Shown: positions 1 to 64,000 of the stretch, piece by piece
Position numbering within the stretch: position 1 is the first letter of the stretch
Layout of the letters: every line of letters begins with the position of its first letter
Position numbers and translations under genes: made by a program
The notes under the pieces: generated by a model
Databases searched by the model: none
What the model saw: the letters and a program-made list of their open reading frames with translations, nothing else
Told to the model about the DNA's origin: nothing
Source of the DNA: Candidatus Schekmanbacteria bacterium
GTDB taxonomy: Bacteria > Schekmanbacteria > GWA2-38-11 > J061
NCBI GenBank assembly: GCA_016219965.1
Contig: JACRJM010000009.1
Coordinates: 62,001 to 126,000 of the forward strand
Direction of reading: 5' to 3'
Length of the DNA stretch: 64,000 nucleotides

Positions 1-139
1 TAGTGGCAGGGCTTATATCGAAATTACTCATCTTTGCTATCGACCCGGACCCTACAGGTTCAGGTGACACCATGTAACTTTGAATAATCGCCCAAAGAAC
101 GCTTTTTTCTCTTTCTGTCAGGTTTTCCATACTTGTCAT
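1..139 (-). CDS. hrcA: HrcA heat-inducible transcription repressor, N-terminal fragment cut by the window edge
   Basis: Reading the minus strand from ATG at 130 (or the in-frame ATG at 139) gives an open frame to the window edge. It contains LTEREKSVLWAI, then EPVGSGSIAK and DISPAT, which match the conserved HrcA winged-helix start (LTER..ILRAI, EPVGS..LA, SPATIRN). HrcA is the repressor that binds CIRCE operators and controls groEL and dnaK operons. An AAGG sequence lies just upstream; it touches the first ATG closely and sits about 11 nt from the second, so the start is uncertain by three codons. No CIRCE inverted repeat is visible in the 150 bp upstream. A perfect minus-strand -35 box TTGACA sits at 175-180, but no good -10 follows at ideal spacing. 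Only about 43 codons are visible, so integrity cannot be judged. In most bacteria grpE and dnaK follow; that would lie outside this window. Confidence 0.82.
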   Translation of the reverse strand, partial: MTSMENLTEREKSVLWAIIQSYMVSPEPVGSGSIAKMSNFDISPAT

Positions 140-211
140 ATCCTTTGTTTAGGAATAATAGGAAAAAGCAGTTTTGTCAAGAACTTGCAAGCTCTATATT
201 AACTTCGCTGC

Positions 212-241
212 TTGACTAACATTCTTAACCTCATTTATATA
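212..241 (+). promoter_or_regulatory. Putative sigma-70 promoter for the solute-binding protein gene
   Basis: TTGACT at 212-217 and TATATA at 236-241 are separated by 18 bp. Transcription would start about 40 bp before the ATG at 290. The match is reasonable but the region is AT-rich, so chance is possible. Confidence 0.4.
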
Positions 242-289
242 GGAAACATTTAAAATTACTATTATAACATTGTGAAATTACTATAAATT

Positions 290-1834
290 ATGACGCTGAT
301 TAAGAGATGCTTATCTTGTATTTTGATCTTCCTCCTCTTTTCCGCTTGTTTAAAGGAAAATAGCGAGAACAGGAATAAAATTATCATAGCCTTTGAAAGC
401 GCACCTGCAACATTTGATCCACGCATGTCAACTGATGTACCTTCTTCAAGGATTGCCGGTCTGCTCTTTAACGGACTTGTTAAATTTGATCGCGAGCTTA
501 AGATTGTGCCTGACCTTTCAACTGACTGGGAAAGCGAAGACGGAAGAACTTATATTTTCCATTTAAGGCGTGGAGTGTTCTTCCATACAGGGGAAATCCT
601 GACATCTTCTGATGTTGTCTATACTTACAAATCCATTTTGTCAGATAAACTGAAGTCACCGCTTAAAGGTGCTTATGATTTCATAGAAAATATACAGGCT
701 GTTGATGATTACACGGTAAAGTTCACTCTCAACAGAGAGTTCGCTCCATTTCTTTCCACCATGACTACAGGTATTGTTCCGGTGAAATATGCAGAGAAGG
801 CCGGTGAGGATTTTGGAGAGCACCCTTCGGGAACAGGCCCTTTCAGGCTTGCATCAGTCGAAAGAGACCGGGAGATAAGGCTTTCAAAAAATGAACGGTA
901 TTTTGAACAAGGAGTGCCAAAGATTGCTGGGATTGTGTTTAAAATAATAAGGGATGAATCTATCCGGGCTCTTCAGCTTGAAAAAGGGGATATAAATTTT
1001 TGCGAGAATGTTTTCTCTCCTGACATGGTGGAGAGGTTGTCTCTTAATAAAAATCTCAATGTGATTAAAGAGATGGGAACTGACTATTATTATATCGGGA
1101 CCAACATGAAAGATAAACTCTCGGGAAACCTTAATGTGAGAAAAGCCATTGCCTGTGGAATAGATAGAAATTCTATTATAAAGAATATCGAAAGAGACGG
1201 GGCAGTGCCGGCAACCGGCCTCTTGCCGCAGGGGCATTGGGCATACGAAGGGGATGTTGAAAAATACGATTATGATCCGGAGCGCTCAAAACAATTTCTT
1301 GATGAGGCGGGATTTAAAGACCCTGACGGCAACGGACCAAAGATGCGTTTAAATCTTACATTTAAAACTACCTATGAAGAGAGGAGCAGAAAATTCGCCG
1401 AAGTCTTTCAGGAACAGATGAGAAAGATCGGGATTGGAATTGATATAAGGATGTATGAGTGGGCGACTTTTTATAATGATATTAAAGGAGGTAACTTTCA
1501 GCTGTTCAGGCTGAAGTGGGTGGGCGTCACTGATCCGGATCATTATTACGAGATTTTTAATTCCGGAAGGTTCCCACCTGCAGGGAAGAACAGGGGGTTT
1601 TACAGCAACAGCGAGGTTGACAGGCTTACTGAAGAGGGGAGAAAAACTCTGGATATCGGGAAGAGACGGAAGATTTACAGCGATGTCCAGAAAATCGCTG
1701 CATCAGAACTTCCTTATATCAGCCTCTGGCATGCGTATAACATAGCTGTTTTGAACAGGAATATAAAAGGGTTTTTGTTGTATCCGAGAGGCGAATTTGA
1801 TAGCTTAAAGTATGTCTATATTGAAAAACAGTAA
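290..1834 (+). CDS. Peptide/nickel-type ABC transporter substrate-binding lipoprotein (SBP_bac_5 family)
   Basis: A 514-residue family 5 extracellular solute-binding protein, the DppA/OppA/NikA type. The N terminus is a lipoprotein signal ending LLFSAC, with Cys20 as the lipidation site, so the mature protein is predicted to be anchored facing the periplasm. Family hallmarks visible are TFDPRMSTD near residue 45, an FHLRRGVFFHTGE-like segment near 95 and GTGPFRL near 180. The full length is normal for the family. These proteins capture oligopeptides, nickel or other small solutes for an ABC importer. No permease or ATPase gene lies next to it, so the ligand cannot be inferred. The ATG at 290 has no clear Shine-Dalgarno sequence. 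The downstream gene argB follows after 27 bp on the same strand, probably by proximity rather than shared function. Confidence 0.9.
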   Translation: MTLIKRCLSCILIFLLFSACLKENSENRNKIIIAFESAPATFDPRMSTDVPSSRIAGLLFNGLVKFDRELKIVPDLSTDWESEDGRTYIFHLRRGVFFHTGEILTSSDVVYTYKSILSDKLKSPLKGAYDFIENIQAVDDYTVKFTLNREFAPFLSTMTTGIVPVKYAEKAGEDFGEHPSGTGPFRLASVERDREIRLSKNERYFEQGVPKIAGIVFKIIRDESIRALQLEKGDINFCENVFSPDMVERLSLNKNLNVIKEMGTDYYYIGTNMKDKLSGNLNVRKAIACGIDRNSIIKNIERDGAVPATGLLPQGHWAYEGDVEKYDYDPERSKQFLDEAGFKDPDGNGPKMRLNLTFKTTYEERSRKFAEVFQEQMRKIGIGIDIRMYEWATFYNDIKGGNFQLFRLKWVGVTDPDHYYEIFNSGRFPPAGKNRGFYSNSEVDRLTEEGRKTLDIGKRRKIYSDVQKIAASELPYISLWHAYNIAVLNRNIKGFLLYPRGEFDSLKYVYIEKQ

Positions 1835-1861
1835 TCCGGAATATGAGTAAAGGAGTAGTTA

Positions 1862-2746
1862 ATGGAAAAGTATATAGAGAAAGCCAATACGCTTATTGAG
1901 GCATTGCCGTATATAAAGGAATTTTGCGGAGAGACGTTTGTCATAAAATACGGCGGCAATGCAATGTTGAGCGAAGAACTTAAGGTGAACTTTGCTCTCG
2001 ACATTATATTGCTTAAATTTATAGGGATAAACCCGGTAATAGTCCACGGGGGCGGTCCACAGATTGCTGAGCTTTTAAAAAGGCTGGGGATGGAATCAAC
2101 GTTCGTTTCCGGCAACAGGGTGACTGATGATGAGACGATGAAAGTAGTCGAAATGGTGCTTGGCGGGACTATAAATAAAGAAATAGTTGCCCTTATAAAC
2201 AGGCACGGAGGGAAGGCTATAGGGCTGACCGGCAAGGATGGCAATCTCATAAGAGCGCACAGGATTAAGGTGAAATCTGACGGAGGGAAAAAGGGAGACA
2301 AAGGAAAGCTTGTCGATATCGGCAGGGTAGGGAATGTGACACGGATTCATCAGGAAGTCATTCTTGAACTTGACAGAAGTTTTATTCCTGTAATAGCTCC
2401 AATCGGGGTTGATGAAAACGGGGAGGGACTGAACATCAATGCTGACCTTGTGGCAGGCGCCATTGCATCTGCGCTCCAGTCAAAGAAGCTTGTCATTCTC
2501 ACTGACACCGGAGGAATTATTGACGGGAAAGGGGAACTCATATCCTCTGCCAATGAGAAAAAAATAAAAGAGCTTGTTAAAAAGGGGATTATAAAAGGCG
2601 GAATGCTCCCCAAAGTTGAATGCTGTCTTGATGCCATCAAAAGCGGGGTTTCCAAGGTTCATATCATAGACGGCAGGATAAAGCATGCGCTCCTCCTTGA
2701 GATATTCACCCGTGAAGGTGTTGGAACACAGATAACTCATAACTGA
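1862..2746 (+). CDS. argB: N-acetylglutamate kinase
   Basis: ArgB phosphorylates N-acetyl-L-glutamate with ATP, the second step of arginine (ornithine) synthesis, in the cytoplasm. The 294-residue protein shows the amino-acid-kinase signatures: FVIKYGGNAM near residue 26 (phosphate-binding Lys), VHGGGPQI near 60, SGNRVTDDETM near 82, and ILTDTGGI with GGMLPKVE in the C-terminal half. About 25 residues precede the first beta strand. In this family that N-terminal helix is typical of arginine-inhibited hexameric enzymes and is missing in the insensitive E. coli type, so feedback inhibition by arginine is a fair inference. AAAGGAG precedes the ATG by a good distance. No other arg gene is adjacent. 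Confidence 0.95.
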   Translation: MEKYIEKANTLIEALPYIKEFCGETFVIKYGGNAMLSEELKVNFALDIILLKFIGINPVIVHGGGPQIAELLKRLGMESTFVSGNRVTDDETMKVVEMVLGGTINKEIVALINRHGGKAIGLTGKDGNLIRAHRIKVKSDGGKKGDKGKLVDIGRVGNVTRIHQEVILELDRSFIPVIAPIGVDENGEGLNINADLVAGAIASALQSKKLVILTDTGGIIDGKGELISSANEKKIKELVKKGIIKGGMLPKVECCLDAIKSGVSKVHIIDGRIKHALLLEIFTREGVGTQITHN

Positions 2747-2760
2747 TATTTCTAACTGTA

Positions 2761-2958
2761 ATGGCTCACTATATAATAGTTGCTATAGGTCTTGTCTGCG
2801 TGATCGAAGGGCTCCCCTATTTCTGTTTTCCCGGTACGGTGAAAAAGGTTGCGCTTAAAATGCAGGAAATGAACTTGAGAAGTCTTCGTATTTTTGGGAT
2901 AATACTGATGGTATGCGGGCTGGTTCTTATTTATTATGGCCGTGGTTTTTTTAGCTGA
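2761..2958 (+). CDS. DUF2065 (YjeT-like) small membrane protein
   Basis: A 65-residue protein with two hydrophobic helices (about residues 2-22 and 43-61) joined by a short basic loop, IEGLPYFCFPGTVKKV. The layout and the G..Y..FP segment match the DUF2065/YjeT family of small inner-membrane proteins of unknown function. It begins 14 bp after argB and lies just before yajQ, so the three may be co-transcribed. No strong ribosome binding site precedes the ATG, but its position between co-directional genes and the family match support it as real. Confidence 0.75.
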   Translation: MAHYIIVAIGLVCVIEGLPYFCFPGTVKKVALKMQEMNLRSLRIFGIILMVCGLVLIYYGRGFFS

Positions 2959-2986
2959 AAAAAGACTTTAAGGAGAGAGAAACTTT

Positions 2987-3478
2987 ATGCCGTCATTTGA
3001 TATTGTGAGCAAAATAGATTTTCAGGAAGTAGATAATGCATTAAACATGGCGAAGAAAGAGATAATGAACCGTTATGATTTTAAAGATTCAAAAACTACT
3101 ATTGACCTTGACAGAAAAGAGAAAAAAATCAAAATCATTACTGAAGACAAGATGAAGATGAATGCTATTATTGAGGCTATAAGGCTGAGAAGTTCAAAAC
3201 GCGGGATAGACTTAAGGTCTCTTCAATTCAAGGGAATTGAAGAAGCGGGCGGGAATATGGTGAGGCAGATAATTGAAGTAAAGGAAGGCGTAGATACTGA
3301 TACTGCAAGAAATATTGTAAAAATGATTAAAAACACTAAAATGAAAGTTCAGGCTGAGATTCAGGATCAGCAAGTAAGGGTGAGCGGAAAAAAAATCGAT
3401 GATTTGCAGAGCGTAATCCAGTTGCTAAAATCATCAAACCTTGAAGTTGCCTTACAATACGTAAACTTAAAAGGGTGA
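2987..3478 (+). CDS. yajQ: YajQ-family nucleotide-binding protein (UPF0234)
   Basis: The 163-residue protein begins MPSFDIVSKIDFQEVDNA, followed by NRYDFKDSKTTID, which are the YajQ signatures. The length matches the family (about 160 residues, two ferredoxin-like folds). YajQ proteins bind nucleotides; some bind cyclic di-GMP and act in virulence or stress control, and others have been linked to RNA binding. The exact role here is unknown. GGAGAGAG sits 10-15 bp upstream of the ATG. It ends three bases before the next gene, suggesting an operon. Confidence 0.93.
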   Translation: MPSFDIVSKIDFQEVDNALNMAKKEIMNRYDFKDSKTTIDLDRKEKKIKIITEDKMKMNAIIEAIRLRSSKRGIDLRSLQFKGIEEAGGNMVRQIIEVKEGVDTDTARNIVKMIKNTKMKVQAEIQDQQVRVSGKKIDDLQSVIQLLKSSNLEVALQYVNLKG

Positions 3479-3481
3479 TAT

Positions 3482-3949
3482 ATGAGCTGGAAAGAAAAAT
3501 ATAACCCTGCAATACCTAAACGTTATCTTTTTCTTCTTGCCGGTTTTATCTGGCTTGTCGTTGGTGCTGTTCTTTCAAGCGTTGGTTGCTATTGGATTGC
3601 GAATAGCCCTGTAAAACATCATATAATCATTTATCTGCTTCCTGTAGCTTTTACGGTAGGGATTATAAAAGGGAAATTTGTCCTTTATAAAGCTGCCGAC
3701 AGGACCTCCAAACGAATTTATTCATCCCCGGAAAGAGCCTGTTTCGGAAGCGTATTCTCATGGGGAACATGGATGATAATAGCCCTTATGGTTTCAATTG
3801 GGCAGATTTTACGAAGATTTATTGTGCCTCTTGATTACCGCGATTATCTTGGCCTTGTGTATATCCTCATTGGCCTTGCCCTTGCAACATCTTCACTCGT
3901 TTACTGGAAGAATTTTTTCCAGTATTCAAAGAGAACCACACGAAACTAA
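3482..3949 (+). CDS. Uncharacterised four-helix membrane protein
   Basis: I do not recognise a named family for this 155-residue protein. It has about four predicted membrane helices (near residues 15-38, 44-62, 92-110 and 119-140) and a basic, positively charged tail. A central cytoplasm-like segment, YSSPERACFGSVFSWGTW, looks conserved in character and is a good probe for homologues. The gene starts three bases after yajQ and is likely in the same operon. No signal peptide cleavage site or catalytic motif is seen. Confidence 0.7.
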   Translation: MSWKEKYNPAIPKRYLFLLAGFIWLVVGAVLSSVGCYWIANSPVKHHIIIYLLPVAFTVGIIKGKFVLYKAADRTSKRIYSSPERACFGSVFSWGTWMIIALMVSIGQILRRFIVPLDYRDYLGLVYILIGLALATSSLVYWKNFFQYSKRTTRN

Positions 3950-3977
3950 TAAATAGTCATTCCTTCGAAAACAAAAC

Positions 3978-4006
3978 TTGATTTGTCTTTTATATTGATC
4001 TATATT
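3978..4006 (+). promoter_or_regulatory. Sigma-70 promoter of the Phd/ParE toxin-antitoxin operon
   Basis: TTGATT at 3978-3983 and TATATT at 4001-4006 are spaced by exactly 17 bp. The start codon of the antitoxin is 37 bp beyond the -10 box. Confidence 0.55.
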
Positions 4007-4020
4007 TAGCTCAAAATATA
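4001..4020. promoter_or_regulatory. Inverted-repeat operator overlapping the toxin-antitoxin promoter
   Basis: TATATTT at 4001-4007 and AAATATA at 4014-4020 form a perfect 7-bp inverted repeat with a 6-bp spacer. It covers the -10 box and the predicted transcription start. Phd/YefM antitoxins commonly bind such palindromes to repress their own operon, so autoregulation is the natural reading. Confidence 0.5.
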
Positions 4021-4042
4021 AGCCTAAATAAGGAGCCATTAT

Positions 4043-4327
4043 ATGAAGACAATTTCAATCTCAAATGATATTGTTCCAATCGCCGAATTTAAGACAAGTA
4101 TCTCCAAGTGGTTTAAAAATCTTCGAAGTGAAGGACATCCTCTGATTATTACACAGAATGGTAAACCAGCCGGAGTTTTATTATCACCAGGTGACTATGA
4201 CGAATTGGTTTATAGGAAATCTTTTCTTGATTCGGTCAGCAGAGGAATATTTGATACTGAGAGCGGAAAGACTCACAGCACTGCAGAGATTAGAGCGGCA
4301 TTAATTGCCAGAAGAAACAAGAGATAA
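4043..4327 (+). CDS. Phd/YefM-family antitoxin
   Basis: A 94-residue antitoxin. The N-terminal half contains IAEFKTSISKWFKNL, ITQNGKPAGVLLSPGDYDEL, the Phd/YefM DNA-binding and dimerisation fold, followed by a charged C-terminal tail that would wrap around and neutralise the toxin. AAGGAG lies upstream of the ATG at good spacing. It is followed after 6 bp by a RelE/ParE toxin, the standard antitoxin-first order. The palindrome over its promoter suggests self-repression. Confidence 0.9.
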   Translation: MKTISISNDIVPIAEFKTSISKWFKNLRSEGHPLIITQNGKPAGVLLSPGDYDELVYRKSFLDSVSRGIFDTESGKTHSTAEIRAALIARRNKR

Positions 4328-4333
4328 TTCCGG

Positions 4334-4633
4334 ATGAAACTAATATGGACTAATGAAGCCCTTGAGCAATTGGCCGGAATTGAAGATTATATTTCGAAAG
4401 ATAGTCCGGAACGGGCGGTGATGTTTGTAGAGCAAATTATCAATTATGCAGAAAAGGCATTGCCTGATAAACCCCGTAAAGGCAGGATCGTACCCGAAAT
4501 TGCCAATCCTGATATAAGAGAATTGATATTCAAAAAATATAGAATTGTTTACAGGATTAATGAAAGGCGTATTGATATACTCACTGTTTTTGAAAGTCAT
4601 AGGTTGTTACGACGCGATGAAATTGACTTATAA
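4334..4633 (+). CDS. RelE/ParE-family toxin
   Basis: A 99-residue toxin with the family pattern: IWTNEALEQLAGIEDYIS at the start, a middle PDKPRKGRIVPE segment, and the conserved ending RELIFKKYRIVYRINERRIDILTVFESHRLL. ParE-branch members poison DNA gyrase, and RelE-branch members cleave mRNA on the ribosome. The IEDYIS start and the YRI.YRI..... I.I..V.HS/R pattern fit ParE somewhat better, but target assignment from sequence is unsafe. It appears intact. A terminator hairpin follows 17 bp after the stop. Confidence 0.9.
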   Translation: MKLIWTNEALEQLAGIEDYISKDSPERAVMFVEQIINYAEKALPDKPRKGRIVPEIANPDIRELIFKKYRIVYRINERRIDILTVFESHRLLRRDEIDL

Positions 4634-4650
4634 AGACAGGAGAAAAAATG

Positions 4651-4681
4651 ACAGGGCAGCGGATGACAACTGCCCTGTTTT
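4651..4681 (+). terminator. Rho-independent terminator after the toxin-antitoxin operon
   Basis: ACAGGGCA at 4651-4658 pairs perfectly with TGCCCTGT at 4671-4678, with a 12-nt loop, followed by a short T run and further T-rich sequence. It also sits in front of the stop codon of the convergent minus-strand gene. Confidence 0.65.
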
Positions 4682-4699
4682 GACTTTTATCTCATCCCT

Positions 4700-5260
4700 C
4701 TATCTCATCCCGCCCGGTATCTGGATCTTCTGATATCCTGAAGGAAGTTCGAAAAGACTGTTAGGCTGTGATTCGATTTTTATATTTTTAAATTCCTGTG
4801 TAAAAGAACCATCAACTGCGGCTGTCTTTACCGGGAATTTTATGTCGGTTGCCCACCACTGGTAAACCTGTTCTTTTGCATTGCCTGACTTAAAGGTTAT
4901 AAGGTATTTCTGTGCAGGATGACCGTCTACTGTTTCACTGCCGACAAGCTTCCTGTCAATCTCTCCGTTAACTTTATCCTCAACCATAGGTTTGGTTCTG
5001 AGATCCAGAGGCATTTCCATGTACATCTTTTCAGCAGGCATTATGTTCCATGCAACTTTTTTGTCTAACCTTGTAATGCTTATCATCTGCTGAGGGCTTT
5101 TGATATCACTCCTGAATCTGTCGGGTTTATAGAACATTTTCCCCGTCATATTCCCTTGTGCTGATGACATAAGCATATCTGCTGAGAATTCCATAGCAGA
5201 GGCGAACACTGTTAGTGACAAAACAAACAATGTGAATAATAAAATCTTTCTAAATGCCAT
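4700..5260 (-). CDS. Exported LolA/DUF4412-like protein
   Basis: A 186-residue secreted protein with a clear signal peptide (MAFRKILLFTLFVLSLTVFASA, cleavage near residue 22). The mature part is a chain of beta strands with MLMSSAQGNMTGKMFYKPDRFR, then KMYMEMPLD, then VDGHPAQKYLITF and a final PNSLFELPSGYQKI. This pattern resembles periplasmic LolA-like or DUF4412 proteins, half-barrel folds that hold hydrophobic ligands. No specific ligand can be stated. It lies 18 bp downstream of the next minus-strand gene and is probably co-transcribed with it. Confidence 0.7.
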   Translation of the reverse strand: MAFRKILLFTLFVLSLTVFASAMEFSADMLMSSAQGNMTGKMFYKPDRFRSDIKSPQQMISITRLDKKVAWNIMPAEKMYMEMPLDLRTKPMVEDKVNGEIDRKLVGSETVDGHPAQKYLITFKSGNAKEQVYQWWATDIKFPVKTAAVDGSFTQEFKNIKIESQPNSLFELPSGYQKIQIPGGMR

Positions 5261-5278
5261 ATTGTCTCCAGTTAAGCT

Positions 5279-5974
5279 TTACGCAATTTGTTTTCCAAAT
5301 CCCTGCGGTGTTGCACTGTTGTCATGAACAGAAGTCACATTGAAAATATAGGTTGGTCTGTTCTTCCATTTCTCGACATTCCCTCCATGATAAAGGTCAT
5401 GGGTGAGATTGACATACTCATGGTAAAGCCCTTCGTAATGGACTTCAGCAGTACACCTGATTTCAAAACTCAGGAATGGCGGGCTGTAATAGATTAAGCA
5501 AACGTCTTTGTTTTTCTGAATGGCTTCCCATCCGTGAGCCGGAAGAGTAGGGTCGGTTTTGTTATAACCCACAAGCTCAATTGACTGAATTTTTGAAAAA
5601 TCAAGTTTCTTTTTTGCTTCTTCCATTTCAATGTAATGGTATTTGAGAAGAAGTTCCAATGCACCCTTTTGATAATTCTTAAATTCCTCGCTTCCTCTTT
5701 TGCCTATTTCTGCAGGAGATTTAAGATATTTTCTAAAAGCTGCCACAGCTTCAGGTATAAACTCTTTTTTAAGGACGTATCCGGCTCCAATCACCTTGCC
5801 ATTTGCAAATACAGTGCCGTCATTTCTCACATGCGCTGTGCAAAGTGTCGGGGTATGGGATAGAAAACCAAGCATGGCATCTGAGAATGACATTTCCTTC
5901 TCAAGGTTTTCTTTAATATGATTTCTTCTTCCGGAATAGTTCCATGACAAAAATCTATCAGGTAGCTCAGCCAT
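5279..5974 (-). CDS. Conserved hypothetical protein, possibly FMN-binding split-barrel related
   Basis: I do not recognise this protein with confidence. It has about 231 residues, no signal peptide and no membrane segment. Features include HVRNDGTVFANGKVIGAGYVL in the first third, a charged helical middle, and a C-terminal part with CLIYYSPPFLSFEIRCTAEVHYEG. The last part loosely recalls pyridoxamine-phosphate-oxidase-like split barrels, but this is weak. Three ATG codons occur in a row. GAGGAG directly abuts the first, so the third (5974) has the natural 6-nt spacing and is chosen. The neighbour downstream is the exported LolA-like protein. Confidence 0.6.
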   Translation of the reverse strand: MAELPDRFLSWNYSGRRNHIKENLEKEMSFSDAMLGFLSHTPTLCTAHVRNDGTVFANGKVIGAGYVLKKEFIPEAVAAFRKYLKSPAEIGKRGSEEFKNYQKGALELLLKYHYIEMEEAKKKLDFSKIQSIELVGYNKTDPTLPAHGWEAIQKNKDVCLIYYSPPFLSFEIRCTAEVHYEGLYHEYVNLTHDLYHGGNVEKWKNRPTYIFNVTSVHDNSATPQGFGKQIA

Positions 5975-6066
5975 CATCATCTCCTCAGTAATTTGGTTAT
6001 ATCAAACTCTCTTACATTATTTTCAGAATAAGGATAGTTTATTAATAAAGTTTGGCTGAAATGTAA

Positions 6067-6165
6067 AAAGAAATATTCAGAAAATTACTTTCCCCATGTC
6101 GCGTCTTTAGTTTGACATTTAAAGAAGCCAATGTTTACGATATTAACTATATTTACTATCATTGA
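6067..6165 (+). pseudogene. Possible remnant of a HigB/RelE-type toxin C terminus
   Basis: Immediately upstream of the HigA-type antitoxin a 32-codon frame (opened by a stop at 6064-6066) ends with LTFKEANVYDINYIYYH and a TGA. HigB toxins typically end in a strand of the form ICF.W..G.A..V.IVDYH, directly in front of higA. The spacing to the higA ATG (26 bp) is also typical. No start codon or upstream toxin domain is present, so this would be a degraded toxin. A competing view is that TTGACA at 6112 is just the -35 box of the antitoxin promoter and the resemblance is chance. Confidence 0.3.
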
Positions 6166-6191
6166 CTTATCATTTGGAGGAAGGTGAGAAA

Positions 6192-6485
6192 ATGAAAACA
6201 AGGAAGAGATCCCCGACACATCCGGGAGGTATTCTGAAAAGGCATTATATGGAGCCATTGTCTTTAATGGTTTCAGAACTTGCTGATATTCTTGGTATAT
6301 CAAGAAAGACTTTATCAAAGATTATAAATGAGCGCGGCTCTGTAACACCGGATATGGCTTTACGTCTTTCAAAAGCATTCAAAACAACACCTGAGCTATG
6401 GCTTAACCTTCAGCAGAATTATGACTTGTGGCATGCAGCTCAAGAATCTGATGGTTGGAAGACGGTTGAAGAAATTGCAGTATGA
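6192..6485 (+). CDS. higA: HigA-family addiction-module antitoxin (XRE/VapI type)
   Basis: A 97-residue protein with the HigA start THPGGILKRHYMEPLSLMVSELADILG, a Cro/C1-type helix-turn-helix (ISRKTLSKIINERGSVTPDMALRLSKAF) and the family ending TTPELWLNLQQNYDLW. HigA binds the HigB mRNA interferase and represses the operon. The ATG at 6192 follows GGAGGAAGGTG at good spacing and is preferred over an in-frame TTG 30 bases earlier. No intact higB lies on either side, so this antitoxin is probably orphaned (see the 6067-6165 remnant). A possible promoter, TTGACA at 6112-6117 with TACGAT 18 bp later, lies upstream. Orphan HigA proteins can persist as transcription regulators. Confidence 0.88.
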   Translation: MKTRKRSPTHPGGILKRHYMEPLSLMVSELADILGISRKTLSKIINERGSVTPDMALRLSKAFKTTPELWLNLQQNYDLWHAAQESDGWKTVEEIAV

Positions 6486-6578
6486 ATAATTTAAACTATT
6501 CGTTACACATGAATATGCGTGGAAAATATGAAAGTATAGGGAAGCTTCCAATGTAAAAGATTCTTTAAGACAATTTAC

Positions 6579-6606
6579 TTGACCACACATATGTGGGGAT
6601 TATATA
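6579..6606 (+). promoter_or_regulatory. Putative promoter with a palindrome, in front of the restriction-modification operon
   Basis: TTGACC at 6579-6584 and TATATA at 6601-6606 are 16 bp apart. The spacer contains the 10-bp palindrome CACATATGTG (6586-6595), which could be an operator, for example for self-control by the methyltransferase. This also argues that translation begins downstream, at 6630. Confidence 0.4.
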
Positions 6607-6629
6607 AAATGCGCGGGAGTAGAGTGAGT

Positions 6630-7946
6630 ATGAAAATAAATGTTGAGCAGAAAAGAATCAAGATGGCAACAAGAAAAACAAAGCACAAAACTTGTCGGCA
6701 AACCCAGATTTATGAAGAACAATCAACATATATTGTTAAAATACCCAGAAAACAGAGAGCTTCAACTGTGGCAGCAGCTAGAAAATATGCGGTGAAGTTT
6801 GTTAGCGATGCCAAAAGCATTGCTGCGGGGTGGTTGAAGACATTCAAATTGGAAAATGCGGTCCGTTTTGGTTTGCCAGAAGTTGATGACCGCTACCATA
6901 TTTGGAGAGTTCCGCTGGTAAAAGCAGGCAAAAAAGAAAGAATTGGGGAAGTTGTTATAGATGCTTACACGTCTCTGGTTTCTACGGATGAAACGACTGC
7001 GCCGGATGTTCTTGAAGCTAGATTACTTGGACGGAACGAAACAGAAAAGCTTGCACAGAAGGAAAACGGTAATGCCAGCCAAATGCTGCTTTCATTTGTT
7101 AGAAATGCCGTGATTCTCGGCGACTGCGAGCAGGCTTTGTTGGACATGCCATCACAATCCGTGGATTTGATTTTCACGTCGCCGCCTTATTACAATGCCC
7201 GTCCAGAATACGAGGACTATCTTTCCTACGAAAGCTATCTCTTGAAAATGCGACGAATCATTCACAACTGTCACCGTGTTTTGAGTGAAGGTCGTTTCTT
7301 CGTGATGAATATTTCACCTGTATTGATTAGGAGAGCAAGTCGTAGTGAAGCATCTAGACGTATTGCAGTTCCTTTCGATATGCACAGAATCTTTGTCGAG
7401 GAAGGCTTTGATTTCATTGACGACATTCATTGGGTAAAGCCAGAAGGTGCGGGCTGGGCAACTGGGCGTGGTCGCCGTTTTGCCGCGGATCGTCAACCTC
7501 TCCAATATAAAGCAGTTCCTGTCACAGAATATGTTTTGGTTTATCGTAAGCATACGGATAAACTGATTGATTGGAACATCCGCAATCACCCAGACCAACA
7601 AGCGGTGAAGAATTCAAAAATCAGTGGAGAATACGAAACAACAAACCTGTGGCGTGTTCATCCAGCATTTCATGCAGAACATCCAGCGGTATTTCCGGTA
7701 GAATTAGCGAAGAGAGTCATCAGATATTATTCCTTCATAAATGATGTGGTTTTAGACCCGTTTGCAGGGATAGGAACAACAGGGCGTGCTTCAGCCATTC
7801 TGAATCGTCGCTTCGTGCTAATAGAAAATGAACCAAAATACATTGAAATTATTCGCAAAGAAATAACGGATTGGTTGGGTATGGCTGCGAAAGATGTTCT
7901 GTTTGTTGGCTGCCAACCTCCTGACACTTCATCAATTTTACTATAA
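6630..7946 (+). CDS. Type II DNA methyltransferase, SPPY-motif (N4-cytosine/N6-adenine) class
   Basis: A protein of about 438 residues. The target-adenine/cytosine motif IV reads TSPPYYN and comes before the SAM-binding motif I (LDPFAGIGTTG) near the C terminus, the beta-class order. The SPPY form is usual for N4-cytosine enzymes but also occurs in N6-adenine ones. The first 150 residues are an extra basic N-terminal region, perhaps for target recognition. ATG 6630 is chosen because earlier in-frame starts overlap the predicted promoter. The stop overlaps the ATG of the next gene as TAATG, implying translational coupling so that both proteins are made from one mRNA. The gene sits between an orphan antitoxin and a large inverted repeat, consistent with horizontal acquisition. 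Confidence 0.9.
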   Translation: MKINVEQKRIKMATRKTKHKTCRQTQIYEEQSTYIVKIPRKQRASTVAAARKYAVKFVSDAKSIAAGWLKTFKLENAVRFGLPEVDDRYHIWRVPLVKAGKKERIGEVVIDAYTSLVSTDETTAPDVLEARLLGRNETEKLAQKENGNASQMLLSFVRNAVILGDCEQALLDMPSQSVDLIFTSPPYYNARPEYEDYLSYESYLLKMRRIIHNCHRVLSEGRFFVMNISPVLIRRASRSEASRRIAVPFDMHRIFVEEGFDFIDDIHWVKPEGAGWATGRGRRFAADRQPLQYKAVPVTEYVLVYRKHTDKLIDWNIRNHPDQQAVKNSKISGEYETTNLWRVHPAFHAEHPAVFPVELAKRVIRYYSFINDVVLDPFAGIGTTGRASAILNRRFVLIENEPKYIEIIRKEITDWLGMAAKDVLFVGCQPPDTSSILL

Positions 7947-9064
7947 TGAAATCTACTGCCATCACTCTTAAGGATTTGTTGCCGGAAAACTTCAACAATT
8001 TACTTGAAAGCAAAGGCGCTACTTTCATCAAGCGGGCTGGTGAAGAAAATGTGCGACAAGTTGTTGTTGATGTCCTTTGCGGAAACAATCTTCGCGCATC
8101 TACGGAACATTTAACTCGCCTGAGGCTGGGAAAAATCAATGCAGCTACATTTATAGTCTATTTGCGCGGTTTGCAAGTAGCTAAAGATTTTAGTAGACAA
8201 ATTCCTCAGATTGCTTTTCAGAATTTAACTTGTCGAGCTACGAAATCAGAAAAAGAAATCTGCAAATGGATGATCGGGCTGACAGGAAAAGGAGTTCAAA
8301 ATGTTCTTCGGGACGATGAACTTCAACTAAAGAAGTACACGGAATCCTTTGCCATAAATTTGAAGCGACTCGCGACAGAGACTGAGAAAGATTTAGGTAA
8401 ACTGCAATGTCGAGTTAAATCTAAAAGCGGCACGGAATCCATTCTAGATTGGCATGATATATTGAGCTTGTTTTGCACCATTGGCAGCCAGACGTTGGCA
8501 ATTCGTGGTTCTGAAAAGAGCACCTATGGAAAACTATTTGAAAGACTGGTATTGGGCAGTGTGCTTGCGGCATTGGGATTTGAGCAAACGAGTTATCCGC
8601 CCGGAAAAACTTCAGGAGTCTTCTGGCTTTCAAGCAAAATTGGCGAGAGGGAAGCTGATGCAACGCTATTAGTTGCGCCGGGACAGGCCATCCGGTTTGA
8701 TTTGGGCTTCATCGGTCGTGGGAATCCAGAAATCACTAAAGACAAAGTCTCACGTTTTGAACGTAATCTGGAAGTCAACAAGCAGCAGTTTCATTCAGCA
8801 ACTTGTATCATCGTTGATCGAGTGGGTGAAGGTTCGGGATTAGAAGAACATGCCAAACGCGCTGGTGCAAGAGTGATTCAAATGAGCATGAGCTATTGGC
8901 CTGTAGAATTGGCTCAATGGCTTTTTGATAAGTTTGCCCACAAAGCAGATGTGCTGAATTGTCCACGGAAGGATTTGCCAGAATTTTTTAAGAGGAAACT
9001 CACTGCTGTTTCGTTTGAAACGTTTGTTCGGGGGCTTATCATATCTGAATCGGAACAAGTCTGA
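7946..9064 (+). CDS. Type II restriction endonuclease, probably CfrBI-like
   Basis: A 372-residue protein coupled to the methyltransferase gene by a one-base TAATG overlap, the classic position of the cognate endonuclease. The C-terminal half carries a likely PD-(D/E)XK-type core: KLFERLVLGSVLAALGF, then GEREADATLLV, then IRFDLGFIGRGNPEITKDKV. The E..AD and FDLGFIGRGN segments are reminiscent of the CfrBI family (target CCWWGG), which pairs with an N4-cytosine methylase; I hold this at moderate confidence from memory. The N-terminal half (about 170 residues, rich in Lys and Arg) may bind DNA. The enzyme would cut unmethylated foreign DNA. No frameshift or stop interrupts it. Confidence 0.72.
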   Translation: MKSTAITLKDLLPENFNNLLESKGATFIKRAGEENVRQVVVDVLCGNNLRASTEHLTRLRLGKINAATFIVYLRGLQVAKDFSRQIPQIAFQNLTCRATKSEKEICKWMIGLTGKGVQNVLRDDELQLKKYTESFAINLKRLATETEKDLGKLQCRVKSKSGTESILDWHDILSLFCTIGSQTLAIRGSEKSTYGKLFERLVLGSVLAALGFEQTSYPPGKTSGVFWLSSKIGEREADATLLVAPGQAIRFDLGFIGRGNPEITKDKVSRFERNLEVNKQQFHSATCIIVDRVGEGSGLEEHAKRAGARVIQMSMSYWPVELAQWLFDKFAHKADVLNCPRKDLPEFFKRKLTAVSFETFVRGLIISESEQV

Positions 9065-9163
9065 TTGATTGGGAAGTATGACATCTCAGTGTTTTTGAAG
9101 ATCTCAGATTGTTATGAATTGCTGAAATCAGCTATTAGGTTGCTGAGCGCTTAAATGATAATA

Positions 9164-9224
9164 CGGCTTGGCAGTTCCGCGGCAGGCACCTGTTGTTTAG
9201 TGCCATAGCGGAACTGCCAAGCCG
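9164..9224. repeat. Perfect 17-bp inverted repeat with nested stem (hairpin element)
   Basis: Bases 9164-9180 and 9208-9224 are perfect reverse complements over 17 bp. Inside the 27-nt loop, GGCAC at 9185-9189 pairs with GTGCC at 9200-9204. The arms are much richer in G and C than the flanks. It lies between convergent genes and could stop transcription from both sides, but no T run follows closely. A REP-like or MITE-like element is an alternative. Confidence 0.75.
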
Positions 9225-9243
9225 CTTCAAAGGATATATTTTT

Positions 9244-9825
9244 TTATTCCAATCCGCTCCAGGGTTTTTTGTGCCAGCCGTCTTCGTATGATGTTACATA
9301 GAAGAGAGTAAGCTTCATATTGCTCATGCGCCACTTGCCGTCTTTCCCTTTTCTGTATTCGTCGTCTTCAAGCCCGCATATCCAGACACCTTTGCCGTTT
9401 GCCATCGTACTTGTCTGCCAAAGGTACCAGTTCGCCTTTGCCGTAGTATCGCTTGTGAGTGTTATCCTGGGTTGGAGGAAAAAGTGCGCTCCGAACACAA
9501 GCCCCTTTGCAACGTTTGTGAAAAACTCCTTCAACTCCTTATGTCCTTTGTGGACTCCAAACCTCTCTCCTCCGTCCCACACCGCGTCTTCAGTGAATAT
9601 CCCCATCATCTTTTCCGGATTGTAGGAATCATCACAATATTCAGCATAGGTAGCTTTCAACTGTTTGATAGCTTCGATGTCTTCAAGTGCTTGTACTTTT
9701 TTGGCAAGTTCTTCTAATGTCATTTTTTCCTCCTTTTTATTATTGAAAACTGTTAGACAAGAGCAGGCGTTCAGCATTAATACTGCCGCCAACAAAAATG
9801 TAGATATTTTAGTAGTTGATTTCAT
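9244..9825 (-). CDS. SnoaL/NTF2-like domain protein, possible lipoprotein
   Basis: The main domain is a cone-shaped SnoaL/NTF2 fold: IEAIKQLKATYAEYCDD, then FTEDAVWDGGERFGVHKGHKELKEFF, then AKANWYLWQ. This matches the SnoaL_4 type found in dehydratases and isomerases of small polar or steroid-like substrates, but the substrate cannot be told. From the upstream ATG (9825) the protein has 193 residues and starts with a lipoprotein-like signal, LLAAVLMLNAC. A second in-frame ATG at 9723 (MTLEELAKK) has a perfect AAGGAGG 6-8 bp before it, while the first has no ribosome binding site. The gene may therefore make a cytoplasmic 159-residue protein, or both forms. Confidence 0.78.
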   Translation of the reverse strand: MKSTTKISTFLLAAVLMLNACSCLTVFNNKKEEKMTLEELAKKVQALEDIEAIKQLKATYAEYCDDSYNPEKMMGIFTEDAVWDGGERFGVHKGHKELKEFFTNVAKGLVFGAHFFLQPRITLTSDTTAKANWYLWQTSTMANGKGVWICGLEDDEYRKGKDGKWRMSNMKLTLFYVTSYEDGWHKKPWSGLE

Positions 9826-9902
9826 GTTTAAGATTGAAAATTAGACGTAATGTAATAAAAGGAATCAGCCGGTGTCAAGAGCTATAAGCGGGGATAAAAA
9901 GA

Positions 9903-10490
9903 ATGTATATCAGGAAAGATCCATTCTATAAAAAGGCTAAGCGTGAGGGCTACCGCTCAAGAGCCGCATATAAACTGATGGAGATAAATGAGAAGCACAG
10001 GATTTTGAAAAATGGGTATTGTGTTGCTGACATAGGTTGTTTTCCCGGAGGCTGGGCACAGGTTGCGGGAGAGCTGATCGGGGAAAAGGGGATTGTTGTC
10101 GGTGTAGATGTTAAAAAAACGCAGCCTATAGCCGGCGAGAATTTTATTTTTATCGAAGGGGATTTCACTCTCCCTGATGTGAGACAGAAGATCAGCAGCT
10201 CGGCGGGCAAGTCCTTTGATGTCATATTGTCCGATATCTCACCTGATCTTAGCGGGATAAAGATTAGAGATCAGGCTTTAAGTGTTGAGCTTTGTAGGTC
10301 TGTCCTGGAGTTTGCAGGGGAGTTCCTTAAAAATAGCGGCACATTGCTTCTTAAGATATTTCAGGGCTCTGATGTAAAAGGCTTTCTTGATGAGCTTCGA
10401 AATTGCTTTAAGGATGTGAAAATTTTGAAGCCTTCTTCGTCAAGAAAAGAATCTGGTGAGGTTTACATATTGTGTTCGGGCAAAAAATGA
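9903..10490 (+). CDS. rlmE: 23S rRNA (uridine-2552-2'-O)-methyltransferase RlmE/FtsJ
   Basis: RlmE methylates the 2'-hydroxyl of U2552 in the A loop of 23S rRNA during late assembly of the large subunit. The 195-residue length is typical. Visible motifs are REGYRSRAAYKLMEIN (first catalytic Lys), the SAM site VADIGCFPGGWAQVA, the acidic VGVDVKKTQP, ILSDISPDLSG (catalytic Asp), LLLKIFQGSD (second Lys) and SGEVYILC (Glu), completing the K-D-K-E tetrad. Its end overlaps the start of rlmN, so two 23S rRNA methylases form one operon. Confidence 0.95.
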   Translation: MYIRKDPFYKKAKREGYRSRAAYKLMEINEKHRILKNGYCVADIGCFPGGWAQVAGELIGEKGIVVGVDVKKTQPIAGENFIFIEGDFTLPDVRQKISSSAGKSFDVILSDISPDLSGIKIRDQALSVELCRSVLEFAGEFLKNSGTLLLKIFQGSDVKGFLDELRNCFKDVKILKPSSSRKESGEVYILCSGKK

Positions 10491-11509
10491 TGACAGAAAA
10501 AAAACAAAACTTCTTTGACTGCGGCTTGCAGGAACTTCAGCGAATTTTAATGGATGCTGGCATTGAGAAGTACCGGGTTTTACAGGTTCTTAACTGGTTT
10601 TATTTAAAGGATATTACAGATCCTTCAAAGATGACCAACCTTCCGCAAAAAGTAAAAGATATTCTTGCTCATAATTTTTCTTTTGATGCGGCAAATCTTA
10701 AAAAAATTCTTGAATCCTCTGATGGGACAAAGAAGCTTGTATTTTCTGAACCGGATGGGATTTCATTTGAGAGCATACTGATACCTGATGAGAAGAAACT
10801 TACGCTCTGCATGTCAACGCAGGCAGGATGCGCTCTTAAATGTGCTTTCTGTTATACAGGACTTGGAGGACTAAAGCGAAACCTTAAAATCAGGGAAATC
10901 GTCGGACAGTATCTCCATGCAAGGCGGATAGCGGTGATGCCAATAACAAATATCGTGTTTATGGGGATGGGTGAGCCTTTTGATAACAGCAGTAATTTAA
11001 AGACTGCCCTTGAAATCCTTACTAATCCGGACATGCTTTGTTTTTCTGCACGCAAGATAACGATTTCAACGGCGGGGTTTATTGACGAGATGCATAATTT
11101 CCATGAATGGGAGATAAAGGCCAATCTTGCGGTTTCATTGAATTCCGCTGATGATGATGTAAGGTCAAAGCTTATGCCAATAAACAAGAAATATACACTT
11201 GAGCAATTACTTCAAACATGCCGTTCGTTAAAACTTCCGACTAGACAGCGTATCACTTTTGAGTATGTCATGCTTAGCGGAATAAATGACAGGGATGAGG
11301 ATGTGAGGTTGTTAGCTAAGAAGCTTAAAGGGATAAAGTGCAAAATAAATCTGATAGTTTTTAACCAGTTCCCTGATTCGAAATTCAAGCCTCCCACTCA
11401 GGAAAGAGTAATGGAATTTGGATTATCGCTTAGAGATGCAGGTTTTGTTGTGACAATAAGGAAAAGCAAGGGGGAGGATATTATGGCGGCCTGCGGACAG
11501 TTAGGATGA
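10472..11509 (+). CDS. rlmN: Dual-specificity RNA methyltransferase RlmN (23S rRNA A2503 / tRNA A37)
   Basis: A radical SAM enzyme that adds a methyl group to carbon 2 of A2503 in 23S rRNA and A37 in some tRNAs. The 4Fe-4S motif is CALKCAFC in the context STQAGCALKCAFCYTG, followed by NIVFMGMGEPFDN and ISTAG. The C terminus has GEDIMAACGQL, whose Cys is the methyl-carrying catalytic residue. The frame starts with GTG at 10472 behind GGTGAGG; ATG codons at 10487 and 10490 are alternatives with weaker ribosome binding sites. Total length is about 340-345, normal for the family. It overlaps the 3' end of rlmE. Confidence 0.95.
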   Translation: MFGQKMMTEKKQNFFDCGLQELQRILMDAGIEKYRVLQVLNWFYLKDITDPSKMTNLPQKVKDILAHNFSFDAANLKKILESSDGTKKLVFSEPDGISFESILIPDEKKLTLCMSTQAGCALKCAFCYTGLGGLKRNLKIREIVGQYLHARRIAVMPITNIVFMGMGEPFDNSSNLKTALEILTNPDMLCFSARKITISTAGFIDEMHNFHEWEIKANLAVSLNSADDDVRSKLMPINKKYTLEQLLQTCRSLKLPTRQRITFEYVMLSGINDRDEDVRLLAKKLKGIKCKINLIVFNQFPDSKFKPPTQERVMEFGLSLRDAGFVVTIRKSKGEDIMAACGQLG

Positions 11510-11633
11510 CCGGATGTAAGATTCGGCATAATACTTTGTCAACTGCCGACTCGCCAATGCTCACATACAGAAGAGTATGCTCCGCTTTTCTCGCCGACAG
11601 TTTCCTCGTCTTCTGCACGAATCTTACATCCGG
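11510..11633. repeat. Intergenic inverted repeat, 16-bp perfect arms
   Basis: CCGGATGTAAGATTCG at 11510-11525 and its exact reverse complement at 11618-11633 enclose 92 bp. The element begins directly after the rlmN stop codon. The interior also contains a small CATAC/GTATG stem. No reading frame of credible quality runs through it. It looks like a dispersed intergenic repeat and may act as a bidirectional terminator for rlmN and the convergent AsmA-like gene. Confidence 0.65.
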
Positions 11634-11691
11634 GGATGCAATAGATTTGACATAATACTTTGTCAGCAGCCAACTCGCAAATGCTCACATA
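11527..11691. repeat. Pair of 41-bp direct repeats at 11527-11567 and 11651-11691
   Basis: The two copies agree at 37 of 41 positions. They begin CATAATACTTTGTCA and end ATGCTCACATA. The first copy lies inside the inverted repeat described separately and the second just outside it, which suggests a duplicated or tandemly inserted repeat unit. Confidence 0.65.
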
Positions 11692-11703
11692 AAAGAAAAT
11701 CAG

Positions 11704-14700
11704 TTACTGTTTGGGGAGAGGTGTGACTGTCTGTTCGTTAGTCGGCTCTGTTTTCTTGTCGGACCCCATGTCTTTAATAAGGTCGTAGGGAAATCCAAGG
11801 GAGCGTCTTAAAAGTCCAAGAATCCCGCTTCCCATTGACTTTATGTTTACAGGCTTAACCTCGGGATTCTTAAGGTCGCCTGTCACTTCAAAGTAAGCGC
11901 TTATAAGGCTTTTGTCTTTTCCTGTAAGAATGTATCCCACAATCGGAATCTTGCTGATTATGGTATCAACAGTGCCGAGCGGCATGACACCGACAGTCAT
12001 GTTTATCTTATAGTTCTTTAAATCAATGTCACCAATAGCAGATATCTTCATCGAGCTTCCGTCGAGCAGGAAGTTCTCGGTGTGAAAAATCCCTTCTTTG
12101 CCGGTAAAGTCGGCTGATATGGTATTGTAAGTCATTCCCTTTGTTTCTATGTCTTTTATCCAGAAGTCCTTCCAGCTAAATACATTGAAAAAGGAGAGTA
12201 TCTTTGAAATAACACCAATGCCGGTTTTCTTTATAGTGCCGTTTTTAGAGATGAAAGATATCTTGCCTTCAAGGTTTGCTCTTATTTCCTGAGCGTTTTT
12301 CCATGAACTGCTGATGCAGTCTGTGATATCTATGTCTCCTGAGAAATCTGAACCTTTTACGCCTAAGTATTCAAGAATTTTTTTTATGTTTATCTTCTTT
12401 CCTTCTGAGCATATGTCAAATCTGGTTTTCCCCTCGTCTGCAAAATTTATTGATCCGGATGCCGTTGCATTGCCTTTGAAAGATGATGCCTTCACATCAG
12501 CAAGGGTCAGGATGTTTTTTTGCAATGCAAAATCTAAGGAAAGATTTTCATATGTGTTATCGAGGAAAACCATTTTCCTGCTTTCAAATCTTCCACCGAA
12601 GGCATAGCTCATCTCCTGTTTTTCCCCGATTCCCTTTTGTTCAGGATAACTCTTTATGAACTTGTCCAGATCAAATGTCTTTGCTTTTATGAACAGAGCA
12701 ACCTTTTTTTCTTTTTCATCACTGTCTTTTACTATTTCTCCATCTATTTTATAGAGTTCATCAAGGGTTTTTACTTTAAAATCCTGAAGCTTTGTATGAC
12801 TGACTTCATTCACTATCCGGCCTGATATGGAATCAAATAATGAAACCAACCCGACACGTGAGGAAATATTGTAGAGCCTTATGTCAATATCAGCGGTAAA
12901 ATTGTCCTTATTGTCATAGGAAAGATTTATAGAAGTGTCAGCTTTGCCGGAGAGCTGAAGGGGTTTTAGCGGGAGCAGGTTTAACGATACATTTTCAAGA
13001 TTCAGATAATTCCCGCTTATTCCAAGAATCAGTGAAGGTTTGTTTGCTTTGTTATACTCTCCTTTTATCTCATATTTGTTCCCTTCCATATTAAGAACAG
13101 ATTTCTCAAAAACAAATCCCTTACTGTCAGAATAATTTCCTGTGAGCATGAAATTTCCGGGAGAAAGGAGCTTCTTAGTAAACGATGTTCCGTAATCGAT
13201 GCTTAGCTGTGTAATGTCGGTTTTAACATCAAAGCCGATGTTGTCTGCAGTTCCTGTAAAATTTGACCTGAAACGGCAATTACCATGCACATTAAGCTCA
13301 TCGCCTGCTTCCTTAAGAATGGTTGATTTTAATATTGAATCAGAAAGGATACCCCGTACATTTATTTCGCTTACCGGCGGGGATTCAGGGTGAGCCTTTC
13401 TTACCGTTCCTGACACAGTTAAATGTGAATCTAAAGCATCTAAATTGATGTTCTCAAGCTCTGTCAGGGCATTTGAGAAACGGGAGCTTCCGCTTGTTAC
13501 AGTGACTCTTCCCTTTATACCTTCGTATACAAAGCTTCCGGCGCTTACTTTTGCATTGCCGGAAAAAGATATTGGCTCCTCGCTTTTTGATAGATTGTGT
13601 TCAATTAAAAGGTTGATTGACGAAGTGCCTGATGGGGATGCGACTTTTGATGCGTATTTTCTCACTGAATCAGGAAGTAGTTCTGTCGTCAGAAAATCCC
13701 GTATTTCAGAATAAGGCGCCTCGCCGCTTGTGTCTATGTGAAGCTTTGACTCGCCATAAATATCTTTTATGTAGCCGTCAGTTAGTTTGACTTTTGCATC
13801 TCCGTATGTACCTCGCGAATCAGTAAACTTTATGTCCCCGTCTTTTATGGTTATAGAGCCGGATTTCACATCTATTTGTTTAAAAGAATGTCCAAGATTC
13901 ATTGCCACATTATTAAAGGATGCATCCATGGTGATTAAGTCCCTGCCATGTTCATTCTTCTTGTTCTTATCTTTTATGATATTAACCTTTATCAGAAGTT
14001 CCCGGAGATTGACTTCCCCTCCGTCTATTTTCTCAAGCATGAACTCCCGAAGTTTTGGTGAAAATATCTCAAATGGCACGAAGTTTTTACCTGCGGCATT
14101 GTATGGAAATCCTGGCGACGAGAAACTCATTATGAGTTCGTTTTTCATATCATCGATCCGCTTTACAGAGAAACTCCCGTCAACCCTGAAGAGGTCAAAG
14201 TTTGCGCTATAACTCTTAAAATCAAGGAATCCCGGCCTGTATTCCATCGCAAATTCAATATCAGTTTTTTTGCTTATGACAGGGTTAAGAAAAAGTTTCG
14301 GATAAACATATGTCAGCCCATCGCATGAGACTTCCCCTGCAACGGTTAATCCTTCTGAAATAGGTAATGTTTTAATATCTAAATCTAATTCAAATTTACC
14401 TTTTATATTTTCAAAACCTGTAAACCCTGCCATATATGGTTTAAAGTCAGCAGGGTTAAGTGCGGTAACGTTGATATGGGAGTCTATTATGAGTGATTTA
14501 AAATCCTTTATCCCGTGAAGTTTGGATTTGCCGCTTATTGCGATTGATGCCTGCTCTCCTCCTTCCGGTGTTACTGAGGCATTGATGGAGAACTTTGTCA
14601 TCTTTGAAAGAAAGCTGTGTTTCAATGAGACCTGCACATCTCTGACGACGACTGTCTTTTGAGGTATCTGTAAAGAGTCGGTAAATTGGATATTCCCGTC

Positions 14701-15156
14701 TTGAATCTGAAAAGAGCTGATTGCATCTATTAGTTCTACGGCAGTTAGTCCATCTTCATTTTCTTTCTTTTCCTTAAGAAAGCGGGGGATAAGCCATTCA
14801 CCGTTCTTGTCTCTCATGATATTGCAATTGGATGAATGGATTATGATCGCATCTGGTCTGACCTCTCCGAATATCAGAGGGAAAAGCTTTATCACTACAT
14901 AGATTTTTTCTGCACTAAGGATATTCACGCCGGATGTGATATCCTGTATTAAGACATTATCGACTCTGGCTGCCGGCCCGTTCCAGATGCTTAAGTGAAT
15001 GCTTCCATAACATATGCGGAGTCCGTTCTTTACCGCTGCCTTTGTGATGATGTCCGAAACTAACTGGTTAGGATCGAACTTGCTTATTAAAAGCAGATAG
15101 GCAGAGAGAAGCAGGATTAGCGCTATTAAAATTATAGCCAGATATTTCTTTAGCAA
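11704..15156 (-). CDS. AsmA/YhdP-family large envelope protein
   Basis: A 1150-residue protein with one N-terminal membrane helix (residues 5-26) followed by a long beta-rich periplasmic part. The start RICYGSIHLSIWNGPAARVDNV and SAEKIYVVIKLFPLIFGEVRPD are typical of AsmA-family N domains. The end (MTVGVMPLGTVDTIISKIPIVG and an ISAYFEVTGDLKNPEV segment) matches the AsmA C-terminal domain of YhdP/TamB-type proteins. In E. coli the related proteins form bridges that move phospholipids to the outer membrane. It is complete, with typical length for the YhdP branch. It converges on rlmN across the repeat region, and a small gap separates it from the NHL gene upstream. Confidence 0.85.
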   Translation of the reverse strand: MLKKYLAIILIALILLLSAYLLLISKFDPNQLVSDIITKAAVKNGLRICYGSIHLSIWNGPAARVDNVLIQDITSGVNILSAEKIYVVIKLFPLIFGEVRPDAIIIHSSNCNIMRDKNGEWLIPRFLKEKKENEDGLTAVELIDAISSFQIQDGNIQFTDSLQIPQKTVVVRDVQVSLKHSFLSKMTKFSINASVTPEGGEQASIAISGKSKLHGIKDFKSLIIDSHINVTALNPADFKPYMAGFTGFENIKGKFELDLDIKTLPISEGLTVAGEVSCDGLTYVYPKLFLNPVISKKTDIEFAMEYRPGFLDFKSYSANFDLFRVDGSFSVKRIDDMKNELIMSFSSPGFPYNAAGKNFVPFEIFSPKLREFMLEKIDGGEVNLRELLIKVNIIKDKNKKNEHGRDLITMDASFNNVAMNLGHSFKQIDVKSGSITIKDGDIKFTDSRGTYGDAKVKLTDGYIKDIYGESKLHIDTSGEAPYSEIRDFLTTELLPDSVRKYASKVASPSGTSSINLLIEHNLSKSEEPISFSGNAKVSAGSFVYEGIKGRVTVTSGSSRFSNALTELENINLDALDSHLTVSGTVRKAHPESPPVSEINVRGILSDSILKSTILKEAGDELNVHGNCRFRSNFTGTADNIGFDVKTDITQLSIDYGTSFTKKLLSPGNFMLTGNYSDSKGFVFEKSVLNMEGNKYEIKGEYNKANKPSLILGISGNYLNLENVSLNLLPLKPLQLSGKADTSINLSYDNKDNFTADIDIRLYNISSRVGLVSLFDSISGRIVNEVSHTKLQDFKVKTLDELYKIDGEIVKDSDEKEKKVALFIKAKTFDLDKFIKSYPEQKGIGEKQEMSYAFGGRFESRKMVFLDNTYENLSLDFALQKNILTLADVKASSFKGNATASGSINFADEGKTRFDICSEGKKINIKKILEYLGVKGSDFSGDIDITDCISSSWKNAQEIRANLEGKISFISKNGTIKKTGIGVISKILSFFNVFSWKDFWIKDIETKGMTYNTISADFTGKEGIFHTENFLLDGSSMKISAIGDIDLKNYKINMTVGVMPLGTVDTIISKIPIVGYILTGKDKSLISAYFEVTGDLKNPEVKPVNIKSMGSGILGLLRRSLGFPYDLIKDMGSDKKTEPTNEQTVTPLPKQ

Positions 15157-15204
15157 GTTTTATATTCCGCAGTAAAAAATAGGATCCTGCACTTCCTGAT
15201 AATT

Positions 15205-16287
15205 TCATTTAGTTGTGAATATGAGTTTCTTAACCTTGTGATTATAGAGGTCTGCGATATAAATCGTCCCTGTTTTATAGTCAATTGCAAGACCGCCCGG
15301 TTCATTCATAGATGCAGTATCCTGATTGCCGTCCTTATCTCCCTTTTCTCCGCTTCCCGCTACAGTATAGACCATCCCGTCAGGTGTAAGACAGCGGATT
15401 ACCTGATTTTGAAGCTCGGCAATGAACAAGTTGCCTTTTTTATCAATGGCGATGCCGTGAATACCATTGAATTCAGCCTCTTCTGCTTTTCCGTCAACAT
15501 ACCCTTTGTTGCCGTTGCCTGCAATCGTAGATACCGTGCCGTTTGAAATCTTCCTTATTCTGTTGTTCCCGATATCGCAGACGAAAACATTTCCCTTGCC
15601 GTCAACAGCAACATCTATCGGCATACTGAAAAGAGCCTCTTTTGCATTGCCGTCCCTGTAGCCTTTTTCAAGCCCTCCTGCCAGGGTCGAGACAGTCCCG
15701 TCGGGAGTGATTTTTCTTATCAGATTATTTCCTATATCAGCTATTATGAGGTTGTCTTCACTGTCAATGGCTATTGCGTGAGGCATCTTGAGCATGGCCT
15801 CTTTCCCTTTGCCGTCCCTGTATCCGCCTTCGCCTGAGCCGGCAAATGTTGAAACCGTACCATCCGGAGAAATCTTTCTGATAGTTGATGATACAAGGTC
15901 AGTGGCATAGATATTCCTTTTACTGTCCACTGCGACCCCATGAGGTGTTCCGAATCTCGCTTTCTCCTTAGGACCGTCAACATAACCACCTTCCAGAGTG
16001 CCTGCCACGGTTGTTACGTTGCCGTCTTCTGTGATTCTTCTTACTGAGTTGTTGAAAATGTCGGAGACTATGACTGTCCCATCATGGTCTATAGCAAGCC
16101 TGATAGGTATGTTGAATCGAGCCTGAGTGCCTTTCCCGTCTGTGAATCCGAGCTTTCCGGCTCCTGCAAGCGTGCTTATATCTGCAGTCTTTCCCCAGAG
16201 TATCCTTTTTGTTTCTGCATTTCCAAATGATGTTGCAGTTAGAACAAGGAACAGTGACAGTGAAGCTATCAGAACTTTTCTCATCAT
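15205..16287 (-). CDS. Secreted NHL-repeat beta-propeller protein
   Basis: A 360-residue exported protein with signal peptide MMRKVLIASLSLFLVLTATSFGNA. Six tandem NHL repeats of about 54 residues follow, each of the form G...DG....A.F..P.G.A.D..GN..V.D..NN.IRKI...G.VST.AG, which would form one closed six-bladed propeller. Such propellers bind proteins, polysaccharide or lipids; some are enzymes, but no catalytic residues are evident. AGGAGG precedes the start at good distance. It lies 48 bp before the AsmA-like gene on the same strand and may be co-transcribed. Confidence 0.88.
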   Translation of the reverse strand: MMRKVLIASLSLFLVLTATSFGNAETKRILWGKTADISTLAGAGKLGFTDGKGTQARFNIPIRLAIDHDGTVIVSDIFNNSVRRITEDGNVTTVAGTLEGGYVDGPKEKARFGTPHGVAVDSKRNIYATDLVSSTIRKISPDGTVSTFAGSGEGGYRDGKGKEAMLKMPHAIAIDSEDNLIIADIGNNLIRKITPDGTVSTLAGGLEKGYRDGNAKEALFSMPIDVAVDGKGNVFVCDIGNNRIRKISNGTVSTIAGNGNKGYVDGKAEEAEFNGIHGIAIDKKGNLFIAELQNQVIRCLTPDGMVYTVAGSGEKGDKDGNQDTASMNEPGGLAIDYKTGTIYIADLYNHKVKKLIFTTK

Positions 16288-16376
16288 TTGTATTCCTCCT
16301 TTGTATTCCGACTTTATAATAAATTTATTTTCTTATCTTATTGTTCTGAAAGCAATGCCAAATTTATATGATATAA

Positions 16377-16475
16377 TTAAAATATGAGAAAAAATGGTTT
16401 GATGCTCATGCGCAGAATATATTCAATACAGATCACAAGAAGGAGCTTGAAAATATAATTATAGATTTCTTGAAA
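16377..16475 (+). pseudogene. Possible 3' remnant of an alpha/beta hydrolase gene
   Basis: A 32-codon frame with no start codon (a stop lies at 16374-16376) reads LKYEKKWFDAHAQNIFNTDH and continues to a TGA at 16473-16475, ending IIIDFLK. The layout, His followed by a charged helix ending DFLK, is that of an alpha/beta hydrolase C terminus with its catalytic His. There is nothing of the rest of the gene. It is flanked by two minus-strand genes. The resemblance is suggestive only. Confidence 0.25.
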
Positions 16476-16513
16476 TGAAAAAGAAGAAATCTTAATGCAC
16501 TGATGAAACGTCA

Positions 16514-17287
16514 TTATTCGTCAGGATTATTTTCCGGGGTCGTATTCTTCTGATTTTTTTTCTTTCCTGATAGTTTACCTTCTTTTTTTGCTGGCTTAGG
16601 CAGCTCCCCGTTGTTGTTGGCAATTTTTTTTGCATCGGCTTCAGTCTTTGTGCAGATTTCCATGGCTATCTTCCCAGCCATGTTGTAGGTATTCAGCGCC
16701 TGTTTAAGTTTAGAGTTTTTCTCTATCAGTGTGGCGTCTCCATTAAGATGTGAGGCTTTTTCAGTAAGCTCATCAGCATTCTGTATTTTTTTCTCAGCTT
16801 TATTCATAAGGTTGTCAAAATATTGAAAAACATAGTCTTTGCCTGCGCCGGAATTGCCAAGCGTCCGGGCAACTATATCTTCGACACACTTTCTGTTAAT
16901 GGATTTCACATTATCCTGTGCGGTCTGCTTTGCTGTTTTGATTTCTTCCAGTGATGTCTGGATGTTCTTTTCAAGCCTTGCTTTCTTTTCAGGCGCTCTC
17001 TTTGCTACTTCCAGAAATTTAGTCTTCGCAATGTCGTAAAGTTCCTTTGCTTTCTTCGTGTCGTTCTTTTCTGCTTTTTTGCCGGCTACTTTCATTTTCC
17101 TTATTCCGGCCTGATATTTCCGCGGGACAAGTTTGTCTGCTCCGGATTTTATGACTTCATCCCGTGCGGTTTCTGCGGCTTTTTTAGCTTCATCTACCCC
17201 TTTTGAGCATGAAAATAACAGGCAAAGCGCAAATGCAGCAAACAGGAATTTTAAAAAATAAGACTTTCCGGGTCTTAATGAATTCAT
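16514..17287 (-). CDS. Coiled-coil lipoprotein, DUF4398-like
   Basis: A 257-residue lipoprotein: signal MNSLRPGKSYFLKFLFAAF through LLFSC, with the Cys as lipid anchor. The mature part is almost entirely helical, rich in Lys, Ala and Glu, with a repeated A..K...A.....A pattern (for example YQAGIRKMKVAGKKAEKND), resembling DUF4398 envelope proteins that pair with peptidoglycan-binding or TolB-like partners. The C terminus is a basic disordered tail. AGGAG precedes the ATG by 7 bp. Function is unknown; a structural or spacer role in the periplasm is an inference. Confidence 0.7.
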   Translation of the reverse strand: MNSLRPGKSYFLKFLFAAFALCLLFSCSKGVDEAKKAAETARDEVIKSGADKLVPRKYQAGIRKMKVAGKKAEKNDTKKAKELYDIAKTKFLEVAKRAPEKKARLEKNIQTSLEEIKTAKQTAQDNVKSINRKCVEDIVARTLGNSGAGKDYVFQYFDNLMNKAEKKIQNADELTEKASHLNGDATLIEKNSKLKQALNTYNMAGKIAMEICTKTEADAKKIANNNGELPKPAKKEGKLSGKKKNQKNTTPENNPDE

Positions 17288-17392
17288 CCAAATTCTCCTA
17301 GAGATTATGTATTTTTTAATAACTATTACTTCTACTATATTTCTGATTTTTGTTAAAATATTATTTTATATCTTTCTCTTAGAACTGCCTAA

Positions 17393-18241
17393 TTAAAACT
17401 TCTCGTTTTCTATCCACCCAAGGATTATATCAGCGTAATCACGCCAGTCTTTCTGAAGCATCATGTCGTGAGACATTTTTTCAAATACGCGACAGTCTTT
17501 TGCTCTAAGATCTCTGGCTTTCATTTCATTAAGTCTGTGTCCGGTCGGAGAAAATGCCTTGCCGAGCACATAAAGAGGTATCTTTATTATTTCACTGTTT
17601 ACTTCGATTTTTCCTGTAAATACGTCTATAAGGATTTTTCCTGATTCTTCCTGTACAAGGGTGAGGTAACGGGACATCTCATCTTTTCCCGTTAGTTCTG
17701 GATCGAAAAACGACTGTGCCGCATTTTTCCTGGGGAGAATGAAGCGATAGTCCTCCGTTATGTTAAAATTCTTTTCTATCCCCTCTTTTGTCAACACCTT
17801 GTCGAGCCCTGCATCGAGATAAATTTTCCTGTAAGGGGCTCCATCAAGAAGGACGGCGAGTTTCGCGTCATTTCTTTCAGCGAATTTAAGTGAGATGAGC
17901 ACTCCCATGCTGTGTCCTACAAGAATCGGTGTTTTCTTTATAACTTGCTTGACTACTTTTTCAGCATCCTCGACTGCGTCAATTATGCTCCTTTTCCCCA
18001 AATCAGGGTCAGGCTCTGATAGGTAATGCCCTTTCCAGTTAAGGGCGTAAGTGTCGAATCCATGTCTTGCAAAATAGTCCTGAAAATGATGGTAAAGCCA
18101 TGATCCGTGAAATGCACCGTGTATGAATAAAATCGGGCTGAGTCGGGTTATGTTTTCAGAATAATACCGTTCAACGGCAATCCCGCCGGTATGAACCAGT
18201 TCGTGAGTTATGATCTCAGCACTGTTTTCTTTTTTATCCAT
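17393..18241 (-). CDS. Alpha/beta hydrolase
   Basis: A 282-residue cytoplasmic alpha/beta-hydrolase-fold protein. The oxyanion-hole segment is PILFIHGAFHGSWLY, the nucleophile elbow is ILVGHSMGVLI (Ser in GHSMG), and the catalytic His lies near the C terminus in KMSHDMMLQKDW. The cap region between them is short. These enzymes hydrolyse esters, amides or thioesters; the substrate is not predictable. The start is preceded by AGAGGAAATATT. It is transcribed away from the DNA polymerase gene, sharing a 153-bp divergent region in which I see no clear operator. Confidence 0.85.
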   Translation of the reverse strand: MDKKENSAEIITHELVHTGGIAVERYYSENITRLSPILFIHGAFHGSWLYHHFQDYFARHGFDTYALNWKGHYLSEPDPDLGKRSIIDAVEDAEKVVKQVIKKTPILVGHSMGVLISLKFAERNDAKLAVLLDGAPYRKIYLDAGLDKVLTKEGIEKNFNITEDYRFILPRKNAAQSFFDPELTGKDEMSRYLTLVQEESGKILIDVFTGKIEVNSEIIKIPLYVLGKAFSPTGHRLNEMKARDLRAKDCRVFEKMSHDMMLQKDWRDYADIILGWIENEKF

Positions 18242-18394
18242 TAATATTTCCTCTATTTATTTCCATGTCTTTGTTATTTCAAATTTAAGATTTGTGTCAA
18301 CAACTAACAATCAGATTTTTGCAGCTATTATGATTGTGGACAAAATAATGATTGGGTTGTAAGTTATTAATTATTACAATGAACAGCAAATAAA

Positions 18395-20614
18395 ATGAAA
18401 AAATCACTGGAATTTTCAAAAAATAAAGCTCTCTTCGGATGGGATGAGGAAGAAGGGATTGTAGCTGTAGAGTTGAAAAATGACAGCACAGTTGAGATAT
18501 TTTCAAGAAAAGGGGATGTTGTCTCGTCAAGGGCGGAGAGCTTTGAGCCTTTTATACTTCTGAGTAAAGAAGATTATCTTGTCTGTCTTGATGAGAAATT
18601 TGATGTCGAAGAACTCGAAGGAAACAACTTCTTCAAATATCTTGTAGTATTCAAATCATGGGGATCGCTTCTTCGTGCAAAACAGCATCTGCAGAAGGTA
18701 AGCGGAGAACCGCCGTCAAGCCAGAGAGCCCCCTATCTTTTTCTGAATGATCCCATCCATCAGTATCTGCTTCGTTCCGGCAAAACCCTGTTCAAAGGTA
18801 TGGATATGACATCGGCAAGCAGGATTCAGCTTGATATCGAGACATACTGCGAAAAAGGGTTTGAGTTTTCAAATCCTCTTCGTGAAAAAGACAGGATTAT
18901 TTCAATAGCCCTGTCTGACAATCATGGATTTGAGTATGTAATAGACGGCTCAAAGATGGATGAAAAGGAAATGCTCATTGAATTGGGCAGTATTATCGCT
19001 GAGAGAGATCCGGACATAATCGAAGGTCATAACATATTCAAATTTGATATGGAGTACATATCTGCAAGAGCTAAGCTGAAGAAGGTGGATTTAAAATGGG
19101 GGAGGGGAGGGAAAAAGATTGAATCCCATGCATCGAGGGTGGTTTTTGCTGAGCGTACAATTGCTTATCCAAAATGGGAAATTTATGGGAGACATATAAT
19201 AGATACCTACCTTCTTGCACAGGCTTATGATATCGCTGCCCGGGAACTTGACGAGTACGGGCTTAAAAGTATTGCAGTCCAGATGGGGATTTCTTCATCT
19301 GATCGAGTTTACATAGAGGGGAAAGACATAGCTTCTGTTTTTGACAATGAACCGGCAAAACTTTTTAAATATAATCTTGATGATGTCAGGGAAACCAGAG
19401 CACTTGCAGAACTTTTCGGAGAAGGGTATTTCATAGAATCGCAGATATTCCCGTATTCTTACCAGAATATCATAGTCCGCGGTAATGCCACAAAAATTAA
19501 TTCCCTCTTTATGCGTGAGTACTTATATAGAAGGCACTCTATCCCTCAGATAGCTGAGCAGCGTATAGAGATAGAAGGCGGCTATACGGATATTTTCAAG
19601 ACAGGGGTGATAGAGCGTGTTCTTCATTGCGATGTCCGCTCACTTTATCCCTCCATAATGATAAATGTCGGGATTAAACCCGCATCCGATGATCTTGACA
19701 TATTTTTGAATCTCCTCAGAGACCTGCGTGATTTCAGGGTTAAAGCTAAGAAAACAGCACTTGAAGCAATGGATGAGAATACCCGCAAATATTATAATGC
19801 CCTGCAGGGAGCATTCAAGATATTGATAAATTCATTTTATGGATACCTCGCCGCCGGGTTTTCCAACTTTGCAGATTTTAAGAGTGCTGCGGAAGTTACT
19901 GCAAAGGGGCGTGAGATTATTAAATCAATGCTTGGATGGCTTAACGAGAAGGGATGCCAGCCAATAGAGATAGATACAGACGGCATCTATTTTGTTCCCC
20001 CGGAAAGTGTCAAAACAAAAAAGGAGGAAGAGGAAATTATCCGAGAGCTTTCAAAAACGCTCCCAAGCGGAATAGAAGTTGAATTTGATGGAAGATACAA
20101 ATCTATGTTCAGTTATAAAATTAAGAACTATGCACTTCTCGATTACAACGGAAAGCTTTTCATTAAAGGTTCAGGTTTAAAATCAAGGGGGCTTGAGAAG
20201 TTCCAGAGGGAATTCCTCAAAAAAATGATTTATCTGATTCTAACCGGTAAGGGAAGTGATGTTCCATCTCTTTATGATGAATATATAAGGAAAATAAGGT
20301 CTCACAAATTTGATATTAACATGCTCTCAAAAACAGAGACTCTTTCGGATTCAGTTGAAATGTACAAACAGAAGACATCGGGGAAAAAGAGGAATCTTTC
20401 CGCTTCCTACGAGCTTGCGTTAAAATCAGCGAGAAACTACCAGCCGGGAGACCAGATATCTTATTATGTGACCGGCACGAAAAAGAAGGTTACTGTTTAC
20501 GAATCATGTAAGCTTGCAAGTGAATGGGATAAAATGCAGCCCGATGAGAATGTTGAATATTACTGTTCTAAGCTGGATGATTTGTACTCGAAGTTTCAGG
20601 AGATGTTGTTGTAA
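18395..20614 (+). CDS. Family B DNA polymerase with 3'-5' exonuclease
   Basis: A 739-residue family B polymerase. The exonuclease domain shows Exo I (QLDIETY, Asp near residue 147), Exo II (EGHNIFKFDMEYI) and Exo III (KYNLDDVRETR). The polymerase domain shows motif A (CDVRSLYPSIM, near 413), motif B (KILINSFYGYLA, near 470) and motif C (EIDTDGIYF, near 528), all with their metal-binding Asp residues, so it is predicted active and proofreading. It is shorter than E. coli Pol II (783 residues) and the motifs resemble the compact archaeal-like bacterial PolB forms. Family B enzymes in bacteria serve repair and restart at damaged forks. It stands alone with no replication partner genes nearby. 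No LexA-type box is recognised upstream. Confidence 0.93.
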   Translation: MKKSLEFSKNKALFGWDEEEGIVAVELKNDSTVEIFSRKGDVVSSRAESFEPFILLSKEDYLVCLDEKFDVEELEGNNFFKYLVVFKSWGSLLRAKQHLQKVSGEPPSSQRAPYLFLNDPIHQYLLRSGKTLFKGMDMTSASRIQLDIETYCEKGFEFSNPLREKDRIISIALSDNHGFEYVIDGSKMDEKEMLIELGSIIAERDPDIIEGHNIFKFDMEYISARAKLKKVDLKWGRGGKKIESHASRVVFAERTIAYPKWEIYGRHIIDTYLLAQAYDIAARELDEYGLKSIAVQMGISSSDRVYIEGKDIASVFDNEPAKLFKYNLDDVRETRALAELFGEGYFIESQIFPYSYQNIIVRGNATKINSLFMREYLYRRHSIPQIAEQRIEIEGGYTDIFKTGVIERVLHCDVRSLYPSIMINVGIKPASDDLDIFLNLLRDLRDFRVKAKKTALEAMDENTRKYYNALQGAFKILINSFYGYLAAGFSNFADFKSAAEVTAKGREIIKSMLGWLNEKGCQPIEIDTDGIYFVPPESVKTKKEEEEIIRELSKTLPSGIEVEFDGRYKSMFSYKIKNYALLDYNGKLFIKGSGLKSRGLEKFQREFLKKMIYLILTGKGSDVPSLYDEYIRKIRSHKFDINMLSKTETLSDSVEMYKQKTSGKKRNLSASYELALKSARNYQPGDQISYYVTGTKKKVTVYESCKLASEWDKMQPDENVEYYCSKLDDLYSKFQEMLL

Positions 20615-20666
20615 AAGAAAATGGTAACAGGGAAATACCTTTAATTTTTACAGTTAACAGTCTGTG

Positions 20667-21437
20667 TTACTGCTTTTTCCGTTGCCAGATTGCCAATCCC
20701 AGAATACCAGCACCGAGCAGAATGATTGTCGTTGGTTCCGGTGTGGGACGTACATTTGTGACAACAATCTGCGGTTCACTTAATCCTGTGCCGTATTGGA
20801 AAAGTACAGAAGATATCTGATTTAGGGAAAAGGCTGAAGGGAGTCCTCCCAAAGTAAAAATCACTGAATTCTTGATTAACGGAGTTCCTCCGGTTACCTT
20901 TGCATTACCTGTTGTAATTATATCTCCCGCTGAAAGAATACCATAATTAAGACCATCCGGGTCCGCTGGAAAATCAAGGTAATTGCTACCATGTGAAGTA
21001 TCAAATCTGTCGCTGGGACCAAATAATCCGAGCCCTGAGCTTGATATTCCCTGCGTTGCCCCATTTGACATTGATAAACCATTTTTGTAAGCCCATTCGC
21101 TTCCAACATCTCCCCCAACAGGGACTGGAGGTGTAGTGTCGAAATAGTATGTGCTCCCCGAATCAATTATAGCAGATATCTTTGTTAATTCCGGATCTCC
21201 TGTGATACTGAAAAAAAGAGCAGTCAACACATCACTTGGGGCCAAAACATCATTGGTGCTGGTGTTAGTAAGTGTTACTTTGAGGTTTCCTCCAACAATA
21301 TCGAATGTTGCACTTGCGCTCAACAGACCGTCAGACCCGTTAAAAGTAATCGGTGTGGCAATTGCTTGAAAAGGAATAGTTACAAAAAAAATTAATATTC
21401 CAGTAATTAATGCTAATATGTATTTCGTTTTGCTCAT
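20667..21437 (-). CDS. PEP-CTERM surface protein, copy 1
   Basis: A 256-residue secreted protein with an N-terminal signal peptide (ILALITGILIFFVTIPFQAIA) and a C-terminal sorting signal: PEPTTIILLGAGILGLAIW followed by RKKQ. PEP-CTERM tails are processed by exosortase, which usually works with an extracellular polysaccharide locus. The mature part begins PITFNGSDGLLSASATFDIVGG and is beta-rich, clearly related to the second PEP-CTERM gene upstream (PIEF...SASASIDVIGG). GAGGGGGG lies close before the ATG. A sigma-54 promoter and two upstream dyads precede it. No exosortase gene is in the window. Confidence 0.9.
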   Translation of the reverse strand: MSKTKYILALITGILIFFVTIPFQAIATPITFNGSDGLLSASATFDIVGGNLKVTLTNTSTNDVLAPSDVLTALFFSITGDPELTKISAIIDSGSTYYFDTTPPVPVGGDVGSEWAYKNGLSMSNGATQGISSSGLGLFGPSDRFDTSHGSNYLDFPADPDGLNYGILSAGDIITTGNAKVTGGTPLIKNSVIFTLGGLPSAFSLNQISSVLFQYGTGLSEPQIVVTNVRPTPEPTTIILLGAGILGLAIWQRKKQ

Positions 21438-21475
21438 ACCCCCCTCACAAATTATATTTATACGTATATATATTA

Positions 21476-21492
21476 CGCAAATTTTGTTCCAA
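21476..21492 (-). promoter_or_regulatory. Sigma-54 (-24/-12) promoter of PEP-CTERM gene 1
   Basis: On the minus strand the sequence is TTGGAACAAAATTTGCG, with GG and GC separated by exactly 10 bp as required for RpoN. It differs from the TGGCAC-N5-TTGC consensus mainly at one base. Transcription would start near 21465, 28 bp before the start codon. Confidence 0.75.
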
Positions 21493-21600
21493 ATAACAAA
21501 ATAAGTAATAAAAAATATTATAACATATTGATTTGATTGACTTAATATGTGGCTATGATTTGTATAAAAAACTATATTTTTGTTATTAATAATAAAAAAG

Positions 21601-21617
21601 TGTTAAATTACCCGACA
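21601..21617. promoter_or_regulatory. Proximal activator dyad, PEP-CTERM gene 1
   Basis: TGTT-N9-GACA, part of a longer near-palindrome beginning AGTGTT and ending GACACT. It lies about 125 bp upstream of the sigma-54 promoter centre, a normal place for an enhancer-binding-protein site. Confidence 0.55.
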
Positions 21618-21665
21618 CTAATTTATTCTAAAAGATTGACTATCAATAAAATCAATGGGTTATAA

Positions 21666-21682
21666 TGTCAAAAAAACCGACA
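21666..21682. promoter_or_regulatory. Distal activator dyad, PEP-CTERM gene 1
   Basis: A perfect TGTC-N9-GACA dyad 65 bp beyond the proximal one. The block 21643-21682 that contains it matches the distal block of the other PEP-CTERM gene (22772-22811) at 33 of 40 positions. Confidence 0.6.
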
Positions 21683-21746
21683 CTTTGCAGCTAATATGGC
21701 TATAATAATATTGGGCAGGTTGGTTTTTAAACAGATATTTTAGCTT

Positions 21747-22559
21747 TTAATGTTTTCTGGATATATACCCTTTTGCTCCTAAACCAATTAAACCTAACAA
21801 AACCATTAACATTGTAGAAGGTTCAGGTACTGGTGGAATATATGTAGTTGAATAAAAATATATATCAGAGCCAAACTCGAATGTAATTCCGTCCTGGAAT
21901 ATATAGGAAAGGGTGCTGGATGCGCTTTCAGGATTGTTAAGGTCAACTCCCATTATATTAAGATTAGCTGTAACGGAATTACAGATTGCTCCCAGTCCTC
22001 CTAAATCAACAGCATTATTTGTTAATCCCCCCTGCGGTCCATCAAGATTTATAGTACCATCAAGGTTTGTTCCCGGAGGAATCATTAAAAAAGGAGTTGT
22101 ATGAGTTTGCATTGCAGAAAAAAAGTTTACATGTTCTATTGCGGGGTCTCCTGCAGGAAGTTGAGCAGTCAGTATTTCATCTCCATTATTGCCAAAGCCA
22201 TACTCTGAGGACACATCTGCTCCACCCGTCAATGATATTGCTCCACCTGTTTTTGTTTTAAAATTTTCAGTATAACTTTCCGGACTTATTAAAACTGTGC
22301 CGCCCGTTATTGACGCTGAATCAGGAAGGTCAAAGTATAGTGCCGTAAGAAGGCTATTTGCAGCATTCGTATCCGGAGCGCCCGTTGAAGTGTTGCTCAA
22401 GACTATAACCAACTGTCCACCAATTACATCAATACTCGCAGAAGCCGAACGTCCGCTTGCTTCACTAAAGCTGAATTCAATAGGAGTGGCAAAAGAGTTT
22501 GTTGCCGCAAAAATTATTATCAGTAATATTAACAAAATACTTATATTGAATTTTTTCAT
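21747..22559 (-). CDS. PEP-CTERM surface protein, copy 2
   Basis: A 270-residue paralogue of the downstream PEP-CTERM protein. It has a signal peptide (ISILLILLIIIFAATNSFA), a beta-rich mature part that begins PIEFSFSEASGRSASASID, an interior NTSTGAPDTNAANSLLTALYF segment aligning with NTSTNDVLAPSDVLTALFF in copy 1, and a C-terminal PEPSTMLMVLLGLIGLGAK plus basic tail. The first 100 residues align best between the two; the middles diverge. It would be exported, sorted by an exosortase and released or anchored at the surface, probably with exopolysaccharide. It has its own sigma-54 promoter and two dyads, so it is a separate transcription unit from copy 1. Confidence 0.9.
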   Translation of the reverse strand: MKKFNISILLILLIIIFAATNSFATPIEFSFSEASGRSASASIDVIGGQLVIVLSNTSTGAPDTNAANSLLTALYFDLPDSASITGGTVLISPESYTENFKTKTGGAISLTGGADVSSEYGFGNNGDEILTAQLPAGDPAIEHVNFFSAMQTHTTPFLMIPPGTNLDGTINLDGPQGGLTNNAVDLGGLGAICNSVTANLNIMGVDLNNPESASSTLSYIFQDGITFEFGSDIYFYSTTYIPPVPEPSTMLMVLLGLIGLGAKGYISRKH

Positions 22560-22624
22560 CTTAAATTCTCTCTTATTATATAATATTTTATTATTAATAA
22601 ATTACTATTCTTAAATTAGATATA

Positions 22625-22640
22625 TGCAAGTTTTATGCCA
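22625..22640 (-). promoter_or_regulatory. Sigma-54 (-24/-12) promoter of PEP-CTERM gene 2
   Basis: On the minus strand TGGCATAAAACTTGCA matches the RpoN consensus TGGCAY-N5-TTGCW completely, with the obligatory 10 bp between GG and GC. It lies about 66 bp before the start codon. Confidence 0.85.
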
Positions 22641-22726
22641 TATCTGCTGATCATGGATTAACGCATTGTTTTATTAGACTAATATGTGTGAGGGTAATTA
22701 TAATATATCTATCAATAGGTAATAAA

Positions 22727-22743
22727 TGTCCTAATTTTAGACA
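22727..22743. promoter_or_regulatory. Proximal activator dyad, PEP-CTERM gene 2
   Basis: A perfect TGTC-N9-GACA dyad about 102 bp upstream of the sigma-54 promoter centre. Confidence 0.55.
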
Positions 22744-22794
22744 ATTAGAACATGACCTTTTTGCTCACAATTCAATTAAATCAATGTGTTAGTA

Positions 22795-22811
22795 TGTCCA
22801 AAAACCCGACG
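22795..22811. promoter_or_regulatory. Distal activator dyad, PEP-CTERM gene 2
   Basis: TGTC-N9-GACG, 68 bp beyond the proximal dyad. It lies within a 40-bp block (22772-22811) conserved with the control region of PEP-CTERM gene 1. Between this site and the mtnP start (23047) I see only a TTGACA box at 22960-22965 and the mtnP ribosome binding site. Confidence 0.6.
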
Positions 22812-23046
22812 CTGTTTGTACTTTTTTGAGAATTGAATCTTACTCTAACAGGGGATGCGATATTCTTTATGCAGAGTGTTTGTCGTTTTTATCAGCAAAA
22901 GCTTAAGAACTCTCTAAACTATATGAATTTTTTTGTTATTGCGGCAATAATAACGTTGCTTGACAATGGCTTCTGCCTCTGATTAATTACCTCACCTCAG
23001 GACTTAAAAATAAAGCTTATCAAATATAAAAATCAGGAGGCAGAAT

Positions 23047-23904
23047 GTGAAAGCGAAAATCGGGATAATAGGAGGTAGCGGGCTCTATGGGATGGAGGAA
23101 CTTAGGAACATTAAAGAGATTAAGGTAGATACTCCTTTTGGTGAGCCTTCAGATGCCTATATTTCCGGAGAGCTTGATGGGAAAGAACTTATATTTCTTC
23201 CCAGACATGGACGTGGCCACAGGATACTTCCTCATGAGCTAAATTTCAGGGCAAATATTTATGGAATGAAAAAACTTGGCGTTGAATGGATTATTTCCGT
23301 AAGCGCTGTGGGAAGTATGAGGGAGGATATTGAACCGGGGCACATAGTTATCCCTGACCAGTTCTTCGACAGGACGCGTATGAGACCCAGCACTTTCTTT
23401 GGTAATGGGGTCGCTGCCCATGTACAATTTGCGGATCCTGTCTGCAAAGCACTGAAGAAAACGCTTTATGATTCTGCATTGAAGGCAGGTGCCACTGTCC
23501 ATAAAGGAGGAACCTATCTCTGCATGGAAGGGCCGCAGTTCTCTACAAGAGGAGAATCTCTGATATACAGACAATGGGGCGTGGATATTATAGGCATGAC
23601 AAATCTGCCTGAAGCAAAGCTTGCAAGGGAGGCTGAGATTTGTTATGCAACGATTGCCCTTGCAACTGATTATGACTGTTGGCATGAGGCAGAAGAAGAT
23701 GTAACCATAGATATGGTACTTGAAACAATAAAGAATAACGTGAAGATGGCACAGAAGATAATTAAAAATGCTGTAAGTCAGATAGGCGGTGAAAGAAACT
23801 GTGAGTGTTCGCAAGCTCTAAAGAATGCAATAATAACGGACAGGGGAGCGATCACTGATAAAGTAAGAGAAAGGCTCGGGCTCATAATAGGAAAGTATAT
23901 TTAG
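23047..23904 (+). CDS. mtnP: S-methyl-5'-thioadenosine phosphorylase
   Basis: MtnP splits methylthioadenosine, a by-product of polyamine synthesis and of some radical SAM and quorum-signal reactions, into adenine and methylthioribose-1-phosphate. The 285-residue protein shows [12 protein letters not shown], the phosphate-site [17 protein letters not shown] and [19 protein letters not shown] followed by ATDYDCW. The MTNLPE and TDYDCW forms indicate the MTA phosphorylase rather than the guanosine/inosine branch. The start is GTG at 23047 behind AGGAGG; the overlapping ATG is out of frame. TTGACA at 22960 may be its -35 box, though the -10 is weak. trpB follows 10 bp later. Confidence 0.93.
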
Positions 23905-23914
23905 GGTGCATTTA

Positions 23915-25111
23915 ATGAAAACACAACCGGACAAGACAGGACATTTCGGACAATTCGGCGGGAAATTTGTTCCAGAGACATTGATGGTTGCTCTTGAGGA
24001 ACTTGAAAGAGAATATCTTAAGATTAAGAAAAATAAAGGGTTCAGAGAGGAACTATCCATTTATCTTAAAGAATATGCAGGAAGACCAACTCCCCTTTAT
24101 TATGCGAAGAATCTCTCGAATTTTATTGGTGCAGGAAAAATTTATTTAAAAAGGGAAGACCTTCTGCATACCGGCGCACACAAGATAAACAACACCCTGG
24201 GTCAGATAATACTTGCAAAAAAAATGAAGAAAAAAAGGATTATCGCTGAGACCGGTGCCGGCCAGCATGGTGTTGCAACTGCCACGGCTGCTGCGCTTTT
24301 CGGGCTTGAATGTGAGATTTACATGGGAGAGGAAGATACCAGGAGACAGTCTCTCAATGTTTTCAGAATGGAACTTATGGGTGCTAAAGTTACGCCTGTA
24401 TTGTCAGGAAGCAAAACATTAAAAGATGCGATTAACGAGGCATTAAGGGACTGGGTTACAAATGTTGAGACAACCCACTATATTATTGGCTCAGTGGTAG
24501 GCCCCCACCCCTATCCGATGATAGTAAGGGATTTTCAGTCTGTAATAGGGGAAGAGGTGAGGCGCGATATTAAAAAGAAGGAAGGAAGACTGCCGGATTA
24601 TTGTATCGCCTGTGTCGGGGGCGGCAGCAATTCAATGGGGCTTTTTTACCCTTTTATTAAAGATAAAAAAGTTGCACTTATTGGTGTTGAGGCTGGCGGT
24701 CATGGGATTGAAAGCGGAGAACATGGTGCATCGCTTTGCGCAGGGGAGGTTGGGGTTTTCCATGGTGCAAAAACTTATATACTTCAGGACGACGACGGAC
24801 AGATAATACCGGCACATTCAGTTTCAGCCGGACTTGATTATCCTGGAGTAGGACCGGAACACAGTTATCTTAAGGAGACGGGGCGGGCAGTTTATAAGAA
24901 TGTTACGGATGATGAAGCTCTTGAGGCGTTTAAACTGCTTTCACGAAAAGAAGGGATTATTCCTGCCCTTGAAAGTGCCCATGCCATTGCATACCTTGTG
25001 CGGGACCGCAAAATATTCCGCAAGAATGATATAGTTGTTGTCTGTCTTTCCGGGAGGGGAGATAAAGACGTTGATAATGTCCGCAGTATAATCGGGAATA
25101 AGGCGCCTTGA
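23915..25111 (+). CDS. trpB: Tryptophan synthase beta chain
   Basis: TrpB joins indole and serine to make tryptophan using pyridoxal phosphate. The 398-residue protein has the standard TrpB1 start ([14 protein letters not shown]), [13 protein letters not shown], the PLP lysine in [24 protein letters not shown], the phosphate-binding [10 protein letters not shown] and the ending [12 protein letters not shown] 23915 with AGGG 7-9 bp upstream is chosen over an in-frame GTG nine bases earlier. The partner gene trpA and other trp genes are not adjacent; the neighbours are mtnP and yraN. The last four bases overlap the start of yraN. Confidence 0.95.
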
Positions 25112-25521
25112 TTCGGGATTTTCTGAAAAAGATCAGAACAACAAAAAAAGCAGATTATGCGCTTCACGTAAAAGGCAGGAGCGGAGAAGAAAAAGCAGGG
25201 AAGCATCTCAAAAAACTTGGTTACAGGATAATAGAAAAGAATTTCAGGACAAGGTTTGGTGAAATAGATATAATCGCAGAAGACGGAGAATACCTTGTAT
25301 TTGTCGAGGTCAAGACAAGAACGTCTTCCCGGTTTGCCAATCCGGAAGATTATGTTGATGAACGGAAGCAGAGGAAAATTTTAAAGAGTGCCCAGATTTA
25401 TCTTTTGCAGTATAGTTTGAATGAGAGAAAATGCAGATTTGATGTTGTCTCAGTTTCAGATACAGATAAAGGTGCAAAGGTAGAGGTTTTCAAGGATGCT
25501 TTCTGTGCAGAGGAGTGCTGA
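25108..25521 (+). CDS. YraN-family (UPF0102) nuclease-like protein
   Basis: A 137-residue protein with the UPF0102 pattern: [36 protein letters not shown], then [15 protein letters not shown] and [11 protein letters not shown]. The E-ID...EVK arrangement is a PD-(D/E)XK nuclease core, with all acidic residues and the Lys present. Family members are thought to act in DNA repair or uptake, but the role is unproven. Translation starts with TTG that overlaps the trpB stop (TTGA), so the two are coupled. It ends overlapping the bamD start (ATGA). Confidence 0.9.
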
Positions 25522-26306
25522 TGTTTATGAACCGTAAAAGATTTGGTTTCTACTCTTTGATAGCTATCACCATGATTTTCTTCTATGCAGGATGCGCGAC
25601 TCCGCCTGTGACTAATAACATGACAGTGATGGAGCTATTTGCTTACGGAAAAAAACTTCTCGATAAAGAAGATTATAAAAATGCAGTTGAGGTTTATAAA
25701 AAAGTTAAATTCAATTTTCCTGATAGCAAAAGGGTTGCTACTGCAAGACTTAAGGCAGCAGATACATATTACAGAGATGAAAAATATGAGGAATCTGCCG
25801 CAGAGTATAAGGAGTTTACCAAGTACCATTCAGCAAATGCTCAGGTGCCGTTTGCTTATTACAGGGCAGGTATGTGCAATTTCAACCAGATACTTTCTGC
25901 CGACCTTGATCAGACAGCCACTGAAGAGGCAATCAAGAATTTCTCTGTCGTAATTGATGAGTATCAGCATAGTCCCTATGCTGATATAGCAAAAGATCGG
26001 AAATATTTTTGCGAACGGAGGATTGCCGACCATGAATATTTTATAGGAAGATTTTATTATATCACTCAGCAGTACAGGCCAACCATAAAAAGGCTTACCT
26101 CATTTATTGATACATTTGGAGACAGTAGGATGAAGATGCGCGCTATGGGACTTTTGGCGGAAGCTCTCTGGAAGGACGAGGAAAATGAAAAAGCTCTTAA
26201 GACCTACAAGGAGATCGCCATACTGTATCCGAATACAGCTTACAGCAAACGAGCCAGGCAGATGTTACGTCTTTATGGAAGGGAATATGAAGTGGAATTG
26301 CCCTGA
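25521..26306 (+). CDS. bamD: Outer membrane assembly lipoprotein BamD
   Basis: BamD is the essential lipoprotein of the BAM complex that inserts beta-barrel proteins into the outer membrane; its presence marks a diderm envelope. The protein has a lipoprotein signal ending IFFYAGC and tetratricopeptide-like repeats: ELFAYGKKLLDKEDYKNAVEVYKKV, FPDSKRVATARLKAADTYY, KYEESAAEYKEFTKYH, then the family-specific YRAGMC and a C-terminal ALKTYKEIAILYPNTAYSKRA. ATG 25521 follows AGAGGAG by 5 bp and overlaps the yraN stop. The length is about 261 residues, normal for BamD. Confidence 0.92.
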   Translation: MFMNRKRFGFYSLIAITMIFFYAGCATPPVTNNMTVMELFAYGKKLLDKEDYKNAVEVYKKVKFNFPDSKRVATARLKAADTYYRDEKYEESAAEYKEFTKYHSANAQVPFAYYRAGMCNFNQILSADLDQTATEEAIKNFSVVIDEYQHSPYADIAKDRKYFCERRIADHEYFIGRFYYITQQYRPTIKRLTSFIDTFGDSRMKMRAMGLLAEALWKDEENEKALKTYKEIAILYPNTAYSKRARQMLRLYGREYEVELP

Positions 26307-26324
26307 AATGGATGAAATGCTGCT

Positions 26325-26939
26325 TTAGTCGCCATCCTCATTAAGAGGATTTTTTGCCATTCCGTCAATGATGAGGTTGCCTGAAAACTTGATAAGCTTT
26401 CCTATATCTATTTTTTCCCTCTCCGCGACAGATGAAAACAAAAAGCTATTCAGCACGCTTATAATGGAAAAAGCAGCCATCTTTGTATCAACCTTTTTTA
26501 GATATCCCTGCTTTATGCCGTCATTAATGAGGAGCTCAAGTCCGCTTATCATTCTACTCAGATACTGCAGATGAAACTTATCATGAATGAATGGGATGAC
26601 CAGGCTGGGGTCTTTGAGAAATATCTTCTTCAGCAGTTCATTTTGCTCAAGAGTTTCAATCGAATTGAACAGCCTTTTTTTTAGAAGTTTATATGGGTTT
26701 TTCTCTTTCTTGGCTATTTCATCAAGTTTTTCGAGGACTTTTTTTCTTTCTTTTTCAACTTCGCGGAAAATAACTGAGTAAAAAAGATCATCCTTATCTT
26801 TGAAATAATAAAAAGTGGTTCCAAGACCCACGCCCGCCTTTTTTGCTATTTCCCTGATGGTTGTGTCCTTGTAGCCATTTCTGCTGAATATCTCAAGTGC
26901 AGAGTCTACAATTCGTTCTCTTCGGTCAATTTTTTTCAT
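26325..26939 (-). CDS. TetR-family transcription regulator
   Basis: A 204-residue regulator. The N-terminal helix-turn-helix reads RIVDSALEIFSRNGYKDTTI then REIAKKAGVGLGTTFYYFKDKDDLF, the canonical TetR DNA-binding domain. The remaining 150 residues are a helical ligand and dimer domain without a recognised effector signature. TetR proteins usually repress a nearby operon until a small molecule binds. The gene is convergent with bamD and faces away from the tRNA; no efflux pump or oxidoreductase is directly adjacent, so its target is unclear. No obvious palindrome is seen in the 215 bp upstream. Confidence 0.9.
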   Translation of the reverse strand: MKKIDRRERIVDSALEIFSRNGYKDTTIREIAKKAGVGLGTTFYYFKDKDDLFYSVIFREVEKERKKVLEKLDEIAKKEKNPYKLLKKRLFNSIETLEQNELLKKIFLKDPSLVIPFIHDKFHLQYLSRMISGLELLINDGIKQGYLKKVDTKMAAFSIISVLNSFLFSSVAEREKIDIGKLIKFSGNLIIDGMAKNPLNEDGD

Positions 26940-27154
26940 CGAGGCATATTATAAATTTAACGTACAACCTGCTTAACCCGGATCATTATTTTCTTTTGTT
27001 CCTTAAATCAACCCTATCAATAATTTTAAACTCTAACAGCCATTCAAGCAGAAATCAAGATTAGATTTTATACAGAGCTATTACATGGGTAATGAGCGTG
27101 AAAAAAGTACATATATAACAACATATTTGCCCAAAATATTCATTTAACTCCAAG

Positions 27155-27227
27155 TGGAGCTGACGGGGATCGAACCCGTGACCTCATGACTGCCAGTCAT
27201 GCGCGCTCCCAACTGCGCTACAGCCCC
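27155..27227 (-). tRNA. tRNA-Ala (anticodon GGC)
   Basis: The minus strand folds as a full cloverleaf of 73 nt: a 7-bp acceptor stem GGGGCTG/CAGCTCC (one G-U pair), D stem GCGC/GCGC, anticodon stem CATGA/TCATG with loop CTGGCAG, variable loop AGGTC, and T arm ACGGG/CCCGT with loop TTCGATC. The anticodon GGC reads GCC and GCU alanine codons. Discriminator base A73 is present; the CCA end is not encoded, so a CCA-adding enzyme is needed. Confidence 0.96.
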
Positions 27228-27241
27228 GAAAAACATTTGCA

Positions 27242-27271
27242 ATTGTAGATAATGCTAAAAAGTGTTGTCAA
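27242..27271 (-). promoter_or_regulatory. Sigma-70 promoter of tRNA-Ala
   Basis: On the minus strand TTGACA (27266-27271) and TACAAT (27242-27247) are separated by 18 bp. Transcription would start about 8 bp before the tRNA. Confidence 0.6.
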
Positions 27272-27328
27272 CTTCTTTCTTAGCGTCTATAAAGTAATTT
27301 GTAAGAATAAAGAGGGGGAAAGAAAAGA

Positions 27329-28654
27329 ATGGAAAAAAATTATGGTCTTATTCTTGATAATATTCCTGATGGAATACTTGTAATGGATATCCAAAAACAT
27401 ATTACATTTATTAATTCAGCTGCAAACAGGCTTCTCGGGGTAAATCCTGGCACAGTGATTGGCAGGATATGCGGGAGCGTTTGCAAGTTTGCAAGCTGCA
27501 GAAACAACTGTCTTCTTGAGAGAACGCTCCAGACCGGAGAGAACATTAATAATTATGAGACTGAGATATTGACTCCTGAAGGGAATCTTATAGCTGTTAG
27601 CATAAACAACTCTCTTCTTTTTGACAGCTCAGGCAAACCCTCCGGTTCTGTCCATGTTATGAGGGATATCTCGCAGGTTAAATTCCTCACCGAGAAAATA
27701 GAAGAGAAATATTCTTTCAACAATATTGTTGCTAAAAACTACAAGATGAAAGAGATATTCGAGATTCTTCCGGCAGTCGCACAGACAAAAACCACTGTTC
27801 TCATAGAGGGTGAGAGCGGCACAGGAAAGGAACTTATTGCTGAAGCAATACACTATAACAGTCCGCGCAAGGGTGGGGCGTTTGTAAAAGTTAACTGCGG
27901 GGCCCTTGCCGAAGGGATCCTTGAAAGCGAGCTGTTCGGACATGTGAAAGGAGCATTCACAGGGGCGATAAACAATAAGATAGGAAGGTTTGAGCTAGCC
28001 AATAACGGGACTATCTTTCTTGATGAAGTCGGGGATATGAGCCAGGGCCTTCAGGTTAAACTTCTCAGGATTTTACAGAATGAGGAGTTCGAGAAGGTCG
28101 GGAGCACTAAAAACCAGCGCATTGATGTGAGAGTGATTGCAGCAACAAACCGCAATCTTGAAGAACTTATAAAGAAGGGGGAATTCAGGGAAGACCTTTA
28201 TTTCAGACTTAGCGTTGTTCCTATCATGCTTCCTCCATTAAGGGAACGCAGAGATGACGTCCCGCTTCTTATAAAGCATTTCATGTTAAAGCTTAACAAA
28301 AAACTCTCAAGAAACGTCAATAATATATCCCCGAAGGCAATGGAGTTTCTCATGAATTATGAATATCCCGGAAATGTAAGAGAACTTGAGAATATCCTTG
28401 AGCATTGTATAGTGGTGTGCAGAGACAACACAATCCTCATAGAGCATTTTCCTAAAAAGCTGTTCAATATTTCCTCTGATCCTCTTGAAAAAGCCCTTGC
28501 AAGCGATGATCCCATGAGAATAGTTGAGAAAGATGTTATCACACGCATATTGAAGCAGAGTAACTGGCGTTACCAGGAAGTCGCAAAAAAGCTTAACATA
28601 AGCAGAACATCGCTTTGGAGAAAAATGAAAACTCTTGAAATAAGGAAGCCTTGA
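27329..28654 (+). CDS. Sigma-54-dependent transcription activator with N-terminal PAS domain
   Basis: A 441-residue NtrC-family enhancer-binding protein. Residues 1-115 form a PAS sensor (LDNIPDGILVMDIQKHITFIN) that contains a cysteine cluster C-x3-C-x4-C-x3-C (CGSVCKFASCRNNC). The AAA+ domain has Walker A GESGTGKE, the sigma-54 contact loop GAFTGA, Walker B TIFLDEVGDM and the arginine-finger region FREDLYFRL. A Fis-type helix-turn-helix (EVAKKLNISRTSLWRKM) ends the protein. There is no receiver domain, so control is by ligand or redox sensing in the PAS domain and not by phosphorylation. GAGGGGG precedes the start. It is a possible, unproven regulator of the PEP-CTERM promoters 5 kb away. 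Confidence 0.93.
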   Translation: MEKNYGLILDNIPDGILVMDIQKHITFINSAANRLLGVNPGTVIGRICGSVCKFASCRNNCLLERTLQTGENINNYETEILTPEGNLIAVSINNSLLFDSSGKPSGSVHVMRDISQVKFLTEKIEEKYSFNNIVAKNYKMKEIFEILPAVAQTKTTVLIEGESGTGKELIAEAIHYNSPRKGGAFVKVNCGALAEGILESELFGHVKGAFTGAINNKIGRFELANNGTIFLDEVGDMSQGLQVKLLRILQNEEFEKVGSTKNQRIDVRVIAATNRNLEELIKKGEFREDLYFRLSVVPIMLPPLRERRDDVPLLIKHFMLKLNKKLSRNVNNISPKAMEFLMNYEYPGNVRELENILEHCIVVCRDNTILIEHFPKKLFNISSDPLEKALASDDPMRIVEKDVITRILKQSNWRYQEVAKKLNISRTSLWRKMKTLEIRKP

Positions 28655-28839
28655 TGGGAGTCGAAAAGCGCAGCATCAAAAGGAGCTTCAAGGTGTGCCC
28701 TAAATGCGGGTATCGCGACGGATTCCATATAATGCTTGAAAAAAGCGGGAAGAGTTCATATAGGATAAACCTGATATGTCCAAATTGCAGCCAGGTTTTT
28801 GACATTGGATTCAGCACGACATTGAAGGAAAATTTATAA
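28654..28839 (+). CDS. Small zinc-ribbon protein
   Basis: A 61-residue protein with two cysteine pairs, VCPKCGYRDG and ICPNCSQVF, separated by about 25 residues, which should bind one zinc ion in a ribbon fold. No family name is recognised. ATG 28654 overlaps the stop codon of the sigma-54 activator gene and follows AAGGA by 7 bp, so the two are translationally coupled. It could assist the activator or bind nucleic acid, but that is inference only. Confidence 0.72.
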   Translation: MGVEKRSIKRSFKVCPKCGYRDGFHIMLEKSGKSSYRINLICPNCSQVFDIGFSTTLKENL

Positions 28840-28877
28840 TTGGAGTCAAATATATTTTTTTGGAGGCATGAATAATC

Positions 28878-29111
28878 ATGAAAGAGTTTACACTGGAAGA
28901 GCTTTCAAAGTTCAATGGAAAAGACGGGGGGAAAGCGTACGTAGCTTATAATGGAAACATATATGATTTAACCGGCAGCAGTTATTGGAATGATGGTCTT
29001 CACATGGGAATGCATGAAGCAGGAATTGACCTCACTGATGAGATGGGCTCTGCTCCGCACGCTGACGACATATTTGGAGAATTTCAGGTAGTAGGAACGC
29101 TGGTTAAATAG
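28878..29111 (+). CDS. Cytochrome b5-like heme/steroid-binding domain protein
   Basis: A 77-residue single-domain protein: FTLEELSKFNGKDGGKAYVA, then NIYDLTGSSYWNDGLHMGMH, the latter standing where cytochrome b5 proteins have the HPGG heme loop; a further His (APHADD) comes near the end. The form H-MGMHEAG is typical of the small bacterial members annotated as cytochrome b5 or membrane steroid-binding domain proteins. Heme binding is likely but unproven. GGAGG lies 11 bp before the ATG. It precedes a nitroreductase gene by 21 bp, so electron transfer between the two is conceivable. Confidence 0.85.
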   Translation: MKEFTLEELSKFNGKDGGKAYVAYNGNIYDLTGSSYWNDGLHMGMHEAGIDLTDEMGSAPHADDIFGEFQVVGTLVK

Positions 29112-29132
29112 ATTCATTGGAAAGTATTCGGA

Positions 29133-29702
29133 ATGGACATTGATGCTGCGATAAAGACAAGAAGAAGTGTCCGCCAGTTTAAACAGGATCCTGTTAGCAA
29201 AGAGCTGCTCGAAAAGGTAGTAGAGTCAGCATTGTGGGCGCCATCTTATATGGACTGGCAGAATTGGTATTATGTCATCCTTGGAGGCGATGAAAAAGAT
29301 AAAATATACCGTGTCCTTGAAGACTCTTTTAAAAAAGTAATCACATCTCTTGATGATGAAGCTTCAGAGGATATTAAAAAAAGGACCCGCCATTTTCTCG
29401 AAGCAACAAATCATGCTCCTAATCTAATTGTGGTGTTTTCAGATATTAACTTCACTGAAACACCGGAAGCACTTTTCTCTGTGGCGGCAAGCGTTCAGAA
29501 CCTTCTTCTTTCAGCCCATTCTTATGGGCTTGGTGCATGCTGGATCTCGAGTGCAGTTTATGTGGCAGAGGAGCTTTGTGAAGTGCTCGGTGTATTAGAT
29601 AAGGAACTTATGGGTGTGATCACTATCGGATACCCCCTTGAAGTGCCTGAACCAACTCCACGCAAGCCAGGCAGGGTTGTCTGGGCAGATGTCGATGGTT
29701 GA
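29133..29702 (+). CDS. Nitroreductase-family flavoprotein
   Basis: A 189-residue FMN-dependent oxidoreductase of the nitroreductase fold. It starts IDAAIKTRRSVRQFKQDPVSKELLEKVVESALWAPS, the FMN-binding signature, and ends with ASVQNLLLSAHSYGLGACWIS and a GVITIGYP segment, all standard. These proteins reduce nitroaromatics, quinones or flavins with NAD(P)H; the physiological substrate is not predictable. The last 14 bases overlap the frame of the following sensor gene. Confidence 0.9.
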   Translation: MDIDAAIKTRRSVRQFKQDPVSKELLEKVVESALWAPSYMDWQNWYYVILGGDEKDKIYRVLEDSFKKVITSLDDEASEDIKKRTRHFLEATNHAPNLIVVFSDINFTETPEALFSVAASVQNLLLSAHSYGLGACWISSAVYVAEELCEVLGVLDKELMGVITIGYPLEVPEPTPRKPGRVVWADVDG

Positions 29703-30885
29703 TATAATAAAATCCAACGAGAATATAAGTGTCGTTGTAATTGACGACTCTCAAAGCTCCCGTAAAAGAATATCTGATATTCTGAAGGAGAGCGGCTACA
29801 GGATACTTCTCTTCTCTTCAGCTGATGAAGGTATCGATTATTGCGAGAAAGATGGGGCTGACCTCGTAATACTTGATGATATCATGCCTGATTGCAACGG
29901 ATTCAGAGCTCTTTCAATTCTAAAAGATAATGTCAGGACCCGTGCAATCCCGGTTATATTCATATCTTCCCTGCGCGAGATAAGTGAGAGGGCAAAAGCA
30001 ATTGAGCTTGGAGCTGATGACTGTATTATAAGACCTGTAAGCGGACTTGAACTTAAAGTTCGGGCAAAAAATCTTATTGGTTTGAAGGCATTGCGGACAG
30101 AGATGATGCACCGTGAACGTCTTGTATCGATAGGAAGACTTGCCGGGGGTATAGCACATGAGATAAATAATCCTCTCACAGGTGTGATCGCAAACCTTCA
30201 GATGCTTGAGCGGCAGATTCCTAAGTTTTATGATTCGCTCTTTAGCGAACTTGAAGGCGCAGGCGTAAGTGGTAAAATTTCTGAGGGGCTTAAGAAAAAG
30301 TTAAGTGAAAAGGGAAGTCCCGGTGAAAAAATTGAGAAATATGTGAAGCTTGCCCTTAAAGGCGGGAAAAGATGCAGCAAGGTGGTTGGAGACCTGCTTG
30401 AGTACTCTGCACCTGCGAAGGAGGAAAAGATTGTCGCAGTTCGTGTGAATGAGCTAGTAACAAAATCCCTGAATCTTCTGAAGGGATCTTTACATGATGG
30501 ACATGTTGAGCTCCATGTTGAAATTCCCGAAGATATCCCTGATGTCAAAGGGACATGGTGGGAACTCCAGCAGGTGCTTGTCAGTTTACTGAACAATGCT
30601 GTGCAGGCAGTTAAAGAATCAGAGCAAAAAAAAGTTGAAGTGAAAGGATATGTTGATAAGGGAATGGTAATGATCGAAATCACTGATACCGGCAGGGGAA
30701 TTCCTGAAAAAAATTTATCTTCCATATTTGATTTTTTTTATACCACAAAGGATGAAGGCGAGGGAATGGGGCTTGGACTTTCCGCAGTAAACCAGATCCT
30801 TATGAAGTACGGAGGGAAGATAAGCGTGAGCAGTACAGAAGGGAAGGGCTCCACATTCAGAGTGCATCTTGAAGCTTTGTATTAA
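29695..30885 (+). CDS. Receiver-histidine kinase fusion protein
   Basis: About 396 residues: an N-terminal receiver (VVVIDDSQSSR; phospho-acceptor Asp in LVILDDIMPD; Ser in FISS), then a HisKA domain with H-box SIGRLAGGIAHEINNPLTG and a HATPase domain with N box LVSLLNNAVQAV, G1 DTGRGIP, F box FDFFYTT and G2 GEGMGLGLSA. This is the usual order for soluble kinases governed by an attached receiver. The receiver Lys that normally completes the phosphorylation site is replaced by Arg (CIIRPVS). There is no membrane segment. ATG 29695 is chosen because the frame upstream lies inside the nitroreductase gene; 29689 is also possible. No cognate output regulator is adjacent. Confidence 0.9.
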   Translation: MVDIIKSNENISVVVIDDSQSSRKRISDILKESGYRILLFSSADEGIDYCEKDGADLVILDDIMPDCNGFRALSILKDNVRTRAIPVIFISSLREISERAKAIELGADDCIIRPVSGLELKVRAKNLIGLKALRTEMMHRERLVSIGRLAGGIAHEINNPLTGVIANLQMLERQIPKFYDSLFSELEGAGVSGKISEGLKKKLSEKGSPGEKIEKYVKLALKGGKRCSKVVGDLLEYSAPAKEEKIVAVRVNELVTKSLNLLKGSLHDGHVELHVEIPEDIPDVKGTWWELQQVLVSLLNNAVQAVKESEQKKVEVKGYVDKGMVMIEITDTGRGIPEKNLSSIFDFFYTTKDEGEGMGLGLSAVNQILMKYGGKISVSSTEGKGSTFRVHLEALY

Positions 30886-31826
30886 CTTTTTTCCTTTATA
30901 TACCTGAAGACAGATTCTGCAGCTATGGAACCTTCGCCGCTTGCTGTGATAAGAAGCTTCAATTTCTCCGGATAGGAAACTATATCGCCGCAGGCGAATA
31001 TTCCTTCAACTGATGTCTTCATTTCCCTGTCAACGCATATGCCGTTTTTGTCAACCTGGATCCCCCACTTTTTGATTTTTGTGAAATTAGGGACCATTCC
31101 TATGTTTATTACGACCATGTCGGACTCAATCTTTTCATAAGATTTATTGGTCCGGTCGCATAGGATTACCTGCTCAACATGTTCGCAGCCAAGTATCTCT
31201 TTGACTTCAGTGTTAAACTTTATATTGATCGGAGAGTTCTTGACTGCATCAATGTAGAATTCGTATGCCTCGAATTGACTGCCTCTGTGGACTAAGGTCA
31301 CTTTTTCGGCAAAGTCGGCTATGGTGATGGCGGCTTCAAGAGAGCTGTTTCCACCGCCGCCGCAAACGACCTTTCTTTCCCGCGCTTCTTTAATTGATGG
31401 GATGCCATAAAGAATACCTTTTCCCTGAAAATCATTTTCTCCTATTACGCCAAGGAGACGCGGGGTAAAAACACCTGCACCCATAGCGAGGATTACTGAT
31501 TTTGTCTGATATTTGCCAAGAGATGTTGCTACTGTAAAAAGTTCTCCGTTCCGTTTTATATCATCAAGTTTTTCATTGGAATGTACTTCTACCCCCATGG
31601 ATTTAACCTGCCGTAACATGTTCATGGCAAGCTCGCGGGCAGGTATTTCACTGAAGGCAGGATAGTCTTTTACAGGCTTTGACGGGTAAACCGATATCAT
31701 CTGCCCGCCCCCCTGCTTCTGCTCGATAAGGAGGATGTTTAGGTCCCTCATCCTGCAAAAGATGGCAGCAGCAATTCCTCCTGCACCTGCACCGGCTATG
31801 ATGACATCGAAGGGTTTGGTATCCAT
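30882..31826 (-). CDS. Thioredoxin-reductase-like NAD(P)/FAD oxidoreductase without CxxC (ferredoxin-NADP reductase type)
   Basis: A 314-residue two-dinucleotide-domain flavoprotein. The FAD site is VIIAGAGAGGIAAAIFC and the second site is KVVCGGGGNSSLEAAI; the FAD tail motif is GIFACGDIVSYPEKL. The disulfide CxxC that thioredoxin reductases carry ahead of the NADPH domain is absent (this region reads GILYGIPSIKEA). That pattern is seen in the ferredoxin-NADP reductases and YpdA-like enzymes of thioredoxin-reductase type. It probably transfers electrons between NADPH and ferredoxin or a small thiol. Its 3' end overlaps the convergent kinase gene by 4 bp. Confidence 0.87.
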   Translation of the reverse strand: MDTKPFDVIIAGAGAGGIAAAIFCRMRDLNILLIEQKQGGGQMISVYPSKPVKDYPAFSEIPARELAMNMLRQVKSMGVEVHSNEKLDDIKRNGELFTVATSLGKYQTKSVILAMGAGVFTPRLLGVIGENDFQGKGILYGIPSIKEARERKVVCGGGGNSSLEAAITIADFAEKVTLVHRGSQFEAYEFYIDAVKNSPINIKFNTEVKEILGCEHVEQVILCDRTNKSYEKIESDMVVINIGMVPNFTKIKKWGIQVDKNGICVDREMKTSVEGIFACGDIVSYPEKLKLLITASGEGSIAAESVFRYIKEKS

Positions 31827-31864
31827 TTTTTTATTGTAACATGGAAATGCTGTATGACGTATTC

Positions 31865-31898
31865 AAAAAAAAGAGGGTGTAAAAATTACACCCTCTTT
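31865..31898 (-). terminator. Rho-independent terminator of the IPT/TIG-like gene
   Basis: AAAGAGGGTGTA (31870-31881) and TACACCCTCTTT (31887-31898) form a perfect 12-bp stem with a 5-nt loop. On the minus strand it is followed by a run of eight T. It lies 24 bp after the stop codon at 31922. Confidence 0.85.
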
Positions 31899-31921
31899 CA
31901 GATTTATTTTCTTATTAATTA

Positions 31922-32653
31922 TTATTTTACAACTCTAAATCCGTTCTTCATCTTGGCACATCCATCTTTATCCTGTCCACTAATATAAACATATACATCG
32001 TACTTCGTAGCAATAGCATCAGTGTATACTGAAACCAACGCGGTAAATGAATTGTTTGTTATAGTCTGCGTCATTACAGTAGGCGGCGGACATGCATCGA
32101 TAGATGTTTCCTCCCCATTCTTAGTTATATATTTATATATATAAACAAAAATCTCACTGCCTTTTAAATTCTTGCCTTTTACTTTAATCTTTTTTGTTGC
32201 TCCCCTTTTTAGTTTGTTTGGCTTTATGCTTATTATTTTAGACTCATTCCTATTTGGGACCAGATTTAACACGTTTGCTTTTTTTGCTACATTTACAGTA
32301 TTAGTGTACGGCCCTGTTTGAAGGAATAGATCATAACTTCCTGTCTCTGAGCATGCTGACGTATTTAGTGTTCCTGATATTTCAGTTGGTGTCGGATTAA
32401 AAAAATAACTATAAAAATAATCGCCGTTTTTACCTTCTCCATGTTTGCGGAATACAACGGATTCATTTACTTGGTCAAGATTTGTACCTGATATTGTAAT
32501 TTGTGCCTGATCTCCCCGTTTAACATTTTTGCTTGGCTTTATAACGACTTTATCAATTGTTGGTTTGTCAGCAGCATAAGCTGATGAAACTGCAGTAAAC
32601 AATACAATCATGAATATACCTAAAATTCGTCTTGTTAAAATTTTCATCTTCAT
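31922..32653 (-). CDS. Secreted IPT/TIG-like (immunoglobulin-fold) repeat protein
   Basis: A 243-residue exported protein. The signal peptide is LGIFMIVLFTAVSSAYAA. Two related beta-sandwich units follow: PTIDKVVIKPSKNVKRGDQAQITISGTNL, and SKIISIKPNKLKRGATKKIKVKGKNLKGS. Both have the I.S..P....G....I.G.NL form of IPT/TIG domains. Four Cys residues may make disulfides. The ATG at 32653 is preferred because it has GAGGGGGG upstream and gives a normal signal peptide; an earlier TTG would add 12 residues. Function unknown; surface adhesion or structural roles are typical of the fold. Confidence 0.72.
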   Translation of the reverse strand: MKMKILTRRILGIFMIVLFTAVSSAYAADKPTIDKVVIKPSKNVKRGDQAQITISGTNLDQVNESVVFRKHGEGKNGDYFYSYFFNPTPTEISGTLNTSACSETGSYDLFLQTGPYTNTVNVAKKANVLNLVPNRNESKIISIKPNKLKRGATKKIKVKGKNLKGSEIFVYIYKYITKNGEETSIDACPPPTVMTQTITNNSFTALVSVYTDAIATKYDVYVYISGQDKDGCAKMKNGFRVVK

Positions 32654-32804
32654 TTCATTACCCCCCTCTTGGTTTTTATTTACAGGCAATTTAACGATTT
32701 TCTTTTAATATACATATGACTTTTGTAAAATCAAATTATATTTGGTAAATTTTTGGTAAAAACTTTATTGAGTTATCCAAAACTGGAAACAGTTCCAAAT
32801 CTCA

Positions 32805-32833
32805 TTGACAGATTAAAACTTTCCCCATATAAA
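32805..32833 (+). promoter_or_regulatory. Strong sigma-70 promoter for the PPOX-type gene
   Basis: TTGACA at 32805-32810 and TATAAA at 32828-32833 have an exact 17-bp spacer. Transcription would start about 60 bp before the ATG at 32902. Confidence 0.65.
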
Positions 32834-32901
32834 AAAATTATCAGTAACAATGAATCATATCCTTAAGTTAGTTGTTAACATATGGAAGGAGAATGGTAAT
32901 C

Positions 32902-33465
32902 ATGGATAAAATTGATCTTGGCCAGACCTTTGAAGAGCGCCAGGTAGGGATAAGAGGGAATATTCAAAAAATGGGTATCCCTCTCAGGGATTTAAATAAA
33001 AAAGAGCTTGAAAATGAAATAAAAAAGTTTTTAAAAAGAAAGCAGTGTCTTTCTCTTGCCACGGTCAGCCCTGACGGTGTTCCGCGCATAAGCCTCCTTG
33101 ATTATCAGAGTGAAGGGCTTGATATAATAATGGCAAGCGAGGGGGGTGAGAAATTCAGGAACCTTCATTATTCAAGAAAAGTTGCCATATCAATAGGATT
33201 CTCCGATGGTACTGCCCCTTCTGAATACGGGCTTACAGTTCAGGGCGAAGCGGAAATCTATAAAGCTCCTGACCCGCGTTATCTTCAGTGCATGATGAAG
33301 ATGAAACCTTTCCTTGAGGAATGGGCCAAGGCAGTGACGAAGATTTCTATAGATCAGGCCATAAAAAAAGCATTCACCGTAAGGGCCATAAAAGTTTCTC
33401 CTTTAAAAATGATATACATGAATATCCCTGAGGGAGTCCCACTTCTGAGCTGGGAAAGAGATTAA
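32902..33465 (+). CDS. Pyridoxamine 5'-phosphate oxidase-like flavin-binding protein
   Basis: A 187-residue protein with a split-barrel FMN-binding domain: KKFLKRKQCLSLATVSPDGVPRISLLDY, then MASEGGEKFRNLHYSRKVAISIGF and TVQGEAEIYKAPDPR. This is the general PPOX-like layout shared by flavin- and F420-binding oxidoreductases and heme-handling proteins; it is not the true PdxH. The cofactor and substrate are unknown. ATG 32902 has AAGGAG about 10 bp upstream; an ATG at 32893 is too close to it. The next gene, a B12-radical SAM protein, begins 12 bp later and may be co-transcribed. Confidence 0.85.
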   Translation: MDKIDLGQTFEERQVGIRGNIQKMGIPLRDLNKKELENEIKKFLKRKQCLSLATVSPDGVPRISLLDYQSEGLDIIMASEGGEKFRNLHYSRKVAISIGFSDGTAPSEYGLTVQGEAEIYKAPDPRYLQCMMKMKPFLEEWAKAVTKISIDQAIKKAFTVRAIKVSPLKMIYMNIPEGVPLLSWERD

Positions 33466-33477
33466 ACTATCAGAGAT

Positions 33478-34830
33478 TTGAAAACCGGTAAAAAAATACT
33501 CCTCGTAAATCCCTGGATATACGATTTCGCTGCATTTGACATGTGGATGAAGCCAATTGGGCTTCTTTACATATCATCATTTCTTAAATCAACCGGATAT
33601 GATGTGTCTCTCATTGATTGTCTTGACCGCGGAGACCTTGACCTTCTTTCGTTCCGTGGGCTTCAAAAGCGGCAAGATAAATATTTTGGATGCGGGAACT
33701 TTTACAGGGAGATAGCAGAAAAACCGCAATGTCTCGCCGATGTGCCAAGGAATTACTGCCGCTACGGAATGCCTCCTGAGGTTTTTAAAAAAAAGCTAAG
33801 CTCGGTGCCAAAACCTGATTTTGTTCTTGTGACTTCAGTCATGACTTACTGGTATCCGGGGGTTCAGCATGCAATCAAAATGATAAGGGAGTGTTTCCCG
33901 GATACTAAAATTCTGTTAGGAGGTATTTATGCAACCCTATGTCCTGAACATGCAGCAGCAAATTCAGGGGCTGACGTAATATACAAAGGACGAGGGTTGA
34001 ATAGGCTTATCTCAATATTGAATGGCGATTTAACGCCTGATAAAATAGAGAGCGATGAGTGGCTTTTTGCAGGGGAACTTCCATATCCGGATTTTTCAGA
34101 TTATCATAATTGCGATTATTTCTGCATAATGACATCGCAGGGGTGCCCGTTCAATTGCGCTTATTGTGCTTCAGGACTTCTTGATGGTAAATATATCCAG
34201 AGGGATTACAATGATGTTTTAAAGGAGATTGAACTCCAGATTGAAAGTACAGGTGCGTCCAACCTTGCTTTTTATGATGATGCACTTCTGGTCAATGCAG
34301 AGGGACATTTTGAAAAGATATTGGATGGGATTATTGAAAGAGGGATACGCATCAGCCTCCATGCGCCGAATGGACTTCATCCAAGATTTATTACAGAAAA
34401 TATCGCTGAAAAAATGAAAAAGGCAAAGTTTGAGACTTTAAGGTTGAGTCTTGAGACTTCTAATCCTGAAAGACAGGAAAGCACGGGAGGAAAGGTAAAA
34501 AGTGAGGAGTATGCTGCGGCAGTTAATATCCTGAAGTGTGCGGGCTTTACTAAAGATAATATGGGGACTTATGTTTTTTTTGGTATTCCAGGGCAGCCGC
34601 TAAGTGAAGTAGAAGAGAGTATAAGTTTTGTGAAAGCTGCCGGAAGCAGCGTTAATCTTGTGGAGTATTCGCCTATTCCCGGAACTGTTATGTGGAATGA
34701 ACTTGTAAAAAACGGGGTAATTGTGCAGGATATGGATCCTGTGCTTCAAAATAATTCAGTGTTTTTCAGGAAATTCTCCGGAATAACTGAAAACGCGCTT
34801 CAGCGGCTTAAGGGAATGTCTAAAGAGTAA
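33478..34830 (+). CDS. Cobalamin-binding-type radical SAM protein
   Basis: A 450-residue radical SAM enzyme. The N-terminal 170 residues have the Rossmann-like B12-binding layout (KILLVNPWIY, IGLLYISSFLKSTGYDVSLID, FVLVTSVMTYWYPGVQHAI, KILLGGIYATLCPEHAA) with no DxHxxG motif, as in most members of this class. The 4Fe-4S motif is CPFNCAYC in TSQGCPFNCAYCASG, followed by LAFYDDALLVNAEG and LSLETSNPERQEST. Such enzymes methylate unactivated carbons or rearrange skeletons. The proposed start is TTG at 33478 with only a weak ribosome binding site. A small unknown protein follows after 6 bp. Confidence 0.88.
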   Translation: MKTGKKILLVNPWIYDFAAFDMWMKPIGLLYISSFLKSTGYDVSLIDCLDRGDLDLLSFRGLQKRQDKYFGCGNFYREIAEKPQCLADVPRNYCRYGMPPEVFKKKLSSVPKPDFVLVTSVMTYWYPGVQHAIKMIRECFPDTKILLGGIYATLCPEHAAANSGADVIYKGRGLNRLISILNGDLTPDKIESDEWLFAGELPYPDFSDYHNCDYFCIMTSQGCPFNCAYCASGLLDGKYIQRDYNDVLKEIELQIESTGASNLAFYDDALLVNAEGHFEKILDGIIERGIRISLHAPNGLHPRFITENIAEKMKKAKFETLRLSLETSNPERQESTGGKVKSEEYAAAVNILKCAGFTKDNMGTYVFFGIPGQPLSEVEESISFVKAAGSSVNLVEYSPIPGTVMWNELVKNGVIVQDMDPVLQNNSVFFRKFSGITENALQRLKGMSKE

Positions 34831-34836
34831 GCTATA

Positions 34837-35520
34837 ATGAAACAACGGAACATCAATTTCAATGAAACATTGCTTTCTTTTTTAAAAGGAAGAGAGTCCC
34901 TTTCAGAGATTAATATTGAGAGGAAAATAAAGACTTATGATAATGCCTTCGTCCATATTGAAAACAGGGCATTCTCCGGAGGGAATATAGGAAAACTTTC
35001 TATCTCTGATATTAAGATCGCAGGGATTGCTGATGCATCAATAGGGATTATTCGTCCGGCGCAAAGTATCAAAGCGCCATTATTCGTTGCAGAAAAGCTT
35101 GATTTACTTTCTTTGTCACGTCTTATCATTGATATTCCCCATACTTCAAATGACAGTGGATTTGATTCTAAGCGTTTAGATGGGATTGCTGACATTTCAA
35201 AGGAACTTTCAATTATTCCGAGAAAGAACATTATTGTAGAAAGCACTTCACATAATCCATTTTCTCCATACTGCTTTAAAGGGATATTTTTCCGTCATCA
35301 CAGGTTTGCCACAGGGACAGCAATAAGAAGATATATCTCATGGTGGGATTTGTGTCTTTCTGCTGCGGACAGATCTGATGAAGGCGCTGTTTGTGATGCA
35401 AACTCTTTTAGCGGAGAGTTTAAAAATAATTATGTGTCGTCCAGTCTGGTATTAAGACTAATTGGCGCAGTAATTGATGATGAATGGAAAAATGATTACA
35501 TCAATGGATTCCTTTTCTAA
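34837..35520 (+). CDS. Hypothetical protein, partner of the B12-radical SAM gene
   Basis: I do not recognise this 227-residue protein. It is soluble and has mixed alpha/beta character. Notable stretches are AFVHIENRAFSGGNIGKLSISDIKIAG, SLSRLIIDIPHTSNDSGFDS, and an aromatic, His- and Arg-rich part, KGIFFRHHRFATGTAIRR followed by YISWWDLC. It starts 6 bp after the radical SAM gene on the same strand and is the last gene before a hairpin, so it probably serves with that enzyme, for instance as a substrate-binding or accessory factor. This is inference from position only. Confidence 0.55.
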   Translation: MKQRNINFNETLLSFLKGRESLSEINIERKIKTYDNAFVHIENRAFSGGNIGKLSISDIKIAGIADASIGIIRPAQSIKAPLFVAEKLDLLSLSRLIIDIPHTSNDSGFDSKRLDGIADISKELSIIPRKNIIVESTSHNPFSPYCFKGIFFRHHRFATGTAIRRYISWWDLCLSAADRSDEGAVCDANSFSGEFKNNYVSSSLVLRLIGAVIDDEWKNDYINGFLF

Positions 35521-35532
35521 ATAAGATAAGAA

Positions 35533-35568
35533 GAGGGGACAATGCAGGATGAAAATGCATGACCCCTC
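35533..35568. terminator. Hairpin between convergent genes
   Basis: GAGGGG (35533-35538) pairs with CCCCTC (35563-35568), with an inner TGCA/TGCA stem. No T run follows directly, so it is a weaker terminator candidate serving either side. Confidence 0.4.
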
Positions 35569-35583
35569 AGAGAAGTAAATTTA

Positions 35584-35913
35584 CTATTTTTTTTCTTCCT
35601 TTTTCTTTTCAACGACAGGAGACATCTCTTTGCATATTGCTCCCTGATCTGATTCTATATATTTGCAGAGGACTTTGTCTCCGACCTTAAGGGCAGATAT
35701 ATCTTTTTTCTCGCCGTTTATCTTGATGTCTGTTTCTGATGTTACTGTGCAGGTATGTTCCCCTCTTGACCCTTTAATTTCAACTTTGCCGCTCTTTGTA
35801 TCAATGGACTGAATGTTGCCTGTAAGCTGGTGTTCCTTTTGGGCTGCCATAACCGGTGATAATAAGGATAAGACGAGAATGGCAGCTAATGATAACAAGG
35901 CAAACCGTTTCAT
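35584..35913 (-). CDS. Small secreted OB-like (DUF5666-type) protein
   Basis: A 109-residue exported protein with signal peptide MKRFALLSLAAILVLSLL up to VMAA. The mature part is a single small beta-barrel: HQLTGNIQSIDTKSGKVEIKGSRGEHTCTVTSETDI and ISALKVGDKVLCKYIES. The G.I..ID...G...IK.......V...T.I...G......LKVGD.V pattern is that of DUF5666-like or metal-handling OB-type periplasmic proteins. Two Cys residues could form a disulfide. The tail is very Lys/Glu-rich. GGAGG lies 6-8 bp before the ATG. Function unknown. Confidence 0.75.
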   Translation of the reverse strand: MKRFALLSLAAILVLSLLSPVMAAQKEHQLTGNIQSIDTKSGKVEIKGSRGEHTCTVTSETDIKINGEKKDISALKVGDKVLCKYIESDQGAICKEMSPVVEKKKEEKK

Positions 35914-36012
35914 GAGTAATCACCTCCTTTCCTGGTTTTGCCTTTATTATCATATTGCTAATTTATGTCAATATTAAATAATTATATATTTATTTAGCAT
36001 TTATTGACAAAT

Positions 36013-36048
36013 AAAAAACCCTCTCCCGCTGGGACGAGAGAGGGTTTT
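36013..36048 (-). terminator. Rho-independent terminator of the SDR gene
   Basis: AAAACCCTCTC (36015-36025) pairs with GAGAGGGTTTT (36038-36048) over 11 bp, with a 12-nt loop. On the minus strand the stem runs into six T. It lies 18 bp past the stop codon at 36066. Confidence 0.8.
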
Positions 36049-36065
36049 CGTTAAGAATGAGTTAA

Positions 36066-36860
36066 TTAATGCGTTTCAAGCCCGCCGCATACATTGATAA
36101 CCTGTCCTGTTACATATTCTGCGGAATCGCTTGCAAGGAAGGTTGCGACTTTTGCGATATCATCAGGTTCACCTATTCTTCTTTTCATAAGCCTTCCTGT
36201 TGCAATCATGATACCTGCAAGGTCAGTCATTGTGATCTTGCCCTGTGATGCCATACGGTTATCGAGAGTTTCAAGCATGGGAGTTGAGATAAGACCCGGG
36301 CAGATGCAGTTTACATTAATCCCGTATTCTCCAAGATCAAGAGCAGAGCAGACTGTTAAAGTATTTACTGCCGCCTTTGCAGAGGCATAGGCCGAGCAGT
36401 GTATTGGAGGTGTCTTTGATGTTATGGATGAGATATTGATTATCTTTCCTGCTATTTCTTTTTCTATCATGGCCTTTGCAACTTCACGTGTCATAATGAA
36501 TACGCTTCTTGTATTGATGGAATATATCTCATCCCATGCCTCATTAGTAATATCGAGCAGTGCTCCTCCTTCTCCTTCAATGGCGGCGTTGTTTACCAGT
36601 ATGTCTATTCTTCCCCACTTTGAAAGCACTTCGCTGATTATTCTTTTTATGTCTTCCGGACTGCTCACATCCCCCTGTATCGCGATTCCCTCTCTCCCCT
36701 CGGCTTTTATAGAGCTTATGGTGTGCTCGAGCTTTTCAAGACGCCTCCCTGTTACTGCGACTTTAGCTCCCTCCTTTGCATAGCGAATGGCAATTCCTTT
36801 TCCTATTCCTGTCCCGCCTCCTGTCACAATAGCTACTTTGTTTTCCAATATCCCTGACAT
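36066..36860 (-). CDS. Short-chain dehydrogenase/reductase (SDR)
   Basis: A 264-residue classical SDR. NAD(P) binding is shown by VAIVTGGGTGIGKGIA; NNAAIEGEGG is the structural motif; the catalytic Ser lies in INISSITSK and the Tyr and Lys in YASAK. The length and the C-terminal VTGQVINVCGG are typical of 3-oxoacyl-ACP-reductase-like or glucose-dehydrogenase-like members. An Arg after the glycine motif (TGRRLEKL) favours NADPH. The exact alcohol or ketone substrate is unknown. It is monocistronic, ending in a strong terminator, and is divergent from the Tat-exported DUF362 gene across 119 bp. Confidence 0.9.
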   Translation of the reverse strand: MSGILENKVAIVTGGGTGIGKGIAIRYAKEGAKVAVTGRRLEKLEHTISSIKAEGREGIAIQGDVSSPEDIKRIISEVLSKWGRIDILVNNAAIEGEGGALLDITNEAWDEIYSINTRSVFIMTREVAKAMIEKEIAGKIINISSITSKTPPIHCSAYASAKAAVNTLTVCSALDLGEYGINVNCICPGLISTPMLETLDNRMASQGKITMTDLAGIMIATGRLMKRRIGEPDDIAKVATFLASDSAEYVTGQVINVCGGLETH

Positions 36861-36979
36861 CTCATTATCTCCTTGTAATAAAATCCTTTGAATGGTTTCT
36901 TTTTTTGTATTAGGTTGATTTATATAATTAGGTTATGAACTTTAATCAAGCAGTTTAGTTTCTATATGGAGGATTCCGG

Positions 36980-38044
36980 ATGGCAGGAAAAGAAAGGAAT
37001 TTGTTATATAGTTTACTTGCTGATAAGAACTTTTCGCGAAGGACATTTCTCAAAGGTGCTTCTTTAACTTATTTAGGGCTCATGGCAGGGGATAATATCT
37101 TTGCCGGCGAGCTTTCTTTACCGCAGTCCATTGTAGGTGTTGCAAGGGGGGCAAGTGTAAAAGAATCTCTAAGGAAAGCGATTGAACTTTCCGGAGGTCT
37201 TGATTTTATAAAGCCCGGAGACAGGGTGCTTTTAAAACCAAATAATAATGCCAGCACCCCGTGGCCCGGAAGCACTAATCCTGAAGTGGTGTTCGAGATG
37301 GTGCAGTTGGTGAGGGAGAAGGACCCTTCACGCATCATTGTGTCAGACCGTTCCACAATGGCCCTTGATACTCTTAAATGTATGAAGGGCTCTAAGATAT
37401 ATGATGCGGCAATGGATGCTAAGGCAGAAGTAATAACCGGAGAACAAAGACCTTATAAAAAAGTTAAACCTGCTTTAGCCGTGACATGGCCGGAAGGCTT
37501 CAGCGTTTCAGGGGTTCTTGACGAGGTTGACCATGTCATTAACATTCCGCAGCCAAAAGTCCACTGGATTACAGGTTACACCATGGGGTTTAAGAACTAT
37601 GTGGGACTCATAGATGTGCCTGACAGGATGAAATTCCTCCATAAAGGGCTTGAATGGAAGACTGTGGGAAATGATGTGAAACCCTATCAGCCTATCGAGC
37701 CAATATCGAAGATGATTCCGGAAATAAGCCTTGCCGTGAAAACATCGCTTACAGTTATGGATGCCACGAAGTCTATAGTTGAGGGGAATTCCTCGGAAGG
37801 GGAAACAAAAAATCCCGGAATCATTATCGCATCAAGAGACCAGCTAGCCGTTGATGTGACAGGACTTGCGCTGATGAAATATATAGGTGCGACAAAGTTC
37901 ATTCAGGACACTCCTGTATGGGAACAGCTTCAGATAAAGCGTGCTGTCGAGCTTGGGCTTGGAGCAAAGGATGCTTCAATGATTGATATTAGAGCTAGCG
38001 GTGTAGATGAGATTGATTCCATAAGAAAAATAATTTTAAGTTAA
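36980..38044 (+). CDS. Tat-exported DUF362 protein
   Basis: A 354-residue DUF362-family protein with an N-terminal twin-arginine signal, SRRTFLKGASLTYLG, so it should be exported folded, perhaps with a bound cofactor. The family core is visible as GGLDFIKPGDRVLLKPNNNAS, ITGYTMGFKNYVGLID, and VMDATKSIVEG. Some DUF362 proteins carry 4Fe-4S ferredoxin cysteines at the C terminus; this one does not. The biochemical function of the family is unknown. TGGAGG precedes the ATG. It is followed after 12 bp by a methyltransferase-like gene and then an isochorismatase-like gene, forming a three-gene plus-strand operon. Confidence 0.85.
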   Translation: MAGKERNLLYSLLADKNFSRRTFLKGASLTYLGLMAGDNIFAGELSLPQSIVGVARGASVKESLRKAIELSGGLDFIKPGDRVLLKPNNNASTPWPGSTNPEVVFEMVQLVREKDPSRIIVSDRSTMALDTLKCMKGSKIYDAAMDAKAEVITGEQRPYKKVKPALAVTWPEGFSVSGVLDEVDHVINIPQPKVHWITGYTMGFKNYVGLIDVPDRMKFLHKGLEWKTVGNDVKPYQPIEPISKMIPEISLAVKTSLTVMDATKSIVEGNSSEGETKNPGIIIASRDQLAVDVTGLALMKYIGATKFIQDTPVWEQLQIKRAVELGLGAKDASMIDIRASGVDEIDSIRKIILS

Positions 38045-38056
38045 AAGGATGATTTT

Positions 38057-38917
38057 ATGGATCTGAACAAAGTTAAATCTGAGCTGGCAGGAGTAGAAAA
38101 AGGTTACACTGATTTTATAAAGAGCTATTTTGAAAACTGGGAAGTATGGGGCAATGCCTCAGAAAGGGTTTATCAGGGTGAAGATGTAAGCGAATCTGAG
38201 ATACCAAAAGCCTTTCACACTGAGATGAAGATGATGAAGATGATCCTTAAGATGGAAGCTGCCGGCGAATTCGACTGGAACAATCCTGGCGTAAGGAAGA
38301 TGTTTTCAGAATTTTCACAAAGTCCCTTCTATACGTATTTTGGTGATACTGTAGTTGAAATAGCATTCAGGCTTGCAAAACTTATCGGTGCCGGGAGCAT
38401 GATTGAAATCGGGGCAGGGAGCGGCAACCTCACGAGAAAAATGGTGAACCTCATGAAGAAGAACGATAATTTTTATCCCCTTCTTCTTACTGACAACAAA
38501 CCTATAGTTCTTGAACAGCCGGAAAATATAATGAAGGAAAGCGGATTCGAAAATATAAAATCAGTTATATGGGATATATCAAATAAACCATCTCAAGATA
38601 TCAAATCATTTCTTAAATCACCGGTTGTCTGTTACGAGCGCTACACGGTTACTTATACTAGTCCGGCTGTAATCAGGAATATTGCCGAAGTAGCGGATAT
38701 ACTGGTAATGGGAGACTGGCTTTGCAATACAGATCAGGTTTTCGGCTATGACAAGGTTTTCAGCAAGATAGGAGCGAAACGAATTCTCTTTTCTGATGTT
38801 AAAAAAGAACTTGATAAGTTTTATTCCCATTATTACTTTTTTGACAAAGCTGCTCAGGATGCCATTAAAAGCCCATATACTGGACTTATGATTGCCATTA
38901 AAGACGACAGGAGATAA
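38057..38917 (+). CDS. Class I SAM-dependent methyltransferase-like protein
   Basis: A 286-residue protein. A helical N-terminal lid of about 110 residues precedes a Rossmann SAM-binding motif, MIEIGAGSGNLTRKMV. A downstream acidic LLLTDNKPIVLEQPE would bind the ribose, and VVCYERYTVTYTSPAV may line the active site. The layout resembles small-molecule methyltransferases, but no substrate can be named. AAAGGATGATTTT leads into the ATG. Its stop overlaps or adjoins the ribosome binding site of the next gene, so it is operonic with the DUF362 and isochorismatase-like genes. Confidence 0.78.
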   Translation: MDLNKVKSELAGVEKGYTDFIKSYFENWEVWGNASERVYQGEDVSESEIPKAFHTEMKMMKMILKMEAAGEFDWNNPGVRKMFSEFSQSPFYTYFGDTVVEIAFRLAKLIGAGSMIEIGAGSGNLTRKMVNLMKKNDNFYPLLLTDNKPIVLEQPENIMKESGFENIKSVIWDISNKPSQDIKSFLKSPVVCYERYTVTYTSPAVIRNIAEVADILVMGDWLCNTDQVFGYDKVFSKIGAKRILFSDVKKELDKFYSHYYFFDKAAQDAIKSPYTGLMIAIKDDRR

Positions 38918-38918
38918 T

Positions 38919-39476
38919 ATGCCTGAGAATAATTTTCTTGGCAGAGATGATTCTGCTCTAATTATAATAGACGTGCAGGAAAAGCTTTTCCCCTATGTCC
39001 TTGACCAGTTGAACCTCCAGAGAAAAATAGAGATGCTCGCAAAGACTGCCGGGCTTTTAAAACTTCCTATGATTTTGACCGAGCATTATCCAAAGGGGTT
39101 GGGAAAAACAATCCCTGCAATAGCTAACCTTATAAACAGTGCGGTTAAAATTGAAAAAACATCCTTTGGCTGCTGCGGGGACAGCGGATTTAATGATGCA
39201 CTTAAAAAAAGCGGCAAACAAAAATTAATAATATCAGGTATTGAAGCCCACATCTGCGTAGCCCAGACTGCAATAGGGCTTAAAAATAAAGGCTTTGATG
39301 TTTATCTTGCCGCCGATGCCATAAGCTCAAGGGATAGATTCGATATGCAGATTGCAATTGAGAGAATGCGGCGTGAAGGGATAGTTATTACGACTACCGA
39401 GGCTGTAATGTATGAGTTGATGCAGGATGCCTCGGACCCGCTGTTTAAGGAATTCCTGAAGATAGTAAAGGAATGA
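38919..39476 (+). CDS. Isochorismatase-family cysteine hydrolase
   Basis: A 185-residue cysteine hydrolase. The catalytic triad is visible as ALIIIDVQEKL (Asp), then TEHYPKGLG and VKIEKTSFGCC (Lys), and SGIEAHICVAQTAI (nucleophilic Cys). The GIEAHICV form is common in the YcaC-like and nicotinamidase-like branches that hydrolyse amides or vinyl ethers. ATG 38919 with CAGGAG 6 bp upstream is chosen over a TTG 27 bases earlier. It is the third gene of the DUF362 operon and converges on a B12-radical SAM gene 3 bp beyond its stop. Confidence 0.9.
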   Translation: MPENNFLGRDDSALIIIDVQEKLFPYVLDQLNLQRKIEMLAKTAGLLKLPMILTEHYPKGLGKTIPAIANLINSAVKIEKTSFGCCGDSGFNDALKKSGKQKLIISGIEAHICVAQTAIGLKNKGFDVYLAADAISSRDRFDMQIAIERMRREGIVITTTEAVMYELMQDASDPLFKEFLKIVKE

Positions 39477-39479
39477 TGA

Positions 39480-40907
39480 TTATTTATTAATCTTTGACTG
39501 CTGTTTCAATATTTTCCGTGCTTTTTTGACATCATTTTTCTTTTTATTCTGGCGTCCTAAAACAAAGGGATTTATGGAAGTCCTTGCGACGTTGAAGAGC
39601 AGTTTTGGGGTCAACAGACCATTGGAAACAAAGAATGCGAAAATCTTCCATAACGTTGAAGCAGTGTAGAACTTTCCATAAATTGTTTTTCTGATTTCTT
39701 TAATATCACTTACAGAATATTTATCTGAATAAACTCTCTCCTTTTTGTCAATATGATAGCCGCGGAGACCTTTTATCTCGGCATACATGGGAGAGGTCGG
39801 GGCGCACCTCAGGTTGCTGACACCTATGGAGCCAATGCCGACCTCGCGGGCAAAGCCGGCAATATTGAGCATTTCTTCCTTTGTCTCATTGGGGCTGCCT
39901 ATTATGAAATAGGCGTGAGAAAATATATTGAATTTCCGGAGAACCGCAAATCCCTTTCTCAAATCATCAGTTGTAAATCCCTTTCTCATCTGCTTTAGAA
40001 CATGATCCTGTGATGATTCGATACCAAGCGTAAGAAATCTGAATCCTGCTTTTTCCATTTTGGCGAGTACCTCAGGATGTCGGTAGATTTCTATCCTTGC
40101 ATTGGAAACAAATACTTTTTTAATTTTCTGCTCAATGATGAGGTCGCATATCCGCTCAACTCTTTTTACATCATGGGTGAAGTTCTCATCGAGGAAAATT
40201 ATGAAATCCGCGTCGATCTCTTTTATTTCCTCAACAACATCTTCAGGCTCACGGCCTCTCCATTTTATCTTTTCTCCATCGGGTGTAAAATTGAAAGTAC
40301 AAAACTTGCAGTTATACGGGCATCCTCTTGATGAAAAGACGCCATCAACTGTATATCCGAAATTAATGCCGCTGATTTTAAACTGATATTTATAATCTCT
40401 TAAATTTCTGCCTATCTTATAAAAATGGCTTAGATCATCCATACCCCTCATGGGGTTATGAATGACTTTTCCATCGCAGTTGTATGAAATTCCCTTTATT
40501 TCGTGTAAAGGGGTGTTCTGGAGGATTTCCCTTATTGTTTTCTCTCCTTCTCCTCTGACAATGATATCAATATTGGGGCATTCCTGTAAGAGGGTTTCTG
40601 TGGTTTCCGTGGCTTCACGTCCGCCAACTATGGTAAGTATGCCTGGAGGGATTGAGCGTATAAGCTCTTTCACCTTTTTTTTCTCGTAGTACCAGTTGAC
40701 GCTGATTAAAACAGCATCAGGGAGGGGGTTCATAAAACGGCTGAGGTTCCCATTCTCAAATCGCATATCCACAATTTTTATCTTCTCTGAAAATTCGCTT
40801 GCAGTCCTGGCTATGCTTTCAAGACCTATGGGAGGCATGAACCCGGCAGAAGAAAGCTCTTTCTTGTATGGATAAATACATAATATATTTTTTAACTTTT
40901 CTGTCAC
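39480..40907 (-). CDS. Cobalamin-binding-type radical SAM protein
   Basis: A 475-residue protein with a B12-binding-like N domain (IYPYKKELSSAGFMPPIGLESIA, DAVLISVNWYYEKKKVKELI, TIVGGREATETTETLL, DIIVRGEGEKTI) and a radical SAM core with CPYNCKFC in SSRGCPYNCKFCTFNF. FIIFLDENFTHDVKRV and LTLGIESSQDHVLKQMRKG follow. The C-terminal 90 residues are basic and contain an aromatic helix. It belongs to the broad methylase or BchE-like group and is likely membrane-associated in function (lipid, pigment or polyketide modification). It stands alone on the minus strand. Confidence 0.88.
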   Translation of the reverse strand: MTEKLKNILCIYPYKKELSSAGFMPPIGLESIARTASEFSEKIKIVDMRFENGNLSRFMNPLPDAVLISVNWYYEKKKVKELIRSIPPGILTIVGGREATETTETLLQECPNIDIIVRGEGEKTIREILQNTPLHEIKGISYNCDGKVIHNPMRGMDDLSHFYKIGRNLRDYKYQFKISGINFGYTVDGVFSSRGCPYNCKFCTFNFTPDGEKIKWRGREPEDVVEEIKEIDADFIIFLDENFTHDVKRVERICDLIIEQKIKKVFVSNARIEIYRHPEVLAKMEKAGFRFLTLGIESSQDHVLKQMRKGFTTDDLRKGFAVLRKFNIFSHAYFIIGSPNETKEEMLNIAGFAREVGIGSIGVSNLRCAPTSPMYAEIKGLRGYHIDKKERVYSDKYSVSDIKEIRKTIYGKFYTASTLWKIFAFFVSNGLLTPKLLFNVARTSINPFVLGRQNKKKNDVKKARKILKQQSKINK

Positions 40908-41041
40908 AATTTAATCCGTTGTAGAAGGCTAGTTATCAGATTTCTTCAATGCGCGAAGGAATTCGAGAAGTATGAATAGACAATACCAATTCAAATCAGG
41001 AAAAGCAAACAATAATAAGCGATTGAAATTACAATTTACAG

Positions 41042-41617
41042 TTACTCTTTCTTAGTCCATGTATATTTTACCGCGCTTTTTTCCGGTTCAAGATAGAGAT
41101 AAATTATCTTTTCAGGTTCTATTCTTATGAGACTGAAGGCATTAAGGACCTTTTCAAAAAAAGTTTCTCTCTCAGATTCAGGAAGCTCTCCTCTCTTTAT
41201 CCTGTCATCTACCATCTTTCCCATTGAATCGTACATGCCAAACTCGCGGAATTTTTCAAGGTAAAGCTTTTCATTGTTCTTTTTTGTGATAAGGGCCGCA
41301 TTCCCGAAATACTGCATGCTCTTGTTTGTCGCGCTGTGGTCTCCCACTGATTTATAAACCGTGACTGACACAGAGGGGTTCTCTTTGATGTTAACTACTT
41401 TTTCCCCTGGTTCAGCACCTATCCACAGAACAAGCCCTTCGCTGAAGAAATCAACCGGAGTGTTTCTCGGTTTATTATTCCTGCATGTGGCAAGTGCGCA
41501 TGCGCTTCCATGTGCAAGTCCGCATCCCACATCAAGAGTTCCTTTCCTCGAACTATTCTCATTCAGGAATTCTATTATCTCCTTTTCAAGCTTCTCTTTA
41601 TCCATCTTTCCCTTCAT
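41042..41617 (-). CDS. Pyridoxamine 5'-phosphate oxidase-like protein
   Basis: A 191-residue PPOX-like split-barrel protein: GSACALATCRNNKPRNTPVDFFSEGLVLWIGAEPGEKVVNIKENPSVSVTVYK is spread across its core, showing the ATC..N.PR and strand pattern of the fold. It differs from the other PPOX-like protein near 33 kb by an extra C-terminal region and a Cys-containing N-terminal segment (LDVGCGLAHG). The cofactor (FMN, F420 or heme) is not predictable. Two in-frame ATG codons (41617 and 41605) are possible; AAGGG precedes both. It lies just after a minus-strand glycosyltransferase-like gene, 19 bp away. Confidence 0.8.
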   Translation of the reverse strand: MKGKMDKEKLEKEIIEFLNENSSRKGTLDVGCGLAHGSACALATCRNNKPRNTPVDFFSEGLVLWIGAEPGEKVVNIKENPSVSVTVYKSVGDHSATNKSMQYFGNAALITKKNNEKLYLEKFREFGMYDSMGKMVDDRIKRGELPESERETFFEKVLNAFSLIRIEPEKIIYLYLEPEKSAVKYTWTKKE

Positions 41618-41636
41618 GTCATGTCCCTTCTTGTGT

Positions 41637-42989
41637 TTAGAGAAAAACCGAACCGATTCTTTTCATCCACATGATAATAAAAATAATTACAGAAATGGAA
41701 GCAAATAGCAGTGCAGTACGTTTTATTTTAGTTAGAGCGGGTATTCCGGTACAGAGAGCATCAGCTGCATAGAGCATAACAAAAGGCATTAGCCCCAGCC
41801 TGAACCTTGACATTCCGAATGTAATTGTGTGGATTGTTATTGTATAGAAAAACAGGCACAGGAAAAGGATCCTGATATGAGAAGAATTTGCTCTCTCGGT
41901 TCCGATTACCAATCCTGCAATGCCGAGAAGGACTATCGCCATGTAGGACAAAACATCGGTCCAGATGGTTATTTTGGCGATTGAGCTTTCGGGATTGCCG
42001 TAAAGTTTTAACTTGATGTGGCGCACAAGAAATGAGGTCGGAGAGAAAAGATCACATATTTTGGTCGGTATTTTTTTTAGAAAATCCAAAGGTGCATCAG
42101 CGATACATTTTAATGCAATCGCAGTTCTTTCTTTGTCCCTGTCTATGACATTCATTGACATATCGGGGTTTTCATAGGTCTTGTAACTTCTCCACATGTT
42201 GTAATCGTAATTAGCCGGACCTCCGGGCGTGTTACCGCTTATTAGGTTCACTCCCAGATTGGCGTCAACCAAACAGAACCTGTCGTATACGATATAGTTT
42301 CTGATAGTCCATGGAGAAATTAGAAGAAGAGCCGTTATAAGGGGCAGGCAAATGTTCCTCATCTGTTTCTTTTTTCTGAGCCCGGCAGAAAAATACATCC
42401 AGAGCATTATGACCGGATAGAAATAAAGGGAGAGGGGTTTGATATAAGCTGTTGCAGCAAGCATGATTCCGGAGATTATTGGCCACCGGATTGATTCCTC
42501 CTCTGTCGTTCTTAAAATGCAGTAAATGAACAGGTAGAAAAGGAATATATAGAGCGTCTCATTCCAGAAATAATGAGTGAAGGCAATAAGAGTAGGATTA
42601 AAGGAAACAATTGCGCAGGCTATTGCCCCGGTTTTCTCCGAAAAATATTTTTTCCCAATAAGGTATATAACATATGCTGACAGAGTGCTTAAAACTATCT
42701 GGGAAAGTTTAGCTGCAACCACCCAGTTGTTGAATAAAGATATATGCGCTGCAAGAAAGGATATGTAGCCTGGAGGCCAGAGAAGCCCGTTCCAGAGGAC
42801 ATCTTTTTGAATCCCAACTCCGTTTCCTGATGAAAGCCCCTCTGCAAGAGTCTTATAGAAGAGTTCATCGTTCACGAACGGTATATTTGAAAACCTGAGC
42901 AGAAGTATGAGTTTTAATATGAATGATACAATTAGAATTACGATTACATGGAAAGTCAGGTTCCTATCTTTATCAATGTTTGATTGCAT
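41637..42989 (-). CDS. GT39-like (GT-C) membrane glycosyltransferase
   Basis: A 450-residue integral membrane protein with about 11 predicted helices. The first external loop has PFVNDELFYKTLAEGLSSGNG, whose acidic pair is the catalytic site of polyprenyl-phosphate-sugar GT-C enzymes, and WNETLYIFLFYLFIYC is the second conserved segment of PMT/ArnT-like (GT39) proteins. It would transfer a sugar from a lipid-phosphate donor onto a lipid, glycan or protein on the outer face of the inner membrane. Its acceptor is unknown. It is in the same orientation as the next two genes upstream (42-base gap), so the three may be one operon with a sulfatase-like enzyme. Confidence 0.8.
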   Translation of the reverse strand: MQSNIDKDRNLTFHVIVILIVSFILKLILLLRFSNIPFVNDELFYKTLAEGLSSGNGVGIQKDVLWNGLLWPPGYISFLAAHISLFNNWVVAAKLSQIVLSTLSAYVIYLIGKKYFSEKTGAIACAIVSFNPTLIAFTHYFWNETLYIFLFYLFIYCILRTTEEESIRWPIISGIMLAATAYIKPLSLYFYPVIMLWMYFSAGLRKKKQMRNICLPLITALLLISPWTIRNYIVYDRFCLVDANLGVNLISGNTPGGPANYDYNMWRSYKTYENPDMSMNVIDRDKERTAIALKCIADAPLDFLKKIPTKICDLFSPTSFLVRHIKLKLYGNPESSIAKITIWTDVLSYMAIVLLGIAGLVIGTERANSSHIRILFLCLFFYTITIHTITFGMSRFRLGLMPFVMLYAADALCTGIPALTKIKRTALLFASISVIIFIIMWMKRIGSVFL

Positions 42990-43031
42990 ATTCCCTGGTC
43001 TGATTAGATATTGCCTGGGATGATTGCTGGT

Positions 43032-44309
43032 CTATACTTTTGTGTTCTCTTCATCCATCAGCGCCCCTATGCAGAGAAGTGTTAATGTGAAACCTATATA
43101 ATTGTTGTGGAAAAATCTTGAAAAATAAAGAAAGAAAAAAAGCAGTACGGTATAGAAAATGACCATAGCTTTTACTGTGTTCTGCCTGCGCTGTAATGCT
43201 ATGAATATTAGAAAAAGCGGAGTACAGAAAATAAGCTGGAATATCCAGAAAGGAATATAATCCTGTTCACCGTATCCCGCAAAAACAAATAATTGTGCAA
43301 AACCGAATCCCGGGCTTCCTCCAAGCGGATAGCTTGAACCCTGTATCTTTCCTAAATTGAAATCAAAAACATCTTCTTTTAATGAATGTAAATCCCATAG
43401 AAGGTATGGACCAATTATTACAAGCACTAAAATTACAAAGGGGAGTATCTTTTTAAAAGTTCCTAACACTTTCTGGCTGAAGCTGGTTCCTCCGTTCCTG
43501 AGGTAAATGTAATGAATGAAAAAAGGTAAAAGAAGCCACGAGGTTGGCTTGACGGTAAATGCAAGTCCAAAAAAAAGTGACGCAGTCTGGATTTTGTTTC
43601 TGCGAAGAAAATAAATGATGCATAGAAGGAAGAAGAATACCAATATGTCATTCCGTCCAGGGATAATGTATTGAGAGAAGACGGGGTTTAATCCTATTGC
43701 TATGATTATCAGAAGACGGTTTGTGTATCTCTTTGAAAATGATAATGCCAGCCAAAGTGATAAAAGAAATGCAACGAGATAAATAAACCTCATATCAAAC
43801 CAGCCAAGGGTATTAATAGAAATATAGTAAAATGGAATCGGCAGCAGGAATGAGAGCGGAAGATAGGGATAATGGTAAATTATAGTACGGAGCCCGAAAG
43901 GATGGTTTTCATATAAATATTGTTCTTCAAGCTCCGTGCCGCGGTAATCTGATGTATATGGGTTCTTTCCCTCAATAAACATTTTCATGGCTTCTTTGGT
44001 ATGTATTACCCCTCCGTCGTGGGCATAGGACTTTACACCTAAGATATGCCGTTCATAGGTGCTGTAAAGTGTTGGTATTATAAGGACTGATAAAATCAAA
44101 GCGGCAATGATTACAAGTTTTGCACGATAAACAGACCTTTCAGAAATAGCTTTTTGAGATGTGACGATTGCAGGAATTATATCTGTCAGAATATAGCAGC
44201 CGGCTAAAAAAAGCATGAAAGGCTGTGTTACAAACTTTAATTTCTGAGGAATGAAATTGAGACAGGATACTGTGCCGATTGCAAGGAGCAGAGAGTCGAT
44301 TGATATCAA
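43032..44309 (-). CDS. GT87/DUF2029-like membrane glycosyltransferase
   Basis: A 425-residue membrane protein with about ten helices. The luminal loop VIHTKEAMKMFIEGKNPYTSDYRG and the later HYPYLPLSFLLPIPFYY are characteristic of DUF2029/GT87 enzymes, which in actinobacteria add mannose from polyprenyl-phosphate-mannose. The substrate here is unknown. The frame starts with TTG at 44309, preceded by AAGGG 8 bp upstream and only 12 bp after the stop of the sulfatase-like gene; no ATG lies near, so the unusual start is accepted. It is the middle gene of a probable three-gene unit. Confidence 0.75.
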   Translation of the reverse strand: MISIDSLLLAIGTVSCLNFIPQKLKFVTQPFMLFLAGCYILTDIIPAIVTSQKAISERSVYRAKLVIIAALILSVLIIPTLYSTYERHILGVKSYAHDGGVIHTKEAMKMFIEGKNPYTSDYRGTELEEQYLYENHPFGLRTIIYHYPYLPLSFLLPIPFYYISINTLGWFDMRFIYLVAFLLSLWLALSFSKRYTNRLLIIIAIGLNPVFSQYIIPGRNDILVFFFLLCIIYFLRRNKIQTASLFFGLAFTVKPTSWLLLPFFIHYIYLRNGGTSFSQKVLGTFKKILPFVILVLVIIGPYLLWDLHSLKEDVFDFNLGKIQGSSYPLGGSPGFGFAQLFVFAGYGEQDYIPFWIFQLIFCTPLFLIFIALQRRQNTVKAMVIFYTVLLFFFLYFSRFFHNNYIGFTLTLLCIGALMDEENTKV

Positions 44310-44321
44310 GAAGGCTTACCC

Positions 44322-45674
44322 TTATTTAATGTATCCAAGTAATCTGAGCTTCTCTATCCTTTCCTTTTCCATTTCTTCAACAAGGAGTGGTTTTTTTGCC
44401 AGTTTTTCTTTTGTACTTACTTCATGTTCAAGTATTTTGCGCATTTCTGCTGATAATATTTTCTTTTCATTAATGAGGTTTTTTGTTTCTAATGGGTCAT
44501 CTGCCATGTTGTAAAGTTCTTCCATGCCGTCTTTATAGTTAAGAATATATTGGTAATTATCAAGGATAATAGTCCTGAGATCAAGACCATCATATTTTCT
44601 GGTTTCGCAATAAACACTTTTGTCTTCCCATTTATTGCCTTTTCCTTCAAGTAAGGGGACAAGGCTTTTGCCTTCAATCCGAGACGCTGGATTTATTCCT
44701 GCAATTTCAAGAAGTGTGGGGAGAAGGTCTATGTGACTTACAACGGTATCAATCTTCTTTCCCTTTTCAAAGAGCGGGGGATATGAAATTATAAATGGGA
44801 CATGTATCAGTTCTCTGTAAACATTGTCAGCATGATACCATTTCCCGTGTTCCATGAATGATTCGCCATGATCACTTGTTATAACAATAACTGAATTTTC
44901 GAGTATCCCGTATTTTTCGAATTCCTTTAATAATTCACCGAATACATCGTCGCAGTGCCTTATTTCTCCGTCATAGAGAGCTTCTGATACTTCCTTCCCC
45001 ATGGGATCGCCCTCTACTTTGAACATTTCTTTGTATTTTTCCGGCGGATTGTACCTTCCTTTTATCCCGGGCTGGTGATCGGCATGGGCATCTATGTAAT
45101 GAACCCACATAAAGAATTTCTTGTCATGATTGTTTTCTAACCAGCTTATTGCTTTTTCATTTACACATTCCGCATTTTCCCAAAGGCATTCTTCATCATA
45201 ATAATCAAAACCCTGCGCAAACCCCTCTTTACGAATTAAATGCCCGTTTGTTGAAAACCCTGCAGTTGTGTATCCAGCGGATTTCATGAATTCCGGGAGT
45301 GTTTCAAAGTCATCGCTTAAAACTTCCTGGTAGATTATTTTCTTGCTTTCAATCTGGGCACGCACATTTCCATGTATAACGGGAAGAATAGAAGTGAACA
45401 TTGATATCATTGACGGCAATGTCCATGACGCATGGGAGTAACAGTTTTCAAAAAGCACGCCATTCTTTGCGATCCTGTCCACGTTAGGTGAAGTTTCCCT
45501 CCTGTATCCATAAGCCCCTATATGATCAGCCCTTGCTGCATCTATGGTTATGAGAATGATATTGAGATTAGTGTTTTTTTCGACCGGTTTTCTCATGCAT
45601 CCCAGACATGGAAGCAAAAGTAAAACAAAGGCCATATATACCGGTAAACATTTTCTTGATTTATATAATGTCAT
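44322..45674 (-). CDS. Sulfatase-like lipoprotein (alkaline phosphatase superfamily)
   Basis: A 450-residue enzyme with a lipoprotein signal (VLLLLPCLGC, Cys anchor), so it should act in the periplasm or at the surface. Metal ligands are visible: IILITIDAARADHIGAYGY at the start and VIVITSDHGESFMEHGKWYH later. The nucleophile region reads SHASWTLPSMISMFTS; the CxPxR sulfatase signature is absent, and a Ser or Thr nucleophile, as in phospho-/phosphoethanolamine-type members, is more likely. It could modify a surface glycan or lipid. It is divergent from the membrane protein at 45904 and resembles the enzyme at 48264. Confidence 0.82.
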   Translation of the reverse strand: MTLYKSRKCLPVYMAFVLLLLPCLGCMRKPVEKNTNLNIILITIDAARADHIGAYGYRRETSPNVDRIAKNGVLFENCYSHASWTLPSMISMFTSILPVIHGNVRAQIESKKIIYQEVLSDDFETLPEFMKSAGYTTAGFSTNGHLIRKEGFAQGFDYYDEECLWENAECVNEKAISWLENNHDKKFFMWVHYIDAHADHQPGIKGRYNPPEKYKEMFKVEGDPMGKEVSEALYDGEIRHCDDVFGELLKEFEKYGILENSVIVITSDHGESFMEHGKWYHADNVYRELIHVPFIISYPPLFEKGKKIDTVVSHIDLLPTLLEIAGINPASRIEGKSLVPLLEGKGNKWEDKSVYCETRKYDGLDLRTIILDNYQYILNYKDGMEELYNMADDPLETKNLINEKKILSAEMRKILEHEVSTKEKLAKKPLLVEEMEKERIEKLRLLGYIK

Positions 45675-45903
45675 AATCGCACCCTCAATAATCGTATTTG
45701 CTTATGCAAAGCTAACTATATATTATCATACGTCATACTTTCAACCCATTTCAATTGCTTTACATCTTTGAAAATTTTCTCTTTTCTTTGCCTGTAGTAA
45801 TTTTTTTTGTTATTCTGTTTAATTATATGCCGCTGATTAGATTCATTTTTCTAACTTGGAGAGAGAAGACTGATGATTGCTGTTTGTTCATAAAGGAATA
45901 CAA

Positions 45904-48261
45904 ATGATCAAAAAGAATACAACTTTTTTCTTTTTTTTAATTCTTCTCCTTGTTCACAGGGTTTTCCTGCTTCTTGCTAACTTCGATATCTTTATCCAGG
46001 ATGAGGAGCGATATAACGGCACCATAGCAATTGAAATGATTCGCGGACTCAAGATGCCTCTCTTCTTTTATCAGCATCAGCCCTATGCCCCAGGTGCGAT
46101 GATAATGGGAGTTCTTGCTGCTCCTTTTTACCTGCTCTTCGGCGAATCATATATGTCGTTAAAATATCTTGCTCTTGCTGTGACCGTACTTTTGTTCTCG
46201 TTCTGGTATTTCTTTGTAAGAAGGATTGCTGGTGAACAATGTGCATTATTATTCTCTCTTTTTTTTATTTTTGCGCCTCCAAATGCTATCAAGTATTCTG
46301 TTCTTGCCCTTGGGAACCATTATGAAAGCTGCCTGTTCACTATTGTAGTGATTTATCTGATGACAGTGGGTTTATATGAAAAAAACGGAGACAGGAATCC
46401 TGACCTTTTATTTATTATTTTGGCCGGAGTCATCAGTGGTTTTGCCACTTACTTTGTTTTAACCTTTATTGCGACGGTTGTTCTATGTCTTTTTTTCTGG
46501 TTTCTCAAAGACCGTCTTTTTTTTGCAAGAAAAGCCTTTGCAGCCTACGCATTGTCGTTCTGTGCCGGGTTTTTGCCATGGCTTTATAACACCATCAAAT
46601 ACGGGGCAATGAGCCTTAACTTCCATGGGACTCCAATATACCTTGCAGAGGCGGATGAGTCCATCTGGGCAAAAACAATAAGATATCTTACTACGGGGAT
46701 GTCCCTTTCCTTCGGATTTGAAGGGATCGGCTGGAGCAACATTGACAGCTTTCTCTATTACGCTGTTGTTATGGGTGCTGTTGTTTATTTCTTTTTCCGG
46801 TACCGCAGGGATGTCAAAAATCTTTTTATATGTTTATTCTCATTTAGACGTTCTGATAAAGAGGATAATGGGTTTCTTGATGGTAAAATGGTTCTTGCTT
46901 TTTTCCCTTTAGTATTTTCAGCCATATTCATTGCATCGGGCTTTAAAGTGCCTAAAAAGAAGTTTTTTGATGCTATGTTTTATAATCCTTTTGATACATA
47001 TTATTATCTTTCTTACCGGTATTTTGTCCCATTGTTTCCTTTTGCCTTTTTCTTTATGGCTCTCTTTATATGTTTTTTGTTAAGTGAAAAAAAGAAAACT
47101 ATACGAGTATGGTCTGGTTATTTTATTATATTGCTTATACTTGGCTTAACAGGAAACTCTTATTACAAGCTTGCTATAGAGAGAGAATGGTTCAAAGGAA
47201 GTCTTTATACCGGTTCTGACTATATGGTTCTTGGCAAAAAAATCACTGAGGTGTACGGTAACAATTTGCCGGATGTTTACAGGAAGCTGTCGGATATAGA
47301 TGAGGGCTACAAAGTTGCTGCATTCAGGGGAGCCGGTATAGCAATGGGGAATAAAGATGATGGACTTAAGGGAATAATTCCTCTGATGCAAGAATCTTCT
47401 GATACTGAGAAAAAATGGCTTATTCAGGGTTATTCAAATGGTCTTTTCGAACGAGCTAAAATAGATGTGGATACTCTTGATATAAAAGCAGGGAATAAAA
47501 AAATTGAGATTGATGATATTTTTAAAACTGTTCCGTCTTATTTATTGCCGGTTATCAAAAGGGAAATAGGGAAGATTTCATCCTATTCCTGCAATTTTAA
47601 AACAGAAAGTAAAATTAAGGCTTCAATAAAATTTCTTGATAGGGTGCATCAAAGATATGATGCTTCTTTTGAGGATCTTCACATCCATAACCCCCACTTT
47701 TCAAATGCTGATTTCTGGAGTAGTGTAACGGAAGATGTTAATCCAGTTACTGCGGGTTTTATTTATTGTGCTATTGGAAGAGACATGTCTTTTATCGGCT
47801 TTGAGTCGACTGCGACGTTTAATTCGTGGTTGGAAAAGACGGACCCGCTTTACAGGCGATATCTTATTGATGGTATAGCTGAAACAAGCGGTCCTTATTT
47901 TAAGCATGATTTTAGCAAAGTTCTTAAAACAGCATTATCTCTACCTGATGAATACAGTGAGAAATTTATTAGTTCGGCAGGAGAGGCTTTTTTTTGGGAA
48001 AACTGGGATAAGGTTGGAGATATTAAATCACTTCCTGGAACTGCTGTGGTTGCAGACAACCCGTATTTCTACCGGGGCATAGGCCGGGGAGCAGGCTATC
48101 TTCTCTGGTGGAACAGGCAGAAATCAGATGACATTATTTCCAGGATGGACGAAAAACAAAGGGAGGAGTTTCTTTCCGGCATGAGAGAAAGAATAGATGA
48201 AACTTTTGATATAACTATTCCAAGCTATTACAGGTATTTTAATCTGAGGATAGAGTACTGA
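45904..48261 (+). CDS. Large GT39-like membrane protein with repeated C-terminal domain
   Basis: About 785 residues. The N-terminal half has some 11 helices and the GT39-type first loop NFDIFIQDEERYNGTIAIEM, with acidic residues at the catalytic site, and QHQPYAPGAMIMG. The C-terminal 340 residues are soluble and contain three degenerate copies of a unit of about 50 residues, each with an R-G/A-x-G-like turn (FRGAGIAMG, YCAIGRDMSF, YRGIGRGAGYLLWW) and a helix ending LI.G or FLSG. I know of no such named domain. ATG 45904 with AAAGGA is chosen over an earlier TTG. A sulfatase-like gene follows after 2 bp, so the two are co-transcribed. Confidence 0.75.
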   Translation: MIKKNTTFFFFLILLLVHRVFLLLANFDIFIQDEERYNGTIAIEMIRGLKMPLFFYQHQPYAPGAMIMGVLAAPFYLLFGESYMSLKYLALAVTVLLFSFWYFFVRRIAGEQCALLFSLFFIFAPPNAIKYSVLALGNHYESCLFTIVVIYLMTVGLYEKNGDRNPDLLFIILAGVISGFATYFVLTFIATVVLCLFFWFLKDRLFFARKAFAAYALSFCAGFLPWLYNTIKYGAMSLNFHGTPIYLAEADESIWAKTIRYLTTGMSLSFGFEGIGWSNIDSFLYYAVVMGAVVYFFFRYRRDVKNLFICLFSFRRSDKEDNGFLDGKMVLAFFPLVFSAIFIASGFKVPKKKFFDAMFYNPFDTYYYLSYRYFVPLFPFAFFFMALFICFLLSEKKKTIRVWSGYFIILLILGLTGNSYYKLAIEREWFKGSLYTGSDYMVLGKKITEVYGNNLPDVYRKLSDIDEGYKVAAFRGAGIAMGNKDDGLKGIIPLMQESSDTEKKWLIQGYSNGLFERAKIDVDTLDIKAGNKKIEIDDIFKTVPSYLLPVIKREIGKISSYSCNFKTESKIKASIKFLDRVHQRYDASFEDLHIHNPHFSNADFWSSVTEDVNPVTAGFIYCAIGRDMSFIGFESTATFNSWLEKTDPLYRRYLIDGIAETSGPYFKHDFSKVLKTALSLPDEYSEKFISSAGEAFFWENWDKVGDIKSLPGTAVVADNPYFYRGIGRGAGYLLWWNRQKSDDIISRMDEKQREEFLSGMRERIDETFDITIPSYYRYFNLRIEY

Positions 48262-48263
48262 AA

Positions 48264-50315
48264 ATGAAGCGTTGTTTATTTATTTTATTTATTGCTGTTA
48301 TTCTCGTATCTGCAGGCGGATGCGGAAAAAAAAACATCAATGCAGAAAAAGATTACAATATAGTCCTTATTGTAGCTGATACCCTGAGGTCAGATTACAT
48401 CTCATGTTACGGGAATAGATGGATTAAAACGCCTTCAATTGATTCGATTGCAAAAGACGGGATTCTGTTTGAAAATGCAATTTCCCAGGCATCATGGACG
48501 CTCCCTTCACATGCATCTCTTATGACATCCAGATATCCTATTCAGCATGGCTGTTTGAGCTACAACAATCCTCTTTCTGAAAAAGAAACCACACTTGCTG
48601 AAGTTTTAAAGCAGGACAACTTTACCACAGGTGCTTTTATAAGCACTTTTCTTGTAAGCTCTAAATTTGGCTTCCAGCAGGGTTTTGACACATTTGACGA
48701 AAAACTTGATTCTGATTTTCAAAGACCAGTAACAGAATTCCATGCTGACAGTCTTAGGTGGATTGAAAAAAAGAAAAATGGAAAATTTTTCCTGTGGCTC
48801 CATTATTTTGAGCCTCACTATCCATATCTTCCGCATATTCCTTTTACTGATGATTATGAGAAGATTTTAAATAAAAAAGTGAAAGGTACTTTTGACCGCT
48901 CTCATGAATGGATAAAGGATACGTATAATAAGAAAAAAGAGGACATTTCAGAAGCTGATACAAACAGAATGAGGAGCCTCTATGCCGGAGAAATAAGCTA
49001 TCTGGATCGTTTTATTGGAGAAGTAATCTCCAAGCTAAAAGAGGAAGGGGTTTATGACAAGACTCTCATAATATTTACATCAGACCATGGAGAGATGCTG
49101 GGAGAACATCATCTTATAGAACACGGCGAAAGCCTTTACCAGGAAGAGATCCATGTGCCTCTCATTATAAAACTACCGGCAGATATGAAATACACACACG
49201 GAGCTCGTATAAACGGAATAGTAGAGCATGTTGATGTGATGCCTACTCTTCTTGACCTGCTGGGAGTGAAATCCAATATCAAGCTTGAGGGGAAAAGCCT
49301 CCGTTCATTAATTTTAGGGATTTCAGGGATTTCAGAAAATAATGCCATAGTAAAACCAATTGCCCATAGCGAGGTGCACAACTATAAAAGTCTGATATCT
49401 GGAAATTTGAAGCTGATAATGTCGTTACCAGTGCTTGATACTCCAATGCTCTTCGATATCAATAAGGACCCGGAAGAAAAAAATAATATTTATTATGAAG
49501 AGAAAGAAAAAGCCAAAGAAATGAAGAATGGGCTTCTGGACTGGGTAATGGCAATGAACAATCCTGCACCAGCAAAGACACGTCTTACAAGAGAAGAGGA
49601 AGATAAACTTAAAAGCCTCGGATATATTAATGCAGGTGTAAGCAGGACGCTTAATATAAGTGTCTATCCTCCTTCAGGACTAACTGCTGAAGTTCGCGAT
49701 GGGAATATTCTGCGTTATTTGTCAGGTGGTAAAATCCAGATGAAAGAGGAGAAATGGAATGGAACAGAAATCCAATTAACGCCTGATGGACATGGCAAAG
49801 AGGGAACAGTGGAGTTCTGGTTCAAACCAGCCTGGGAATGGAATAAGAGCGATAAAGTGAAGGTGTTTTCCTTAAATGCCGGCAAATCCTCTGTTATAAA
49901 TGTTGACAAGGTTGGGGAGGCACTTGATACAAATGAAGGGAAAGTTTACAGAGGTTCATTCCTCAGAGTTGGTGTAAGCAGTGAATCGGATAGGTTTGTA
50001 TACTATGATGTTAGCCGGTTATCTGACAATATTCCACACCATATACTTCTTACATGGAAAAATATATCAGCACAAGAAGGGGGAAGAATTTTACTTTTTA
50101 TTGACGGCACAAAAGATGAGTTTTCTCCGGAATTGAAATTTACTGCTCCACTGAATGAGGGAATAAACTCGATAACTTTTGGAGATGGAAATAAAAGAGA
50201 GAGTATGGGTAATTTAAAAATTTACAGAAACTTTTATGAATCGGGCTCCATAATTATGCAGGTGTACAGAAAAGCTTTAGAGTATGAAGAAACAACCCAT
50301 GAAACAGGAAAATAA
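48264..50315 (+). CDS. Sulfatase-like lipoprotein with C-terminal LamG-type domain
   Basis: A 683-residue exported enzyme. The signal ends LVSAGGC (lipid anchor). Residues 30-470 form the alkaline-phosphatase-superfamily domain: IVLIVADTLRSDYISCYGN, nucleophile region QASWTLPSHASLMTSRYP, and IIFTSDHGEMLGEHHLIEHG with ligands for two metals. The last 190 residues form a concanavalin-like (LamG) sandwich (GTVEFWFKPAWEWN, HHILLTWKN, ILLFIDGT), likely a carbohydrate-binding module. As in the 44322 enzyme, the CxPxR Cys is replaced by a Ser/Thr-Pro context. It lies between two membrane glycosyltransferase-like genes and probably edits or transfers groups on their product. Confidence 0.85.
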   Translation: MKRCLFILFIAVILVSAGGCGKKNINAEKDYNIVLIVADTLRSDYISCYGNRWIKTPSIDSIAKDGILFENAISQASWTLPSHASLMTSRYPIQHGCLSYNNPLSEKETTLAEVLKQDNFTTGAFISTFLVSSKFGFQQGFDTFDEKLDSDFQRPVTEFHADSLRWIEKKKNGKFFLWLHYFEPHYPYLPHIPFTDDYEKILNKKVKGTFDRSHEWIKDTYNKKKEDISEADTNRMRSLYAGEISYLDRFIGEVISKLKEEGVYDKTLIIFTSDHGEMLGEHHLIEHGESLYQEEIHVPLIIKLPADMKYTHGARINGIVEHVDVMPTLLDLLGVKSNIKLEGKSLRSLILGISGISENNAIVKPIAHSEVHNYKSLISGNLKLIMSLPVLDTPMLFDINKDPEEKNNIYYEEKEKAKEMKNGLLDWVMAMNNPAPAKTRLTREEEDKLKSLGYINAGVSRTLNISVYPPSGLTAEVRDGNILRYLSGGKIQMKEEKWNGTEIQLTPDGHGKEGTVEFWFKPAWEWNKSDKVKVFSLNAGKSSVINVDKVGEALDTNEGKVYRGSFLRVGVSSESDRFVYYDVSRLSDNIPHHILLTWKNISAQEGGRILLFIDGTKDEFSPELKFTAPLNEGINSITFGDGNKRESMGNLKIYRNFYESGSIIMQVYRKALEYEETTHETGK

Positions 50316-50318
50316 ATC

Positions 50319-51305
50319 ATGACGGAAATTTCCATTGTAATACCTACATATAACGCGTCTTTTTCCATAGAAGACTGCCTTAAGGCGATTTACGAAACTA
50401 CGGGAGTTGATTTTGAAGTCATAATAGTTGATGACCTTTCCACTGACAACACCATTGAGATAGTGAAGCAATTCCCGTGCAGACTCATAAAGCTTGAAGA
50501 AAAAAGCGGACCTTCTCTAGCGAGAAACATCGGAGCAGAGAATGCGAAGAGCGATATAATAATGTTTGTCGATTCAGACGCTGTCGTTGAAAATGGGGGG
50601 ATTGAGAGGCTGGTATCAGTTTTCAGAAAAAATCCTGATATAGCGTGCGTAAGCGGTGTATTTGACGTAAATCCGAATAAACTGAGTTTTTTCTCACGAT
50701 ACAGAGACAGGCAGGTTGCATACTGGCATTATTCAGCATGCGATGATGTTAGCATTTTTATCCTTACTGCAGGTGCTATAAGAAAGGATGTTTTTTTTGA
50801 AGTCGGTGGATTTGAAAGAAAATTCGGCGTAAAGGCGGATATAGAGGATTTTGAAATCGGTCACAGGATAGTCAGCAGAGGGCACAAGATGGTGGTTGAT
50901 AAGCAGATAAGGTTTTATCATTTTGAACACTCTTCACGGTTTACAAATCTCGTAAAAAAACTTTTCAAGAGGACGAGGCTCTGGATGCATCTTTTCTGGA
51001 AAAGAAAAAAGTTTGAAAAAAATTATGTCACTGCTGAAAGATCATATGCTGCTATATTTGCAGGATTGAGTTTTCTTTTCCTTGTTCTTGCCGCCATATC
51101 ATCAATATTCCTTATTCCTGCCGTGGTTTCATTTATCTTATTTGTTCTTCTGGATGCCGGATTTTACAGATTCCTGTTCAAAGACGGCGGTTTATTCTTT
51201 CTCATCTACGCGCTGGCAGTTCATTATTTTCTGACTATAGTCATATGTACAGGTGCATTTGTAGGTCTGAGCCAGGCACTTCTAGGATTAGAGGCCCAAA
51301 AGTGA
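50319..51305 (+). CDS. GT2 glycosyltransferase with C-terminal membrane helices
   Basis: A 328-residue GT-A enzyme. The nucleotide-sugar site is shown by SIVIPTYNASFSIEDCL and the DxD-type VDSDAVVENGG; the acceptor part has TAGAIRKDVFFEVGGFERKF and DIEDFEIGHRI, a typical ED-type catalytic base. Two or three membrane helices in the last 90 residues anchor it in the inner membrane, as in polyprenyl-phosphate glycosyltransferases. It starts 3 bp after the LamG sulfatase-like gene, and the next gene overlaps its stop by GTGA, so a tight operon is certain in layout. Confidence 0.9.
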   Translation: MTEISIVIPTYNASFSIEDCLKAIYETTGVDFEVIIVDDLSTDNTIEIVKQFPCRLIKLEEKSGPSLARNIGAENAKSDIIMFVDSDAVVENGGIERLVSVFRKNPDIACVSGVFDVNPNKLSFFSRYRDRQVAYWHYSACDDVSIFILTAGAIRKDVFFEVGGFERKFGVKADIEDFEIGHRIVSRGHKMVVDKQIRFYHFEHSSRFTNLVKKLFKRTRLWMHLFWKRKKFEKNYVTAERSYAAIFAGLSFLFLVLAAISSIFLIPAVVSFILFVLLDAGFYRFLFKDGGLFFLIYALAVHYFLTIVICTGAFVGLSQALLGLEAQK

Positions 51306-53188
51306 CGTCAATCAGAAACAGAATTGCTCTTGGCATTATCATCCTTCAGCAGTTCTTTTTTGTGACAGCTTATCTTCCATTCAAAGAGTGGTTCTCAAAG
51401 ACCCTCATATATTCCGACGATTTTATAATACATTACGGCGGCACCCTTATTCAGAATAGGATTATAGACACTCAGGGTTTTAGCACGATATGGGGATATC
51501 TTCCCTTTTTCCGCGCCGGGACTGTAACGCTTACACTTCTCTCAATCGACAGCAAGGCATGGGGGATATTTGCAAGACTATTGTCAGGACTGATTTCATA
51601 TGAAGCGGGGTTTAAGCTGTTCTTCGTAATATCAGTTCTGCTAATCCCTGTTGCGCTCTATTACAGCGCAAAGAATTTCGGCTGTGATGAAAGGGAATCT
51701 CTTGCAGCTACTGTGCTTGGAACGCTTTATCTTCAGACGTCAATATGTGTTGATTTCATTAAATGGGGTACTGTTTCATTCGTATTTGCTTCTTATCTGT
51801 CATTGTTTGCTGCTTCGATTCTCCATTCATATTTTGAAAAAAGGGAGATCAGGAGACTTTTTTATTTCACGGTAATCTGTATCGTGACTTTCTGGATACA
51901 TATTCTTGCTGCCGTTGCAGTTGCTATTCCTGTTTTTTTTCTGTTGCTTTCAAGGATTAATCTTTCTTCATCAAAGGAGCTCACCTTATCATTATTTGTA
52001 TCTTTTGGTGTAATACTCTTAATGACTTATCCTATCTATCATCCTCTTCTTCTTTTCTTTGATCTTAGAACCAATTTCTTCCCATGGGACCCATATTTTA
52101 CAACCAGTCCATGGGAACCGGTTAAAACTTATATTTTCCAATATTCAATTTTTAATGACTATGCCGGCATCCCTTTTAAAAAGAACACATTGTTTGATCT
52201 GCTACTTGTTCTATTAACTTTTTACGGTTTCCGCGAATGGTTTAAAACCGGGAAAAAAAGTATTCTCTTCTGCCTTGCAGGAGCATTCGCCTGTTTTTTT
52301 CTTCTTGGGTTCTATGGCTCGTTCAAGGAATTTACAAAACGCCTCACTCCTCTGCGCTTTATCATAACAATGAACGTATTCCTTTCCCTTCCTGCTGCGG
52401 TAGGTTTAATTTCATTTTACGAGCTCATTAATAAAGGGAAAGGTAAAGTTGTTAAAAACATGACATGGATTGTTTCATTAATACTTCTGACAGTTTTTCT
52501 TTTTACTCCCTATTATCATTTTTATGTTCGTAAGGATTTCCGTCTTGCCACTGAAGAGCCATCTGGCATTAAACCGCTGGTTGAGATGATCAAAAATAAC
52601 ACAACGGCGAAAGGGCGCATCCTCTGTGAAAACTCGGATTGGGAAAGCGGACATATGTATTTTGGCGGACATTTTGCAGTGCTTTTCCCGGATTATACTG
52701 GCCGTGAGTTTGTAGGCAGTGAATATTCAACGGATCCAATGAAGGACAGTTTTGTAAGTTTTTACGATGGATTTCTTTTTCATGAGAAATTTGAATGGTA
52801 TGACAGAGGAAAAATCGGGGAGTATTGCGACCTCTATAATATAAAATGGATTATATGTTGGTCTCCTGCTGCTGTTCGGCTCGTTGAATCTTTTCCCGAT
52901 TATATTGGAAAAAAGACACAGAACGGCATTTTCAGGCTTTATGAAGTTAAAAGGCAGGGGGATTATTTCCTGAAAGGTTCTGGAGAAATTGACGCTTCAA
53001 TAAATAATCTTAAACTTTCAAATCTAAAGCCGGATGCAGGCGAGGTTGTAATATCATATCATTGGATTAAGACATTAAAAACAGATCCGCCTGTAGAAAT
53101 GAAAGAAACACGTTATTTGGACGACCCTGTCGGGTTTGTAAGGCTTATTAATCCCCCTGCGGATGTTACAATTTATAACGGGTATTAG
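51302..53188 (+). CDS. Large polytopic membrane protein, GT-C glycosyltransferase-like
   Basis: About 628 residues with some 12 membrane helices in the first 450, then a soluble C-terminal domain. The first loop IYSDDFIIHYGGTLIQ contains an acidic pair like that of GT-C enzymes, and the soluble end has AKGRILCENSDWESGHMYFGGHFAVLFPDYTGREFVG, which recalls the STT3/AglB-like periplasmic portion of membrane glycosyltransferases, without a clear WWD motif. The start GTG at 51302 overlaps the previous stop and has AGAGG 8 bp upstream; the frame can be read further up but only inside the previous gene. It converges on an FkbM gene 14 bp after its stop. Confidence 0.72.
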   Translation: MTSIRNRIALGIIILQQFFFVTAYLPFKEWFSKTLIYSDDFIIHYGGTLIQNRIIDTQGFSTIWGYLPFFRAGTVTLTLLSIDSKAWGIFARLLSGLISYEAGFKLFFVISVLLIPVALYYSAKNFGCDERESLAATVLGTLYLQTSICVDFIKWGTVSFVFASYLSLFAASILHSYFEKREIRRLFYFTVICIVTFWIHILAAVAVAIPVFFLLLSRINLSSSKELTLSLFVSFGVILLMTYPIYHPLLLFFDLRTNFFPWDPYFTTSPWEPVKTYIFQYSIFNDYAGIPFKKNTLFDLLLVLLTFYGFREWFKTGKKSILFCLAGAFACFFLLGFYGSFKEFTKRLTPLRFIITMNVFLSLPAAVGLISFYELINKGKGKVVKNMTWIVSLILLTVFLFTPYYHFYVRKDFRLATEEPSGIKPLVEMIKNNTTAKGRILCENSDWESGHMYFGGHFAVLFPDYTGREFVGSEYSTDPMKDSFVSFYDGFLFHEKFEWYDRGKIGEYCDLYNIKWIICWSPAAVRLVESFPDYIGKKTQNGIFRLYEVKRQGDYFLKGSGEIDASINNLKLSNLKPDAGEVVISYHWIKTLKTDPPVEMKETRYLDDPVGFVRLINPPADVTIYNGY

Positions 53189-53201
53189 AAATTTCTTGAT
53201 T

Positions 53202-54140
53202 CTACTGTGCTTTCTCATTAGGGATTGCGAGAATATCTGTTCCGCCTTTCAGCGGGATGTATTTAAAATGATTATGAATAGTTATCTCTTTTGTTTTCGT
53301 GTTGTTAAACAGTCTGTAATCCAGCGAGCGGAAAAAATCATAATATGAAAAGAAATTAAGCTCTCTTTCTTCCATCATGAACACTCCAAGCTCAAAGAGT
53401 ATTGTCGGTCTGCATTTGGAGATTATCTTTCGCGAGCCTTTTAGAACTTCCATTTCATGCCCGTCAGTATCAATCTTTATAAAATCAATTGATCGGATAT
53501 TTTGCTCTTTGCAGAAATCATCGATAGTGACAGCTTTTACTCCATCTGAAGGCTTTTCTATTCCCCAGTGTACGGGATGTCTGTCGCCGTTTCCGCTGTT
53601 GTCAACTTTCCAGCTCGCATAAGCTTTGATTACAGGGGCATCAGATCTCATTGATGAAACAAAAGATTGAACAGGGATTATACGTTTTGAAAGCTTAGGG
53701 TTGAGTGTCAGATTTTTTTTCAGTTTTGAGAATGCATAATGTGTCGGCTCAAATGAATATACCCTTCCTAAGCCGGCCAATTTTGCATAGTGCAATGACA
53801 TTATTCCGCAATTGGCACCGATATCCAGCACTGTTGAGTTGTCCGGAAGCTGAAGAACTCTGTTGTTATAAGTGTGTTCCTGGAATTTACCAAAAACGAA
53901 CAGAGACAGATCTATTCCTTCAGTTAAGTCTATATGGTATTTAATATCGTTGCGGGTTATGGTCCTTTGTCTGTCTCTTAAAAAAATAGTGACCAGCCTG
54001 TAAAGTATCTTCCCGATGGTGATATTTATTTTTGTCAGGGGGAGACGCTTGACAAACGGAACCTTGTATGAGGCTTTTACTGAAACAGTAGTAAGCTTGG
54101 CAATGTAGTTGCTGTGTAGTTTAGTAAATAAATTTTGCAT
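53202..54140 (-). CDS. FkbM-family methyltransferase
   Basis: A protein of about 312 residues (327 if an upstream TTG at 54185 is used; neither start has a good ribosome binding site). The SAM-binding core is VLDIGANCGIMSLHYAKLAG, then VYSFEPTHYAFSKLKKNL, and the family signature DFIKIDTDGHEMEVLKG. FkbM enzymes O-methylate sugars or polyketides, often in surface polysaccharides. The N-terminal 100 residues, basic and partly hydrophobic, may hold it near the membrane. It is the only minus-strand gene in this region and is divergent from the GT2 gene that opens the last operon. Confidence 0.87.
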   Translation of the reverse strand: MQNLFTKLHSNYIAKLTTVSVKASYKVPFVKRLPLTKINITIGKILYRLVTIFLRDRQRTITRNDIKYHIDLTEGIDLSLFVFGKFQEHTYNNRVLQLPDNSTVLDIGANCGIMSLHYAKLAGLGRVYSFEPTHYAFSKLKKNLTLNPKLSKRIIPVQSFVSSMRSDAPVIKAYASWKVDNSGNGDRHPVHWGIEKPSDGVKAVTIDDFCKEQNIRSIDFIKIDTDGHEMEVLKGSRKIISKCRPTILFELGVFMMEERELNFFSYYDFFRSLDYRLFNNTKTKEITIHNHFKYIPLKGGTDILAIPNEKAQ

Positions 54141-54372
54141 AAACGCAATAAAGGTATATTGTTTGCAAAATGGATTGATATTCAATTACAATAAACAGCA
54201 TTATAGTGTCAACAATTGTTTTTCTGTAACTTTTTTTCTGAAAAGTTAACCCGTTGTATTCCTTGACTCTCTTATATTGATATTCTATTTTAGGAATATA
54301 TGTTCTCCTTATTAACCTGAACCTTGTGTGTGACGAATAGTCCACATGCTTTTTTATTTAAGGAGTCTTTGA

Positions 54373-55098
54373 TTGTACAAGGGTAAGCGTGTTTCAGTTA
54401 TTCTTCCCACATATAATGAGAAGGATTCCATAAGGATGGTGATCAACGATTTTTTTGACACCGGCTATGTGGATGAAGTCCTAGTTATTAACAACAATGC
54501 AGCTCCCGGCACAGACAAGGAAGTGGCGCAGACTGCTGCGCTGCAGATATTTGAAACAAAACAGGGGTACGGTTTTGCAACGCAGCGCGGACTTGCTGAA
54601 GCTAAAGGCGACCTCTTGGTGATATGCGAGCCTGACGGAACATTTTTCGGACATGATATTATAAAGCTCCTTGCATATTCCGAGGATTTTGATGTTGTTT
54701 TCGGCACAAGGACCACTTCAAAGCTCATACTTGAAGGCGCCAATATGGGTTTTTTTCTGAGGATAGGCAACTGGGCGGTTGCAAAGCTGATGGAGGCTCT
54801 TTTCCTTACCAGCGCACTTACGGATGTGGGATGTACAATGCGTCTTCTTTCGCGCAACGCATATGATAAAATTAAATCCCAGTTTACTATAGGCGCATCC
54901 CACTTTGGACCTGAGCTTATGTGCCTTGTGATAACAAACAGAATAAGTTTTATGGAAATCCCTGTAAAATATGCACCGAGAGTAGGTGTATCTTCAGTGA
55001 CAGGTAACAAATTTGTCGCTTTCTCCCTCGGGATGAGAATGATACTGCTCATTTTGAAGTACAGGATTAGAAGCCTTTTTTCCATTAGTCCGAAATAA
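54373..55098 (+). CDS. GT2 glycosyltransferase, dolichol/polyprenyl-phosphate-mannose-synthase type
   Basis: A 241-residue soluble GT-A enzyme: VSVILPTYNEKDSIRMVINDFF at the nucleotide site, VICEPDGTFFG as the metal-binding acidic motif, and TDVGCTMRLLSRNAYDKI as the acceptor-side signature. This is the DPM1-like branch that loads a sugar onto polyprenyl phosphate, the donor needed by the GT-C enzymes encoded nearby. Translation starts with TTG at 54373, supported by AAGGAG with 7-bp spacing. It is the first of nine closely packed plus-strand genes. Confidence 0.88.
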   Translation: MYKGKRVSVILPTYNEKDSIRMVINDFFDTGYVDEVLVINNNAAPGTDKEVAQTAALQIFETKQGYGFATQRGLAEAKGDLLVICEPDGTFFGHDIIKLLAYSEDFDVVFGTRTTSKLILEGANMGFFLRIGNWAVAKLMEALFLTSALTDVGCTMRLLSRNAYDKIKSQFTIGASHFGPELMCLVITNRISFMEIPVKYAPRVGVSSVTGNKFVAFSLGMRMILLILKYRIRSLFSISPK

Positions 55099-55106
55099 AA
55101 ATCATA

Positions 55107-56186
55107 ATGGCAATTTCTAACTGGGTTAACGTCGCAAGAAGTTACTGGTGGAGCAAAAGCCCTCCATATCTGATATTCCAGATTACATCAGGATGCAATT
55201 CGAGGTGTCTTACCTGTTTTAACTGGGAAAAAATCGGAGAACATCCTTCAAAAGAGGATTTGACATTAGATGAGATAGAGAAGATTTCACGAAATTACGG
55301 GAGGCTTTTACAGCTTACTCTTGGAGGAGGAGAACCATTTCTTCGTAATGATATAGACCAGATATGCAGTATATTTAACCGTTACAGTTCAGTACAGCAT
55401 ATTACCATACCGACTAACGCCCTGCTTCCTGAGCGGGTTGCCGCAAAGGTAGAAGCCATACTTAAAACCTGTTCACTCAATTATCTGAGAATAGGGCTTT
55501 CCCTTGATGCGATAGGAGAAGAACATGACAGGATCAGAGGTGTGCCAGGAAACTATGAAAAACTGGTCGAGACATATAATGCTCTTGTCCCGCTTAAAAA
55601 GAAATTCAGGAATCTTGGGGTCGAAGTGAGCTCTGTGCTTTCAGCTCTTAACTGTGATTCGATTATGAATACAATAGACGTTGTAAAAAAGGAGTTTCCC
55701 CACATTGATAAACATGCCTTAGTCATGATTCGGGGAGATGCGCGGGTAGCTGAGACAAAAAGTGTTTCTCCTGAAAAGTATCGTGAAGTTATAAAATATC
55801 TTTCCATGGAAAATGTCAGTGAAGATGAAGGGAAGTTTATTCCACGTTTTTTTAAGGCAGTGTTTAACCTGAATACCCAGATGGTATATGATGATTTAAA
55901 GGGTAATGGCTGGGAAATAACATGCCTTGCAGGCGAAAAGCTTCTTATAATAACCTCTAATGGTGATGTTTATCCGTGCGAGATTCTCGGTACAAAACTT
56001 GGCAATCTCAGGGAATATGGATATGATGTTTCTTCGATTATGGGTTTATCTGACTCAAAGGAAGTAATAAACAAAATAAAGAGGGATAAGTGCTCTTGCT
56101 CCTTCGAATGTGCCATACATGCGAGCCTGATTTTTGACCTAAAGAATTTTCCGCGCATACTTTTAAAAATGATAAAATCAAATTAA
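55107..56186 (+). CDS. Radical SAM protein with SPASM-like C terminus
   Basis: A 359-residue radical SAM enzyme without a B12 domain. The 4Fe-4S motif is CNSRCLTC in QITSGCNSRCLTCFNW, followed by LQLTLGGGEPFLRNDI and LRIGLSLDAIGEEHDRIRG. Near the end, CLAGEKLLIITSNGDVYPCE and DKCSCSFECA supply additional Cys residues for an auxiliary iron-sulfur cluster, as in SPASM/twitch enzymes. These act on peptides, sugars (for example dehydrogenation or epimerisation) or lipids; the neighbours here favour a sugar or lipid substrate. It begins 8 bp after the GT2 gene. Confidence 0.88.
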   Translation: MAISNWVNVARSYWWSKSPPYLIFQITSGCNSRCLTCFNWEKIGEHPSKEDLTLDEIEKISRNYGRLLQLTLGGGEPFLRNDIDQICSIFNRYSSVQHITIPTNALLPERVAAKVEAILKTCSLNYLRIGLSLDAIGEEHDRIRGVPGNYEKLVETYNALVPLKKKFRNLGVEVSSVLSALNCDSIMNTIDVVKKEFPHIDKHALVMIRGDARVAETKSVSPEKYREVIKYLSMENVSEDEGKFIPRFFKAVFNLNTQMVYDDLKGNGWEITCLAGEKLLIITSNGDVYPCEILGTKLGNLREYGYDVSSIMGLSDSKEVINKIKRDKCSCSFECAIHASLIFDLKNFPRILLKMIKSN

Positions 56187-56209
56187 GATAACAAAAATTT
56201 CTCCATAAA

Positions 56210-57199
56210 ATGAATAAAATTTATCTTACAGGTGCAGGAGGTTTTATAGGAAGCAGGTTTCTCGAATTCATGGTGAAAACTGGTTTTGCGGGGGAGATAA
56301 TTTGTCCTGTAAGGGGAGATTATGCATTCAAGGTAAATGAAATAAATAAATCAGCGAATTTTTATAGTGCTGATTTGAACGATAAGGATTCTGTTGCACG
56401 CGGGATGAAAGGATGTGATACGGTATTTCATTTTGCTGCAAAAGCAAGCATGCGGAAAGGAAAGGGGACATATAGCACAAATGTGATAGGAACAAAAAAC
56501 ATTGTTGACGCTGCTAATGATTCAGGGAGTGTAAAAAAAATAATTTTCCTGAGTACTATTTGGGCTGTTGACAGAAGTCCTTATGATACTTGCAGCGTAC
56601 CCCTTGATGATGATTCAGAATGCATCCCTTCAACGGCATATGGCAGATCAAAGTATGAGGGGGAGCTAATTATAAAGAAATCAGGCATTCCCTATGTAAT
56701 CTTTAGGCTTCCCCCAGTGTATGGCCCAGGAAGCAAACCGAATTATTTCGTGTCAAGGTTGATACTGGGTATAAAAAACTCTAATCCTCTTTACAGGATC
56801 GCTTTTCCTGCGAAGATTAGCCTTTTATATATAGATGACATTGTCGAAGCATGTTATCTTTCCGGAATGAAAGATGATATACGTAATGGAGCTTTTTTTT
56901 TAAGTAGCAGTAATGCTGTTTCAATCTCTGATATCATAAAAGAGATTATAAAAGAGCTTGGATTAAGTACGGCACCTCTGGATATTAATGAAGGGCTTGT
57001 AAAGCTTCTTAAGTCGGCCTTTTGCTCGAAGGCATTGAGGCACATTGTACCGCCAGAATGGAAGTCGATTATATTGGACTACCTTGTGTGTGATTCATCG
57101 GGGTTTAAGAAAGTCTCGGGTTTTCAGCCTTCTGTTGATATGAAAGAAGGAATTTGTGAAACTGTAAAGTGGTACCGTGAATCAGGATGGCCGCAATAA
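56210..57199 (+). CDS. NAD-dependent epimerase/dehydratase (extended SDR)
   Basis: A 329-residue extended SDR. NAD binding is shown by IYLTGAGGFIGSRFLEF, the middle by VFHFAAKASMRKGKG, and the catalytic Tyr and Lys by AYGRSKYEGELI; the Ser/Thr is in FLSTIWAVD. LPPVYGPGSKPNYFVSRLI and LLYIDDIVEACYLS are family-typical substrate-domain segments. Such enzymes epimerise or dehydrate nucleotide sugars, or oxidise sterol- and isoprenoid-like alcohols (3-beta-HSD branch). The gene follows the radical SAM gene by 23 bp, and its stop overlaps the frame of the next methyltransferase gene. Confidence 0.88.
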   Translation: MNKIYLTGAGGFIGSRFLEFMVKTGFAGEIICPVRGDYAFKVNEINKSANFYSADLNDKDSVARGMKGCDTVFHFAAKASMRKGKGTYSTNVIGTKNIVDAANDSGSVKKIIFLSTIWAVDRSPYDTCSVPLDDDSECIPSTAYGRSKYEGELIIKKSGIPYVIFRLPPVYGPGSKPNYFVSRLILGIKNSNPLYRIAFPAKISLLYIDDIVEACYLSGMKDDIRNGAFFLSSSNAVSISDIIKEIIKELGLSTAPLDINEGLVKLLKSAFCSKALRHIVPPEWKSIILDYLVCDSSGFKKVSGFQPSVDMKEGICETVKWYRESGWPQ

Positions 57200-57213
57200 G
57201 AGGAGAATCGGTT

Positions 57214-57885
57214 ATGGATGATGAAACACATATAATGTTTGAGAATATATTTGCGGACCTTTTCACTCCTGAGGAGATTGAAAAAAGGAAGAATCTCTGG
57301 AAAATATTGTGCCGTGATTTTTTCGAGAAATTCATTAAAAAAGACGACGTGGTTCTTGACCTTGGAGCAGGTTACTGTGAGTTTATAAATAATGTGAGAT
57401 GCGGCAAAAAATATGCTGTTGATCAGCACACTCACCCTCAGAAATATGCGAACAGTGACGTTAAAGTGATTATCTCAAATAGTTCTTCCATCACTGAGAT
57501 TGAAGATGAATCAATCGATGTGGTTTTTGTAAGCAACTTCTGGGAGCATATGAGGGACAGGGATGAGCTTAAGGCTACGCTAAGGGAAGTAAGACGGATG
57601 ATGAAAAAGGATGGCAGGCTTATAGTTCTTCAGCCCAATATCAGGTATTGTTATAAGCTCTACTGGGATTTTTTTGATCATGTTATTCCCTTGAGCCACA
57701 AGAGTATGGAGGAAATATTGAAGTTTATGGGATTCAGGATAGAGTACCTTAAACCTAAGTTTCTTCCTTACAGCACAAAGTCTCGTTATCCGAAACATCC
57801 GTTTTTTGTAAAAACTTATCTGAAACTTCCTTTCCTCCATTATATTTTCGGAAAGCAGATGGTTGTCGTAGCGGGAAAGAGGTAA
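57214..57885 (+). CDS. Class I SAM-dependent methyltransferase
   Basis: A 223-residue methyltransferase of the Methyltransf_11/UbiE-like type: VVLDLGAGYCEFINNVRCGKKYAVD binds SAM, then SIDVVFVSNFWEHMRDRDEL and MMKKDGRLIVLQPNIRY complete the core. The Phe/Tyr-rich C terminus may hold a lipid-like or sugar substrate. ATG 57214 is chosen because GAGGAG lies 8 bp upstream; an earlier ATG at 57187 is inside the previous gene. It is followed after 3 bp by the first of the tandem B12-radical SAM genes. Confidence 0.85.
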   Translation: MDDETHIMFENIFADLFTPEEIEKRKNLWKILCRDFFEKFIKKDDVVLDLGAGYCEFINNVRCGKKYAVDQHTHPQKYANSDVKVIISNSSSITEIEDESIDVVFVSNFWEHMRDRDELKATLREVRRMMKKDGRLIVLQPNIRYCYKLYWDFFDHVIPLSHKSMEEILKFMGFRIEYLKPKFLPYSTKSRYPKHPFFVKTYLKLPFLHYIFGKQMVVVAGKR

Positions 57886-57888
57886 AAA

Positions 57889-59394
57889 ATGAAAACTCTT
57901 TTTATATCAAAGGGACAGGAAACATTAGCAGTAGAATACCTCGCTTCAGTGCTGAAATCGAAAGGGCATACTGTTAAGCTCCTGTTTGATCCCGGCATCG
58001 ACGATAACATGGGATTCTGGGATATTTCGCTTCTGAGAAAGATTAATCCCAATAACCTCTTCATTGAAGAAATGATATCCTTTGCTCCTGATCTTGTCGC
58101 ATTATCTTGTCCTCTCAATATGTATCCCTTTGTAAGAAACTCTGCGCGCATGGTTAAAGAGCATCTGGGTGATGTCCCGGTTCTTGTAGGGGGCGGCCAT
58201 CCTACGACGGCTCCGGAGTATGTCCTTTCAGATCCGAATATAGATATGGTCTGTATCGGCGAGGGTGAAGAGCCAATAGCAGATTTGGCGCAGAGGATTG
58301 AAGATAAAAAGAGTTATAATGACGTAGAAAACCTATGGGTGAAAACTGCGAGCGGTATTGTAAAAAATCCTATCAGACCCCTTTTGCAGGATCTGGATTC
58401 TCTGCCTTTCCCTGACAGGGAGATTTTTTATTCTTATGGCTGCTTTGCCGGAAATCTCTATTTTATAGCAGGCAGAGGATGTCCTTTCCAGTGCACCTAT
58501 TGCTGTCAGCACACATTCAAGGAGATATACAAGGGAAAAGGAAAGTATATCAGGCTACGCAGTGTTGATAATATCATGAAAGAACTTGAATATGGTGTAA
58601 GAAGGTACAATGTGAAACACATCCATTCAGAGGATGATACATTTGCTTTTGACCATGACTGGACTAAAGAATTCTGCAGGGAATATAAGAAAAGGATACA
58701 TGTTCCGTTTTACTGCCATGTAAGACCTGGAACATTAAATGAAGGAGTTCTGGCTGACCTTGCTGACGCAGGTTGTGTAGGGGTTTTCTTCGGGGTTGAT
58801 TGCGGCAATTATGAAATGAGAAGGGATATATTGAAACGCCCTGTAACAGATGATGTCATTATTGAACAGGCAAAGCTTGTTAAAAAAGCAGGAATAAAGA
58901 TTTCATGCTCATCCATGTTCGGACTTCCCGGAGAGACTCCCGGGCAGATGTATGAGACATTCAATATGATAAAAGGGATTGAAAGCGATTTTGCCTATGC
59001 CACAATCTATTATCCGTTTTATGGGACGGAACTCTTCCAGTACGCAGTTGACAACGGCTATCTTGATGAAAAAACTGTTGCATTGATAAAGGATGGGAAA
59101 GGATCTCTCTATGGTGAGCCTCTTATAAAGACTGAATACAAGGACACGGCAATGCTTCTTAAGAATATGCTGCCGTCTTATATGAGGTTTAAAGGATTGA
59201 GGTTCATTTTTGATTTAATCTTAAAAAGCAAATCATGTTCTCTGGCAAAATTAATTAATCTGTTTTTCACACCTTTTTCTTATGCCTCGATCGGAAAATT
59301 GAAAAGAAAAGAAATGGCTTCTGTATTCTTGAAGTTTATTGCCTATAAATTGAGAATTATTTCTCTCCATAAGCTGGCGGCAGGAAAAGAATAA
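57889..59394 (+). CDS. Cobalamin-binding radical SAM protein, tandem copy A
   Basis: A 501-residue enzyme. The N-terminal B12-binding layout is TLFISKGQETLAVEYLASVL, LVALSCPLNMYPFVRNSARM, VLVGGGHPTTAPEYVLSD, IDMVCIGEGEEP. The radical SAM motif is CPFQCTYC followed directly by another Cys and QH (AGRGCPFQCTYCCQH). Later, YCHVRPGTLNEGVLADLADAG and SSMFGLPGETPGQMYET are typical of the class. The C-terminal 120 residues are basic with a hydrophobic helix. It is about 40 percent identical by eye to the next gene, so the two arose by duplication. Likely reactions are methylation or rearrangement of an unactivated carbon. Confidence 0.9.
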   Translation: MKTLFISKGQETLAVEYLASVLKSKGHTVKLLFDPGIDDNMGFWDISLLRKINPNNLFIEEMISFAPDLVALSCPLNMYPFVRNSARMVKEHLGDVPVLVGGGHPTTAPEYVLSDPNIDMVCIGEGEEPIADLAQRIEDKKSYNDVENLWVKTASGIVKNPIRPLLQDLDSLPFPDREIFYSYGCFAGNLYFIAGRGCPFQCTYCCQHTFKEIYKGKGKYIRLRSVDNIMKELEYGVRRYNVKHIHSEDDTFAFDHDWTKEFCREYKKRIHVPFYCHVRPGTLNEGVLADLADAGCVGVFFGVDCGNYEMRRDILKRPVTDDVIIEQAKLVKKAGIKISCSSMFGLPGETPGQMYETFNMIKGIESDFAYATIYYPFYGTELFQYAVDNGYLDEKTVALIKDGKGSLYGEPLIKTEYKDTAMLLKNMLPSYMRFKGLRFIFDLILKSKSCSLAKLINLFFTPFSYASIGKLKRKEMASVFLKFIAYKLRIISLHKLAAGKE

Positions 59395-59398
59395 CCGT

Positions 59399-60874
59399 AT
59401 GAGGATACTTTTCTTTGCAACCGGACAGGAACTGCTTGGCATCGAATACCTTTCGGCAGCACTTAAAAGGGACGGACATGAAGTTGAGCTTGCCTTTGAT
59501 CCGGGTCTCGGTGATTTTCTTGGATTCATAGATATTCCACTGTTGAAGAATCTGACAAATGAGAACTGGTACCTTGAAAAAGTCAGGTCCTTCAAACCTG
59601 ATCTTGTAGCATTCAGCTGTCTTACAAATCTCTATTCCTTTGCCCGTGATAAAGCTAGGCTCATAAAAAAACATTTTAATATTCCAGCTGTAATCGGCGG
59701 TATCCACCCTACTATTCTCCCCGAGTATGTTCTTGAGAATCCTGATTTTGACATGCTCTGCATTGGAGAAGGGGATGAGGCCATGCCGGAACTTGTCCGG
59801 AAGATGGAGAAAGGAGAAGATTATTTCGACACCCGCAATTTTTGGTTCAGGCGCAACGGGGAGGTTGTAAAAAATCCGGTGCGGCCTCTTATACAAGACC
59901 TTGATTCACTTCCTTTCGCAGACAGAAGTCTTTTTTATAAGTATGGATGTTTCACCGGGACGCTCTATTTTATTTCCGGCAGGGGATGCCCATTTACATG
60001 TAGTTACTGCTGTCATCATTTTCTTCAGAAGAAGTACAGCGGGCTTGGAAAGTACGTGCGTAAAAGGAGTGTTGATAACGTCATCAAAGAAATAAAGGAA
60101 TGCCTTGGCAGGTACAAAGTAAAATCTCTTTATTCCATGGATGATCTTTTTACCATCAATACGGCCTGGATAGAGGAATTCACCGATAAGTACAGAAAAA
60201 TTTCGAACTTGCCAATTTACTGCCATGTAAGACCGGGAACACTTAACAGGGAGATTGCTTCAGCACTTGCAAAAGCAAACTGCACGTCTGTTTTCTTAGG
60301 TATAGATTCAGGAAGCCCCTTTATCAGGACAAACATAATGAACAGAAATATAAAGGATGAAGACATATATTCGAATGCCGCACTTCTGCAGGAATTCGGA
60401 ATAAAGATAACGACATCTCTTATATTCTGCATGCCTGACGAAACTGACAGCCAGATGATAGAGTCCATTGAAATGGTAAGAAAGCTCAAGACTGATTATC
60501 TTTATACTTATATATATTATCCTTTCCCAAATACGGAATCATACAATTACTGTGTTGAAAAAGGCCTTGTAGATGCTGATACAATGGAAAAAGTAAAAAG
60601 AGGAGAAGGCTCGTTCCACAAGAAGCCGCTCATAAAATCTGAATATGCTGAACTTGCACAGGTATTGAAAAACATGGCACCCCTTTATGTGAAGTTCCCT
60701 TTTCTTAAACCTCTCATATGGTTTATTATGAAGAGACGCTGGATCAGGGCGAGTGAAATAGTTTTCTTTCTCACTGCTCCTATTACGTATGCGCACTTTG
60801 GGCGGGCAAAAATAAAGGAATTTTTTTCTCTTATGAGAATGGCTTTTCTGGCAAGATTAAGGACGAGGGGATGA
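59399..60874 (+). CDS. Cobalamin-binding radical SAM protein, tandem copy B
   Basis: A 491-residue paralogue of the preceding gene. The same landmarks occur: LFFATGQELLGIEYLSAALK, AVIGGIHPTILPEYVLEN, FDMLCIGEGDEAMPEL, SGRGCPFTCSYCCHH, YCHVRPGTLN and LIFCMPDETDSQMIES. Both copies keep all cluster Cys residues and the extra Cys-x-His after the motif, so both should be active, probably on successive sites or intermediates of one product. The start is 4 bp beyond the stop of copy A. Its stop overlaps the start of the following methyltransferase gene by 4 bp. Confidence 0.9.
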   Translation: MRILFFATGQELLGIEYLSAALKRDGHEVELAFDPGLGDFLGFIDIPLLKNLTNENWYLEKVRSFKPDLVAFSCLTNLYSFARDKARLIKKHFNIPAVIGGIHPTILPEYVLENPDFDMLCIGEGDEAMPELVRKMEKGEDYFDTRNFWFRRNGEVVKNPVRPLIQDLDSLPFADRSLFYKYGCFTGTLYFISGRGCPFTCSYCCHHFLQKKYSGLGKYVRKRSVDNVIKEIKECLGRYKVKSLYSMDDLFTINTAWIEEFTDKYRKISNLPIYCHVRPGTLNREIASALAKANCTSVFLGIDSGSPFIRTNIMNRNIKDEDIYSNAALLQEFGIKITTSLIFCMPDETDSQMIESIEMVRKLKTDYLYTYIYYPFPNTESYNYCVEKGLVDADTMEKVKRGEGSFHKKPLIKSEYAELAQVLKNMAPLYVKFPFLKPLIWFIMKRRWIRASEIVFFLTAPITYAHFGRAKIKEFFSLMRMAFLARLRTRG

Positions 60875-61383
60875 TGGTTGTGGAAAAGAAGCTTTCATTT
60901 GCAAACAACCAGAAATTCAAATTCTTTTTCCCTTATCTCAGGAAAGAGGACAGAATAATTGACCTCGGGTGCGGGAATATGTGGCTTACAAACTATCTCC
61001 GCAGTATGGGTTACAATTGTGTGGGTTTTGATTCAGCACCTCCGGCAGATATTGTAGGGGACATAAAAACATACAGATTTAGCTCGTCAAGCTTTGACAC
61101 TGTCATAGCTCTCGAGATTGTTGAACATGTGGACTGCATAGCAGAGATAAAAAGGATGTTAAAGCCAGGCGGCCTGCTTATTGTTTCAACGCCTGTGCCG
61201 CACTTTGATTTTCTTTTGAGGATAGGAGAGATTTTTTCAATTTTTCAGAAGAGAACATCACCGCATTCTAACCTTTTTTACATCGAGAAAATCCCCATGA
61301 AGCTTGTAGATAAAAAAAATCTGTGCGGGCTTGTGCAGTGCGGTGTTTTTATCAATGAAACATCCCGCGGTGGAAATAGATGA
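60871..61383 (+). CDS. Small class I SAM-dependent methyltransferase
   Basis: A 170-residue methyltransferase: DRIIDLGCGNMWLTNYLRSMGYNCVGFD binds SAM, and SSSFDTVIALEIVEHVDCIAEIKRMLKPGGLLIVSTP completes the compact core. It is shorter than most relatives and lacks a large substrate lid. It overlaps the previous gene by ATGA and the next by the same pattern, so synthesis of the three proteins is coupled. Its substrate is probably the product of the radical SAM pair or of the oxidoreductase that follows. Confidence 0.85.
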   Translation: MMVVEKKLSFANNQKFKFFFPYLRKEDRIIDLGCGNMWLTNYLRSMGYNCVGFDSAPPADIVGDIKTYRFSSSSFDTVIALEIVEHVDCIAEIKRMLKPGGLLIVSTPVPHFDFLLRIGEIFSIFQKRTSPHSNLFYIEKIPMKLVDKKNLCGLVQCGVFINETSRGGNR

Positions 61384-62678
61384 CAGTTGCCATAATAGGA
61401 GGCGGCCTTACCGGCCTTACGGCAGCCTATAGACTTTCTTTGAGCGGCGAGAAAATCATTCTTTTTGAGAAGGACACTGAACTTGGCGGACTAGCCGGAG
61501 TAGTAAAAATAAATGACTTTTACCTTGAGAAATATTATCATCACATATTCACCTCAGACACAGATGCCGTTGCTCTTATAAATGATATCGGGCTTTCAGA
61601 AAATCTTCAGTGGCTTGAAAGCAGGATGGGACTTTATTTCAGAAAAAAGATTTATTCCTTTGGCACTCCTGTTGACCTTCTTAAGTTCAAACCGCTTTCT
61701 CTTATTGATAAACTGCGGTTCGGGCTAACTACGCTTTTCCTAAAATCCTATTCAAACTGGCAAAAGCTTGAAAACATCACAGCAGTCGAGTGGATGAATA
61801 AATATGCCGGCAGGAATGTCTGTAAGGTTATATGGGAACCGCTTCTTGTCGCGAAGTTCGGTAAAAACTATGACAAGATATCAATGACATGGTTATGGGG
61901 GAAAATAAAGCTTCGCGGAAATTCACGGTCTGACAAGGATAACAGGGAGAGACTGGGCTATCTCATGGGAAGTTTCGGCCTACTCATTAATAAGCTTGGT
62001 GAGGAAATAGAAAATAATGGAGGAAAAATATTTAAAGGTGCTCCGGTTCAAAAATTGGATCAGGGAGAGAACGGCAAATGGATTATTTCATCGAAAGGTG
62101 GGACATACGAGGCTGATAAGGTTCTTTTAACAGTGGCGCCTGCAGAGATTCTGAATTTATATTCCGGGTTTCCGGAGGACTACAGAAGAAAGATCGGGAA
62201 TATCGATTATGCAAGTACGGTCTGCATGATACTTATCCTTAACCGTTCTTTTACTTATAATTATTGGGAAAACATAAGTGATAACAAGATTCCCTTTGGA
62301 GGGGTGATTGAACATACTAACTTTATACATCCAAGCCATTATAATAATCTTAACATCCTTTACATATCAAATTATCTGTACAAGGACGAGTCTCTTTATA
62401 ATATTCCTGACAAAGAGCTCCTAGAAGAGTATATTAATCATCTGAAGGAAATGAACCCTGAGTTTTCTCAGGACTGGATTATAGATTACCATGTATTCAG
62501 GGATGAATTCGCACAGCCAATAATGAAGCTTAATTACTCGAAAATGATCCCGGACATTAAGACTCCTGCAAAAAATCTTTTTATTGCGAATATGGCACAA
62601 ATATATCCTGAAGACCGCGGGATGAATTATGCTGTCAGGCTCGCCGGCGAGGCAGTAAAAATAATTTTAAAAGGATAG
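61380..62678 (+). CDS. FAD-dependent amine-oxidase/protoporphyrinogen-oxidase-like protein
   Basis: A 432-residue flavoprotein with VAIIGGGLTGLTAAYRLSLSGEKIILFEKDTELGGLAG as the FAD-binding start, the conserved EKYYHHIF, VIWEPLLVAKFG in the middle and a MNYAVRLAGEAV tail that closes the FAD site. The family includes protoporphyrinogen oxidases, phytoene desaturases and UDP-galactopyranose mutase-like enzymes; members next to GT2 and B12-radical SAM genes are known but uncharacterised. The EKYYHH and small size favour a sugar- or lipid-modifying type rather than heme synthesis, where hem genes would be expected nearby. It is coupled to the methyltransferase gene before it. Confidence 0.85.
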   Translation: MTVAIIGGGLTGLTAAYRLSLSGEKIILFEKDTELGGLAGVVKINDFYLEKYYHHIFTSDTDAVALINDIGLSENLQWLESRMGLYFRKKIYSFGTPVDLLKFKPLSLIDKLRFGLTTLFLKSYSNWQKLENITAVEWMNKYAGRNVCKVIWEPLLVAKFGKNYDKISMTWLWGKIKLRGNSRSDKDNRERLGYLMGSFGLLINKLGEEIENNGGKIFKGAPVQKLDQGENGKWIISSKGGTYEADKVLLTVAPAEILNLYSGFPEDYRRKIGNIDYASTVCMILILNRSFTYNYWENISDNKIPFGGVIEHTNFIHPSHYNNLNILYISNYLYKDESLYNIPDKELLEEYINHLKEMNPEFSQDWIIDYHVFRDEFAQPIMKLNYSKMIPDIKTPAKNLFIANMAQIYPEDRGMNYAVRLAGEAVKIILKG

Positions 62679-62682
62679 CTAA

Positions 62683-64000
62683 GTGGCTGCTGAAAAGCCT
62701 CGTTTTAAAGAGTATTTAATCATAGCAGGACTTGCCCTTAACTCTCTCCTCTTAAACGGTTACAGATATGACTATAACCTGCTCGTTTCCTGGCTGAACA
62801 GCAATAACAATCGCGAGCTTTTTACCAGAGATCTCTTTGTCAATACGATAGACAAGTTTGAGATAAGTTTTTTTTATAATATCGTTGAAAAACTTTCAGC
62901 GTTTGTTGATCTGCCAATCCTCTTTTTTCTGATTCACATTTTCACTCTTTACCTTGCCTGTATTTTTCTCTTCAGGTTGTCATCTTTTATTGCAGACAGC
63001 AACATTGCCGGCTATTTGTCTGTTCTGCTGTTTTCCATGGGGATACGTGAATGGGTGGTCGGTGCTCCGCAGATCTATTATTTCTTTGTCCATCATAGTG
63101 CTTTTTCTCTTCCATTTTTCTTCCTGGCTCTAGAGCTTTTCCTGAGGGGCAATGTAGTCGCCTCTTTATTTCTCCTCGGAATATTGAGCAACTTTCAGAT
63201 GATGTATGCTTCCTTTGTCGGAACGGCAATTGTCTTTGCTCTTCCATTGAAGATGAAGCATGAAGATTTAACTTTTAAAAGGCTTTTTTACGGAGCAGCA
63301 GCATTCATTATTCCTGCAATGCCTGTAATATTGAAAGTTCTTACTGGCGCAAATGGATTTACTGTAGGAGATGAATGGTACAAAGTTGTGAAATGGGTTC
63401 TTTGGATACATATCTATCCTTCGATGTGGGGATTTGAGATGTACAGGAACTTTATTGTTTATATTATATGTTTTACCGTTGCATTCCGCTCATACCCTGC
63501 AGGCTTGATAAAGAGTACGATAAAATCAATGCTGGCAGGGGTGGCTTTTCTATGTTTTTTAGGGACTTTCTTCGTTGAGATAGTACCTGTTCCGCTCTTT
63601 ATCCAGCTTCATCTCTGGCGCAGTACATGGATCTTTTTCATTCTTTCTATACCGGTTTTTTCTAATTTTATCTTAAGGACATTTGCTGAGAGTCTGCTTT
63701 CAAAATTTGCGGCAGTCTCAACTGCACTTGTCTTTGCAGGATATGTTACAACCAGATATAATGACCCGCGCTGCTTTTTCTATACCCCCTATTGGATGCT
63801 TCCATTCTTTCTTCTCCTCTCACTTGTAAGCGGAAGTTTCAATGTTCCTGAAGGTTTCAGAAAAACAGGGAGGATATTGATTGGTATTTTAGCAGTTGTT
63901 ATTATGGCTGAAAGTACAATTCCTTATATCAGAGGTTCTTTTTTTGATATAGGAATGTCCCGTCTTTTGATGTTTGTTGCCGCCCTATTGTTTTCATCTC
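62683..64000 (+). CDS. Polytopic membrane protein, GT-C-like, truncated by the window end
   Basis: A long frame starts with GTG at 62683 behind AAAAGGA (7-bp spacing) and stays open for 439 codons to the window end; codon composition and hydrophobic pattern are those of a real gene. Features include an acidic external loop, YDYNLLVSWLNSNNNRELFTRDLF, about ten membrane helices and IREWVVGAPQIYYFFVHH. The layout is like that of the other large GT-C membrane proteins nearby, although it lacks an obvious DE motif in the first loop. It begins 4 bp after the FAD gene, so it is the next member of the operon. The 3' part is not visible. Confidence 0.8.
   Translation, partial: MAAEKPRFKEYLIIAGLALNSLLLNGYRYDYNLLVSWLNSNNNRELFTRDLFVNTIDKFEISFFYNIVEKLSAFVDLPILFFLIHIFTLYLACIFLFRLSSFIADSNIAGYLSVLLFSMGIREWVVGAPQIYYFFVHHSAFSLPFFFLALELFLRGNVVASLFLLGILSNFQMMYASFVGTAIVFALPLKMKHEDLTFKRLFYGAAAFIIPAMPVILKVLTGANGFTVGDEWYKVVKWVLWIHIYPSMWGFEMYRNFIVYIICFTVAFRSYPAGLIKSTIKSMLAGVAFLCFLGTFFVEIVPVPLFIQLHLWRSTWIFFILSIPVFSNFILRTFAESLLSKFAAVSTALVFAGYVTTRYNDPRCFFYTPYWMLPFFLLLSLVSGSFNVPEGFRKTGRILIGILAVVIMAESTIPYIRGSFFDIGMSRLLMFVAALLFSS

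Follow-up and report, generated by a model that had tools for sequence, protein, structure and literature searches.

A PrsR-type sigma-54 control module with paired sites and IHF-like elements precedes two PEP-CTERM genes and recurs across a Schekmanbacteria genome

The closest described relative of the control regions studied here comes from Haft et al., who in 2006 reported a 17-nt motif (motif 1) together with a sigma-54 motif (motif 2) in Proteobacteria, with an assignment to PrsR (PMC1569441). In their account, the site ends in ACA, is sometimes repeated and lies upstream of sigma-54 PEP-CTERM promoters in genomes that carry PrsK, PrsR and PrsT. The system that they described is one of Proteobacteria only, in which the site ends in TTTACA, stands 62.8 nt (32–92) from motif 2 and has few other targets. 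Rajeev et al. (2011) showed by DAP-chip that DVUA0057, the protein that Haft et al. took as PrsR of Desulfovibrio vulgaris, binds the five PEP-CTERM promoters; by their own statement, a validated motif was lacking (PMC3333781). Kazakov et al. (2015) predicted that DVU0110 and DVUA0057 have a motif in common (PMC4641369). The pepA gene of Aquincola tertiaricarbonis is RpoN-dependent, with a mapped sigma-54 start and a predicted enhancer upstream (PMC9850573).

Within the 64-kb stretch of Candidatus Schekmanbacteria DNA analysed here (the window), which spans C9:62001–126000 of the genome, two adjacent minus-strand genes encode PEP-CTERM proteins. Gene 1 (20667–21437; 256 aa) encodes an XDD4-family exosortase-dependent protein scoring 240 bits against NF045504 (cut-off 40) and 22.8 against TIGR02595 (cut-off 16). 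Gene 2 (21747–22559; 270 aa) is XDD4-related, with 50 bits against NF045504 (cut-off 40) and 20.7 against TIGR02595 at C9:83774. As the earlier note had proposed, each gene is preceded on the minus strand by an RpoN promoter with GG-N10-GC spacing, TGGAACAAAATTTGCG at 21476–21491 and TGGCATAAAACTTGCA at 22625–22640, and the four upstream dyads lie exactly where it had placed them, 65 and 68 bp apart within the pairs. We scored these dyads with a matrix built from 20 other sites of the genome, with the four window sites held out. Upstream of gene 1, the proximal PrsR-type site TGTCGGGTAATTTAACA (21601–21617, minus strand; score 20.3) lies 109 bp from the promoter and the distal site TGTCGGTTTTTTTGACA (21666–21682, minus strand; 25.0) lies 174 bp from it. 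For gene 2, the corresponding distances are 86 bp for the near-symmetric proximal site TGTCCTAATTTTAGACA (22727–22743, plus strand; 16.4 on the plus and 17.8 on the minus strand) and 154 bp for the distal site CGTCGGGTTTTTGGACA (22795–22811, minus strand; 22.7). These dyads are far above chance: they are the top four in the window, with best-strand scores of 17.8–25.0 and the next match at 13.8. The window also encodes a bacterial family B DNA polymerase (18395–20614, plus strand) that curated models match weakly.

Both regions also carry IHF-like elements, which were absent from the earlier note. The E. coli IHF consensus is WATCAANNNNTTR. Gene 1 has exact matches at 21521–21533 (AATCAATATGTTA, minus strand), 42 bp upstream of the -24 element, and at 21650–21662 (AATCAATGGGTTA, plus strand), 3 bp from the distal site on its promoter side. 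Gene 2 has an exact match at 22779–22791 (AATCAATGTGTTA, plus strand), at the same 3-bp distance on the promoter side of its distal site, and a weaker one at 22659–22671 (AAACAATGCGTTA, minus strand; matrix score 14.6, one consensus mismatch), 31 bp upstream of the -24 element. Much of the identity between the distal 40-bp blocks (21642 and 22771) is due to these elements; the blocks agree at 33 of 40 positions, where the best shuffled matches average 20.7 and reach at most 26. This agreement, in front of neighbouring genes that are both XDD4-related, would fit a recent joint duplication of genes and upstream DNA in which the dyads are incidental, and the module had been read as one copied with the genes. 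Copying is not supported as the main explanation, however, since about 33 further promoters, most of which serve unrelated genes, carry these elements at the same spacings; this rules out duplication as the sole cause. The proximal regions, moreover, share no comparable block: their best 40-mer match (25 of 40) is within the shuffled range and corresponds to the border of the distal block. That the two regions are alike through duplication alone is thus hardly credible.

Across the genome (3.58 Mb, 18 contigs), TGTC-N9-GACA occurs 118 times versus 76 for its reversed control, an enrichment so modest that we dropped it as a site definition. The dyads themselves are real and enriched; what had to be revised is their form, which is an asymmetric 17-mer, TGTCGGATTTTTGRACA, with G2, T3, A15 and C16 invariant among 24 sites. 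The definition that we used instead, TGTCGG-N7-RACA, gives 48 occurrences versus 6 for the reversed control. Further sites were drawn from a sequence profile for which 150 of 1728 candidates were scored, so weak sites may be missing from the count. The earlier note had named enrichment close to the sigma-54 promoters of PEP-CTERM and polysaccharide genes as the support to look for, and this enrichment proved strong: 54 of the 57 scored sites lie 64–216 bp upstream of a correctly oriented GG-N10-GC promoter, at 35 promoters. A 55th (C3:375183) adds a third copy to a promoter already counted, about 374 bp upstream of it, and the remaining two (C3:34544 and C10:49990) fall inside open reading frames. 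One pair is on the wrong side.

Thirteen of the 35 promoters serve PEP-CTERM genes, and all 13 carry the TGT-N11-ACA 17-mer. The genome encodes 19 PEP-CTERM tails, one truncated by a contig start, so that these 13 stand against 18 genes with readable upstream DNA. A 14th gene (L006) follows closely behind L007 in an apparent operon, and four others (L008, L014, L016 and L017) have neither dyad nor sigma-54 promoter in their upstream DNA. L014 is XDD4-like by eye, which indicates that the module is not brought by the protein family alone. The other 22 promoters lead mostly to secreted surface proteins, and to an exopolysaccharide (EPS) cluster by way of a diguanylate cyclase. Their targets include SBBP/TSP3/DUF7948, FG-GAP and SdrD-B proteins, CARDB subtilases, multicopper-oxidase-like and cytochrome c-like proteins, and an AraC regulator. 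Because these loci were chosen by their dyads and not by their promoters, the promoter association there is an independent test. Several of the non-PEP-CTERM proteins (L032, L037, L048, L082 and L083) share a lysine-rich C-terminal tail like EDIDSNTGPTQHDAVKVEVTAKKVKTKKK, without a membrane helix, which is possibly another sorting or anchoring signal.

The layout of these promoters is ordered. Two sites are present at 19 of the 35 promoters and one at the other 16, and no consistent hidden proximal site appeared at the single-site promoters. Within pairs, the spacing is 62–68 bp in 13 of 19 cases, with others at 20, 31, 41, 100 and 110 bp (the last twice), and the site nearest the promoter lies 64–187 bp from it (at most 92 nt in 12 of the 35). 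Proximal distances gave their best helical phasing near 11 bp (Rayleigh p about 3e-5); several periods were scanned and phasing at 10.5 bp was weak (p 0.02), so we do not rely on it.

The IHF-like element AAATCAATANGTTA is found on the downstream side of the distal site and ahead of the -24 element, and it fits the IHF consensus. At 17 of the 35 promoters it is in forward orientation, precisely 15 bp past the distal site, and at four, including those of both window genes, it is inverted and 3 bp past that site; 23 copies sit 29–32 or 39–42 bp ahead of the -24 element. The untrained IHF consensus finds 21 matches in 18 promoters, versus 2.1 in shuffles, and a density of 0.60 per 260 bp, against 0.043 in AT-matched DNA. 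A trained matrix finds 56 in 32 of the 35 (3.4 shuffled), a figure inflated by the training. An IHF-alpha-like protein is encoded (113.1; cut-off 111), as is an IHF-beta-like one just below its cut-off (112.9; cut-off 115). The genes of this pair are located at C1:172499 and C15:411985. The core of the AATCAATANGTTA element is more conserved than IHF requires, and the element keeps a base-pair-exact distance from the distal site, features that would suit the target of a different DNA-binding protein or an additional part of the PrsR footprint. We consider this unlikely, since the element matches the IHF consensus, can be inverted and also occurs before the -24 element, at a distance from any dyad, in a genome that encodes IHF-like proteins. 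NifA/NtrC-type promoters likewise place IHF between enhancer and -24 element, and share with the present module the order of enhancer, IHF bend and sigma-54 promoter. The NifA site, however, is TGT-N10-ACA whereas the present one is TGT-N11-ACA and so falls outside the NifA definition, and the module here has two IHF-like positions locked to base-pair resolution. A literature search on IHF and PEP-CTERM returned, by title and abstract, nothing on such promoters.

The link to PrsK/PrsR and RpoN drawn in the earlier note is borne out by the presence of the whole Prs cluster. EPS genes, exosortase, EpsI, PrsK, PrsR and PrsT lie together at C15:41–76 kb, and the last five all exceed their cut-offs (PrsK 417.7 bits against 300, PrsR 544.9 against 502.6, PrsT 562.5 against 312.2). 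The prsR gene occupies C15:70072–71400. At the EPS end (L039:4039-7194), a site (27.8) and a sigma-54 promoter precede a diguanylate cyclase gene, behind which lies an XrtA/PEP-CTERM export protein gene; this cyclase at the EPS head would tie c-di-GMP to a PrsR-type switch. No 17-bp site was found at prsKR itself (L045). The genome encodes about 19 full-length NtrC-type sigma-54 activators, so another of them could bind the sites while the Prs genes control something else. One lies in the window itself (27329–28654, plus strand), a PAS-AAA+-HTH protein 4.8 kb from gene 2. Its recognition helix, ISRTSLWRKMKTLEI, is nevertheless unlike that of PrsR, in a comparison covering a minority of the genome's own activator paralogues, and the sole activator above the PrsR cut-off is the one in the exosortase/EPS cluster. 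Further, TGTCGG sites recur upstream of PEP-CTERM and EPS genes in N. vulgaris, whose PrsR (585 bits) has a nearly identical recognition helix (VSRPTFYDLLRKHGIE versus VSRGTFYDLLKKHGIE) and, in strain Hildenborough, binds PEP-CTERM promoters (PMC3333781). Assignment of the sites to a different activator is therefore improbable, and the proposal that they are sites for an enhancer-binding protein is supported, with PrsR the predicted binder.

The system is conserved within the phylum. PrsR exceeds its cut-off in all four genomes of the phylum examined, which contain 15, 4, 4 and 1 composite sites versus 1, 0, 0 and 0 reversed, or 9 versus 0 for the three other than our own. In 56 distant genomes, 55 of which are without a PrsR above cut-off, the composite site occurs 11 times versus 3. 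In G001 and G003, PEP-CTERM promoters carry sites that the matrix from our genome scores as high as 31.1, more than any site in its training set. The layout recurs in these two genomes, which belong to other genera: L095 has dyads at 109 and 171 and IHF-like elements at 41 and 156, L106 has dyads at 106 and 171 and IHF-like elements at 40 and 156, and L101 has dyads at 85 and 151 and an IHF-like element at 30.

Several more distant cases were considered. A protein of G030 (C73:40599-41933) scores above the PrsR cut-off despite a different recognition helix, so the curated cut-off may be too loose; with no PEP-CTERM gene found and no composite site, we rejected G030 as a second PrsR phylum. The motif is absent at a Patescibacteria-labelled XDD4 homologue (L028, WARV01000024.1), whose protein is 51% identical to that of gene 1, a case of transfer or of a mislabelled contig. 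On an Alteromonas plasmid, no site precedes the sigma-54-like matches. G036, with no PrsR above cut-off, has two TGTCCA-N8-ACA sites (C3:14427 and C14:61139), with further TGT...ACA copies, before sigma-54 promoters, perhaps the work of another activator with a similar site.

These comparisons place the module beside the known systems. The earlier note knew of no published site of this form, but motif 1 of Haft et al. already describes one (PMC1569441). A Vibrio plasmid carries TGTCGATATATTTTACA 72 bp ahead of a promoter, ending in TTTACA in the same register as the present 17-mers. Compared with the Haft system, the module here is built on TGTCGGATTTTTGRACA, often paired, with its nearest site at 64–187 nt, with IHF-like sites and with 22 non-PEP-CTERM promoters, in another phylum. 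We file it as a variant, because a spacer beyond 32–92 nt, a reported range and not a stated rule, is a quantitative difference. The DVUA0057 regulon resembles it in PrsR, in sigma-54 promoters and in TGTCGG-N8-ACA sites at PEP-CTERM promoters of strain DP4, where TGTCGGAAAAGGCAACA and TGTCGGATAGGTTGACA stand ahead of a PEP-CTERM gene with a sigma-54 promoter. That regulon, however, comprises six operons versus 35 promoters here, and the IHF-like array was not found at the one DP4 promoter scanned. Aquincola tertiaricarbonis pepA also combines a PEP-CTERM gene, a sigma-54 start and an upstream predicted enhancer, but in a single gene of a Proteobacterium, with only a presumptive role for PrsR.

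Taken together, both window regions very probably belong to a genome-wide PrsK/PrsR sigma-54 regulon, whose sites, promoters, spacings, IHF-like elements, membership, conservation in the phylum and Prs genes are read directly from the DNA. We infer PrsR and IHF occupancy, looping and an inducing signal as follows. PrsR is a response regulator that combines an AAA+ domain with a Fis-type HTH. It would bind each 17-bp site as a dimer, and a pair of sites separated by about six helical turns would nucleate the active oligomer. IHF, bound close to the distal site on its promoter side and about 30 or 41 bp ahead of the -24 element, would bend the DNA and so let this oligomer touch sigma-54 polymerase, a contact that would drive ATP-dependent opening. 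A single signal to PrsK would then activate the exopolysaccharide cluster jointly with surface proteins, both those with PEP-CTERM and other secreted ones.

The window finding is real, and the module represents a variant, larger and more ordered than had been described, of a control element already known. Three things are new: a PrsR-type module in a non-proteobacterial phylum, a regulon that reaches beyond PEP-CTERM genes to a large share of the cell surface, and an IHF-like element, AAATCAATANGTTA, at locked positions repeated in two other genera. The PrsR site has stood as a prediction since 2006, and in 2011 its motif still awaited validation; the 35 promoters here, with about 55 sites, suffice to define that site, the rules of its spacing and a putative IHF partner. 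The same set allows non-PEP-CTERM surface proteins and EPS genes that share a common signal to be predicted, makes cooperation between PrsR and IHF directly testable and extends the system past Proteobacteria. It is reasonably likely that a fixed-geometry PrsR-IHF-sigma-54 array is the general control unit of this phylum's cell-surface programme, covering exosortase substrates, non-PEP-CTERM secreted proteins, and exopolysaccharide and c-di-GMP synthesis.

Follow-up and report, generated by a model that had tools for sequence, protein, structure and literature searches.

Genes at the locus

The window (the whole stretch of 64,000 nucleotides that was analysed) carries two genes, hereafter ORF A and ORF B, both of which are open reading frames at the following coordinates:

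44322–45674, minus strand: ORF A, Thr-type S1-fold protein of 450 aa with PF00884 and an SGSH_C-like C-terminal subdomain
48264–50315, plus strand: ORF B, Thr-type S1-fold probable lipoprotein of 683 aa with a C-terminal LamG-like domain
49641–50312, plus strand: approximate extent of the LamG-like domain at the C-terminus of ORF B, based on Laminin_G_3 matches of alignment members

Both proteins match PF00884 (175.1 bits for ORF A and 180.8 bits for ORF B against a cut-off of 25). They also pass the cut-off of PF01663, the PF00884 match being better, and their S1-type C-terminal subdomain is matched by SGSH_C of Pfam. Structure search with predicted models returned the S1 fold in both cases, with 6hr5 at Z 42.4 (A) and 41.6 (B); the model of ORF A also gave Z 38.8 with BT1918 of S1_46 (7oz8), and 35.7 and 36.4 with the phosphonate monoesterases 2vqr and 4uph. 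An earlier note on this DNA had suggested superposition on sulfatases, phosphonate monoesterases and EptA-type transferases. The closest solved structures proved to be FGly sulfatases and FGly phosphonate monoesterases, a proximity that counts against the explanation preferred below; EptA/LptA/MCR and LtaS were absent among the matches listed for the models, which is no evidence of unlikeness. NF028537, the NCBIfam profile of phosphoethanolamine transferase, matched partially (44.9 bits for A and 46.8 for B against a cut-off of 500).

Ahead of the S1-like domain both proteins have just a short N-terminal stretch of 30–37 residues, which contains a single helix. Their previous description as surface lipoproteins is supported for ORF B, a probable lipoprotein in which a PROSITE-style lipobox is matched at C20, and not confirmed for ORF A, which has no match in this strict test. 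The LamG-like domain ascribed to one protein is supported through its family, since Laminin_G_3 is matched by two of the four alignment members (best E 1.1e-9). ORF B itself has no Pfam match across the C-terminal region at E 0.1, the profile of this domain found no match among solved structures, and its predicted model was uninformative (block means 28–42).

Threonine at the formylglycine position

Residues considered below are located as follows:

45420–45422, minus strand: T85 of ORF A, predicted nucleophile at the FGly position (alignments to sulfatases)
48498–48500, plus strand: T79 of ORF B, predicted nucleophile (alignments to sulfatases)
44868–44873, minus strand: D268-H269 (DHG) of ORF A, candidate metal ligands
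49083–49088, plus strand: D274-H275 of ORF B, candidate metal ligands
44832–44834, minus strand: H281 of ORF A, +12 from H269 (conservation in relatives)
49122–49124, plus strand: H287 of ORF B (+12), opposite Lys in all three listed sulfatase alignments
45084–45101, minus strand: H192-x-x-D195-x-H197 of ORF A, which with H281 would form a second metal site (putative metal binding)
48801–48818, plus strand: H180-x-x-E183-x-H185 of ORF B, with Glu replacing the usual Asp
44331–44339, minus strand: LGY tail of ORF A, residues 446–448, modelled with low confidence (block means 68 and 62)
49617–49625, plus strand: LGY motif of ORF B, residues 452–454, at the end of the S1-like domain and before the added domain

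The nucleophile region reads HASWTLPSM in ORF A and QASWTLPSH in ORF B, and scanning of both full proteins for [CS]xPxR found none. Each of the six listed HMMER alignments to solved sulfatases (three per ORF) places Thr opposite the S or A of [SA]-x-P-x-R, so that the absence of CxPxR and the presence of ASWTLPS, reported earlier, are confirmed. The column of T85 is invariant in 81 aligned sequences, which had been chosen as Thr-type beforehand. An ordinary Cys-type sulfatase is excluded by the missing maturation motif. C78, the nearest Cys in ORF A, was rejected as a catalytic residue: it precedes T85 by seven positions, outside the catalytic column, and its counterpart in ORF B is Ala.

Candidate metal ligands are retained, as the earlier note claimed (D45, D268 and H269 in A; D39, D274 and H275 in B). 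H281 is opposite the sulfatase Lys in one of three listed alignments and gap-shifted in the other two. Spacings in ORF A are 40 residues from the first Asp to Thr, 112 from Thr to His and 183 from Thr to the second Asp; in ORF B they are 40, 106 and 195, with His at +12 from Asp-His in both. Glu instead of Asp at the 195 position of ORF B is another feature that counts against our preferred explanation.

Coordinated replacement of active-site residues in relatives

The first survey yielded 157 frames with both regions, including 134 of Thr-type and 20 of Cys-type. Among the former, H281 was found in 131, D/E195 and H192 in 125 each, H197 in 134 and Arg at +4 in none. Among the latter Arg at +4 was present in all 20 and H197 in 19, with H281 in one, D/E195 in two and Asn at the DHG position in 15. 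In relatives, Thr is accompanied by HxxDxH, by an LGY motif ending the domain and by a His at +12 from Asp-His, where aligned FGly sulfatases have Lys. A tree of 91 sequences gathers the 20 Cys proteins into one group with no Thr proteins inside (support 0.994).

The 80 distant loci, which are the best 80 of at least 570 confirmed stretches, supplied 93 of the 134 Thr-type and five of the 20 Cys-type frames. Since the search patterns used for them contained DHGE..EH or HxxDxH, these features are there partly by construction, which does not apply to Thr, LGY or the +12 His. The same split is repeated in loci L001–L091, recruited mainly via PF00884 matches in 21 genomes and independently of motifs: 57 frames comprised 41 with Thr (H281 in 39), 15 with Cys and one with Ala. 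Invariance of LGY in alignments A2 and A6 proves nothing, because they were chosen for its presence; some PF01663 proteins carry the same tail. Judging by record titles, hosts among the matches listed include Acidobacteriota, Planctomycetota, Deltaproteobacteria, Aminicenantes, Eisenbacteria, Omnitrophota and others.

A second sample (15 + 4 genomes, G011 and G009 having already been used; previously seen frames dropped) gave 40 new aligned frames. The profile placed T in the column for 13 of them, four being Cys-type CTAGR proteins with the alignment shifted by one. Of nine true Thr frames, one (L230, truncated by the contig end) shows the complete signature, another (L253, 314 aa) has E195 and His at +12, with Asn replacing H192 and without the tail, and seven lack the signature. 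That most true Thr frames of this sample are devoid of the rest of the signature also counts against the preferred explanation. Not one of the 13 T-column frames carries LGY in its last 15 residues, and the assumption that LGY plus the full signature mark all Thr members of PF00884 is thereby refuted. Cys frames with both regions (n = 15) have Arg in 15 and LGY in none; His appears in the H281 column in three of them and in both Ser-type frames, hence this His alone is no proof.

Membrane-protein genes in the neighbourhood

The genes surrounding ORFs A and B are as follows:

41637–42989, minus strand: PMT_2 (GT-C) protein of 450 aa (Pfam PMT_2, 5e-16)
43032–44309, minus strand: polytopic protein of 425 aa, 12 bp downstream of ORF A, with weak ALG3/GT87 similarity
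45877–48261, plus strand: polytopic protein of 794 aa, 2 bp upstream of ORF B, whose family matches PMT_2 (GT-C)
50319–51305, plus strand: GT2 glycosyltransferase, 3 bp after ORF B
51245–53188, plus strand: protein of 647 aa with no Pfam match and a hydrophobic N-terminal part seen in translation

The claim that each protein is tied to GT-C genes is borne out for the family of 45877, where seven of ten members match PMT_2 (the window member is not among them), and for 41637–42989. It is weak for 43032–44309, with ALG3 at 8e-4 and GT87 at 0.0022, both below the cut-off, and 51245–53188 gave no Pfam match. Alignment of families to 41637 by hhalign was of no help (probability 15.1 for 45877 and 0.2 for 43032). 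The 43032 family has one copy each in G000, G002 and G003, every time immediately following a Thr-type gene. The paired Thr-type genes of G002 and G003 lie apart from ORF A in the tree of 91, where placement of ORF A is weakly supported. The order of ORF B, GT2 and 51245 is kept in G001 up to the contig end.

In this order of bacteria a polytopic neighbour was found at 13 of 26 Thr-type genes versus nine of 121 others in the same loci (p = 1.6e-6). For this count all genes were re-detected, the length limit for polytopic neighbours was lowered from 380 to 250 aa and 12 of 38 profile-positive genes were omitted as lying at contig ends; every neighbour of the 13 positives has at least 420 aa, and the positives include the dead paralog L009. 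A previous count, for which the gene set was still incomplete, gave 5/18 versus 12/120 (p = 0.048). The pairing proposed previously, taken as one with polytopic membrane proteins, is statistically clear within this order and weak in the distant loci (6/86 versus 13/494, p = 0.048, for the best 80 of at least 570 stretches).

This unevenness leaves room for phospho-enzymes with a housekeeping or scavenging role, for example periplasmic phosphodiesterases, which have glycosyltransferase neighbours by chance within a glycan island. The 13 Thr-type genes of this order without a polytopic neighbour and the mixed partners in distant loci (TPR_2 in seven, PF01663 and PMT_2 in three each and a beta-barrel family in two of 34 scanned candidates) agree with such a role. 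We nevertheless find it rather unlikely, given the excess within the same loci, the overlaps of 4 to 8 bp with several neighbours and the recurrent pairing of Thr-type genes with the 43032 and 45877 families.

Non-catalytic paralogs regulating or scaffolding glycan synthesis, with LGY as a possible docking element, would resemble L009, a paralog from the same genome that has lost Thr, Asp-His and two His and yet stands between polytopic genes; for ORFs A and B this is improbable, as they keep all candidate catalytic residues (with Glu for Asp at one position in B). Least credible of all are sulfatases, or other sulfate ester enzymes, using Thr directly without formylglycine: the nearest solved folds of the two proteins are S1 sulfatases and SGSH_C is matched, but Arg at +4 and, in aligned cases, Lys at +12 are replaced along with Cys.

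Proposed function

ORFs A and B are probably phosphodiesterases or phosphotransferases with a Thr nucleophile rather than sulfatases, as judged from their residues. The earlier idea of phosphotransferases or phosphohydrolases gains weight from the joint replacement of the other active-site residues. On balance we favour membrane-tethered, extracytoplasmic enzymes of a Thr-nucleophile clade, which have the S1-sulfatase fold and would use two-metal phospho chemistry. Metal 1, bound in ORF A by D45, D268 and H269, would activate Thr85, whose alkoxide may attack the phosphorus of a phosphodiester. The leaving group would be stabilised by a second metal on H197, H281 and D195, replacing the sulfatase Lys. 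Resolution of the phospho-Thr intermediate by water would make a phosphodiesterase, and by a hydroxyl of glycan or lipid a phosphotransferase. The partner GT-C and GT2 genes suggest a substrate that is built on the outer side of the cytoplasmic membrane, either a surface glycan or a lipid-linked one.

The site has neither Cys nor Ser, and a search for maturases of the FGE type (PF03781) gave no match in the relative G001, which is 97% complete and has 19 PF00884 matches. Sulfatase maturation is therefore most likely not needed, in good agreement with the earlier note. The window's own genome has four matches to PF03781, which is a broad family. Oxidation of Thr would yield a ketone and not FGly, according to PMC5066984, which also argues against direct-Thr sulfatases.

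Published work already mentions PF00884 members with Thr. The present clade is apparently large, widespread and uncharacterised; a literature search, with most subscription journals outside its range, found no publication recognisable as dealing with it or with the LGY tail. With their Pfam 'Sulfatase' match, such genes would be taken as a sign that sulfated polysaccharides can be used. If the clade handles phosphate, counts of this kind are mistaken, and a group of enzymes that modify surface glycans is opened to testing. It is conceivable, though speculative, that the two proteins belong to a very widespread clade of extracytoplasmic, Thr-dependent two-metal phosphoryl-transfer enzymes on the sulfatase fold, easily mistaken for sulfatases, which work with GT-C partners in decorating or trimming surface glycans, the LGY tail closing the active site or docking a partner.

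Comparison with known systems

With S1 FGly sulfatases (the S1_25 module 6hr5 and BT1918 of S1_46, 7oz8) ORFs A and B share the fold, PF00884, the first Asp ligand and His in the H197 column. They differ by the absence of Arg at +4, by Thr where the sulfatases have Cys/Ser and, in aligned cases, by His in place of Lys at +12; DHG and the LGY motif are further differences. Phosphonate monoester hydrolases/phosphodiesterases (2vqr, 2w8s, 4uph) share the fold with ORF A, and S1_0 is described in PMC5066984 as phospho chemistry on the S1 scaffold with an FGly nucleophile, whereas in ORFs A and B Thr stands at the nucleophile position and the second-site residues are another set.

Enzymes of the EptA/MCR/LptA family have a multi-pass membrane part, unlike the single helix of ORFs A and B. 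Alignment within the clade and published MCR-1 spacing reveal a likeness in the Thr nucleophile, in Asp-His and in two more His, one of them at +12. Spacings of 39, 110, 180 and +12, computed for MCR-1 from residue numbers in PMC5031297, resemble those given above for ORFs A and B; the first ligand there is Glu instead of Asp. ENPP proteins are similar in that both ORFs pass the PF01663 cut-off and some PF01663 members have the LGY tail, and are distinguished by the SGSH_C subdomain and better PF00884 match of ORFs A and B. Compared by residue inventory, the ligands of ORFs A and B correspond to the ENPP two-zinc site (the nucleophile with two Asp and one His; one Asp with two His), and not to the Ca site of sulfatases, as both are described in PMC11677397.

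Nucleophile site and predicted fold

Two open frames, both scoring well above the PF00884 cut-off, encode the proteins in question:
44322-45674, minus strand: ORF A (450 aa)
48264-50315, plus strand: ORF B (683 aa)

The nucleophile region had been read as ASWTLPS in the earlier note, and this reading is correct for both proteins, while [CS]xPxR, searched for in the two of them, is absent from either. Each of six alignments with sulfatases of solved structure, three for A and three for B, places the Thr opposite S or A of [SA]-x-P-x-R. The AlphaFold2 model of ORF A (mean pLDDT 89.2, pTM 0.88) has S1 sulfatases as its top structural matches (6hr5, Z 42.4, rmsd 2.2 over 348 residues), and phosphonate monoesterases score Z 35.1 to 36.4. 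The catalytic part of ORF B gives a similar list (6hr5, Z 41.6); mean pLDDT of this model is 70.5, since the added domain is unmodelled. The predicted fold is that of sulfatases with changed active-site residues.

Coordinated change of the active site

The first survey took PF00884 relatives from 21 genomes, the own one included, together with 80 named loci, the best 80 of 570 confirmed stretches, and aligned them all to a profile. Nucleophile and Asp-His-Gly regions are both present in 157 of 171 frames, which carry Thr (134), Cys (20), Ser (2) or Ala (1). Replacement of Cys by Thr is coordinated with other active-site residues. By ORF A numbering, Thr-type frames contain H197 without exception (134/134), His at +12 past Asp-His (H281) in 131/134, and H192 and Asp or Glu at 195 in 125/134 each; in Cys-type frames His occupies the H281 column in 1/20 and Asp or Glu position 195 in 2/20. 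Arg at +4 shows the reverse distribution (0/134 versus 20/20). The LGY motif was registered in 125 of the 134 Thr-type frames, 90 times at most 15 residues from the frame end and 35 times further in, versus none of the 20 Cys-type ones. Loci L001-L091, mainly recruited by PF00884 matches, contribute 57 frames (41 Thr, 15 Cys, 1 Ala) with His in 39, Asp or Glu at 195 in 38 and LGY in 38 of the Thr frames and LGY in 0/15 Cys frames; two of the three Thr frames without LGY are cut by contig ends. In the FastTree phylogeny of 91 sequences all 20 Cys proteins form one group free of any Thr protein (support 0.994).

A second sample (15 + 4 genomes) holds few members of this clade. The full signature was found there in one of nine true Thr frames, itself cut at a contig end, the C-terminal LGY tail in 0/9, and His in the H281 column in 3/15 Cys frames. 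Because of these counts the signature should be regarded as a mark of a clade rather than of every Thr member of PF00884.

The LGY tail

The S1-like unit terminates in LxxLGY, either close to the C-terminus or ahead of an added domain, which is LamG-like in ORF B and TPR in all three scanned proteins (the paralog L006, L138 and L115). Among genes called in the loci, C-terminal LGY occurs in 91/168 profile-positive versus 3/797 others; one of these three is PF01663-like (L012) and one resembles a PEP-CTERM protein. Block-mean pLDDT for the helix ahead of LGY is 82-85 in the model of B and 62-68 in that of A; the LGY itself falls in blocks of 64 (B) and 62 (A).

Several PF01663 proteins (L191, L206, L208, L209, L215, L218, L222) have the same tail as the Thr-type clade, and many others are devoid of it, including a run of four neighbouring genes at L217, which lies with L218 and L219 on contig C10 of the own genome.

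Genomic neighbourhood

Around profile-positive genes with usable flanks in the own genome and three relatives (G001-G003), a polytopic same-strand neighbour within 100 bp was found for 13/26, versus 9/121 other genes (Fisher p 1.6e-6). In distant loci, the best 80 of 570, the association is weak: linkage was 6/86 versus 13/494 (p 0.048), and at least six hydrophobic stretches were predicted in 6/47 operon-partner candidates versus 9/278 more distant genes.

The polytopic gene at 43032, next to ORF A, is present in 3/21 genomes, each time directly after a Thr-type gene; its partners in G002 and G003 group apart from A, whose own placement in the tree is poorly supported. The gene at 45877, preceding ORF B, belongs to a family with eight matches in the own genome, two of them adjoining Thr-type genes; PMT_2 matched 7/10 scanned members. 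B orthologs of G002 and G003 are preceded by a 773-aa polytopic gene, for which phmmer detected no similarity to 45877. G001 keeps the order B, GT2 (73% identity), 51245 as far as the contig end. Among 29 scanned polytopic proteins PMT_2 matched seven and TPR_2 eight. TPR is a recurring theme, seen in polytopic neighbours (L064, L066, L067) and past LGY in Thr-type proteins.

Other features of the window are:
6579-9064: N6_N4 DNA methylase with CfrBI-type endonuclease, a restriction-modification pair
18395-20614: DNA polymerase of family B that includes an exonuclease domain; the window is bacterial
20667-22559: two proteins whose C-terminal tails we take to be PEP-CTERM-like
57889-60874: two neighbouring genes, visibly alike in sequence and located beside glycan genes; the first encodes a B12-binding radical SAM protein

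Pfam scan of the two 20667-22559 proteins gave no match; their tails would point to an exosortase system.

Paralogs and possible maturase

Twelve PF00884 matches in the own genome comprise nine Thr-type proteins, one dead paralog (L009) and two scoring better with PF01663; no Cys-type was found among them. This genome also has four matches to PF03781, which is a broad family, and its TIGR03942 matches all stay under the cut-off, so a maturase may be present. Relative G001 has 19 PF00884 matches and none to PF03781.

L009 (G000:C15:32494-33573) reads NALSS in the nucleophile region and SPYGE in the Asp-His-Gly region and has lost both His of HxxDxH; its frame is open and flanked by polytopic genes, and it is possibly a regulatory pseudoenzyme. 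A second degenerate member (L140:2829-4607), with Ser for Thr and Asn for His ligands, adjoins an intact Thr-type gene on an Acidobacteriaceae contig.

Relation to known enzymes

Thr members of PF00884 are already known as a fact. A literature search for the Thr-type clade, the coupled residue switch and the LGY tail found no paper; the clade combines S1 fold, Thr/two-His ligand set and LGY tail. By the criteria tested, A and B fall outside both the FGly sulfatases and the curated EptA family, yet they may work like EptA enzymes.

According to PMC11677397, sulfatases bind one Ca through three Asp and one Asn, and in ENPP phosphodiesterases zinc 1 is coordinated by the nucleophile together with two Asp and one His, and zinc 2 by two His and one Asp. 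The Thr-type set (D45, D268, H269, T85; H197, H281, D195) has the same inventory as ENPP; in ORF B the last Asp is replaced by Glu (E183). By sequence, H197, H281 and D195 are candidate ligands of a second metal. The set given for MCR-1 in PMC5031297 is E246, T285, D465 and H466 with H395 and H478, and its spacing (39, 110, 180, +12) may be compared with 40, 112, 183, +12 in A and 40, 106, 195, +12 in B.
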